DNA from: Desulfobacterales bacterium HSG17
GTDB lineage: Bacteria > Desulfobacterota > Desulfobacteria > Desulfobacterales > Desulfococcaceae
NCBI GenBank assembly: GCA_030377945.1
Contig: JAUCGD010000010.1
Coordinates: 1 to 42,082 of the forward strand
Direction: 5' to 3'
DNA: 42,082 nucleotides
The translations under genes were made by a program, and so were the position numbers. The stretch's first letter is position 1. Every line of letters starts with the position of its first letter. The notes beneath the pieces are model-generated. The model made no database searches, was not told the origin of the DNA, and saw nothing but the letters and a program-made list of their open reading frames with translations. Below are positions 1-42,082 of this stretch, piece after piece.

Positions 1-1
1 G

Positions 2-919
2 AATGATATTCCTTCTGAGCTTATTATCAGAAGCATTATCGGAGATACAATAAAAGATTTATTATTTAAAAAATATATTCCGCGGGTTTTTATAGCAAGT
101 GCTGAAAGGACTGGTTCTGCCATTTTTCAAAAGGAGCTTGATTTTACCCGTAATCGCCTGGTTGATCTGCTGGGAGATAAATCGTCAAGTCTTCATCCAT
201 TTGATCTGCTTGATAAATTTTCTTCGGAATATCCCATTCCTGTTAGAAGAAATGTTGATTTCATTCGTGAATTATCCTCAATATCAAATAAAGACAGTTT
301 TATTTATCAAAATCATCCTGGTATTCTTGAAGATTTTTCAAATATCATAGCCGGGGAATACAAAGTCACAAAAGACGGAGATGTGCAGTATGTACCAGAG
401 TCAAACAAGCGGCTGCGTCTTTCAATGGTAGAAAGCTCAAGTGCTGTAAGATCGCTTCTTGATATATGGTTTTATATGCGCCATACAGCAAAACCCGGTG
501 ACATGTTTATTGTTGACGAACCTGAATTAAATCTGCATCCTGAAAATCAGCAGCGTATTGCCAGGTTATTTGCGCGTCTGGTCAATATCGGTATTAAGGT
601 ATTTATTACAACACACAGCGATTATATTATTAAGGAACTTAATACCTTGATTATGCTGAATAAAAAAACAAATTTCACAAACCGGATTGCTGCTGAGGAA
701 AAGTATAATGAAAAAGAATTTATCTCTGCTGACAAGGTAAAGGTTTATATTGCTGAAAATCAGCTTGTTTTAAAAAAAGGAAATAAGAAAAGAACCTTAT
801 GTATGTCACTAACCCCGGCAGATATAGACTCGAACCTGGGTATTGAAGTAAAAAGCTTTGATACGACCATTGATGACATGAACAGGATTCAGGAAGCTCT
901 TGTCTGGGGGGATGAATAG
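2..919 (+). CDS. AAA/ABC-type ATPase, C-terminal part (5' end outside window)
   Basis: The frame is open from base 2, so the gene enters from the left and only about 305 C-terminal residues are visible; the Walker A region is not seen. The visible part carries a Walker B box (FIVDEPELNLHP) and a following H-loop (ITTHSDYI), the hallmark of the SMC/ABC-like AAA_21/OLD-type ATPases. An upstream SAERTG segment is also common in such proteins. The family uses ATP binding to drive dimerisation and control an attached or partner nuclease. The next gene starts 3 bases after the stop and encodes a small nuclease-like protein, so the two are probably translated together as a pair. An internal ATG at 383 is not the true start. 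Family is confident; biological role in the BREX locus is inferred. Confidence 0.85.
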   Translation, partial: NDIPSELIIRSIIGDTIKDLLFKKYIPRVFIASAERTGSAIFQKELDFTRNRLVDLLGDKSSSLHPFDLLDKFSSEYPIPVRRNVDFIRELSSISNKDSFIYQNHPGILEDFSNIIAGEYKVTKDGDVQYVPESNKRLRLSMVESSSAVRSLLDIWFYMRHTAKPGDMFIVDEPELNLHPENQQRIARLFARLVNIGIKVFITTHSDYIIKELNTLIMLNKKTNFTNRIAAEEKYNEKEFISADKVKVYIAENQLVLKKGNKKRTLCMSLTPADIDSNLGIEVKSFDTTIDDMNRIQEALVWGDE

Positions 920-922
920 TAT

Positions 923-1474
923 ATGTCTGATATTGCAACACTAAATAATATGATACATGATAATGCAAAGATTACATTACTAGATCATTACGATAAAGCT
1001 TACGTTCTCCTGCAAGAATCTGATACTCCTGATTCAAGTGTGCAGATTAAAGGCTTGCCTCAAGATGCAGTCATTATAAAGATTGATGATGCATTTAAAA
1101 ACGATCAGTTTTTTTCAGGTAAAAACGGAGAATGCAAAAGGGCTGACTATGCAATAATAGCAAAAGCAGGAGATAAAAAACGTATTCTCTATATTGAGAT
1201 GAAAAAAACAAAGGATCAGCGCAATTCCATAGTCAAACAGCTTAAAGGTGCCAAATGCGTAATGGATTATTGTTGTAATATTGCTTCTGTATTTTACGGT
1301 AAATCAGGATTTTTATCCGGGTATGAACCGCGTTTTATATCTTTTGGACATACCTCTTCCATAAGAAAACGAAGAACCAGAATCAAACGATCTGAATCTA
1401 TACACAGCACCCCTGAAAATCTGATGAAAATTGACTGGCCTGCAAATGTTCAGTTTAGTCATTTAGCCGGGTGA
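923..1474 (+). CDS. Small putative PD-(D/E)XK-type nuclease partner of the upstream ATPase
   Basis: This 183-residue protein has no family I can name with certainty. Residues 70-95 read like a PD-(D/E)XK active site: Asp75 in KRADYA, then a hydrophobic strand ending in IEMKK with Glu92 and Lys94, followed by a helix with Gln106 (KQLKGAK). The C-terminus is basic (RKRRTRIKR). It starts 3 bases after the ATPase stop, which argues for coupled expression. The function proposed, a nuclease gated by the ATPase, is inference from motif spacing and context; another small D-x(n)-ExK fold protein remains possible. Bases 1475-1544 downstream hold no gene. Confidence 0.7.
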   Translation: MSDIATLNNMIHDNAKITLLDHYDKAYVLLQESDTPDSSVQIKGLPQDAVIIKIDDAFKNDQFFSGKNGECKRADYAIIAKAGDKKRILYIEMKKTKDQRNSIVKQLKGAKCVMDYCCNIASVFYGKSGFLSGYEPRFISFGHTSSIRKRRTRIKRSESIHSTPENLMKIDWPANVQFSHLAG

Positions 1475-1544
1475 TGATTCAGAGTGAAGGGGAAAAACTG
1501 AAACTTCAAATATTACGAAATTTTACAGGGCAGGAGGATTCTAT

Positions 1545-2603
1545 ATGATTGAAAAAATTTCTCTTACAAATTTTACTGTATTCAGCAGACTGGACCTTGT
1601 GTTTTCCCCAAAAATAAATATTATCATCGGGGAAAACGGAACTGGGAAAACTCATCTGCTTAAAGCTGTTTTTGCCCTGTGTTCTGCCAATAATACATTG
1701 AAAAAAGATGCAGATATGAGCCAGGAAGAAATTTCAAGGCTTCTTAAGGAAAGATTTGTAAATACTTTTATGCCCCTTAAAAATAAAATCGGCAGTATGC
1801 TTTATTTCAGCAGTACGGAAAATGCTCAGGTTAAGGCTGATTTTGAGCATGATAAAAGGATTGCGTTTTCTTTTCATGAAAATTCCAAGTCTTTGAGCAT
1901 AACGGAAAACAAAGACTATCAGAACTATGTACCTGAGCCGGTTTTTATTCCCACCAAAGAAGTGCTTGCGCTTATGGAAGGGTTTGTAAGCCTTTATAAC
2001 AAGTTTCATTTATCTTTTGATATTACCTATTATGATATTTGTTCTCTTCTGGATCTTCCCTTTGCACGGGAGGAAAGATTAAATGACAAGACTGTATGGG
2101 CAATAAATGAAATTGAAAAACTGGTGGGCGGCAAATTCATTTTTCATGGGGGCGGCCGTGTTACGTTCAGGACAGAAGATAATGAATATTCAGCCAATGT
2201 TATAGCAGAAGGCTTTCGCAAGGCAGGAATGCTCTCCCGCCTTCTTGAAACCGGAACCATTCTGCCAGGTGAAAGCGGGCCTCTTTTATGGGATGAACCT
2301 GAAGGAAACATGAATCCCATGATTATGAAACTGATTGTTGAAATCCTGCTTGAGCTTTCCCGCAAAGGTCAGCAGATTATCCTGGCTACCCATGATTATG
2401 TTTTGCTCAAATGGTTTGATCTGCTTATGGATAAGGACAAAAAGGATGAGGTGAGATTTCATACCCTGTTTTCTGATCCGGTTTCAGATAAAGTTAAACT
2501 CCAAAGCACAGAAGATTATCGTCAAATTGATCAAAATTCTATTTCAGAAACATTGAGTAATTTGTATGATGCAGACATTAACAAGTCATTTGGAGGTTTA
2601 TAA
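1545..2603 (+). CDS. AAA/ABC-type ATPase (second ATPase of the BREX insert)
   Basis: Complete 352-residue SMC/ABC-like ATPase. The N-terminus IEKISLTNFTVF is the usual opening strand of AAA_15/AAA_21 proteins. Walker A is GENGTGKT (29-36), Walker B is LLWDEPEGNMNP (about 247-258), and the H-loop is ATHDYVL. The start at 1545 is preceded by an AGGAGG-like ribosome site (caggaggattctat). No nuclease domain is fused; instead the next gene, a small PD-(D/E)XK-like protein, begins at the base directly after the stop. It is unlike the first ATPase in its signature and tail, so the two pairs are not a recent duplication. Role in defence is inferred from position immediately upstream of pglX. Confidence 0.85.
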   Translation: MIEKISLTNFTVFSRLDLVFSPKINIIIGENGTGKTHLLKAVFALCSANNTLKKDADMSQEEISRLLKERFVNTFMPLKNKIGSMLYFSSTENAQVKADFEHDKRIAFSFHENSKSLSITENKDYQNYVPEPVFIPTKEVLALMEGFVSLYNKFHLSFDITYYDICSLLDLPFAREERLNDKTVWAINEIEKLVGGKFIFHGGGRVTFRTEDNEYSANVIAEGFRKAGMLSRLLETGTILPGESGPLLWDEPEGNMNPMIMKLIVEILLELSRKGQQIILATHDYVLLKWFDLLMDKDKKDEVRFHTLFSDPVSDKVKLQSTEDYRQIDQNSISETLSNLYDADINKSFGGL

Positions 2604-3098
2604 GTGATAACCTTAGATGAACAAGATTTGCGAATTTCATTAGAAAACGCTGTAAACGGGGAAAATTTTGACCGCGATGAAATAAAAAATGGGACAAGTA
2701 TTCAGCCGGTTGATTTAATTTTTGAATTTGAAAAATACTATTTATTTGTTGAAGTAAAAGATCCTGACGTGCCCGGGGCTTCAAACCCGGAGCATTTTAG
2801 AAAAGATCTTCAAACTGGCAAAGTAATACGGAAAGTAGCTGGAAAATTTAGAGATACTACTTTTTTCAGAATGAATCAAGGTAAGAATGACAAACCCATT
2901 AAGTATTTGTTTTTGCTTTCAATGGCTTCTTTAGACCCTATTTTGCTCTCAAATAAACAAGATGAGTTAAGAAAATCATTGCCTGCTGTACATCATTTTT
3001 GGGAAAGTGATATAACATGTATGGTTATAAATATTCAGCAATGGCAGAGATTATTTGGCACTGATTCACTTACTCGAATCAGCGAGATATCGTCATGA
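2604..3098 (+). CDS. Small putative PD-(D/E)XK-type nuclease partner of the second ATPase
   Basis: This 164-residue protein starts with GTG placed directly after the ATPase stop codon, with a strong GGAGG site inside the upstream gene's last codons (tttggaggtttataagtg). This is tight translational coupling. Residues 36-52 show PVD (Asp38) and, after a beta-strand, FVEVKD with Glu50 and Lys52, the D-x(11)-ExK pattern of PD-(D/E)XK nucleases. Later helices carry several Lys/Arg residues. I do not recognise a named family. The fold call rests on the short motif alone; function is inferred as the nuclease or nucleic-acid-binding half of an ATPase pair. Confidence 0.7.
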   Translation: MITLDEQDLRISLENAVNGENFDRDEIKNGTSIQPVDLIFEFEKYYLFVEVKDPDVPGASNPEHFRKDLQTGKVIRKVAGKFRDTTFFRMNQGKNDKPIKYLFLLSMASLDPILLSNKQDELRKSLPAVHHFWESDITCMVINIQQWQRLFGTDSLTRISEISS

Positions 3099-3151
3099 TT
3101 ATTTTTTGTGGCTTTTAAGATAACAAACAATTCAAAAAGGACAATAAATAA

Positions 3152-6100
3152 ATGGAAACCTCAAAGCTCAAAACATTTGCTCAATATGCCCGCAGGGCAT
3201 TGCTGGAACTTATTGAAAATAAACTGGTATTTGTACTGTCTCCTGACAGTCTGGCACGGCGGGAAAATCCCAAGGCTGTGGCTGAGCTTGAAAAACAGAT
3301 TCAGGCGGGTACTAAAGAAGCTGTGATTGAAAAGGCTGCTTATACCTGGTTTAACCGCTTTTGTGCCCTGCGGTTTATGGATGTTAATCAATATAACCGA
3401 GTTGGTGTGCTTTCTCCTGCTGACGGGCAGATTCAGCCGGAGATTCTGGCTGAGGCAAAGATGGGGGTTATGGATGAAAATATGATTCCTGCTGATGTTC
3501 AAACCAGGGTTTCAGATCTGTTAGGCGAGAGAATTCCTTCTCATGATTCCCAGAATGAGGCTTATGCACTGATTATTGTTGCTGTGTGCAATTACTGGAA
3601 CAGGGTTATGCCTTTTATGTTTGAGCGCATTGCCGATTTTACCGAGCTTTTAATGCCTGATGATCTGGTTTCCGACAATTCCCTGCCTGCACTTATCCGC
3701 GAGGCCATGAGTCCTGATGTTTGTGAGGATGTGGAGGTTATCGGGTGGCTGTATCAGTTTTATGTTTCAGAGAAAAAGGATGAGGTTTTTGCAGGGCTGA
3801 AGAAGAATAAGAAGATAACACCGGAGAATATTCCGGCTGCGACTCAGCTTTTTACTCCTGAATGGATTGTTAAGTATCTTGTGGAAAATTCTCTTGGCAG
3901 GTTGTGGATGCTTAACAGGCCGGGTTCCAGGCTTGTTCACAGGATGGAGTATTATATTAAGCCGGACCAGGAGGAGACTGATTTTCTCAGGGTTTCTTCG
4001 CCTGAGGAGATTAAGGTTTGTGATCCTGCCTGCGGGTCAGGGCATATGCTGGTTTATGCTTTTGAGCTTTTGTATGCGATTTATGAGGAAGAAGGGTATG
4101 ACGGGACTGAGATTCCGGGGTTGATTCTGGGGAAGAATCTGTTTGGGATTGAGATTGATGAGCGTGCTGGGGGGCTTGCTTGTTTTGCTTTGGTTATGAA
4201 GGCGCGGGGCAAGTATCGGCGGTTTTTTCGGAAGGCTGTGCAGCCAAAGGTTTGTGTTTTGGAGAATGTTTTGTTTATAACCACGAATGACATGAATAAC
4301 ACGAATGAAGAGTTTTTTAAAACTGAAGATGAAAACGGATTAATACAGATTATTATGGAGTTGTGCAAGACAGGGGTGGATAGGAATGCGTTGATTCATG
4401 ATCTGTATTTGTTTACAGAGGCTGATAATTTCGGCTCTCTGCTGAAACCGGAGTTGTCGCCCCATGATTTTGAAAAGCTGATTCCGGCTGCTGAAGATCT
4501 GGAAAAAGAGTATTTTTCCGATGTTTTTCTCAGTCCTCTTACAAAAAAGATCAGCTTGGCGCTGAAACAGGGGTATTTTCTCAGTTCTAAATATCATGTG
4601 GTTATTGCCAATCCTCCGTATATGGGTGGTAAGGGGATGAATGGGAGTTTGGGGACGTGGGCAAAAGAGAATTACCCGAACAGCAAATCCGACCTTTTTG
4701 CCATGTTTATTGAACGTGGTTTCAAATTGCTTGTAGATATGGGTTATAATGCAATGATTACAATGCAAAGCTGGATGTTTCTTTCATCTTTTGAAACATT
4801 GCGACAAAAATTATTAACAAATCAAAATATTGTCTCGTTAATACAGATAGGTTACAATAGTTTTCCTGAGCTAAATTCTAAAGTTGCTCAAGCATGTGCT
4901 TTTATATTGGTGAATTGTCAAAGGTATACGGTTGGTTCATACATAAATCTAAATGATGTTTCTCAATCGGCTGATAAAGAGAAAATTTTTATAGAAAAGA
5001 AAAAGAAAAAAGATATTCACTGGGTTAATCAACAAGATTTCAGTAAAATACCAGGTAGCCCAATTGCATATTGGGTAAGTGAAAAACTTGTTGAAATTTA
5101 TTCAAATAGTAAACAGTTTCATGACATTGCTGATTCAATTCAAGGCATGATTACTGGTAATAACAATAAATTTTTGCGAAGATGGCCTGAAGTCAATTCC
5201 ACAAAATTATCACTTAATAAAGCATTAATTGATGATGTTGATACAATTAACTCTTTTTGGATTCCTTACAACAAGGGGGGAGATTTAAGAAAATGGTATG
5301 GGAATAATGAATTTGTTTTGAATTGGAGCAATAAGGGTAAAGATTTAACAAGATCAAGAACTAAAAATGCTCAGTTTTATTTTAAACCTTGCATAACTTG
5401 GACTTTTATTACTTCTTCATTTTTTACTGCTAGAAAATGTACCCAAGGATTCGTCTGGGATGTCGCTGGATCAAGTGTTTTTCCACACCAAAATGATTAT
5501 TTTGGCAAATTATTATGTTTCATGTGTTCCAAGATTGGAAAAACAATTTTAGATGCAATTAATCCTACTCTAAATTATCAAGTAGAAAACATTCTTTCAC
5601 TCCCAGTTCATATTAATCTTGATAGCAACAATAATAGAATTACTCAACTGATGGAATTGTTGGTTATTACCACACGAACAGACTGGGACTCCTACGAAAC
5701 TTCTTGGGATTTTAAAACGCTCTCACTCCTACAATCCGACTATCGCCAGCCCACACTCAAAACCACCTACACAACCCTCCGCACCCACTGGCAAGAAATA
5801 ACCCTTGAAACACAGCGCCTCGAACAAGAAAACAACCGCATCTTCATTGAAGCCTACGGACTGCAAGACGAACTTACCCCTGAAGTGCCCCTTGCAGAAA
5901 TCACCCTTACCTGCAACCCCCACTACCGCTACGGAGGCAAAAAAACCGATGAAGAACTTGAAAAACTGCTCCTTGCCGACACCATCAAAGAATTCATCTC
6001 CTATGCTGTGGGCTGCATATTCGGGCGGTTTTCCCTTGACAAACCCGGCCTCATACTCGCAAACCAGGGAGAAACCATAGAAGACTATCTCGCACAAATC

Positions 6101-6697
6101 CCAAAACCGACATTTGCACCGGCCAAAGACAACGTAATCCCCATAATGGACAATGACTGGTTCACAGACGACATAACAGAACAATTTAAAACATTCCTGA
6201 AAACCACATTCGGCCTGGAAAACTACACAGAAAACCTCGCATTCATAGAAAATGCAATAGGAAAAAACATAAGCCAGTACTTCCTGAAAAACTTCTACCC
6301 AGACCACATAAAAACCTACAAAAAACGCCCCATCTACTGGATGTTCTCATCCCCGAAAGCCAGCTTCAACGCCTTAATCTACATGCACAGATACAGACCT
6401 GACACAGCATCAATAGTGCTGAACAACTACCTGCGCGAATATACAACCAAACTGGGCGCAAGAAAAGAAAACCTTGAAAACATAAGCATAAGCGCCGCAG
6501 CATCACAAAAAGAAAAAACAAAAGCCATAAAAGAAATCGAAAAAACCAAAAAAATCATAGAAGAGCTGAACACCTATGAACGCGAAACCCTCTACCCCCT
6601 GGCAGCAAAACAAATGGAAATAGACCTTGACAACGGAGTAAAGCAAAACTACCCAAAATTCGGAAAAGCATTGAAAAAGGTTACAGGGCTGAGTTAA
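3152..6697 (+). CDS. pglX: BREX adenine-specific DNA methyltransferase PglX (BrxX)
   Basis: The protein has 1181 residues, the usual length for BREX type 1 PglX. It methylates the N6 of adenine in a non-palindromic site, marking host DNA and taking part in phage exclusion. The SAM-binding motif DPACGSG is at 291-297 and the catalytic NPPY at 487-490, in the order of gamma-class N6-adenine methyltransferases. The N-terminus (METSKLKTFAQYARRALLELI) matches the family. Residues of about 510-845 are the expected specificity region, and a helical, Lys/Glu-rich tail follows (about 1085-1160). Base and codon use change sharply within the gene: G/T-rich before about 4690, AT-rich to about 5690, A/C-rich after. 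Start ATG has an AAGGAC site 8 bases upstream. The next BREX core gene, pglZ, is separated by three inserted genes. Confidence 0.95.
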   Translation: METSKLKTFAQYARRALLELIENKLVFVLSPDSLARRENPKAVAELEKQIQAGTKEAVIEKAAYTWFNRFCALRFMDVNQYNRVGVLSPADGQIQPEILAEAKMGVMDENMIPADVQTRVSDLLGERIPSHDSQNEAYALIIVAVCNYWNRVMPFMFERIADFTELLMPDDLVSDNSLPALIREAMSPDVCEDVEVIGWLYQFYVSEKKDEVFAGLKKNKKITPENIPAATQLFTPEWIVKYLVENSLGRLWMLNRPGSRLVHRMEYYIKPDQEETDFLRVSSPEEIKVCDPACGSGHMLVYAFELLYAIYEEEGYDGTEIPGLILGKNLFGIEIDERAGGLACFALVMKARGKYRRFFRKAVQPKVCVLENVLFITTNDMNNTNEEFFKTEDENGLIQIIMELCKTGVDRNALIHDLYLFTEADNFGSLLKPELSPHDFEKLIPAAEDLEKEYFSDVFLSPLTKKISLALKQGYFLSSKYHVVIANPPYMGGKGMNGSLGTWAKENYPNSKSDLFAMFIERGFKLLVDMGYNAMITMQSWMFLSSFETLRQKLLTNQNIVSLIQIGYNSFPELNSKVAQACAFILVNCQRYTVGSYINLNDVSQSADKEKIFIEKKKKKDIHWVNQQDFSKIPGSPIAYWVSEKLVEIYSNSKQFHDIADSIQGMITGNNNKFLRRWPEVNSTKLSLNKALIDDVDTINSFWIPYNKGGDLRKWYGNNEFVLNWSNKGKDLTRSRTKNAQFYFKPCITWTFITSSFFTARKCTQGFVWDVAGSSVFPHQNDYFGKLLCFMCSKIGKTILDAINPTLNYQVENILSLPVHINLDSNNNRITQLMELLVITTRTDWDSYETSWDFKTLSLLQSDYRQPTLKTTYTTLRTHWQEITLETQRLEQENNRIFIEAYGLQDELTPEVPLAEITLTCNPHYRYGGKKTDEELEKLLLADTIKEFISYAVGCIFGRFSLDKPGLILANQGETIEDYLAQIPKPTFAPAKDNVIPIMDNDWFTDDITEQFKTFLKTTFGLENYTENLAFIENAIGKNISQYFLKNFYPDHIKTYKKRPIYWMFSSPKASFNALIYMHRYRPDTASIVLNNYLREYTTKLGARKENLENISISAAASQKEKTKAIKEIEKTKKIIEELNTYERETLYPLAAKQMEIDLDNGVKQNYPKFGKALKKVTGLS

Positions 6698-6725
6698 TCA
6701 TGGTTCCCCAAAAAGTGAGATTATT

Positions 6726-8885
6726 ATGAACAATGAAAACAAACAAAATGACCCAAACAAAAGAACTGTCAGCATAAAAAATCTCTATCTTGACCCGAAT
6801 AATTTCCGGCTGATACACCAAAGCGATTATGTGAAAGTCGGTGATGACAAAATTAAAGATAAAAATATACAACATCGCACTTTTATAATGCTCACAGGTG
6901 ATAAAAATCAGCATATTCAGGATTTGTTAGACAGTTTTAAAGCCAATGACTATCTGCCCGTAGATCAGATACAGGTTCGGCAGCTTGAAGACGGAGGATA
7001 TGTTGTTATTGAAGGAAACAGGCGAATTGCCGCACTGAAATATCTGCATCAAAAATATAATGATAATAAAATTGATTTAGGAAACCTTAATAAATCCATT
7101 TTCACTAACACCCCTGTGGTATTTTATACTGACAGCAATAAAATTCATCATCTTACCCTGATGGCTTTGAAACATATAAGCGGAAATAAAAAATGGGGTG
7201 AATGGAATCAGGCAAAATTAATAGAAATACTTAAAAATACACACAATCTGCCTGAAAATGAAATTTGCAGCCGCATTGGGATAAAAAAAGTTGAACTGCG
7301 CAGAACTTTACGAGCCTTATCCTTTATTGAACAATATATTGAATCAGATTACGGAGACCAGTTCAATGAAAAAATGTTCCCGCTGTTTCGTGAAGCAATT
7401 TATCGTTCAAATATAAAAAAATGGTTAAACTGGGAAGAAACGGAATATAAGGCTGAAAACCTTGAAAACCTTGAACTTTTTTTCTCCTGGCTATCGGAAG
7501 AACCTGATTTGGAAGCAGACGGTGATATGGGATATGGAGATAAATATCTTCCTCCTGCACTTGTTAAACGTGAAGATGTCCGAACATTGGATAAAATAAT
7601 AAATGACAAAAAAGCTATTGCACAGCTTAAACTGAGCAGGGATATTAATACAGCATACCGTTCCAGCGATCATATTTTTAATGAACGCCAGCAAAGTGCA
7701 ATTATTACTATTGACCGGGAAATAGACACCCTTAATCAAATGACAATAAAGGGTGAATACTTACCTGGGCTTGAAAATACCCTGAACCGTTTACAGGGTG
7801 TAGTTGACAGAGCAAAAGCCCTTGGCCTTTCAGGAGTTGAACAGAAAACTGTATTCCATGATCGTATTGACATTCATTTTAAATCAATAAATATTTTAAA
7901 TTACAAACTGCTAAAAAATACAACTTTAAATGGTTTTTCCCGTATTAATCTGTTTGCAGGCATTAATAACTCAGGCAAAACAACACTGCTTGAAGCTGTG
8001 TATCTGCTTTGCAGGCAAAATGATTTTACAGGGCTTTTTGAAATTGTCCGGCGCAGGGGTAAGATTTCAAAAGATCGTATAAATCCTGAATGGTTTCTGG
8101 AGCAAATACAGCATGGTATAGAAATTGAAGGTATTTTTGACAACAGCTCTGCATCTGTACAAATAAAACATTACCAGGAAGAAAACAGCGGCATTGACAA
8201 GAGCCATTATCTTGAATCTGTTGAGATAACTTCAATGTATAATGGAATAAATCAAGATTCTCTGACAAAAATTTTTAAAGGCCGTGAACGGGAAACCCTT
8301 ACAACAGGGACAAAGATTCTTTGTCCTGTTGTTTACAGCAGTCCCTTTTTTCTAAATGAACCCCATCGTTATGCTTCTTACTATCATAAAAGCACACAAT
8401 CCAAAGCACTGCCTAAAATATTTGAATTTATTAAAAAAACAGTAATTGATACAATTGAGGATGTCCGGCTTGTTGATGAATGGCAGCGGTTTTTAGTAAC
8501 AGACAGCTGCCATGAGTATGCGATTGATCTTACAGGATATGGAGAAGGTTTGCAGAGAATTTTCTTTATATCATTATTATTTGCATCTGCACAAAACGGA
8601 GTATTGCTAATAGATGAATTTGAAAATGCAATTCATACGGATTTAATATCCAAATTTACGGAATTTATTCACGGTCTGGCTGTTTTATTTAATGTTCAGG
8701 TATTTATAACTTCTCACAGCAAAGAATGTATTGATGCTTTTGTTAAAAATATCCCGAAAATTGAAGACCTGTTTGTATGTGCCCTGGTTGAAGGAGATAA
8801 AGGTATAAAAACAAAAGAATATACAGGCTCAAAATACAGACGGATGCTGGAAGCCGGTAACATTGACATCAGGAGGGCAAAATAG
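6726..8885 (+). CDS. ParB/Srx-like domain fused to an AAA/OLD-type ATPase
   Basis: This is a 719-residue two-part protein. Residues of about 13-110 form a ParB/sulfiredoxin-type domain with the motif VVIEGNRRIAALK (E96, N98, R99, R100); a helical middle follows (about 140-370). The C-terminal half is an ABC-like ATPase with Walker A GINNSGKT (412-419), Walker B VLLIDEFEN (626-634; D630, E631) and H-loop FITSHSKE. ParB-type domains bind CTP or NTP and can direct DNA sliding or nicking; OLD-type ATPases pair with TOPRIM nucleases. The stop overlaps the start of the next gene, a TOPRIM-like protein, so the two make a split OLD-like system. It lies between pglX and pglZ on the same strand, so it is likely part of the BREX transcript. 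Domain calls are firm; joint function is inferred. Confidence 0.85.
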   Translation: MNNENKQNDPNKRTVSIKNLYLDPNNFRLIHQSDYVKVGDDKIKDKNIQHRTFIMLTGDKNQHIQDLLDSFKANDYLPVDQIQVRQLEDGGYVVIEGNRRIAALKYLHQKYNDNKIDLGNLNKSIFTNTPVVFYTDSNKIHHLTLMALKHISGNKKWGEWNQAKLIEILKNTHNLPENEICSRIGIKKVELRRTLRALSFIEQYIESDYGDQFNEKMFPLFREAIYRSNIKKWLNWEETEYKAENLENLELFFSWLSEEPDLEADGDMGYGDKYLPPALVKREDVRTLDKIINDKKAIAQLKLSRDINTAYRSSDHIFNERQQSAIITIDREIDTLNQMTIKGEYLPGLENTLNRLQGVVDRAKALGLSGVEQKTVFHDRIDIHFKSINILNYKLLKNTTLNGFSRINLFAGINNSGKTTLLEAVYLLCRQNDFTGLFEIVRRRGKISKDRINPEWFLEQIQHGIEIEGIFDNSSASVQIKHYQEENSGIDKSHYLESVEITSMYNGINQDSLTKIFKGRERETLTTGTKILCPVVYSSPFFLNEPHRYASYYHKSTQSKALPKIFEFIKKTVIDTIEDVRLVDEWQRFLVTDSCHEYAIDLTGYGEGLQRIFFISLLFASAQNGVLLIDEFENAIHTDLISKFTEFIHGLAVLFNVQVFITSHSKECIDAFVKNIPKIEDLFVCALVEGDKGIKTKEYTGSKYRRMLEAGNIDIRRAK

Positions 8886-9781
8886 TGGAAGATGTGAAAG
8901 CACTTTTTATTTTTTGCGAAGGCCCCCATGATGTGGCATTCTGCCGCTTGATTTTTAAATACTGCTTTAACATAAAAACCGTAAAATGGAAATTCAGCAA
9001 ATACCCGTCTCCGCTGAGCCAGATATTTAAACAAAACATGAAAAATCATGCTGCACAGGATATGAGCCTGGATATGGCGCATAAATTTTTTCTTCCTGAT
9101 AAAACCCTGGCAGATGAAAAAGAAAATCAGATAGTTTTGTTATTTAATTCAGGCGGTAAAACCAAACCTGAAAACCCAAAACTGTTTTTAGCAAATTATT
9201 TAAGTCTTATTGATGAAGCTGGCACATTGCCTGATGATATTGATAATATTGAAAAAGTTATCAATGATACAAAATATCTTTTTATCTATGATGCAGATCA
9301 TGAAGCAGCACCAACTGTTTTTCAGAATTGTAAAAACTCTTTTTCACATATTGAAGATACACATTTTATTAAAGAAAATTTCATTCCTTTATCTGAAAAC
9401 CATTTATTCGTAATCACAGAAAATAAGGCAGTATATATCTGGAGAAATTCTGACACGAAAAAAGGAACCCTGGAAGACATATTAATCCCTTTATTTAGCA
9501 GCCACAGCAAAGAAAAACTGGATAATGCAGAAAAATATGTGGATGAATCTTTTGAATGGGAGATTAACCACGATCAGGAAATAATGAAATATGCATCAAT
9601 TGCAAAACGTAACAAGGCCATTATTTCTTCAGCAGGACAAGGCCGGAAACCGGGACGCCCAATGAGTGCAATGATTGATGATAATATTTTTGCTGCAAAA
9701 AAGGATTTTCAGGAAAATAAATCTGTTCAGGACTTTGCAGATTTTATTTGCAATTTTGCTGGTTTGGAAAAAATAACATGA
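8885..9781 (+). CDS. TOPRIM-like (DUF3226/DUF4435-type) partner of the ParB-ATPase
   Basis: The 298-residue protein begins with GTG in a TAGTG overlap with the upstream stop, preceded by AGGAGG. TOPRIM hallmarks are visible: FCEGPHD near the N-terminus (Glu12, Gly13, Asp16) and FIYDADHE (Asp136, Asp138), with the segment FNSGGKT at about 87-93 in between, as in DUF3226/DUF4435 proteins. TOPRIM domains use the Glu and the DxD pair to bind Mg2+ for nicking or strand passage. The C-terminal tail has a GRKPGRP basic patch that could contact DNA. Pairing with an SMC-like ATPase is typical of OLD, AbiL and RloAB-like defence proteins. Exact family placement is uncertain. Confidence 0.75.
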   Translation: MEDVKALFIFCEGPHDVAFCRLIFKYCFNIKTVKWKFSKYPSPLSQIFKQNMKNHAAQDMSLDMAHKFFLPDKTLADEKENQIVLLFNSGGKTKPENPKLFLANYLSLIDEAGTLPDDIDNIEKVINDTKYLFIYDADHEAAPTVFQNCKNSFSHIEDTHFIKENFIPLSENHLFVITENKAVYIWRNSDTKKGTLEDILIPLFSSHSKEKLDNAEKYVDESFEWEINHDQEIMKYASIAKRNKAIISSAGQGRKPGRPMSAMIDDNIFAAKKDFQENKSVQDFADFICNFAGLEKIT

Positions 9782-9801
9782 ATATACTTTATCGGAAAAA
9801 G

Positions 9802-9958
9802 CAATAGACATTATCGGAAATAAGATTTGTAGTAAAAAAATCCCCCCTTGAGGGGGGCAGGGGGGTGTCGCACCCAGTATTTCTGTTCAACAACACCCCC
9901 CTTACTCCCCTCAAGGGGGAATAAAAAGGTAAATTTTTATTTCCGATAATGTTTATTG
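9802..9958. repeat. 157-bp palindromic MITE-like element
   Basis: Terminal 22-bp inverted repeats (9802-9823 and 9937-9958) match at 21 of 22 positions around the core acattatcggaaataa. Inside is a second nested inverted repeat of C and G runs (about 9841-9869 against 9891-9920, core ccttgagggg). The whole element could fold into one long hairpin. It fills the only sizeable gap in the BREX operon, between the TOPRIM-like gene and the GHKL-type gene, and carries no ORF. This architecture fits a non-autonomous mobile element or a large repeated palindrome. No target-site duplication is obvious, although a partial extra copy of tatcggaaa lies just outside at 9790. Confidence 0.7.
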
Positions 9959-9988
9959 TAGAGCAGTATCTTTGGAGGTGTTAACAAC

Positions 9989-10807
9989 ATGGAAATCAAA
10001 GAGATATTAAATCAAATAGCCAGGGGTGAAGACAATTCCAAGGAAGAACTGAGGCGATTGTTTCAAAGCATTGATCTTCTGCATGGCGATGAAATACCCA
10101 CAAAAGCAGGAATTGATAAACTTGACAGGCTGAGATTCAGGGATTTTATTAAGGATAATTATAAAACTGATCTGCCGGATGATCCTGAAAAACTTATTAA
10201 TCTTCTTCAAAACATGAATCTCGCCAGTGAACAGGGAACCATGAACCTGGCAGGGGTTCTTTTATTTGCAGAAAAACCTGAATGGATTAAGCCGGAATTT
10301 ATTGTCAAAGCTGTAAATTATCCAGGTAATGACATTTCAGTATCTGAATATCTTGACAGTGAAGATTTCAACGGGCCAATAAAAAAGATTTTCCAGGATT
10401 CCCTTGGTTTTATAATGCGGAATCTTAAAAAAATCCAGGCAGGTCAGAATGTAAATACTCTTGGTGTGCCTGAAATCCCGCAGATTGTTTTTGAAGAGCT
10501 TCTTGTTAATGCTCTTGTACACAGGGATTATTTAGTCAGTGCTGCAATTCGGATTTTTATCTTTGACAACAGGATTGAGATAATAAGCCCAGGCCATCTC
10601 CCGAATAACATGACAGTTGAAAAAATAAGAACCGGCAATTCCAATATCAGAAATCCGATTCTGGCATCTTTTGCAGCCAAGAACATGCTTCCCTATCGGG
10701 GACTTGGTTCAGGAATCAGAAGATCCCTTGAAGAGTGGCCTGATATTGACTTTACTGATGACCGTAAAGGATGCATATTTACAGTTATTGTGCGCAGAAA
10801 GGCGTAA
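9989..10807 (+). CDS. COG2865-like ATP-binding protein (GHKL C-domain), AlbA_2 core apparently missing
   Basis: The 272-residue protein has the C-terminal HATPase_c_4 region of COG2865 AlbA_2 regulators: EELLVNALVHRDY (169-181, N-box-like Asn174), DNRIEIISPG (193-202), RNPILA and a glycine loop YRGLGSGI. The N-terminus MEIKEILNQIARGED is the usual opening of the Schlafen/AlbA_2 domain. It then jumps straight to EELRRLFQSIDLLHGDE, which normally follows that domain, so roughly the whole DNA- and RNA-binding core seems deleted in frame. The start ATG has a GGAGGTG site. The gene sits directly between the palindromic element and pglZ, 18 bases from the latter. Genes of this type recur in BREX-like loci; their role is unclear. 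Alternatively it is a naturally short family variant. Confidence 0.75.
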   Translation: MEIKEILNQIARGEDNSKEELRRLFQSIDLLHGDEIPTKAGIDKLDRLRFRDFIKDNYKTDLPDDPEKLINLLQNMNLASEQGTMNLAGVLLFAEKPEWIKPEFIVKAVNYPGNDISVSEYLDSEDFNGPIKKIFQDSLGFIMRNLKKIQAGQNVNTLGVPEIPQIVFEELLVNALVHRDYLVSAAIRIFIFDNRIEIISPGHLPNNMTVEKIRTGNSNIRNPILASFAAKNMLPYRGLGSGIRRSLEEWPDIDFTDDRKGCIFTVIVRRKA

Positions 10808-10825
10808 ACAGATAAAGAAAAAAAT

Positions 10826-13327
10826 ATGAATAAAATAGCCCAGGCTCTTGAAGCCTTATTTGAAAGACACAGGATCGTATTCTGGTATGATGAGAAAAAA
10901 GAACTTTGGGATGAGTATGAAAGCCTGGAGATTGAAGATATTGAAAAAATTGAAATAACAAACAATCAATTCATGGTAAAACACAGAATTCTCAGACAGG
11001 AACCAGACACAAAATTCCTGCTTTATCATCAAGGTCCGCGTCCGGCAGATATTGACAACTGGCTTCTTGATGTGCAGTTGGCTTATGGAAACCTGAGAGC
11101 AGACCAGTCTGCAATCCGGCTGAGTGAAATGGGGCTGGGGCTTGAGTTTATTGATATTATTAATGAACATGCTGAGTTTTTTAACCTGACAAAATTCAGG
11201 GAAAGCCTGAAAAAACTCCTGAAACCTGATGATACACAGACCTTGGTAAGAAAAAAAATGCTTGCAGTCTGCGCTGCCTCAGATCCCCGGCCTGATGCAG
11301 TGATTGAAAGCCTTTTAGCAGAACTTGCTGAAAAAAAAGAAGACAGATTCAAGCTTATAAAAAACTGCTCTCTTGAATCCTTTTTATGGAACCTGCTGGA
11401 AAAACGCTATGAATACAAATCCCAAACCCCTGGGATTCAGGATTTTGCCATACAATTATTCAAATCCTGCTATGAAATGAATCAGGATAACCCTTTGCAG
11501 CTTAACACAGATGCAATTGTCTTTCTTAAACGCTGGAAAAACAACATAAGGCAGCAAAAAGCCTTTGAAACCCTTTCAAAAGAATGTGCGGAAATATTAA
11601 ACATAGAAAAAGACCTGCACAAAAGGGATATTTCATCTCTTAAAGAACTAGATTATTTTGAACTCATTGACATGAAAATATTAGGGGAACTTGCAAAAAA
11701 TGTTGTTAATCAGACAATTTCTTCAATTGACAGGGAAAACTTAATAAGACAGAGAAAACTCAGCCACTGGTATGAAAAATACAAAGACCTTTATCAAGCC
11801 ATAGATTTTGGTGCAAGATTTATCAATGCACTTGAACAGGCCGAACTTGCTGTTGAATCAATGCAGGACGGAATCTGCAAATATACAAAATCCTGGTTTA
11901 TCCTGGATCAGTTTTACCGCAAATACATCTATCATTCCCGAAAATCAGGACAAGTTTCAATGCTTGACAACCTTTCCGATAAAGTGGAAAACCTGTATTC
12001 AAATAATTTTCTCCTTGCACTAAACAACAACTGGCAGAAGATTATTGACAAATGCCATAAATGGGAGAGCTTTAATATTGATCTGCAAAGACATTTTTTC
12101 AGAAAAAAGATTTACCCTTTTCTCAGGGACAAAAAAAAGGTAATTGTCATAATCTCGGACGCGCTGCGATTTGAAGCAGGAGAGGAGCTTAACAGCCTGA
12201 TACGTAAAGAAGACAGGTTTGAAGCTGTAATTGAACCCATGCTCACCATGCTGCCCAGCTTTACAGGGCTTGGAATGGCCTCTCTTTTGCCAAACAGGGA
12301 AATAAAATTTGCAGATAATGATCCAGCCAATGTTCTTGTGGACGGGCAGAGCAGCAGGGGAACGGAAAACAGGTCAAAAATCATAGACAGCAATGTAAAA
12401 GGCAGGGCAAGGGCAATGACTGCAAGGGAACTCAGGGAGATGAACAAAACCCAATGCAGGGAATTGTTCCGGGAACATGACCAAATCTATATCTTTCATG
12501 ACCGTATTGACGCAATAGGGGATAAAAAAGAATCTGAGGAAAGGGTGTTTGATGCAGTTGAAGAAACCTTTGGAGAATTGATTGAAATAGTTAAAAAGCT
12601 CACAGGTGCAAATGCCAGCAACTTAATAATTACCTCAGATCACGGGTTTATTTATCAAAACAGGGCTATTGAGGAAAGCGACTTTATCAGTCCTGATAAG
12701 AATATTAAGGATGAAAATGTAATGCACCGCTCCAGGCGGTTTCTCCTGGGAAAAAATCTGCATGAAAACTCCAGCATGAAAAAATTTACATCCTGTGAGG
12801 CAGGAATTGAAGGGGATATGGATATTTTAATTCCCAAGTCAATAAACAGGATACGGATTAAAGGCGCAGGAAGCAGGTTTGTTCATGGGGGTGCATCTCT
12901 TCAGGAGATTGTCATTCCTGTTATAAAGATAAATAAAAAACGCAAAAGCGATATTTCCCAGGTCAGAGTTGACTTTCTGGGCAGTTCAACATCAGTTATC
13001 ACAACAGGCCAGTTGTCAGTTTCATTTTATCAGGCAGACCCGGTAACAGCCAAGAAACAGCCAAGAACCCTTTGGGCAGGGATTTATTCAAAAGAAGGTG
13101 AAACAATTTCTGACAGCCATGAAATATGCTTTGATTTTACTTCTGAAAATCCCAGGGACAGGGAAAAAGAGCTGAGGTTTGTTCTGACCCAAAAGGCTGA
13201 TGATTTAAACGGGCAGGAAGTATTTCTGCGTCTTGAGGAAAAGGTTGCAGGAACATCTCATTACAGGGAATATAAATCCCTTAGATATGAAATCAGGCGC
13301 TCAATTGTAAGCGATTTTGATTTTTAG
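10826..13327 (+). CDS. pglZ: BREX phosphatase-fold protein PglZ
   Basis: The 833-residue protein matches the length and layout of BREX type 1 PglZ (type A). The PglZ domain, in the alkaline phosphatase superfamily, is marked by VIIISDALRFE with the metal-ligand Asp445 and by TSDHGF (Asp605, His606), the second metal site. The N-terminal 430 residues are helical and charged. PglZ is a core BREX component, with reported metal-dependent nuclease or phosphodiesterase activity in homologues, and interacts with BrxB and PglX. It starts 18 bases after the GHKL-type gene and ends 27 bases before brxL, so pglZ-brxL is an operon. The call is strong because the two active-site motifs and the neighbours agree. 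Confidence 0.95.
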   Translation: MNKIAQALEALFERHRIVFWYDEKKELWDEYESLEIEDIEKIEITNNQFMVKHRILRQEPDTKFLLYHQGPRPADIDNWLLDVQLAYGNLRADQSAIRLSEMGLGLEFIDIINEHAEFFNLTKFRESLKKLLKPDDTQTLVRKKMLAVCAASDPRPDAVIESLLAELAEKKEDRFKLIKNCSLESFLWNLLEKRYEYKSQTPGIQDFAIQLFKSCYEMNQDNPLQLNTDAIVFLKRWKNNIRQQKAFETLSKECAEILNIEKDLHKRDISSLKELDYFELIDMKILGELAKNVVNQTISSIDRENLIRQRKLSHWYEKYKDLYQAIDFGARFINALEQAELAVESMQDGICKYTKSWFILDQFYRKYIYHSRKSGQVSMLDNLSDKVENLYSNNFLLALNNNWQKIIDKCHKWESFNIDLQRHFFRKKIYPFLRDKKKVIVIISDALRFEAGEELNSLIRKEDRFEAVIEPMLTMLPSFTGLGMASLLPNREIKFADNDPANVLVDGQSSRGTENRSKIIDSNVKGRARAMTARELREMNKTQCRELFREHDQIYIFHDRIDAIGDKKESEERVFDAVEETFGELIEIVKKLTGANASNLIITSDHGFIYQNRAIEESDFISPDKNIKDENVMHRSRRFLLGKNLHENSSMKKFTSCEAGIEGDMDILIPKSINRIRIKGAGSRFVHGGASLQEIVIPVIKINKKRKSDISQVRVDFLGSSTSVITTGQLSVSFYQADPVTAKKQPRTLWAGIYSKEGETISDSHEICFDFTSENPRDREKELRFVLTQKADDLNGQEVFLRLEEKVAGTSHYREYKSLRYEIRRSIVSDFDF

Positions 13328-13354
13328 GGATTCTAATATTTAAGGATAAAAACC

Positions 13355-15403
13355 ATGACAAAACTTGATGATAAAATCAATGAACATTTTCCCGGGCTTG
13401 TTGTGCGTAAGGATCTGGTTAAAATAGTCAAAGGCAATGCTATTGTTCCTTCCTATGTTCTTGAATACCTGCTGGGGCAGTATTGCGCCACATCAGAAGA
13501 GCAAAGCATAAAAACCGGCATAGAAACTGTCAAGGAAATACTGGGAAAGCATTATGTGCATAGAAATGAAGCAGGTTTAATCAAATCTGTTATCAGGGAA
13601 AAAGGGCGGCACAAGGTTATAGACAGGGTAAGCATTGCTCTTAATGATAAAGATGATGTGTATGAAGCCTCATTTAGTAATCTCGGCATAAAAAAGATTC
13701 TGGTTGATGCAGATACGGTTAAAAAACATCCCAGGTTTCTTGTAAGCGGTGTATGGTCTATTGTTGATATTGAGCATCAGTATTTTGAAGATAATGCGGT
13801 TTCCCCCTGGATAATCAATACAATCAAGCCGATCCAGCTATCTTCTTTTGATTATGAGCATTATATTAATGCAAGAAAAAAATTTGATCTTGAAGAATGG
13901 ATAGACCTTCTTATTCAAAGCATAGGATTTAACCCGGAAATGCTGGGCAGGAGAAATAAACTGCTTCAGCTTGTGCGCCTCATTCCCTTTTGCGAACGAA
14001 ATTACAATCTTATTGAGCTTGGGCCAAAAGGTACAGGCAAATCCCATATCTTTTCCGAGTTTTCACCTCACGGTATTTTAGTATCAGGAGGAGAGATAAG
14101 CGTTGCAAAGCTGTTTATCAATAACAGCACAGGTAAAATAGGACTGCTGGGATACTGGGATACAGTTGCTTTTGACGAATTTGCAGGCAAAAAAAAGCGT
14201 GCAGATAAATCCCTTGTGGATATTATGAAAAATTACATGGCAAACAAAAGCTTTTCCAGGGGAGTTGATACAACAGGGGCAGAAGCATCAATGGTTTTCC
14301 TGGGAAATACAGGCCATACCCTTGCCTATATGCTGAAAAATTCAAATCTATTTGAAGAACTGCCGGACCAGTACTATGACCCTGCTTTTTTAGACAGGCT
14401 CCATTTTTACATTCCAGGCTGGGAAACAGATATTATTCGTGGAGAAATGTTTTCCCAAGGCTACGGTTTTGTTGTGGATTATCTTGCGGAGATTTTAAGG
14501 CATCTGAGAACCCATGATTATTCGGACATCTATTCTCAATATTTTCAAGTGGAAAACAAAATATCAACCAGGGATAAAGACGGAATAAACAAAACCTTTT
14601 CAGGGCTTATGAAAATCCTGTTTCCCCATAAACAGGCAGAAAAAAAGGAAATAGAAGAAATCCTGCAATTTGCAGTTGAAGGCAGGAAAAGAGTTAAAGA
14701 TCAGATAATAAAGATTGACCCAACATTTCCAAAAGTAAATTTCGCATATATTCCCACTGACAGTAAAGAAATCGTTAATGTAAAATGCCTTGAAGAGCAG
14801 GAGTACCCGCAGTTTTTTAATCTGTCCGCATCTGAGGCTCAGGCATCTGAAGCTCAGGCATCTGAAACTCAAGCCCTGGAAAACATTGAAACACAGGAAG
14901 CAGAGCAAAAAAACACCCATATAATAGTCAAGGAAAACCAGCGGGGCATAAGCTATGACAAGCTTTTTGGGCCGTATATAAAAGATGCGGGTAAAATAGT
15001 GCTGACAGACCCGTATATCCGCGCTTTTTTTCAAATCAGAAATCTCATGGAATTTATTGAAACACTGGCAAAATTCAAGCCTGAAGACACTGAGGTTGAG
15101 CTTGTCCTGCTAACTGTGGAAGATGAATTCAAAGGGCCTCAGCAGCTTGATTATTTTATAAAAATCCAGGAAAACTGCATAATGGCAGGGATCAGGTTTT
15201 CATGGGAGTTTGATAAAACAAAATCCATCCACGCCCGGCATATTGTAACAGACAGCCAATGGAAGATTATTTTAGACAGGGGCTTAGATATTTTTCAGCA
15301 CTATGAAATGAACGACACCTTTGCCCTTGCCAACCGGCTTCAGCAGTACAGGACGTGCAGGGCTTTTGAGGTAACGTATTTAAATGCTATGGAAAATAAA
15401 TAA
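13355..15403 (+). CDS. brxL: BREX AAA+ protein BrxL with an MIT_C-like C-terminal domain
   Basis: The 682-residue protein is the AAA+ ring component of BREX. Walker A is GPKGTGKS (223-230) and Walker B is VAFDEFAG (D274, E275); the sensor segment is FLGNTGHT. BrxL homologues form DNA-loading hexamers and are needed for defence but not methylation. After a linker with three SEAQA-type repeats (about 492-506), residues 530-680 (GISYDKLFGPYI, DPYIR, KSIHARHI, ILDRGLDIFQ) resemble the MIT_C phospholipase-D-like domain rather than a Lon-type Ser-Lys protease domain. I see no GxSAG-type serine motif. It is the last gene of the BREX block; a hairpin lies right after the stop. Confidence 0.9.
   Translation: MTKLDDKINEHFPGLVVRKDLVKIVKGNAIVPSYVLEYLLGQYCATSEEQSIKTGIETVKEILGKHYVHRNEAGLIKSVIREKGRHKVIDRVSIALNDKDDVYEASFSNLGIKKILVDADTVKKHPRFLVSGVWSIVDIEHQYFEDNAVSPWIINTIKPIQLSSFDYEHYINARKKFDLEEWIDLLIQSIGFNPEMLGRRNKLLQLVRLIPFCERNYNLIELGPKGTGKSHIFSEFSPHGILVSGGEISVAKLFINNSTGKIGLLGYWDTVAFDEFAGKKKRADKSLVDIMKNYMANKSFSRGVDTTGAEASMVFLGNTGHTLAYMLKNSNLFEELPDQYYDPAFLDRLHFYIPGWETDIIRGEMFSQGYGFVVDYLAEILRHLRTHDYSDIYSQYFQVENKISTRDKDGINKTFSGLMKILFPHKQAEKKEIEEILQFAVEGRKRVKDQIIKIDPTFPKVNFAYIPTDSKEIVNVKCLEEQEYPQFFNLSASEAQASEAQASETQALENIETQEAEQKNTHIIVKENQRGISYDKLFGPYIKDAGKIVLTDPYIRAFFQIRNLMEFIETLAKFKPEDTEVELVLLTVEDEFKGPQQLDYFIKIQENCIMAGIRFSWEFDKTKSIHARHIVTDSQWKIILDRGLDIFQHYEMNDTFALANRLQQYRTCRAFEVTYLNAMENK
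14828..14872 (+). repeat. Three 15-bp in-frame tandem repeats in the brxL linker
   Basis: Units at 14828, 14843 and 14858 share gcatctgaagctcag with one or two changes each. They encode A-S-E-A-Q steps in the acidic linker between the AAA+ core and the C-terminal domain of BrxL. Because the unit is a multiple of three, copy changes would lengthen or shorten the linker without breaking the frame. Confidence 0.9.
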
Positions 15404-15426
15404 AGAATTTTGCAATGCAAAATCTT
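15403..15426. terminator. Hairpin between convergent brxL and cyclase genes
   Basis: attttgc-aat-gcaaaat forms a 7-bp stem with a 3-nt loop, extended by aag/ctt across a one-base bulge. It begins at the last base of the brxL stop codon and lies 20 bases from the cyclase stop on the other strand. No long T run follows, so a role as a bidirectional terminator is plausible but weak. Confidence 0.4.
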
Positions 15427-15445
15427 CAAAAACTTCATGCAGGCA

Positions 15446-17308
15446 TCAAGGCATTGCAGCAGTTGAAGTCAGTGAATTAAAACCGGCACAAACCTCATAA
15501 ATACCAACAGGTTCTTTTCTGCCTCTTACTGCCACCCTGTCAATAAAATTGATTGAAAAATGTTTTGTATGTTTTAATTCTTTATATGTATATTCACTAA
15601 TGAGAAAAGGGGTGTTATATGTTTTGGTAAGTCCTTCAATCCTTGATGCAAGATTAACAGCATCGCTGATAACTGTTGTTTCCATGCGGTTATTTTCACC
15701 TATGGTTCCCAGCATTAATTCTCCTGTGTTAATGCCTATCCCGATTCGGATTTCAGGAAATCCCTTTTCTTTCTGGTTTATGTTAAAATATTTGAGATTT
15801 TCAAGCATTTCCATTCCAGCCTGAACTGCCTGGTCTGCATTATAGAAAAGAGCCATTATAGCATCGCCTATAAATTTATCTATAAAACCTTTATGCTTTC
15901 TTAATACAGGACCCATTGCACTTAGGTATGAATTAAGAAACTTGAAATTTGCTTCAGGAATCATGGATTCCGAAAGAAGAGTAAAACCTCTTATATCAGT
16001 AAATAACACACTTAAATCTTTTTGAACATTATCTCCAAAGGTAATTTCCTTTATACTTTTTCTGCCCAGCAGTTCAAGAAATTCATGGGGTACAAAACGG
16101 TTACATGCCTGCAACAAAGCTGTTTTTTCATCAAGATGATGCTGGATTTCTTTTGTCTGCTCTTTTACCTTATCTTCAAGATGCAGATTAAATTCCTGGA
16201 TCTCTTTTTTCTGCTGTTCAACAAGAGTATAAAGTTCTGAATTTTTTATTGTTGTTCCGATAATAACACATAAGGATTTGATAATTCTTATATCTGCCTG
16301 GGAAACATCAAGCACCTCCTCAAGTGAACCAAGTGTAACAATTCCTATGGGATTGTTTTCATATTGAATAGGGATATGAAGGGTTGTCCTGGGAGTTTTT
16401 AAAAGCTGAAGGGTTTTTTTATCTTTTTCAAACAAAGGCATATCCATGATTTTCATGGCATCAGGCACAAAAAGATGTTCATTTTTTAAAAAAACTGCCC
16501 CAAGAACACTGTCAGGAGGATTGAGATTAATAAAGGTATTTTGAAAAAACTTTTTAAAATTATTAACAGTATCACCATGTGCTTTATTCGAGGCTATTCC
16601 TATCTTTAATATAAGCCTGTCATCTTTGGAAATCCAGATTAAACCTGAATTAAATTTAAACAGCCTGATAAGCTCATTTAAAATAATTTCAAAAATGGAT
16701 TCAATGGAAAAAAGCCTGTTTGTATTGCAGATAAACTCAATCAGGCTGTCTGCTTTTTCCTGAAATGATTTAACAAAATTAAATTTTTTTTCCTTATTCC
16801 GGTAAACCAGGGTTCTTTGAATACTTCCGGCAAAAAGCTGGATTTTACTCTGTATCATGGGCAGAATTTCAGGGTCAACAGCACTGTTCATAAGAAAACA
16901 CAGCAGGGTACCGATAATAGTTTTATTATTTTGAATGGGAATAGCAGTTATGGTCTCCATATCCCATCTATACAATCTTTCTTTTGATTTAGTTATATAT
17001 TGCCTTATGCCAGTCTTATCAGCACAGATTATTTTTTGAGATTTGAAACATTCCGCATTTAATTCATTGGCATTTAAATCAAACTTATAGCCTGAATATG
17101 CATGTTCCAGTTCCCTGAGTCTTTCAGGAAGCCTTAGTTTATGACAAAAAAGAGCTTTTTGCTTTTCATCAAAAAGATTTAGCAGAAATCCGTCAAATTT
17201 AAATTCCCTGTCTATCTCCAAAAGCAGGAAATCTAAAACATGATCCAGCCCTGTCATGGAACAAAGCCTGGTTAAAATTTCTTTTTCATTCTCTAATGTC
17301 ATGTTCAT
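15446..17308 (-). CDS. GAF-GAF class III adenylate cyclase
   Basis: The 620-residue cytoplasmic protein has two GAF-like sensor regions (about 15-170 and 200-355), a coiled coil (about 358-400), and a class III nucleotide cyclase domain from 425. Metal-binding aspartates are in FTDIRGFT (Asp438) and FIGDAIMA (Asp482). Lys478 just before the second, and an SDAVNLASRIE segment, fit ATP as substrate, so the product is probably cAMP. It is the second gene of a two-gene minus-strand unit: its start is 6 bases past the stop of the patatin-like gene. There is no clear Shine-Dalgarno site, so translation may be coupled; Met3 is an alternative start. Signals sensed by the GAF domains cannot be told from sequence. 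Confidence 0.9.
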   Translation of the reverse strand: MNMTLENEKEILTRLCSMTGLDHVLDFLLLEIDREFKFDGFLLNLFDEKQKALFCHKLRLPERLRELEHAYSGYKFDLNANELNAECFKSQKIICADKTGIRQYITKSKERLYRWDMETITAIPIQNNKTIIGTLLCFLMNSAVDPEILPMIQSKIQLFAGSIQRTLVYRNKEKKFNFVKSFQEKADSLIEFICNTNRLFSIESIFEIILNELIRLFKFNSGLIWISKDDRLILKIGIASNKAHGDTVNNFKKFFQNTFINLNPPDSVLGAVFLKNEHLFVPDAMKIMDMPLFEKDKKTLQLLKTPRTTLHIPIQYENNPIGIVTLGSLEEVLDVSQADIRIIKSLCVIIGTTIKNSELYTLVEQQKKEIQEFNLHLEDKVKEQTKEIQHHLDEKTALLQACNRFVPHEFLELLGRKSIKEITFGDNVQKDLSVLFTDIRGFTLLSESMIPEANFKFLNSYLSAMGPVLRKHKGFIDKFIGDAIMALFYNADQAVQAGMEMLENLKYFNINQKEKGFPEIRIGIGINTGELMLGTIGENNRMETTVISDAVNLASRIEGLTKTYNTPFLISEYTYKELKHTKHFSINFIDRVAVRGRKEPVGIYEVCAGFNSLTSTAAMP

Positions 17309-17314
17309 AACTTA

Positions 17315-18445
17315 TTAAATTATATCAAGATAATTTAAGGCTGCATCATATCCTACTTTATCAAGACGATTCATAACTTCTATTGACCAGGTGGGATGAA
17401 TATCCTGGGGAACTTCATATTGTACCTTAACATAATTGATATTTTTATTGTGAAACTTAAACTGCCCCTGTTCATCTTTTCTATTCAGGTATCTTTCTTC
17501 AAAAACTGCAAGATCATCCCTTGCAGAATTTGCAAACCCCCCGGTTATGGATACATTAAAAGCATCCACAAGATCCTTTGGCTCATATACCCAGGACCTC
17601 ATACCTAAAATATCAATCAGTACAATAGTGTCTATATCAGGATGCTTTTGCAGAACCTCCCTGAAATTATAAGCATCTACATAAGTGGATTCTGCATAGG
17701 GTGTATCATTTATCCGGCAGATTTCATTCATAAATATTACAGTAGTAGATGCCTGGAGATGCAGGGGGGTAATCTCATGTTTACTAAATAAAACAGGTTC
17801 CCGGTTATTTAAATTCAATGCTCCGATAAAGATTTCCTGGTCAATCTGTTTTAATGCTTCAAAATCAATTATTTTTCTCATGCCAGCATGGAGCGGGACT
17901 ATAAAACCTGTTGCATTGCTTTTTGGAATCATTGCTGACATCATTGCAAGATAAAAATCAGGAAGGCTTTGCTTTTGGATGCTTTTAAATAATGCGTTAT
18001 ATGGAAAGGAATATTCACATTGCAGGTTTACAGGGGTGCATAAGGATGTCCAGAAACCAATAGAATCCTGCCATATTTTGGGAAGCTGCTCAAACATCTC
18101 CATAAAATCATCTGTAAGAATGTTTTCCATGATCTTTTCATATATTTCATTTTCCCGGCCCCAGGTTTTATGCCAGATTCGGAAATTAAAGGGCATAATT
18201 TTTTTTGTAAGGCTTACCAGGGATGTTTCCAGGGAAGTATAATTTTTTAAATCATTGAGAGCCTTGATACTGTCGCCCTTATATCTTTGGGCAGGGCTTG
18301 CATAAGTTAAAGCAATAGCAGAACCGATTGAATTGCCTGCTATAATATCAAATTTTATCCCTTTTTCATGAAATGCTTTTAATGCACCGATTTCCACTGC
18401 ACCAAAAGGGCCGCCAGGACCTAAAAATAAAGCTTTTTTCCCCAT
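17315..18445 (-). CDS. Patatin-like phospholipase-family protein
   Basis: I place the start at 18445, where ATG follows ataaggagaaaaaat; a 13-codon upstream extension to 18484 lacks a ribosome site. The 376-residue protein opens with LGPGGPFGAVEIGAL, the oxyanion-loop region, and has the nucleophile elbow GNSIGSA with Ser39. The usual Asp-Gly partner is replaced by YVDAY (Asp257-Ala), and the oxyanion loop has Phe where Arg or Lys is normal, so activity could be altered or lost. Patatins release fatty acids from membrane lipids. It is first in an operon with a class III cyclase, next to the BREX block. No cyclic-nucleotide-binding domain is visible. Family confident, activity not. Confidence 0.85.
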   Translation of the reverse strand: MGKKALFLGPGGPFGAVEIGALKAFHEKGIKFDIIAGNSIGSAIALTYASPAQRYKGDSIKALNDLKNYTSLETSLVSLTKKIMPFNFRIWHKTWGRENEIYEKIMENILTDDFMEMFEQLPKIWQDSIGFWTSLCTPVNLQCEYSFPYNALFKSIQKQSLPDFYLAMMSAMIPKSNATGFIVPLHAGMRKIIDFEALKQIDQEIFIGALNLNNREPVLFSKHEITPLHLQASTTVIFMNEICRINDTPYAESTYVDAYNFREVLQKHPDIDTIVLIDILGMRSWVYEPKDLVDAFNVSITGGFANSARDDLAVFEERYLNRKDEQGQFKFHNKNINYVKVQYEVPQDIHPTWSIEVMNRLDKVGYDAALNYLDII

Positions 18446-18504
18446 ATTTTTTCTCCTTATCCTGCCACCTGTGATAAAAGACATATGAAATTAATTATAA
18501 GTAT

Positions 18505-18533
18505 ATTCTACTAAAATTTTCAGTTGTAATCAA
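18505..18533 (-). promoter_or_regulatory. Sigma70-type promoter for the patatin-cyclase operon
   Basis: Reading the minus strand, TTGATT (18533-18528) and TAGAAT (18510-18505) are separated by exactly 17 bases. The -10 end lies 59 bases upstream of the patatin start. The region 18534-18656 upstream is AT-rich and shows no gene. Confidence 0.55.
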
Positions 18534-18656
18534 GGATTGAATTCGGTTGATTCATTAAAAATGAATAAATCATACCTGGCTAAATAAAATTTTATCAAAT
18601 ATTAAGTTTTCAGAAAAGGATTGATGATTTGCAGGCACCTGTCATCTCTTTCCTTA

Positions 18657-18739
18657 TCCTTGATCTTATCAAGGCTGTTACCAGGAACAAGAGACAGGGA
18701 ATTTATGATTTCCATTTTTTTATGGCTGATGTGTTCATT
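18657..18739 (-). pseudogene. Frameshifted 5' fragment of VapB-like antitoxin
   Basis: The ATG at 18739 and AGGAGTGTTAA site are those of the intact antitoxin at 20134, and the codons match it closely. A single-base deletion at the polyA/T run after codon 7 shifts the frame, and homology ends at about 18657. The antitoxin body and the whole toxin are absent on this side. Confidence 0.7.
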
Positions 18740-18893
18740 TAACACTCCTGTATTGTGTATGATATGCAACAAATATAGTAGGTTATCAGATAAAAGTCAA
18801 ACTGGATCAGGATATTCAGGATGCCAAACCATACCCAGAGTTATCCTGAATATCCTAAAAAAATATCCTGGCCATCCTGATTCAAAAATACAG
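18657..18893. repeat. Direct repeat copy A (dead antitoxin 5' end plus promoter)
   Basis: About 235 bases are nearly identical to 20052-20281. The copy contains, on the minus strand, the first ~29 codons of the VapB-like antitoxin seen intact at 19886-20134, its ribosome site, and its promoter (TTGACT 18800-18795, TATATT 18777-18772, 17-base spacer). One T is missing from the T run at 18714-18720 (7 here, 8 in copy B), which shifts the frame to a stop after MNTSAIKKWKS. It is therefore a broken remnant. Its far edge abuts the RAYT fragment. Confidence 0.85.
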
Positions 18894-18964
18894 CGCCGCC
18901 AAAATGTCATCACAGTAAAAAAGAATGTCCCACCAGCCACAAAAGTCCAGCGATAATTCGCCAT
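18884..18964 (-). pseudogene. N-terminal fragment of a RAYT (REP-associated tyrosine transposase)
   Basis: On the minus strand, MANYRWTFVAGGTFFFTVM and the next residues (TFWRRCIF) match the start of Y1/IS200-like RAYT transposases, which usually begin with MxNYRR, a glycine pair, then YFFTV. The match stops after about 27 codons where the direct repeat begins, so the HUH catalytic motif and Tyr are lost. Just upstream of its start is a REP-like hairpin with GTGGGC/GCCCAC arms, as expected for RAYT loci. Confidence 0.7.
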
Positions 18965-18991
18965 TAATACCTCCACACCAACATAGGTCAG

Positions 18992-19019
18992 GGTGGGCAA
19001 AAACAAAGCACAGCCCACC
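18992..19019. repeat. REP-like palindrome next to the RAYT fragment
   Basis: ggtgggc (18992-18998) pairs with gcccacc (19013-19019) around a 14-base loop. A second related arm, cccgtgcccaccctact, lies at 20411-20427 beyond the toxin-antitoxin cassette. This GTGGGC-type palindrome close to a RAYT start is the usual REP/RAYT arrangement. Bases 19020-19097 hold nothing else that I recognise. Confidence 0.55.
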
Positions 19020-19097
19020 ATTTCGGTTAAAAAAATACGTTAAGAAATAAGGAGATTGTGGTGTAATGTGGTAAAAAGAATGTTTTGCCAGGCTGAT

Positions 19098-19412
19098 TTA
19101 CTTTATCCCATACGCAGCATCATGAGGACCGACAATTATGAATCTAATGGTTTCATCCGGTGTTTCGGAACAGTCTGCACAGGCAACATATACTTCATCC
19201 CCTTTTTTTCTGCAAATGCCGCAGTAGAGGTATATGATGATAAAACTCCGTTTTACAGGACATGAGTAATATCCCCGGAAATTGCCTTTTAACGGTTCCC
19301 CAATTTCAACAGGATGCTTGATTATCTGAAGAACTTTCTTCTCAATCTGTTTTTTTATTCCAGCATGTTTTTTAACAGCTTTAAGAAACGCCTTTTCAAA
19401 TTTTACATCCAT
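19098..19412 (-). CDS. RelE/ParE-type toxin
   Basis: The 104-residue protein has the RelE/ParE layout: an N-terminal helical pair (FEKAFLKAVKKH, IEKKVLQIIKHP) and the strand segment GEPLKGNFRGYYSCPVKRSFIIIYLY, typical of StbE/RelE mRNA interferases. The C-terminal half has a longer loop with three cysteines (GICRKKGDEVYVACADC) before the last strand RFIIVGPHDAAY. It overlaps the upstream antitoxin by one base (TAATG), the usual coupling for toxin-antitoxin pairs. Its target, ribosome-bound mRNA or gyrase, cannot be settled by eye. Confidence 0.8.
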   Translation of the reverse strand: MDVKFEKAFLKAVKKHAGIKKQIEKKVLQIIKHPVEIGEPLKGNFRGYYSCPVKRSFIIIYLYCGICRKKGDEVYVACADCSETPDETIRFIIVGPHDAAYGIK

Positions 19413-19669
19413 TATTCACCGAAAACTTCGTCAAAAGTATGCCATTTTGCAGAACCATCTTTTATCCTTGCCTGTGATTCTTCCAATGCCTTGGAAAAAG
19501 CCGGATCGGAAAGAATAATATCTGTGCTGTCCTGACAGGTTCGGCGTTTTAATCCGAGGATAAATTGTGTTATTATCTCGGATGCAGTTGTACGGTTTTC
19601 CTGTGCATACATTTTAATAAAATCGGCAAGATCATAATCAATACTGATATTTAAGCGGGTTTTAGGCAT
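19412..19669 (-). CDS. Ribbon-helix-helix antitoxin
   Basis: The 85-residue protein begins TRLNISIDYDLADFIKMYA, a ribbon-helix-helix DNA-binding region (residues 3-42). Its C-terminal tail (FSKALEESQARIKDGSAKWHTFDEVF) is the kind that wraps and neutralises a RelE/ParE toxin. Start ATG is preceded by AAGGA. It overlaps the toxin start by one base, and its own start overlaps the end of the broken PIN gene by 19 bases. It likely autoregulates the pair. Confidence 0.8.
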   Translation of the reverse strand: MPKTRLNISIDYDLADFIKMYAQENRTTASEIITQFILGLKRRTCQDSTDIILSDPAFSKALEESQARIKDGSAKWHTFDEVFGE

Positions 19670-19902
19670 ATGTGTTCCTTAGATTCTCTGTGGTAAAGGC
19701 TGATATTAATCCTGTTCTTCTCTGCAAGATACATTACTTCCATTAAACTGATGACCGAAATCACGAATTCATTCTCATTTTCGTTATCCTCAAAGGTGTC
19801 AAGGATTTGAGCGGCTATATTTCCGACTTTACCTTTGCCTGTAAAATGCCGGACAAGGGCAACTGTATCAAGTAAATATCGCATGTCAGAATTTTCTTTC
19901 AA
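19651..19902 (-). pseudogene. Truncated PIN-domain (VapC-like) toxin
   Basis: MRYLLDTVALVRHF (the second methionine, codon 7) is the first strand and Asp of a PIN ribonuclease, and the segment ending ISVISLMEVMYLAEKNRI includes the conserved acidic SxxE region. After about residue 68 the sequence changes to an unrelated tail and stops at 83, where VapC proteins run to about 130. The C-terminal Asp motifs are missing, so it should be inactive. Its start overlaps the VapB-like gene by 17 bases. The break point coincides with the start of the RHH/RelE module, which suggests that module replaced the end of vapC. Confidence 0.75.
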
Positions 19903-20134
19903 ATATGGAATTTCCCAACTGCTGCCTGATCTCTTTCAGTTCTGCATCCAGGTCGGCAATTTTTTCAAATCCTTTATCCTTCCAGATCCCTTTCAGGCTA
20001 CGCTTGCACGGTTTTGAAATATTTGATTCAGTTATGAGCGCATCAATACATTCCTTGATCTTATCAAGGCTGTTACCAGGAACAAGAGACAGGGAATTTA
20101 TGATTTCCATTTTTTTTATGGCTGATGTGTTCAT
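19886..20134 (-). CDS. VapB-like antitoxin
   Basis: The 82-residue protein is helical and ends LKGIWKDKGFEKI, DLDAELKEIRQQL, a pattern of antitoxins paired with PIN toxins. It has an AGGAGTGTTAA site before ATG and a strong promoter upstream. The following vapC is truncated, so this antitoxin seems orphaned. It could still drive transcription of the downstream RHH/RelE pair. A frameshifted 5' copy lies at 18657-18739. Confidence 0.7.
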   Translation of the reverse strand: MNTSAIKKMEIINSLSLVPGNSLDKIKECIDALITESNISKPCKRSLKGIWKDKGFEKIADLDAELKEIRQQLGNSIFERKF

Positions 20135-20281
20135 TTAACACTCCTGTATTGTGTATGATATGTTACAAATATAGTAGGCTATCAGATAAAAGTCAAACTG
20201 GATCAGGATATTCAGGATGCCAAAGCATACCCAGGATTATCCTGAATATCCTGAAAAACATCCTGACCATCCTGATTCAAA
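20052..20281. repeat. Direct repeat copy B (intact antitoxin 5' end plus promoter)
   Basis: Same ~230 bases as 18657-18893: antitoxin start, ribosome site, promoter and the caggatattcaggat-rich tract. The two copies are in the same orientation and bracket the toxin-antitoxin genes, with about 1.4 kb between their starts. Confidence 0.85.
20168..20196 (-). promoter_or_regulatory. Sigma70-type promoter for the toxin-antitoxin genes
   Basis: On the minus strand, TTGACT (20196-20191), a 17-base spacer and TATATT (20173-20168) form a near-consensus promoter 34 bases upstream of the VapB-like ATG. The same promoter is preserved in the dead copy at 18772-18800. Confidence 0.75.
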
Positions 20282-20300
20282 CCATTGTTTGAATCAGGAT
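20269..20300. repeat. Perfect 14-bp hairpin within ATCCTG-type repeats
   Basis: atcctgattcaaac pairs perfectly with gtttgaatcaggat around catt. It sits in a tract (20200-20390) made of shuffled atcctgaat, ggattttcaggat and taatcctgttaatcc units, including a 13-bp inverted pair at 20314-20326 and 20369-20381. No gene is present. It may double as a terminator, but no T run follows. Confidence 0.7.
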
Positions 20301-20474
20301 TATCTGGATTAAAGGATTTTCAGGATAAAACTGCCCTATTAATTCAATCTAATCCTGTTAATCCATAAATCCTGAAAATCCTGATTCAGACAATGTGATG
20401 GATACAAAAACCCGTGCCCACCCTACTTGACTACAAAATTTGTAGCTTTGATTCAGATTAATTTTCTTATTATA

Positions 20475-20503
20475 TTGAAAACCTGCATAAAATATATTAT
20501 ATT
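20475..20503 (+). promoter_or_regulatory. Sigma70-type promoter for manC
   Basis: TTGAAA (20475-20480), 17 bases, then TATATT (20498-20503), 41 bases before the manC ATG. A 15-bp palindrome ctacaaaatttgtag lies at 20431-20445, in a position where a regulator could bind. Confidence 0.6.
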
Positions 20504-20544
20504 CATGCTTTATTATATCAACAGATTACTTAATGAGGTAAAAA

Positions 20545-21963
20545 ATGATCTATCCAGTTATACTTGCCGGTGGTTCCGGCACTCGTTTATGGCCTCTTTC
20601 GCGGGAATTATATCCTAAGCAGCTTCTTGAGCTTACTGGTGATAAGACCATGCTGCAAGATACCATCCTGCGTTTGAGTGGTATTGATGAAATGGAAAAT
20701 CCTGTTATTATATGCAATGAAAATCACAGGTTTATGGTTGCTGAGCAATTACGCAATATAAATATATCTCCTGATTCCATTATTCTTGAGCCGGTTGGCA
20801 GAAATACTGCGCCTGCTGTGGCTGTTGCAGCTTTGAAAACCTTAAATGCTTCCCAGGATTCATTGATATTAATACTTCCTGCGGATCATTTTATAAAAAA
20901 TACCAAAGTCTTTCACCAGGCTTTGAATGCAGGTGTTGATTATGCAAAAAAAGGACATCTGATAACATTTGGAATTGTTCCTGATGCCCCTGAAACAGGT
21001 TACGGGTATATCTGCAAGGGTGAAAATCTGGGTATTCCCGGTAAAGAGTTAGAGCAGGAGGCTTATTCAATTAAAGAATTTGTTGAAAAACCGGATTCAG
21101 AAACAGCTGCCCAATATGTAGATTCAGGTAATTATTGCTGGAACAGCGGTATGTTTATGTTTAAATCCTCACAGGTAATTAAGGAAATGAAAAAACATGT
21201 TCCTGATATTATGGCAGCCTGTGAAAAAGCACTTGAAAACGGCAGGGAAGACCTTGATTTTTTCCGTCTTGATAAAGCCTCTTTTGAAGTCTGCCCAAGT
21301 GATTCTGTTGATTATGCGATTATGGAGAAAACGGAAAACGGGGTAATGATTCCTTTTCAGGCAGGGTGGAATGATCTTGGATCATGGGAGGCATTATGGC
21401 AGGTAGGAGAAAAGGATGAAAACAGCAATGTAGTTCACGGAGATGTTTTGCTTCATGATGTTAATAATTCATTTCTCCATGCCAGTACCCGTTTGCTTGC
21501 AGCAGTCGGGCTTGAAGAACATATTGTTGTTGAAACTGCCGATGCTGTCCTTATTTCGCCGCGAAACAGGGTTCAGGATGTTAAAAGTTTGGTAAACAAG
21601 CTTAAAGCAGCAAAAAGAGAAGAAACCATCTCCCATAAAACCTCTTTCCTGCCCTGGGGCCTGGCTGAAATCCTTGTCAAATCAAAACGATTTCAGGTTA
21701 AACGCTTAAAAATCAAGGCAGGGGCTGTTATTTCCCTGCAAAAGCATTTTAACAGGGCTGAACACTGGATTGTGTTGCAGGGAACTGCCCTTGTCACCAA
21801 AGGAGATGAAGAAATAATTCTTACTGAAGATCATTCAACATATATTCCTCCGGGAGTTCCCCACAAACTTGTTAATCCGGGCAAAATTCCTTTAGAGGTT
21901 ATTGAAGTTCAATCAGGCAGTTATATCGGTAGTAATGACATTGTAAGACTTGATGATAATTGA
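20545..21963 (+). CDS. manC: Mannose-1-phosphate guanylyltransferase / mannose-6-phosphate isomerase
   Basis: The 472-residue bifunctional enzyme makes GDP-mannose for polysaccharide synthesis. The nucleotidyltransferase half opens with ILAGGSGTRLWPLSR (6-20) and PKQ (24-26), and has FVEKPD and NSGMFMF segments. The C-terminal cupin half (about 385-470) has QKHFNRAEHWIVLQG and YIPPGVPHKLVNPG, the type II phosphomannose isomerase signature. Start ATG follows a gaggt site. A GDSL lipoprotein gene follows after 20 bases. There are no other capsule or LPS genes in view, so the product polysaccharide is unknown. Confidence 0.95.
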   Translation: MIYPVILAGGSGTRLWPLSRELYPKQLLELTGDKTMLQDTILRLSGIDEMENPVIICNENHRFMVAEQLRNINISPDSIILEPVGRNTAPAVAVAALKTLNASQDSLILILPADHFIKNTKVFHQALNAGVDYAKKGHLITFGIVPDAPETGYGYICKGENLGIPGKELEQEAYSIKEFVEKPDSETAAQYVDSGNYCWNSGMFMFKSSQVIKEMKKHVPDIMAACEKALENGREDLDFFRLDKASFEVCPSDSVDYAIMEKTENGVMIPFQAGWNDLGSWEALWQVGEKDENSNVVHGDVLLHDVNNSFLHASTRLLAAVGLEEHIVVETADAVLISPRNRVQDVKSLVNKLKAAKREETISHKTSFLPWGLAEILVKSKRFQVKRLKIKAGAVISLQKHFNRAEHWIVLQGTALVTKGDEEIILTEDHSTYIPPGVPHKLVNPGKIPLEVIEVQSGSYIGSNDIVRLDDN

Positions 21964-21983
21964 TAATGCGAGTTATTTATTAA

Positions 21984-22697
21984 ATGAAAAAAAATAGATT
22001 AGTCTGCCTTTTTATCTGTCTGCTTTCAATATTGTTTGCAGCAGGATGCCGGGATAACAGCTTCCAGTCGAAAAAACAGCATGAGAAAACGGAAAAACCT
22101 GAATATTTGGGTGAATATACAGGAACTATTGCTGCTGTTGGTGACAGTCTCACAGAAGGATACGGCCTTGATGAGACCCAGGCTTATCCTGCTTTGCTGG
22201 AAAAAAAACTAAAGGAAAACGGATTTTTTTATAAGGTTATAAATGCAGGAATCAGCGGTGAAACCAGCAGCGGGACTTTTTCAAGGATTAAATGGATACT
22301 TAATCTAAAGCCTGATATTGTTATTCTTGAAACCGGAGCCAATGACGGGCTTCGGGGGATTGATCCTAAGCTGACAAAAAAGAATATCCTTGAGACTGTC
22401 CGGATTTTAAAGGAAAATAATGTTGTGGTAGTTCTTGCAGGGATGCAGATGATACAAAATATGGGACAGGAATACACAAAAGAATTTGCTCAAATATTTC
22501 CTGATATTGCAAAACAGGAAGATTTGGTCTTTTTTCCTTTTTTCCTTGAACAAGTGGCAGGCAGCCCCCTGCTGAATCAGGCTGACGGCATTCATCCCAC
22601 AGCAGGGGGATATGAAATAATTTCTGAAAAAATATATCCTTATGTGATAGAGGCAGTTAAAATTCTGAAAAATCAACGTCATCATCAAAAGGAATAA
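21984..22697 (+). CDS. GDSL (SGNH) esterase lipoprotein, TesA-like
   Basis: The 237-residue protein has a type II signal sequence with lipobox-like AAGC (Cys22), so it is likely anchored in a membrane facing the periplasm. All four SGNH blocks are present: GDSLTEGYG (Ser55), NAGISGE, GAND (Asn120) and DGIHP (Asp201, His204), as in TesA/arylesterase lysophospholipases. It follows manC by 20 bases, probably in one transcript. Its last 41 bases overlap the 3' end of the receptor gene on the other strand, so both C-termini are coded by the same DNA. Confidence 0.9.
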
Positions 22698-24651
22698 GCT
22701 CTTCAGCGCTTATTTTTTCCGGCTTCTTTTCTGATTGGGCAGTCAGTTCCTTGTTTTTATGCGTATCCCGGTTAAAAGTGCCTTGTGACTGGATCTGTTT
22801 TTTGGGCTTTATTCCTGGCTCATCTTTCTTTGTTAATGAATCGTTTTTACCGCCTTTTACAATCAAGATAAGCTTTTCAACAAATTCTTTCATCTTTCCG
22901 GCCTGAAACAGCAATTGTTCAGATGCTGAAGATGTTTCCTGGGCATTTGCCGCATTCTGCTGGATTACCTTATCCATATCAGCAACACCTCTATTCACCT
23001 GCTCAATCCCCTGTGCCTGATCATCAGATGCTGCTGCAATCTCACCCACCAGATCTCCTGCTTTGGCAGAAATATCATCTACTTCGGAAAATGCTCCCTT
23101 TGCTTTTTCAACAACCCCTGCCCCTGCCTTGATTCTTTCAACAGTTTCTTCAATAAGTGCAGATGTTTCTTTTGCAGCACCTGCTGATCTCATGGCAAGA
23201 CTTTTGACTTCATCTGCAACAACTGCAAATCCTGCTCCTGCTTCTCCTGCCCTGGCTGCTTCAATAGCTGCATTAAGTGCAAGAAGGTTAGTCTGGAAAG
23301 AAAGCTCGTCAATGGTTTTTATAATTTTAGATGTTTTTTCGCTTGCACTGTTAATCTTTTCCATGGAATCAACAAGATCATTCATGGATTCATTTGTATG
23401 TTGAATTACCTTGCGGGATTCGCTCATAAGCCTGTCTGCCTGCTTGGCATTATTGGAATTCTGCTGAGTCATTGAAGACATCTGCTCCATTGATGCTGAT
23501 GTTTGTTCAACAGATGCAGCCTGCTGAGACGAACCTTCTGCAAGGGACCGGCTGGCAGTGGATATCTGATCTGAGGCTGAAGACAATATTTCAGCACCCC
23601 GGTCAAGCCCTTCAATAATTGAATTAATGGGTTTTGTAATCATGCGGGTTACAAAAGCTGAAACGATTATTCCTGCAATCACGGCAATAAGCATTCCTAA
23701 GCTCAAAAAATAGAAGCCGTAAGAAGTTGAATTAAGAGTTTTATCGGAAAATTTTTTGGTTTCCTGTATTGCAAACATTGATATTTGTTCAGTACCCGAA
23801 AGGATTTCATCTGCGGTTATTCTTCGCTGTTTTCCAATTTCCTGTAATTCAAGCCAGTTTGACAGATAGTTGGTCATGGCTTCTTTATACTCCTGGTTGG
23901 CAGCTTTTGAAATTGCAATCTTTTCAAAATTTTCATTGCGACTGGTAACAGACATCAATTCCTGGTATATTTTTTCCATTGTATCAAAATGTTCTCTCCC
24001 GTTTTTTATTAAATCAGGCTCATTAACAGCAAGTGATTTATAAATAATGCTGCGTACCATGTTGCCGTGGTTTATCAGTTCATTAATGAGAGAGATTTTT
24101 TTTAGGCGCTGTTCCAGTTTTTCAGGATCGGTATTTTCAAGAATTTCATTTTTCATTGTAGCATCCTGGTATGATTTAAACTGGCCCGCATTTTTGATAA
24201 ATTTTAAAGCTGCATCATCAAGTGCATCACGGTCATTGGAAATACTTATAAATTTCTTTTTGGTTTCATTTATAAGTGTTTGATATTCAAGAAAAATCTC
24301 TTGTGTATCATTACTAATTTGAACAAGAGAAGAAAGATAATCCGAGCCTGCTGCAATATCATGGGCTTCTTTAATATAGCGCTTAACTTCTTCCAGATTT
24401 TTCAATCCTTTTTCATAAGATTCATTATCTTCGCTAAAGCCATAGGCCAGCATATCCCTGAAAGCATCATGGGCATATTTTTCCAGATTTTTAGCTGTGA
24501 TAACTATTGGAACATATTCTATACTTAATACTGCTGAGCCTTTTCTTATCTGGTGAATATTCAAGATAGAAACTGCTCCAAAGATTATCATAATTACTAT
24601 GAGCAGACCAAATCCTGCACGAATCTTTTTTCCCAGTCCAATTGTTTTCAT
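22657..24651 (-). CDS. Methyl-accepting chemotaxis receptor with HBM-like sensor
   Basis: The 664-residue membrane receptor has one TM helix at about 12-30, a long all-helical periplasmic region of about 280 residues (the size and style of HBM helical bimodular sensors), and a second TM at about 312-335. A short HAMP-like segment and the cytoplasmic signalling hairpin follow, with tip [20 protein letters not shown] (451-470) and GFAVVADEV. The C-terminal tail is charged and linker-like and ends VDFSEF; there is no NWETF-type CheR tether. Start ATG has an AGGAAAG site. It lies on the opposite strand to the chemosensory operon and so is a separately expressed receptor. HBM sensors bind organic acids in known cases; the ligand here is unknown. 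Confidence 0.9.
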
Positions 24652-24694
24652 TTGAGTTCTTTCCTGTATTAAAATCTTAATTCATGGTTTAAGT

Positions 24695-25019
24695 TTAGAT
24701 AAGTTCGTTTAAAAACTTTTGAATTTCCGTATTTTTATTCATCCCAGACACCCATTTTTCAGGCAAATGCTCCATTCCCAGATATGCTCCCAGGTATGCT
24801 CCCAGGTATGCTCCCAGGTTCATCCCTGCCATACTTCCCCTGATATGAATCAGGTCCCGGTTTTATTAAAGATTCAATTCTTCCGTAAGTATTGGCAATC
24901 TGCTCTTTATCATAAATCCAGTGTGCCCCTAATGCCAGGGAATCTGCTGCAAAAGATGCAAGTACCATTGCTTTTTTCTTATTTTCCAAATCAGCCTCCG
25001 TAAATTCGTTATGAAACAA
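24695..25019 (-). pseudogene. Internally deleted ADP-ribosylglycohydrolase
   Basis: The N-terminal piece (KAMVLASFAADSLALGAHWIYD to about residue 60) is clear ADP-ribosylglycohydrolase. In a different frame, the same strand then encodes AGMNLGAYLGAYLGAYLGM and EHLPEKW, followed by a short tail ending at 24695, which is the family's C-terminus. About 200 middle residues, with the metal-binding acidic motifs, are missing and the two ends are out of frame. The continuous frame from the start stops at 24759, giving an 86-residue product that would be inactive. It lies upstream of the receptor gene on the same strand. Confidence 0.8.
24779..24819. repeat. 12-bp tandem repeats at the ADP-ribosylglycohydrolase deletion joint
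   Basis: Three and a half units of caggtatgctcc (24779, 24791, 24803, partial 24815). In one frame they read as PGSI steps and in the C-terminal frame as LGAY steps. The latter fits the natural end of the enzyme, so the repeats may have been part of the original gene. Confidence 0.85.
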
Positions 25020-25024
25020 TCTTA

Positions 25025-25150
25025 ATCTTCTTGGCTTAATCTTCTTGGCTTAATCTTCTTGGCTTAATCTTCTTGGCTTAATCTTCTTGGCTTAATCTTC
25101 TTGGCTTAATCTTCTTGGCTTAATCTTCTTGGCTTAATCTTCTTGGCTTA
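25025..25150. repeat. Nine perfect 14-bp tandem repeats (VNTR)
   Basis: Nine identical copies of atcttcttggctta run from 25025 to 25150, with decayed edges (cttaa before, atatcttcatagctta after). There is no spacer, so it is not a CRISPR. The array lies 27 bases before the predicted -35 of the chemosensory operon and 6 bases from the start of the dead hydrolase gene. Identical units imply recent slippage or expansion. Bases 25151-25310 hold only the leader of cheA. Confidence 0.95.
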
Positions 25151-25176
25151 ATATCTTCATAGCTTAATAATTTTAC

Positions 25177-25204
25177 TTGATAGGATACGATATTTATATA
25201 AGAT
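25177..25204 (+). promoter_or_regulatory. Possible promoter of the chemosensory operon
   Basis: TTGATA (25177-25182), 16 bases, TAAGAT (25199-25204). The -10 is weak, and the leader to the cheA ATG is about 105 bases. The strong ribosome site aaaggag sits 9 bases before the ATG at 25311. Confidence 0.35.
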
Positions 25205-25310
25205 ATAGCCATTATAGAAAATTCATAAGAGCTTGTACAGAAAAATCTTTTTAAATAATAAATTACATGATAGAAAATATTAATATCAAAATTTTTAAAG
25301 GAGTTTTTCC

Positions 25311-27416
25311 ATGGATGACCATAAAGAAATATATAAGGAAGAAGCTTACGAGCTTCTTGCAGAACTTGAATCTTCTTTAATTGAACTGGAAAATGTTCCT
25401 GATGATGAAGATTTAATTGCCCAGGTTTTCAGATCAATGCATACTATTAAAGGTTCAGGGGCCATGTTCGGGTTTGATAATATTGCAGCATTTACCCATG
25501 AAATTGAAACTGTTTTTGATCTTGTCCGTGACGGAAAGATAAAAGTAAGTAAAAATTTGCTGAAACTTACACTTTCTGCATGTGACCAGATTAAAATCAT
25601 GGTTGATGAAGATGATATTGATGAGTCCAAAGAGCGGGAGCTTGTTTCCGCTTTTCAAAAAATGATCCCTGCTGAACACAAAACATCAGTTTCTAAAAAG
25701 CCGAATATTTCTGATATAAGTATATCAAGTATTAATGACGAATCAGAGGATTATGATACCCAGGATTTAATTTATCGAATCCGTTTTCAGCCTGATTCTT
25801 ATTTATTTAATACAGGCACAAATCCTGTTATTCTATTAAATGAACTTCAATCTCTGGGACAGTGTCAGGTTATGGCGCAGCAAAAAAATATTCCTGTTTT
25901 ATCAAAGATAACGCCTGAAAAATGTTATCTTCACTGGGATATTATAATATGTACCTCAGAAGGAATCCAGGCCATACGGGATATTTTTATTTTTGTTGAA
26001 GACTATTGCAAACTGGATATTCAGATTATTTATCATGGGAAATTTCCCTCTGATGAACTCGAAAAGAAAAAAATCGGGCAGATTCTTATAGAGCGCGGCG
26101 ATGTAAGTGCTGAGGAAATTAAAAAAGTTATCCAAGGACATAAGCGTGTTGGTGAAATGCTCATTGATGCACAATCAATTGACTCTGAAACACTGGAATC
26201 TGCTTTGACAGAACAGCAGCACATCCGTGAAATCAGCAGAAAACGTCAAAATATAACAAGCTCAAGCAGTATCCGTGTTCCTGCTGAAAAACTGGACGGA
26301 CTGGTCGATCTGGTAGGTGAACTGGTGACAGTCCAAGCCAGGCTTACACGCATGGCATCCATTGAAAAAAACAGCGAGCTTACATCTATTTCAGAAGCAG
26401 TGGAATATCTTTCAGCCGAACTCCGGGATCATACCATGAATATCCGTATGCTTCCTGTGGGCCAGACATTCAGAAAGTTTAAGCGCCTGATATTTGACCT
26501 TTCTAATGAATTGAACAAAGAAATCTTTGTTATAACCGAAGGCGAGGAAACCGAACTTGATAAAACCGTTCTGGATCAGCTTAATGACCCTTTGATGCAC
26601 ATTATTCGAAATGCCATAGATCATGGCATAGAAACCCCTGAAATCCGCAAGGCTAAAGGAAAAACCAGGCAGGGAACAATCAGGCTTTCAGCCGAACATT
26701 CAGGCTCTGATGTATTAATCAGTATTTCAGAAGACGGAGCAGGATTAAACACTGAAGCAATCAGGGCCAAAGCCGTGGAAAAAAAGCTCTTTGCTCCTGA
26801 TGCCCAGCTTAGTGAAAAGGATATTCACGCCCTGATATTTGCACCTGGATTTTCAACTGCAAGACAGGTTTCCGGGGTATCGGGAAGAGGGGTGGGAATG
26901 GACGTGGTCAGGCGCAGCGTTGAAAACCTGAGAGGCAGTATTGAAATACAAAGCAAAAAGGATAAAGGCACAATTGTCACCCTTAAACTGCCTCTTACCC
27001 TTGCTATTGCTGATGGGCTGCTCGTTAAAGTGAGTAAAAATTATTATGTGCTTCCCCTGCTGTCAGTTGAAGAATGCCTTGAATTAAGCCGCCAGGATGC
27101 TGATAAAGCAAGGGAAAGGAATATTATTCAGTTTAGAGGGGAATTAATTTCATATGTAAGCCTTCATGAAAGATTTCAGATTGAGGATGATTTACCTGAA
27201 ATTGAAAAGGTAGTTGTAATAAATACCCACGGCAGGCAAGTTGGATTTGGAGTTGACAGGGTTCTTGGACAACATCAGACAGTGATAAAAAATCTGGGTT
27301 ATTTTTATAAAGATATTAAAACAATGTCAGGAGCAACAATACTGGGGGATGGAACAGTAGCTCTTATACTTGATGTGAACCGGATTATAATGTCATTGGA
27401 GAATATTAGCAATTGA
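25311..27416 (+). CDS. cheA: Chemotaxis histidine kinase CheA (first copy)
   Basis: The 701-residue kinase is hybrid in layout. The Hpt/P1 domain has phospho-acceptor His44 in MHTIKGSG. A P2-like domain lies at about 155-245. Residues 254-300 form two LGxxL-type helices resembling an MshEN motif. The dimerisation/linker region contains DLVGELVTVQARL. The catalytic domain has N-box HIIRNAIDHGIE (430-441; Asn434, Asp437), G1 DGAGL and G2 GRGVGMDVV. The P5 CheW-like domain ends the protein. It autophosphorylates under receptor control and passes phosphate to CheY and CheB. It is first in the operon, with a receptor gene next. A second CheA of the same plan is at 37855; this copy keeps all catalytic residues I can check. 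Confidence 0.95.
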   Translation: MDDHKEIYKEEAYELLAELESSLIELENVPDDEDLIAQVFRSMHTIKGSGAMFGFDNIAAFTHEIETVFDLVRDGKIKVSKNLLKLTLSACDQIKIMVDEDDIDESKERELVSAFQKMIPAEHKTSVSKKPNISDISISSINDESEDYDTQDLIYRIRFQPDSYLFNTGTNPVILLNELQSLGQCQVMAQQKNIPVLSKITPEKCYLHWDIIICTSEGIQAIRDIFIFVEDYCKLDIQIIYHGKFPSDELEKKKIGQILIERGDVSAEEIKKVIQGHKRVGEMLIDAQSIDSETLESALTEQQHIREISRKRQNITSSSSIRVPAEKLDGLVDLVGELVTVQARLTRMASIEKNSELTSISEAVEYLSAELRDHTMNIRMLPVGQTFRKFKRLIFDLSNELNKEIFVITEGEETELDKTVLDQLNDPLMHIIRNAIDHGIETPEIRKAKGKTRQGTIRLSAEHSGSDVLISISEDGAGLNTEAIRAKAVEKKLFAPDAQLSEKDIHALIFAPGFSTARQVSGVSGRGVGMDVVRRSVENLRGSIEIQSKKDKGTIVTLKLPLTLAIADGLLVKVSKNYYVLPLLSVEECLELSRQDADKARERNIIQFRGELISYVSLHERFQIEDDLPEIEKVVVINTHGRQVGFGVDRVLGQHQTVIKNLGYFYKDIKTMSGATILGDGTVALILDVNRIIMSLENISN

Positions 27417-27463
27417 AAACTGTAAGCATTTTAATGATACAGGCACTATAACCAGGGGGAAAT

Positions 27464-29857
27464 ATGAAACATTTAACTATTGGTAATAAGATGTTTATGA
27501 TCGGGTTGATTATTGTGTTGGGCCTGTCATTACTGACCGGGAATTCCTATTTAACCAATAAAACTATTCATGAAAATGTAAAAAAAACTGCGCTTCGAAA
27601 TAATCAAAGGGCAATGATAAATCAAATGATAAGAGCGCATTCCGATCTTATGCTGGCTGCTATGGATTCAATTATTGATAAAAATGAAGGAATAATTAAT
27701 GAAGAGAGATTAGAGATTATCAATAAAAGCGTTGAATTCTTTACAGATTATATTGAAAATATTCATGAGTTAGCAGATACAAAAGATGAGATTGCCTTGG
27801 CAAAAAGAATTAGCGAGACATTTCCCAAATTGGTAAAAGGTATAAAAATAGATCTTTATAGAATGATCAATGAAGATATAAACATATTAATAGAGATTGA
27901 AAAAGAATTTGTCAATATAGATGAACAGCTTGATAAATATGGTTTTTCCATTGAAGAAAATTTGATTCTCCTGATTGAACAATATGAAAAAGGACAAGAT
28001 GTCGCGCCTGAGTATAATCTTTCTCAAAATAAGAGAATATCACTTCTTAATAAGCTGCTGCTTGCCCACAGGAATTTGATGCTGACTGCAATGGAAGTTA
28101 TTCTTGACAAGGAGAGCGGAGAAATCAGCCCCCTCCGAAATAAAAAAATACATGAAAGCGTTAATTTTTTTAACGACCACATGGAAGACATTCTTTCAAT
28201 GGCAGAAAGCAATGAAACTAAAAGAGCTGTCCAAAATATTCGTGATACATTCCCAATTCTTTCTGAAATGATACTATCTAATCTTGTAACTTTCATGAAA
28301 AACAGTTCGGAAAAAGCCAAGATAATTGAAATTGAGTTTATTCAAATAGATAACATTCTTGATAAATACGGAGATCAAATCGAAGCCAATCTTATCAAAC
28401 TTATTGAATCTGTAAGCCAGGAGCAAATCAAAGCAGAAAAAGAACTGACAGCAATTATCTCCAAATCAACATTGAAATGCTGGCTTGTTTTCTGGGGAAC
28501 ACTTATCATTGTTATTGTTTTTTTTGTTATGATAACCAGAAGTATAACCATACCCATAACTAACGTAACCAAAGAAATCAATGAACTGGTTCATAATATC
28601 AGGGGCGGAAAACTTGATATCCGCGGCAATGAAAATACTTATTCAGGCATCTGGCTTGATCTTGTGAAAGGAATCAATACATTGATCGAAGCTTTTGTAA
28701 ACCCGATTAATGTTACATCCGAATACATTGATAATATCTCAAAAGGCGATATACCTGAAAAAATAACAGATATTTATAAAGGTGATTTTAACAAAATAAA
28801 AAAGAATCTGAATATACTCATTGATTCCACCAATAAAGTAACTCAGCTTGCACAAAACATGGCTGACGGAGACCTGACTGTGAATGTCAAATTGCGCTGC
28901 GAACAGGATCAGTTAATGAAAAACCTGAAATCCATGCTGAAAAAACTCAATAATATTGTAAAAAATGTCAAAACATCTGCTGATAATGTGGCAGCAGGAA
29001 GCCAGCAGATAAGCTCAACTGCCCAGGAAATTTCCCAGGGAACTTCCGAACAGGCAGCATCCGCAGAACAGGCTTCGGCATCTATGGAAGAAATGTCTTC
29101 CAATATTCAGCAAAATGCTGACAATTCACTGCAAACAGAAAAAATAGCTGTTAAATCTGCCCAGGATGCCCAGGCAGGGGGTAAAGCTGTAAAAAAAGCA
29201 GTGACTGCCATGAAAGATATTGGCCAGAAGATTTCCATTATAGAGGAAATTGCACGGCAGACAGACCTTCTGGCCTTAAATGCAGCCATTGAAGCAGCCC
29301 GTGCAGGTGAGTATGGCAAAGGTTTTGCAGTAGTAGCCTCTGAGGTCAGAAAGCTTGCAGAACGGAGCCAGCAGGCAGCAGCCCAGATCAGCACTCTTTC
29401 CCATTCCAGCATGGAGATTGCAGAAAAAGCAGGAGATATGCTGGACAAAATGGTTCCCGATATTCAGAAAACAGCAGACCTTGTTCAGGAAATCAGTGCT
29501 GCAAGCAATGAACAAAATACAGGTGCAGCACAGATTAACAGGGCCATGCAGCAGCTGGATCAGGTCATCCAGACAAATGCTTCCACATCCGAAGAAATGG
29601 CCTCAACTTCAGAAGAACTGGCAGGACAGGCTGAACATCTTCGTTCAACCATAAATTTTTTTAAAATTAACGAAGATGATAAAAACAGGCAGACAGGATT
29701 TGATGAAGATGATGAGATGTCAGGAAAATCAAAAAAGAAAAAAAGAAATCCAGGCAAAATTCCAGATTCTTTTCATATAAATCCCGGCCAAAATATAGAT
29801 ATGAAGAATAATAAAGAATTTGATTATGAACAGGATGGGGATTTTGAAAAATATTAG
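27464..29857 (+). CDS. Methyl-accepting chemotaxis receptor with duplicated sensor domain
   Basis: The 797-residue membrane receptor has TM1 at about 10-28 and TM2 at about 338-357. The periplasmic part is two copies of one helical module: [10 protein letters not shown] at 58 recurs as [10 protein letters not shown] at 201, ETFPKL at 118 as DTFPIL at 261, and IDEQLDKYG at 152 as IDNILDKYG at 295. All three are exactly 143 residues apart. After TM2 come HAMP and at least one more HAMP-like unit (to about 490), then the signalling hairpin with tip [20 protein letters not shown] and GFAVVASEV. The tail is charged. It is next to cheA and is thus the receptor most likely to feed this array. Ribosome site is gggg-rich (cagggggaaat). 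Confidence 0.95.
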
Positions 29858-29910
29858 GATTAACACCTGTAATTACATAAGTAGATTTTTTTTCTTTAAT
29901 ATGCTAATGA

Positions 29911-29930
29911 ATTATTAATAAATTAATAAT
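29911..29930. repeat. AT-only palindrome upstream of cheW
   Basis: attattaat-aa-attaataat is a perfect 9-bp inverted repeat, 17 bases before the cheW ATG and just before its ribosome site. It may be an operator or simply AT-rich sequence. Confidence 0.4.
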
Positions 29931-29946
29931 AGAAAGGAGCTGGCAG

Positions 29947-30606
29947 ATGAACGAAACCGGAACCACAGAAACAGCGCAATATCTTACTTTTAAGCTGGCA
30001 GATGAAATATTTGCTATAAATGTTATACAGGTGCGTGAAGTACTTGACTTGAGTACAATAACAAAAGTACCAGGTACCCCGGATTTTATGAGAGGTGTAA
30101 TAAATGTCCGGGGAAGTGTTGTGCCGGTTATGGATCTTCGGCTTAAATTCGGCTTAAGCAAAACGGAAAACAGCCTTGATACCCGTATTGTGGTTATGGA
30201 ATTATCTTTGGAAGGCGAGATAACGGTTCTGGGAACCCTGGCTGATTCGGTTAATGAGGTAATAGACCTTGAATCTGCCCAGATTGAGCCGCCTCCGAAA
30301 ATCGGAATGCGCTGGAAAACCGAGTTCATTAAAGGCATTGGCAAACGCAATGATATGTTTATCATAATACTTGATATAGACAGGGTTTTTTCCTCTGATG
30401 AAATTGCACTTGTTGAGGAAACCAGTGCTGAAATCCTGAAGGAAAAAGAGCAATCTGAAGATCGGGCTGAAAATCGGGCTGAAAAGCAATCTGAAAATCG
30501 GGCTGAAAATCAGGCTGAAAAAATGATTCCTGAAGCTGATGATTTATCTGAAAATGATGAAAAAGAGCTTGAAAAAGCTTCTTCATCAAAAAAAATAATT
30601 CTTTAA
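29947..30606 (+). CDS. cheW: CheW coupling protein with acidic repeat tail (first copy)
   Basis: Of the 219 residues, about 10-155 are a standard CheW domain: YLTFKLADEIFAINVIQVREV, MRGVINVRGSVVPVMDLRLKFG and FIIILDIDRVF. It links receptors to CheA. The C-terminal ~60 residues are an unusual charged tail with repeated RAENRAEKQ/SENRAENQ steps (30460-30520) and many Glu residues, likely disordered. The ribosome site is aaaggag. The second CheW in the cluster also has a tail, but of different composition, which may sort the two into different kinase complexes. Confidence 0.95.
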   Translation: MNETGTTETAQYLTFKLADEIFAINVIQVREVLDLSTITKVPGTPDFMRGVINVRGSVVPVMDLRLKFGLSKTENSLDTRIVVMELSLEGEITVLGTLADSVNEVIDLESAQIEPPPKIGMRWKTEFIKGIGKRNDMFIIILDIDRVFSSDEIALVEETSAEILKEKEQSEDRAENRAEKQSENRAENQAEKMIPEADDLSENDEKELEKASSSKKIIL

Positions 30607-30644
30607 TAATAAGATCCGCAAAAAATTAAACATAACCTTAACAG

Positions 30645-31511
30645 ATGAAAGATAAAGATAGCAGGCATATGTCATTTGAATCCATGTCAGATAAGATATT
30701 TGTCAAGTTCAGCTCTTTTATTCAAAATGAACTGGGGATAAAAATGCCTGAAGCAAAAAGAACCATGCTTCAAGCACGCCTTCAAAAAAGACTTAGAAAG
30801 CTTGGCATTGAGAGCTTTAACGAATACCATGAATTTGTGTTCAGCAAACGGGGCCAGGATGAAGAACTTCATAATATGATAGATGCGGTTACAACTAACA
30901 AAACCGATTTTTTCAGAGAACCTCAGCATTTTGATACATTGGTGCAGACTGTTATTCCTGAGCTTATCCGCAGTTATGGTATGGGAATCCGCAAAAAAGC
31001 ATTACTCTGGAGTGCAGGCTGCTCTTCAGGTGAAGAAGTTTATACCCTGGCAATGGTATTAAATGAATTTAAAACCAGAATTCCTGATTTTAATTTCAGT
31101 ATCCTTGGAACCGATATATCAACAAAGGTATTAAAAAATGCGGCACTTGGAATATACAGTCATGAAAAAATAGAGCCTGTTCCTTTGCCCCTAAGAAGAA
31201 AATATCTTTTAAAAAGCAGAGATAAAGATAAAAACCTTGTAAGAGTCATTCCTGGCCTGAGAGTAAACACCTTTTTTAGAAGATTAAATTTCATGGATTC
31301 TAACTTTGGCATAAGACAGCCCGCAGACATAATATTCTGCCGCAATGTCCTAATTTATTTTGACAGGGAAACCCAGGAAAAGGTGCTGAACAGGCTTTGC
31401 CAATATCTGGTTTCAGGAGGCTATCTTTTTACAGGTCATTCCGAAACATTAAACGGATTAAATGTCCCCCTGGTTCAAACCACATCAACTGTTTATAAAA
31501 AATCATCATGA
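30645..31511 (+). CDS. cheR: Chemoreceptor methyltransferase CheR
   Basis: The 288-residue enzyme methylates receptor glutamates with SAM. The N-terminal helical domain has MLQARLQKRLRKLG. TNKTDFFREPQHF (about 85-97) begins the SAM domain, followed by SAGCSSGEEVYTLAM (motif I) and FCRNVLIYFD. The start at 30645 lacks a clear ribosome site; ATG 30669, after gcagg, is an alternative that would remove 8 residues. The stop overlaps cheD1 by 4 bases (ATGA). Pairs with CheB at 40688 for adaptation. Confidence 0.95.
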   Translation: MKDKDSRHMSFESMSDKIFVKFSSFIQNELGIKMPEAKRTMLQARLQKRLRKLGIESFNEYHEFVFSKRGQDEELHNMIDAVTTNKTDFFREPQHFDTLVQTVIPELIRSYGMGIRKKALLWSAGCSSGEEVYTLAMVLNEFKTRIPDFNFSILGTDISTKVLKNAALGIYSHEKIEPVPLPLRRKYLLKSRDKDKNLVRVIPGLRVNTFFRRLNFMDSNFGIRQPADIIFCRNVLIYFDRETQEKVLNRLCQYLVSGGYLFTGHSETLNGLNVPLVQTTSTVYKKSS

Positions 31512-32092
31512 TAGAAGATGCAAAAGAATTCTCAATTGTCTTTTTAAGACCTGGAGAATTATTTTTCAGTGCCAAAAGCACTCTGCCCATGAAAGTAACA
31601 ACAGTTCTCGGCTCATGTATATCTGTTATTCTTTATAATCCCAGGCTGAAAATGTCAGCCATGTGTCATGCTGTTATGCCTTTATGTGAGAAAAGAAACA
31701 GATGTGAATTTGAAGCAGGTTTGGTAAAAAACATGAAATGTCCCTTTAATTTTTCCGAACCCAGCAGATATGTAAATTGTGCATTAAATAATATGATCGG
31801 ACAATTCCGAAGATGGAATATCAGTCCTGATGAAACAAAAGTCAGGCTGTTCGGGGGAGCAGACATGTTTGATTACGGACCTGGCCCCATTAGAAATCTT
31901 TCTGTGGGCAGTCAGAATATTGAAATGGCAAAAAGGATTATAGGAGCTGAAAAAATGAAGATTGCAAAAGCAGATGTTGGGGGACTGGTTGGACGCAAGA
32001 TTGTTTTTTTCCCAAAAACCGGAAGGGTTTTACTTAAACGCCTTAATTCAACAATCAAAAATGCAATAGTAAAGGCTTCAAAGATTGGGTGA
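31508..32092 (+). CDS. cheD: Receptor glutamine deamidase CheD (first, divergent copy)
   Basis: The 194-residue CheD protein deamidates receptor glutamines and can bind CheC. Catalytic Cys37 is in VLGSCISV and His54 in CHAVMP. KVRLFGGADMF matches the conserved FGGA region. The segment after the histidine (LCEKRNRCEFEAG) is unlike the usual LPGR loop seen in the second CheD at 41755, so this copy is divergent. It is coupled to cheR by a 4-base overlap and ends 3 bases before the hybrid kinase. Confidence 0.9.
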   Translation: MIEDAKEFSIVFLRPGELFFSAKSTLPMKVTTVLGSCISVILYNPRLKMSAMCHAVMPLCEKRNRCEFEAGLVKNMKCPFNFSEPSRYVNCALNNMIGQFRRWNISPDETKVRLFGGADMFDYGPGPIRNLSVGSQNIEMAKRIIGAEKMKIAKADVGGLVGRKIVFFPKTGRVLLKRLNSTIKNAIVKASKIG

Positions 32093-32095
32093 CAA

Positions 32096-34573
32096 ATGAA
32101 CAAAATCCTTATTATTGATGATGATATGGAAATCATAAACCTGGTTTCCCTATTATTAAAAAAATATATGCCTTCCACTGATGTATCAACAGCTTTATCA
32201 GGCCAGGAAGGAATAGAAAATGCCTGCATATATAGTCCTGATGTAATCCTTCTGGATGTTAATATGCCGGAAATGGATGGGTTTGAAGTCTGCACAAAAT
32301 TGAAATCCAATAAAATCACAAAACATATTCCCATTATTATTTTTACAGGTATGCAGACAGATTCAGCAAGCCGTATCAAAAGCCTTGACATAGGAGCAGA
32401 TGCATTTTTAACAAAGCCTGTCAGGGGAGCCGAGCTTATCAGCCAGATTAATGTAATGCTGAGAATCAAACATTCAGAAGATTTGCTGCGCCATGAAAAA
32501 GACCTTCTGGAAAATGCAGTACAGGAGAGAACAAAAGAATTGGCCTGGGAATCATCTGTAAATGAAGCTGTTGCAGATTTATCAGGAGCATTAATTTCAT
32601 CAAGGTCTTTGGAAGATATTTCATCCCTGGTACTGGACAATGCTCAAAAGCTGACAAATAGTGAATACGGATTTGTAGGTTATATTGATATGAAAACAGG
32701 AGAGTTAGTATGTCCTGCCATATCAGAAGAAATAATGAAAAATTCTCAAATTAATAATAAAAAAACAGCACTCATGACAAAAATGGAAATATTTAAATGG
32801 GCAGCTGATAAAAACAAAGCATTATTGCTTAATGTAATACCAGAAAACCATAGGGCATCAGATCTTCCAAAAAACCATATTCCCATCCACAACCTGTTAT
32901 GTGTACCTGCAAAAATAGATGAAAAACTTGTAGGAAATATTGCCCTTGCCAATGCAGATAAAGGATATACATTAAAAGACAAAAAAATAATTGAACGACT
33001 GGCAGCTCTTTATGCCGTAGCAGTTCAGCGTAAAAGATCCGAAACAAAATTAATAATAGCCAGGGAAGCATCTGAAGTTGCCAATAGGGCCAAAAGCGAA
33101 TTTATGGCAAATATGAGCCATGAGGTAAGAACTCCCATGAACGGCGTTATCGGTATGCTGGGACTTGCCCTTGATACGGAGCTTTCTCCAAACCAGCGAG
33201 AGTACCTTGAACTGGCAAAGTTTTCAGCAGAAAACCTTTTAAGGATTTTAAATGACATACTGGATTTTACCAGGATAGAAGCTGGAAAACTTGAGATAGA
33301 GTCTGTAAAATTAAAAATCTCCGAAGTAATTGAATCTGCAATTATTCCAGTCAGGCTTGATGCCCAGGAAAAAAATATAAATATCAGCTATAATATTTCC
33401 GATGATGTTCCTGAAAAGCTTATGGGAGATCCGACCCGGCTCCGCCAGATAGTGATAAATCTTTTAAATAATGCTGTAAAGTTCACCCATACAGGTAAAG
33501 TTGATATAATGGCACAGGTATTAAATAATCCTGGAAAAGTTATAAAAAACAACCAGGATTCCATTGTTATAAAATTTATTGTAAGCGATACTGGTATTGG
33601 AATTCCTGAAGATAAACAGGAGATAATATTTGATTCATTTTCCCAGGTTGACGGCTCTATCAGCCGCAGTTTTGGCGGGGTTGGATTGGGATTAAGCATA
33701 TCAAGGAATCTTGTGCAGAAAATGGGTGGTGAAATATGGGCTGAAAGCCAGCCTGGAAAAGGAAGTAAATTTCATTTTACTGCATCATTCGGAATAGTCA
33801 GAGATAATGATTCAGAAGAAAAACCTGAAAAAATAATTGAAAATAAAGATCAAGCAGTCCCAAAAACGGAAAAGAAACCGGTTACTCCTGTCCCTGTGGG
33901 AATTTCCTTTAATATACTAGTGGTTGAAGATGACTGGACCAACCGGGAAGTTTTTACCAGTATACTGGAATATGAAAAAGGGTATAAGGTGTCAACAGCA
34001 GTAAACGGCAAAGAAGCACTGAACCTGATTAAAGACAATACATTTGATCTTATTTTAATGGATCTTCAAATGCCTGAAATGGACGGGCTTGAAGCTACTC
34101 GAATAATCAGGCAGACAGATAAACAGACTCCCATTGTTGCATTAACAGCACATGCCTATCCTGATGACAGAAAGCGCTGCCTTGCAATTGGTATGAATGA
34201 CTATATAGCAAAGCCGGTTGACAGCAATGTGTTTATTGATATTGTTGAAAAATATATAAAAATTTCCATGGATGGAAGAAATGATGAAAATAAAATAAAT
34301 TTATCAGAACAAAATGTCCAGGAATATATTAGCAAACTTTCTGATATAACTAGAACAATTTTTAATGCAATATCAGATAATAATCACAAAGAGCTGGAAA
34401 AACAGTCAGAGCAGTTAAAACAACTGGCATTGGAAACAGGAAACTCAGGAATTTCAGACAATGCTTTTCGGCTTATACTGACTGCCAGAAAAGAAGATAT
34501 GGAAAAAGCCCGTATTTTGGCTGGGAATATTGAAAATGAAATTAAAGAGATAAAAAAAATCAAAAGGAGATAG
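32096..34573 (+). CDS. Hybrid histidine kinase: REC-GAF-HisKA-HATPase-REC-degenerate Hpt
   Basis: The 825-residue soluble kinase starts with a receiver (phospho-site Asp54 in [11 protein letters not shown]), then a coiled coil and a GAF domain (about 170-310). HisKA follows with His342 in [12 protein letters not shown]. The HATPase has [17 protein letters not shown] and [10 protein letters not shown] second receiver has Asp656 in [11 protein letters not shown]. The last ~110 residues look like an Hpt helix bundle, but the histidine position holds Glu772 (SEQLKQ). It begins 3 bases after cheD1 and ends 4 bases before a single-domain receiver. This looks like a phosphorelay branch tied to the chemosensory operon; its stimulus is unknown. 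Confidence 0.9.
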
Positions 34574-34577
34574 ATTT

Positions 34578-34976
34578 ATGAAAATATTGATAGTAGAGGA
34601 TGATTTCATTTCAAGACGTATAATTAAAGATATTCTTTCCCCTTATGGTGACTGCGATGTTGTTGTGGATGGAGGAGAGGCTGTACAGGCATTTAAACTG
34701 GCACATAAAGCAAATGAGCCTTATAACCTGGTCTGTATGGATATTATGATGCCCAATGTTGACGGCCAGGAAGCGCTGAAACAGATCAGAGATTTTGAAA
34801 AAGAATCTGGAATCAAAGGCTCTGCTGAAGTTAAAGTTATAATGGTTACAGCCCTGGATGATCCAAAAACAGTTTTTAAAGCCTATTATAAAGGCGGAGC
34901 CACTTCATATATTGTAAAGCCCATTGAAAAGGATAAATTGATTCAGGAAATACGGGGGCTTGGCCTTATCCGTTAA
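34578..34976 (+). CDS. Single-domain response regulator
   Basis: The 132-residue receiver has an acidic pocket EDD (7-9), phospho-site Asp55 (CMDIMMPNVDG), a Thr in MVTALDD and Lys in IVKP. There is no output domain. It starts 4 bases after the hybrid kinase with an AAAGGAG site and is the likely phospho-acceptor of that kinase. It is distinct from CheY at 37450, having an extra loop (EKESGIKGSAEVK), and could act as a second output or phosphate sink. Confidence 0.9.
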   Translation: MKILIVEDDFISRRIIKDILSPYGDCDVVVDGGEAVQAFKLAHKANEPYNLVCMDIMMPNVDGQEALKQIRDFEKESGIKGSAEVKVIMVTALDDPKTVFKAYYKGGATSYIVKPIEKDKLIQEIRGLGLIR

Positions 34977-35051
34977 ATTGTTCCGTTAAATTGTTCTCTA
35001 TACCGATACTTTAATAACGGCGGATGATTCAAATTTTAAAAGGCAGTTATA

Positions 35052-37091
35052 ATGATAAACCGGATTTCAAAATACTTTAAAAGCCTGAAAATTTTAAACC
35101 CTTTAACAAGGATATTTAATAACGCTCTCAATAAAATATCCTTTTTATCTGCATATAATAATCTGTCCGAATTGCCAGATATTAAAGAATCACTTGCTAA
35201 TATAATGGCTGATGTGGAGCCTGAATTTCTCAAGCTTGGGCAAGATTTGCAGCAATTATACTCAGATGCAGACCAGTTGACAGAACAAACTGTAAATGCA
35301 GCCACTTTTATCGGGGGAAAAAATAAAAAAGGTAATTTTCTCAGCAATATTGACTTGATAGCCAAGCAGGCTTTATCCGATCTTCAGAATTATCAAAATA
35401 ATATTAGTGAAAATCTTACAAAAACCAAAGCAAGTCTTGAATATTTAGGTAAGCTCATAACTATCTGCTCCATTATTGAAAAGACCGGTACTTCACTCAA
35501 TGTAATTGGCCTTAATATTGCTATTGAGAGCAGTCGTTCCGCAAATTCAGGTGAAATGTTTGCATCATTTATTGATGAAATAAGGCAGCTTTCAAAAAAA
35601 ATATCAGAGATATCTAAAAATATTCTTGATGACTCTCAAACAACCCGTTTAAATCAGATTTCTGCAAATGAAAATATATTAGGCGGACTGGAAACATTTG
35701 AGCGGCTTTATTATAATGGTGAAAAAGTTGTAAAAAGAGCTCTCCGGGAAATATTTAAAATCATGGAAATTTCCATGAATGTTTTTGAGAAATCCAACCA
35801 TCTCAGCAGGGATATATCTTCCCAGGTTGGTGAAGTAGTTGTGGGAATTCAATTTCATGACATAGCCCGTCAAAAGATAGAACATATTGTCATGGCTATT
35901 AATGATATTGAAGATATTATAAACGGAAAAAACCAGGAGTCTAAAGCAGGAAAAGATGAAATCTTAAGCCGCACTTATAAAATAATCGGGCTTCAGGCAT
36001 CACAGCTTAGAGAAGTAATTAATGAAATTCGTAATGCTTATGATAAATGCAGGCAGGCTTTTAAAAATCTTGGGCATCTTGTGGAAGACCTTGTTGCAGA
36101 TGTATCTGTTTTTGATAATAATGACGATACGGAAAGCAGGCTGAGAAAAAGAATTACAGCCCTTAAATCCGGCCTTGAACAGCTTGGAAATCTTCTTTTC
36201 ACAGGCAGGGATCTTGAACACCAGATAAATGAAACCGTTGAACAGGTTTCCGATGCAGCTTCAAAATTATCAGCTCACATAGATCAGGTTCGCGGCATAA
36301 GCCTGGAACTGCACCTTAAAGCACTTAATGCAATTGTTAAATCTGCCAGGCTGCAGAATCAGGGAAGGGCCCTTGAAATCCTGGCTCAGGAAGTTACCAA
36401 ATTATCAGGCCAGTCAGATTTATTTGTTACAGATGTTGTCAAGATCCTTGAATCCCTGGTATCTGTGTCAGATGATCTGGATAATAACCTATCGAATAAA
36501 AGATCAGAACAGGAAACCCATGATTCTGTTACCGAAGGTATCCGGGAAACAACTGTCAATTACGAAAGATTTAAAACCGAGGCATCAATTGCTTTGGAAA
36601 AATCCCAGTCCCTGCAGTCAGATATTATAAGCACGGAGACCAATCTGATTTTTTTAAACAATCTGGCTGATAAACTGGAACAATATCTTGACAGATTTGA
36701 ATCTATAATGGAAAAATTGGAACCTTGGGCTAATAATATTGATGAAAATATTAACAATAAAATTGATCAGGTTGCTAATCGTTATACTATGGCCAGTGAA
36801 CGCCGCCTTCATCATGAACATTTTAATCAGCCGGAAACATTGATTCCGTTTTCAAAAACAGAAGATCAGGATTTTGTTTTTGATGAAGTTCACCCAGATG
36901 GCAGCCAGATAGATAACAATCAGGCAGATGAAGCTGATATTTTAGGAGATAATATTGAACTTTTTGACTCTGATGAACTTCCTGAACCTGATACCACGGA
37001 AGCATTGGAAACAAATGAATCTGAAATAACAAAAACTGAAGCTGATAAAAATAAAGAGGAAGATCTGGGAGATAATGTTGAACTTTTTTAA
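35052..37091 (+). CDS. Soluble receptor-like coiled-coil protein with CheZ-like motif
   Basis: The 679-residue helical protein has no TM segment. Two segments resemble weakened receptor tips: LNVIGLNIAIESSRSANSGE with FASFIDEIRQL (about 155-185), and LHLKALNAIVKSARLQNQGR with ILAQEVTKL (about 420-450). Between them, GIQFHDIARQKIEHI has Asp270 and Gln274 in the same spacing as the CheZ phosphatase pair (FQDLTGQ). The acidic C-terminus has the motif GDN(I/V)ELF twice, once at the very end. No CheC, CheX or CheZ gene is otherwise visible. It may be a cytoplasmic signalling hub or a CheY-P phosphatase; the family is not one I can name. Confidence 0.8.
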   Translation: MINRISKYFKSLKILNPLTRIFNNALNKISFLSAYNNLSELPDIKESLANIMADVEPEFLKLGQDLQQLYSDADQLTEQTVNAATFIGGKNKKGNFLSNIDLIAKQALSDLQNYQNNISENLTKTKASLEYLGKLITICSIIEKTGTSLNVIGLNIAIESSRSANSGEMFASFIDEIRQLSKKISEISKNILDDSQTTRLNQISANENILGGLETFERLYYNGEKVVKRALREIFKIMEISMNVFEKSNHLSRDISSQVGEVVVGIQFHDIARQKIEHIVMAINDIEDIINGKNQESKAGKDEILSRTYKIIGLQASQLREVINEIRNAYDKCRQAFKNLGHLVEDLVADVSVFDNNDDTESRLRKRITALKSGLEQLGNLLFTGRDLEHQINETVEQVSDAASKLSAHIDQVRGISLELHLKALNAIVKSARLQNQGRALEILAQEVTKLSGQSDLFVTDVVKILESLVSVSDDLDNNLSNKRSEQETHDSVTEGIRETTVNYERFKTEASIALEKSQSLQSDIISTETNLIFLNNLADKLEQYLDRFESIMEKLEPWANNIDENINNKIDQVANRYTMASERRLHHEHFNQPETLIPFSKTEDQDFVFDEVHPDGSQIDNNQADEADILGDNIELFDSDELPEPDTTEALETNESEITKTEADKNKEEDLGDNVELF

Positions 37092-37133
37092 TAGCTGCCA
37101 CAGGTTTATTAAGATAGAAACGGAGAAGACAAT

Positions 37134-37448
37134 ATGAGAATTTCAAAAGAAGAAAAAAACGGATGTGCTTATGTAAGAGTTGAAGGGGAGTTTTCAATAT
37201 ATGAGGCATCAACACTTCGTAATGAATTTTTGGAATGCTTTAGTAATTATAACGGCCTGATACTTGACCTTAGCAATGTAACGGAATGTGATACTGCAGG
37301 CATTCAGCTTTTATGCTCTGCAAGACTGACTGCTGAAAATGAAGGGAAAATATTTTCCGTTGATAAAATGGCAGAGCCTGTTGTCAATGCCTTAATTTCA
37401 GGAGGACTGGCTCCTGAAAAGATCAAATATCAGACAGAGGAGGTATAA
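37134..37448 (+). CDS. STAS-domain protein (anti-sigma-factor-antagonist type)
   Basis: The 104-residue protein is a lone STAS domain: VRVEGEFSIYEASTLRNEF, LILDLSNVTECDTAGIQLL. The position normally phosphorylated is Thr54 in DTAG, where SpoIIAA-type proteins often have Ser. It starts with a GGAG site and ends one base before cheY. No partner-switching kinase or PP2C phosphatase is in view, so its partner may be CheA2 or lie elsewhere. STAS genes recur in chemosensory clusters of alternative-function type. Confidence 0.9.
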   Translation: MRISKEEKNGCAYVRVEGEFSIYEASTLRNEFLECFSNYNGLILDLSNVTECDTAGIQLLCSARLTAENEGKIFSVDKMAEPVVNALISGGLAPEKIKYQTEEV

Positions 37449-37449
37449 A

Positions 37450-37815
37450 ATGGCAAAAACCATTATGACAGCAGATGATTCTGCAAGTGTAAGGCAGATG
37501 GTCAGCTTTACACTAAAACAGGCAGGATATGATGTTGTTGAAGCTGTTGACGGGCAGGAAGCCTTTGAAAAACTTAAAGATACCAGTGTAAATATGCTGG
37601 TGACAGACCTTAATATGCCCAATATGGACGGAATAGAACTGATTAAAAAGGTTCGGGGAGAATCCAAATACAGATTTATGCCGATTATAATGCTGACAAC
37701 AGAATCCCAGGCATCAAAAAAACAGGAAGGAAAAACAGCCGGTGCAACTGGCTGGATTGTAAAACCTTTTAAGCCGGAACAGCTTTTAGCTGTAATCAAA
37801 AAAGTATTGGGCTAA
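37450..37815 (+). CDS. cheY: CheY response regulator
   Basis: The 121-residue single receiver has TADDSASVRQ, phospho-site Asp53 in VTDLNMPNMDG, MLTTES and VKPF. This pattern (DDSxSVRQ, ESQ) is typical of true CheY. A perfect GAGGAGGT site sits 7 bases before the ATG. It lies between the STAS gene and cheA2 and is the likely target of both CheA proteins. Confidence 0.95.
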   Translation: MAKTIMTADDSASVRQMVSFTLKQAGYDVVEAVDGQEAFEKLKDTSVNMLVTDLNMPNMDGIELIKKVRGESKYRFMPIIMLTTESQASKKQEGKTAGATGWIVKPFKPEQLLAVIKKVLG

Positions 37816-37854
37816 GAAATCTGCAATAATTTATCAGGTTAAAGGACTGGGATT

Positions 37855-39996
37855 ATGGATAATTTCAGAAATACTTATAGAGAAGAAACTGAGGAGCTTC
37901 TGGCTGATCTTGAGTCTGCGCTGCTTGAATTATCTGATGATAATGATAATATGGAGATTGTGAGCAGAATCTTCAGGGCAATGCATACTATCAAAGGTTC
38001 AGGTGCAATGTTCGGCTTTGATAAAATTGTGGCTTTTACCCATGAAGTTGAGACAGTTTTTGATATGGTTCGTGATAAACTAATTCCTGTTAACAAAAAT
38101 CTTGTGGATTTAACCCTTGGTGCCTGCGATCAAATTAGAAAAATGATCGCAGTCGATTCAGAAGAATCTGAAACAGAGAATGATATTGTCAGCACTATTA
38201 TCAGCTCTTTTAAAAAATTGATTCCGTCTGAGTTTCCGTCTGAGTCTTTGGCTGATGAAAATCCTGAACCATATTCAGCAGATGATGATTCTAATCAGAT
38301 TTCAGAACAGCAGACATACAGAATCCGATTTCACCCAAGCCAGGATGTATTCCAGTATGGAACGCGCCCCATTCTTTTACTGGAAGAGATTCGGCAGATG
38401 GGAGAATGCCGTATTATCGGTCATACCCATTCAATACCGGAATTAAAAAACCTTAATCCTGAATTATGTTATACCCACTGGAATATTATCCTTACCACAT
38501 CAAATGATATTGATACAATTAAAGATGTATTTGTCTTTGTTGAAGATATGAGCCAGTTAAGCATAGAACTCATTGAAGAGGAAGATTTATTAGATGATGA
38601 AGGAGAATATAAAAAGGTAGGTGATATTCTAATTGACCGGGGAGATATCACATATGATGATCTCAAGGATGCTCTTAATTCCCAAAAAAGAATCGGTGAA
38701 ATGCTTATTGAGCACCAAAGGGTTGATCCTGATATAATTGAATCTGTTCTTGCTGAACAGAGTCATATGAGAAACCTGGTAAAAAAGAGAAAAGATGTTG
38801 TTTCAGCCTCAAGCATACGTGTGGCATCGGAAAAACTTGATCTGCTTGTGGATCTGGTGGGAGAAATGGTAACTGTTCAGGCCAGCCTGACCCAGAAAGC
38901 CCTGAATATGGATGATCCGGAAATGCTTACCATAGCAGAAGATGTTGAAAGGCTCACAGCTGAACTTCGTGATAACACAATAAGTATCAGAATGCTTCCT
39001 GTGGGTACAACATTTGCCAAGTTCAAGCGACTGGTTTATGATCTGTCCGAAGAGCTTGGAAAAGAAGTGACTCTTACAACCCAGGGAGGAGAAACCGAAC
39101 TGGACAAGACTGTTATTGAGCGGCTAAATGATCCCATGGTTCATATCATCAGGAATTGCATAGGACACGGAATAGAGCTTCCCAAGGTCAGAAAAACTCT
39201 GGGTAAGCCGGAGAAAGGCAATATCCATCTTTGTGCCGAACACTCAGGAGCCAATGTACTAATAAAAATTTCTGATGACGGTGCAGGTCTTGACCCACAG
39301 GAAATTCACAAAAAAGCAATTAAAAACAAGCTTATAACGCCTGATACAAAACTGAATGAAGATGAATTATATTCACTTATATTTCTTCCGGGATTTTCCA
39401 CTGCATCGGAAATTGACGAAGTCTCAGGCCGGGGGGTAGGCATGGATGTGGTCAAAAGAGGGATTGAAAATCTCCGGGGCTCTATTAATATTAACAGCCA
39501 AAAAGGGGCAGGCACTACTATAACCCTTAAACTTCCTCTAACCCTTGCAATTATTGACGGACTTATGATTGAGCTGGGTAATACCTGCTATGTAATCCCC
39601 CTTTCAGCAGTTGAGGAATGTATGGAACTGACCTCAAATATTATTGTCAACAGTCATGGCAGAAATATTGCGAGTGTCCGGGGAGAGATTATCCCGTATA
39701 TTTATCTGCGTGATTTGTTCAGGCTTGAAGACAGCCCCCCTGATACAGAACAGATTGTTATAGTACGCCTGAATAATACCAGGGTAGGATTTGTTGTGGA
39801 AAATATTATCGGCGAACATCAGACAGTAATAAAATCTCTTGGAAAAGTATATAAAAATGCAAAGGTTTTTTCAGGCTCAACAATTTTAGCAGACGGAACA
39901 GTGGCAGTTATTCTTGATCCTTACAAACTTGTTGAAATAGCTGAATCTGAAGAACTTCTTGAAAGAAAAAGAACTGTCTCATGGTTATCGCATTAA
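37855..39996 (+). CDS. cheA: Chemotaxis histidine kinase CheA (second copy)
   Basis: The 713-residue protein has the same domain order as the first CheA, with nearly the same numbering: His44 in MHTIKGSG, P2-like domain, the MshEN-like pair (253-305), DLVGEMVTVQASL, catalytic domain and P5. In its N-box the aspartate three residues after Asn434 is replaced by Gly437 (HIIRNCIGHGIE). G1 DGAGL and G2 GRGVGMDVV are normal. The duplication is old, as the two differ throughout. Weaker ATP turnover is possible, so it might act mainly as a scaffold or phospho-acceptor. Ribosome site aaaggactggg; followed by cheW2 after 36 bases. Confidence 0.95.
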   Translation: MDNFRNTYREETEELLADLESALLELSDDNDNMEIVSRIFRAMHTIKGSGAMFGFDKIVAFTHEVETVFDMVRDKLIPVNKNLVDLTLGACDQIRKMIAVDSEESETENDIVSTIISSFKKLIPSEFPSESLADENPEPYSADDDSNQISEQQTYRIRFHPSQDVFQYGTRPILLLEEIRQMGECRIIGHTHSIPELKNLNPELCYTHWNIILTTSNDIDTIKDVFVFVEDMSQLSIELIEEEDLLDDEGEYKKVGDILIDRGDITYDDLKDALNSQKRIGEMLIEHQRVDPDIIESVLAEQSHMRNLVKKRKDVVSASSIRVASEKLDLLVDLVGEMVTVQASLTQKALNMDDPEMLTIAEDVERLTAELRDNTISIRMLPVGTTFAKFKRLVYDLSEELGKEVTLTTQGGETELDKTVIERLNDPMVHIIRNCIGHGIELPKVRKTLGKPEKGNIHLCAEHSGANVLIKISDDGAGLDPQEIHKKAIKNKLITPDTKLNEDELYSLIFLPGFSTASEIDEVSGRGVGMDVVKRGIENLRGSININSQKGAGTTITLKLPLTLAIIDGLMIELGNTCYVIPLSAVEECMELTSNIIVNSHGRNIASVRGEIIPYIYLRDLFRLEDSPPDTEQIVIVRLNNTRVGFVVENIIGEHQTVIKSLGKVYKNAKVFSGSTILADGTVAVILDPYKLVEIAESEELLERKRTVSWLSH

Positions 39997-40032
39997 CAGC
40001 AAAATCTGGAAATCCGTAAAGGAGAACAAATA

Positions 40033-42082
<2,050 letters not shown>

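Follow-up and report, generated by a model that had tools for sequence, protein, structure and literature searches.

A type 1 BREX operon of Desulfobacterales bacterium HSG17 likely carries three separate OLD-ABC sensor-nuclease cassettes, nested within it as backup and probably abortive layers of defense. The window, i.e. the whole stretch of DNA analyzed, spans 42,082 nucleotides, and its positions 2-15403 are occupied by ten co-directional genes: pglX, pglZ and brxL of the BREX system, a Schlafen-like gene and three gene pairs that flank pglX, each coding for an ATPase and a small protein. The contig begins within the ATPase of pair 1, such that the visible genes form the right-hand part of the operon, with brxA, brxB and brxC lying outside the window. 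The features are as follows:

2..919, + strand: pair 1 ATPase, PDC-M47A/PD-T4-4_A-like, C-terminal ~305 residues with the 5' end off the contig (PADLOC, AAA_15/AAA_21, Walker B, H-loop)
923..1474, + strand: pair 1 nuclease-like protein, PDC-M47B, 183 aa (PADLOC PDC-M47B 4e-66)
1545..2603, + strand: pair 2 ATPase, HEC-02A, 352 aa (PADLOC 4e-112; Walker A GENGTGKT, Walker B LLWDEPE, H-loop)
2604..3098, + strand: pair 2 nuclease-like protein, HEC-02B, 164 aa (PADLOC 2e-45)
3152..6697, + strand: pglX, type 1 BREX methyltransferase, 1181 aa (NF033452 1382 bits, cut-off 500; PADLOC PglX E=0)
6726..8885, + strand: pair 3 ATPase, PDC-M38A, 719 aa, a ParB-like N-terminal region with a GNRR motif followed by an ABC-type ATPase (PADLOC 1.5e-263)
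8885..9781, + strand: pair 3 TOPRIM-like protein, PDC-M38B, 298 aa (PADLOC 4e-88; E12, D136, D138)
9802..9958, no strand: MITE-like element with inverted repeats, separating pair 3 from the Schlafen-like gene (27-nt inverted repeats at its ends, 89% complementary; hairpins inside)
9989..10807, + strand: Schlafen-like HATPase_c_4 protein, 272 aa, between pair 3 and pglZ (HATPase_c_4 3e-14)
10826..13327, + strand: pglZ, BREX-1 type A (TIGR02687 885 bits, cut-off 270; PF08665 2e-60)
13355..15403, + strand: brxL with a C-terminal MIT_C (PLD-like) domain (PF13337 1e-129, PF20442 6e-46, PF16565 4e-40)

The assignment to type 1 BREX follows from pglX, a type A pglZ and brxL, with NF033452, TIGR02687 and TIGR02688 each scoring above cut-off. 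The preliminary description of this DNA had placed three two-gene modules around pglX, each with an SMC/ABC-like ATPase whose stop lies within 3 bases of the next start. All three are found at those positions; Pfam AAA_21 and AAA_15 both exceed their cut-offs in every one of the ATPases, and in each pair both proteins match the models of a single PADLOC candidate family, with the second gene following at 3 nt in pair 1 (PDC-M47), 0 nt in pair 2 (HEC-02) and -1 nt, i.e. a 1-nt overlap, in pair 3 (PDC-M38). The description of the pairs as embedded in BREX holds in that the type 1 genes are present, but pairs 1 and 2 are seen upstream of pglX rather than between two BREX genes. Similarly, the ATPases do differ in belonging to three distinct families, although the length of the pair 1 ATPase, cut by the contig start, is not comparable. 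That the best PADLOC matches are to three different families rules out one pair having been copied three times, while the conserved homologs of each small protein rule out chance reading frames.

The hairpin-rich element downstream of pair 3 may divide the operon transcript. Terminator-like sites number 26 against 13.7 expected (sd 3.9), with several of them inside this element; a promoter scan was uninformative (49 found against 46.7 expected). The adjacent Schlafen-like protein gave no match to the AlbA_2 RNase domain at E<=0.01; its relative in a HEC-02-bearing BREX locus (L075) matches both HATPase_c_4 and AlbA_2.

In pair 1, the ATPase aligns to positions 161-461 of the 461-position PDC-M47A profile (6e-147), by which its first ~160 residues lie off the contig, and the Walker B and H-loop are found in the remainder. 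PDC-M38A displays a Walker A motif at residue 412, a Walker B at 625 and an H-loop pattern; TIGR00180 (ParB) matches it at 4.9e-5 over residues 42-109, a score under that model's cut-off. Searched by sequence against solved structures, it yielded no match at E<=0.001.

The second proteins of the pairs had been described as two PD-(D/E)XK-like and one TOPRIM-like, and the catalytic-type residues are indeed invariant in all three. PDC-M47B shows the D...ExK signature of the PD-(D/E)XK type (D75/E92/K94) in 52/52 aligned homologs, as does HEC-02B (D37/E50/K52) in 23/23, and PDC-M38B has the TOPRIM-type E...DxD signature (E12/D136/D138) in 33/33. Fold prediction, which the preliminary description had suggested as a check, was run on PDC-M47B and HEC-02B. 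In structural comparisons the best Z was 5.6 for the former and 8.4 (Upx) and 7.4 (BspD6I) for the latter, values at or below those typical of the tool for models without a clear match, and neither model had a Foldseek match reaching E 0.001. Profile searches against solved structures returned nothing convincing for either protein (for PDC-M47B, an Hjc match had E 0.56). By motif and predicted model these two look PD-(D/E)XK-like, with modest structural scores. The TOPRIM-like character of PDC-M38B is suggested by its motif and by its relatives, 26 of the 33 aligned members matching DUF3226 at E<=0.1, with no match for the window copy itself. Its best solved-structure match (E 3.6e-4, to the repeats of designed TAL proteins over 30 positions) was set aside as spurious. 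Two PDC-M47B homologs (P0049 and P0050) carry PDC-M47A-like sequence in the same frame. Among plasmids PDC-M47B had one match and PDC-M38B none.

Each of the families recurs with BREX genes elsewhere, a pattern that the preliminary description had proposed to look for. The HEC-02 pair lies between brxC and pglX in six of the 13 loci opened outside the window (L045, L046, L075, L096, L097, L099), and a further two of the 13 have BREX-like genes; wherever both neighbors are visible in a BREX-1-like locus, it occupies this slot (6/6). The PDC-M47 pair is found there in one of eight genomes (L055), and in another BREX locus (L068) PDC-M47A stands in the slot alone, without a recognizable partner. 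PDC-M38 is beside BREX genes in nine of 44 loci, four of which (L002, L007, L008, L019) have the order pglX-M38A-M38B-pglZ in differing BREX subtypes, L019 with a type B PglZ and L007 a BREX-6 system, as tested with models. PDC-M38B is recognizable next to PDC-M38A in 37/44 loci; two of the seven misses (L013, L016) stop at a contig end, and in L042 PDC-M38A is followed by brxL without a recognizable PDC-M38B. None of the other opened loci had three different pairs.

An alternative is that the pairs belong to BREX itself as accessory subunits, each specific to its slot; the ATPase would then dock on BrxC/PglX or PglX/PglZ and the nuclease would be the BREX effector. Beyond the consistent placement of HEC-02 and the use of the same slot by PDC-M47 in L055 and L068, the phylogeny of HEC-02A is consistent with this. 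In a seven-row tree the BREX rows group as one clade (100/99). A larger tree qualifies this: the type A loci (the window, L045, L046, L075, L099) still group together (100/99), but the BREX loci L096 and L097 fall into a separate seven-member clade along with five further loci. Only four rows of the larger tree had been labeled as BREX, L096, L097 and L099 being recognized as BREX loci from it, and its label changes are left out of account. Moreover, HEC-02A identities rank-correlate with those of PglX (rho 0.84, 21 pairs) and BrxC (rho 0.87, 15 pairs); however, these pairs are not independent, and the correlation mostly reflects the contrast between subtypes, being non-significant within one subtype (rho 0.56, p 0.09; rho 0.66, p 0.16). 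Against such a role, the PDC-M38 pair lacks an adjacent BREX core gene in 35/44 loci and PDC-M47 is also met without a BREX gene found nearby; two genomes (G403, G555) have PDC-M47 and BREX genes on different contigs; and of the seven genome BREX loci in which both slots can be seen, two (L070, L077) have neither of them filled. We regard accessory subunits as quite unlikely.

The occurrence of PDC-M38 and PDC-M47 away from BREX instead favors self-contained cassettes, and the control by BREX that had been suggested earlier stands as a conjecture. A Pfam PglZ search of 28 genomes with PDC-M38 loci matched 13 of them; as this search misses type B PglZ (the L019 genome gave none despite having one), it was left out of the counts. 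The neighbors sampled around non-BREX PDC-M38 pairs were less than plainly ordinary, which slightly tempers our confidence in the nested cassettes. Among the observations that count against self-contained backup cassettes, HEC-02 is mostly found with BREX or BREX-like genes, which would fit dependence on BREX, and the ATPase is able to stand without a recognizable partner even in BREX, as in L068 and L042.

A different possibility is hitch-hiking within a defense island, whereby independent systems would have gathered in the operon only because it offers a landing site that is transcribed and tolerated, without being functionally tied to BREX. The contents of the slots across BREX loci are diverse, including Septu, AbiL, Shedu, PDC-S02, HEC-01 and Ppl, and, as annotated, DarT, HEPN and XisH/XisI. 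Further, a PDC-M38A tree was built from the window and those 32 of the 44 loci whose match covered at least 600 residues and contained no stop. Its nine BREX rows imply 6 label changes (5-6 across bootstraps), at least 2 of them forced by strong branches, which indicates that PDC-M38 moved into or out of BREX on more than one occasion. Such moves and diversity accord with hitch-hiking, but HEC-02 and PDC-M47 were seen in a single slot only, a pattern not expected of random landing unless the copies were inherited with BREX. On balance, we hold this possibility to be a real one, albeit on the unlikely side.

Taking together the gene order, the families, the conserved residues, the two predicted nuclease folds and the distribution with and away from BREX, we favor the nested backup cassettes and propose the following scenario. 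The cassettes would probably be co-transcribed with the BREX genes and remain dormant until triggered. In each pair the OLD-type ABC ATPase would likely do the sensing and gating, and the product of the gene immediately downstream (two PD-(D/E)XK-like, one TOPRIM-like) would be the candidate nuclease effector. Release would follow once the ATPase encounters a phage product, most likely a late one or an inhibitor of BREX; the freed nuclease would then cut nucleic acid, quite possibly host tRNA or rRNA, thereby aborting the infection. The cassettes would serve as backup layers and not as components of the BREX complex, with a possible coupling to BREX failure.

This mechanism is proposed by analogy with WonAB and PARIS. 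WonAB, from the Vibrio WASA-1 prophage, is reported to comprise an OLD-ABC ATPase and a small PD-(D/E)XK nuclease, to resemble PD-T4-4, to require both active sites, and to block translation while genomic DNA stays intact (PMC12137116). In PARIS, the ATPase is reported to detect the phage protein Ocr and to activate a TOPRIM nuclease (PMC12839542). The WonAB results also bear on whether the pairs could be toxin-antitoxin style addiction modules that stabilize the locus, with the ATPase as a plain antitoxin. Such modules would fit the close spacing within the pairs and the small, nuclease-like product of each second gene; however, the WonAB nuclease is reportedly toxic only with the ATPase present and active, ruling out simple sequestration (PMC12137116), and the families match defense models. 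We consider addiction modules highly improbable.

More speculatively, BREX-1 operons might have a dedicated socket before and another after pglX, with HEC-02 and PDC-M47 between brxC and pglX and PDC-M38 most often after pglX. Particular families would be long-term partners of one socket, watching over the BREX subunits next to them and firing once a phage has disabled these, one guard per subunit and here three deep; this we put forward as an unlikely but explicit extension. Slot preference predicts that families placed between brxC and pglX should detect interference with the product of either gene. Should the cassettes respond when BREX is inhibited, the locus would allow a test of whether a module embedded in another system guards it, a question, still open, that underlies 'guilt by embedding', the approach by which the PADLOC PDC candidates were reportedly derived. 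A Schlafen-like gene and three candidate cassettes join BREX within ten genes, which makes the operon an unusually dense natural case of nested defense.

With regard to known systems, the earlier statement that BREX lacks a well-established nuclease is outdated, as the type 1 PglZ is reported to be a metal-dependent nuclease (PMC12205998). A literature search by family name returned no paper on PDC-M38, PDC-M47 or HEC-02, the last string being met in one chemistry paper. Pair 1 resembles PD-T4-4, with PDC-M47A matching PD-T4-4_A at 4e-115 and PDC-M47B matching PD-T4-4_B at 5e-7; yet the PDC-M47 models outscore those of PD-T4-4 for both proteins, and PDC-M47B is far from PD-T4-4_B. The likeness to WonAB is drawn from its published description, and WonAB is prophage-borne whereas the window pairs are in a BREX operon (PMC12137116). 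Pair 3 parallels PARIS and AbiL in that PDC-M38A matches AriA (9e-23) and AbiLi (6e-36) and its partner is TOPRIM-like by motif, but it differs in the ParB-like N-terminal region of PDC-M38A. PDC-M38B had no match to AriB at E<=0.001, all six of its PADLOC matches being to PDC-M38B; an AbiLii-like identity was rejected, there being no AbiLii model match at E<=0.001 and an hhalign probability of 0.1 against one AbiLii protein. HEC reportedly stands for Hma-embedded candidate (PMC12988326), but the window copy of HEC-02 is directly upstream of a BREX pglX. The closest precedent is a 2026 survey, which reports modules of an OLD-ABC ATPase and a nuclease accompanying BREX or BREX-related systems in at least 1242 taxa, and which describes this layering, proposing the modules as backup suicidal effectors (PMC12839542). 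Like the window pairs, its modules combine an OLD-type ABC ATPase with a PD-(D/E)XK or TOPRIM nuclease and lie next to or within BREX core loci; the available text of the survey singles out neither a locus with three pairs nor a slot rule. The idea of nested cassettes is thus already published, and the additions made here are three different pairs, uniting PDC-M47, HEC-02 and PDC-M38, in one locus, together with the tendency of the families to keep one slot.

The window (42,082 bases), which begins inside the first ATPase gene, devotes its initial 15.4 kb to a series of ten genes, all on the forward strand, in which three pairs of an OLD-type ABC ATPase (component A) and a small nuclease-like protein (component B) are set among type 1 BREX genes.

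Genes of the BREX series in the window
2-919, +, pair 1 ATPase, 5' end cut
923-1474, +, pair 1 small protein
1545-2603, +, pair 2 ATPase
2604-3098, +, pair 2 small protein
3152-6697, +, pglX, type 1 BREX, over the NCBIfam cut-off
6726-8885, +, pair 3 ATPase
8885-9781, +, pair 3 small protein
9989-10807, +, Schlafen-like protein with HATPase_c_4
10826-13327, +, pglZ, type 1 BREX, over the NCBIfam cut-off
13355-15403, +, brxL, BREX protein, over the NCBIfam cut-off

The gaps between successive genes are 3, 70, 0, 53, 28, -1, 207, 18 and 27 nt; as had been described, each B gene lies at most 3 bases from its ATPase stop (3, 0 and -1 nt for pairs 1, 2 and 3). All three pairs are named in the PADLOC library: pair 1 as PDC-M47A (6e-147) and PDC-M47B (4e-66), pair 2 as HEC-02A (4e-112) and HEC-02B (2e-45), and pair 3 as PDC-M38A (1.5e-263) and PDC-M38B (4e-88), hereafter M47, HEC-02 and M38. 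These are three separate families, bearing out the view that the pairs differ in kind. Pfam and NCBIfam yield no family for the three small proteins at E<=0.001. M38A carries a ParB-like N-terminal region ahead of the ATPase (TIGR00180, 4.9e-5, below the model cut-off; GNRR motif at 97).

An AlbA_2 RNase domain is not detectable in the Schlafen-like protein (9989-10807), nor in its counterpart after M38 in locus L007; a fragment in L079 is similar, and the L075 protein is the full form (HATPase_c_4 and AlbA_2). Such a form lacking the nuclease domain may recur near pglZ. Upstream of this gene, at 9802-9958, lies a MITE-like element whose termini are 27-nt inverted repeats and whose interior holds CCCCTTGAGGGG hairpins; its searched end and hairpin motifs have no further exact copies within the window. 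On the opposite strand, directly past brxL (15446-18484), a GAF and nucleotide-cyclase-domain gene, with PADLOC PycC matches down to 9e-20, adjoins a patatin-like gene in a cyclase and phospholipase arrangement. Further on are genes including ManC, a GDSL lipase and chemotaxis proteins.

The preliminary description proposed counting how often such pairs recur between brxC and pglX or between pglX and pglZ, and each family does recur with BREX, to differing extents. Plasmids hold eight relatives of HEC-02A and two of HEC-02B. Of the four HEC-02A loci opened, the closest two, on Methylomonas koyamae pLM6 and Sphingobium pTomMM15c, are flanked directly by brxC and pglX; in the two others the queries used found no BREX gene. 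The HEC-02B family model matched one of 274 genomes in the class of a Thiocapsa genome (G005), and an alignment profile nine of 297 in the phylum of a Desulfobulbaceae genome (G028), of which eight were opened and one weak match left out. Four of the latter (L075, L096, L097, L099) have the order brxC-HEC-02-pglX. A PglXI-type methylase and a BrxH-type helicase flank the pair in L093, and also in L067 from the Thiocapsa-class search. L094, L095 and L098 yielded no BREX gene; all three are near a contig end and two have a stop inside the HEC-02B match. Outside the window, then, HEC-02 occupies the brxC-pglX slot in 6 of 13 opened loci, a methylase-helicase locus in two and neither in five, in a non-random sample, the two plasmid BREX cases being those that match the window best. 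The L097 PglZ is of BREX-1 type B; PglX exceeds the BREX-1 cut-off in L099, while in L096 and L097 the BREX-1 PglX model is the best match, yet below its cut-off. HEC-02B varies far more than HEC-02A (L096/L097 identity 42% versus 82%, although the short L097 HEC-02B ORF may inflate the apparent divergence), and that of L099 is 24-33% identical to all others. Such sequence divergence suggests that the HEC-02 effector changes fast or gets swapped.

Scanning genome contigs with M38A turned up 44 M38 loci; M38B is recognisable in 37, and nine adjoin BREX core genes. The order pglX-M38A-M38B-pglZ fills the slot in four of the 44 (L002, L007, L008, L019); in L015 and L016 M38 follows pglX and the contigs stop before pglZ, in L013 and L018 it follows pglZ (with brxL next in L018), and in L042 M38A precedes brxL without M38B. 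The BREX subtypes vary, with PglZ type B in L019 and L018 and BREX-6 in L007. The other 35 loci, several on short contigs, have no BREX gene beside the pair, one (L031) having a weak PglX-like match 7 kb off. Ten neighbouring genes sampled from eight loci without BREX comprise three without a family, four not known to act in defence (RHS repeats, DUF4432, radical SAM, chemotaxis receptor), as well as three possible defence genes (an AAA-ATPase with PDDEXK_9, a helicase, and GmrSD_N with AlbA_2); because of these last three, M38 away from BREX appears to lie sometimes in other defence surroundings. In L001 (Parabeggiatoa), where no BREX gene was detected, a further OLD-ABC-like ATPase and 174-aa protein pair (6310-8198) lies near the M38 pair, so that pairs are also stacked outside BREX. 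On a 33-sequence M38A tree, 6 label changes (5-6 in bootstraps) are needed for the nine BREX members, against a mean of 8.2 under label shuffling (15 of 500 as low), and strong branches force at least 2. Judged from this tree, the BREX members show some clustering, yet with more than one entry into or exit from BREX. The window M38A is nearest by path to that of L002, likewise in BREX.

The M47B model matched five of 274 and three of 297 genomes, and each of these eight was examined at one region (G245 has a second weak place, which was left out). One, L055, shows the order brxA-brxB-brxC-M47A-M47B-pglX-...-pglZ-brxL; the other seven regions showed no BREX core gene, although BREX genes lie on other contigs in two of the M47 genomes (G403, G555). 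In L068, found via pglZ, M47A lies between brxC and a pglX split over several ORFs, and no M47B is recognisable there.

Approached from BREX itself, PglZ type A was detected in 6 of 369 and 7 of 297 genomes, and both slots are visible in seven of these 13 places. Four contain at least one ATPase and nuclease pair, namely M47 (L055), HEC-02 (L075), AbiL (L076) and Septu (L068); L070 and L077 have none in either slot, and L069 has small ORFs without an identified family. L097 holds two pairs, HEC-02 and HEC-01, and three pairs were seen in no opened locus besides the window. On plasmids, 2 of 14 loci with near-full brxC, pglX and pglZ have a pair (both HEC-02) and the remaining 12 have gaps too small for one, by coordinates read by eye among the matches listed, the best 60 of 249-265 records per table. 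Other slot contents in L080-L083, L055 and L096 are DarT with ADP-ribosylglycohydrolase, HEPN, XisH/XisI, Shedu, PDDEXK/PDC-S02 and Ppl.

These placements might, though less probably, reflect guarding, in which slot-specific families monitor the adjacent BREX subunits and fire once a phage disables them. The constancy of the HEC-02 slot (6/6), however, could be inheritance along with BREX, because HEC-02A identities track those of BrxC (rho 0.87) and PglX (rho 0.84) overall; within one subtype these correlations are not significant. A one-slot rule is moreover not general, since M38 occurs on both sides of pglZ. We favour, by analogy with characterized pairs, the reading that these are self-contained sensor-nuclease cassettes, which would act as backup layers behind BREX. 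WonAB, reported to be similar to PD-T4-4, needs both active sites and blocks translation while genomic DNA stays intact (PMC12137116), and PARIS uses its ATPase to detect the anti-restriction protein Ocr (PMC12839542). Pair 3 differs from both PARIS and AbiL in its second protein, on which membership fails in PADLOC. According to PMC12988326, PDCs stem from a 'guilt-by-embedding' approach and HEC denotes an Hma-embedded candidate. Neither a three-fold stack nor a slot tendency was found stated in the portions of the literature that our search returned. ATPase and nuclease pairs in BREX are an already known kind, to which the window adds the three-fold stack and the tendency towards particular slots.
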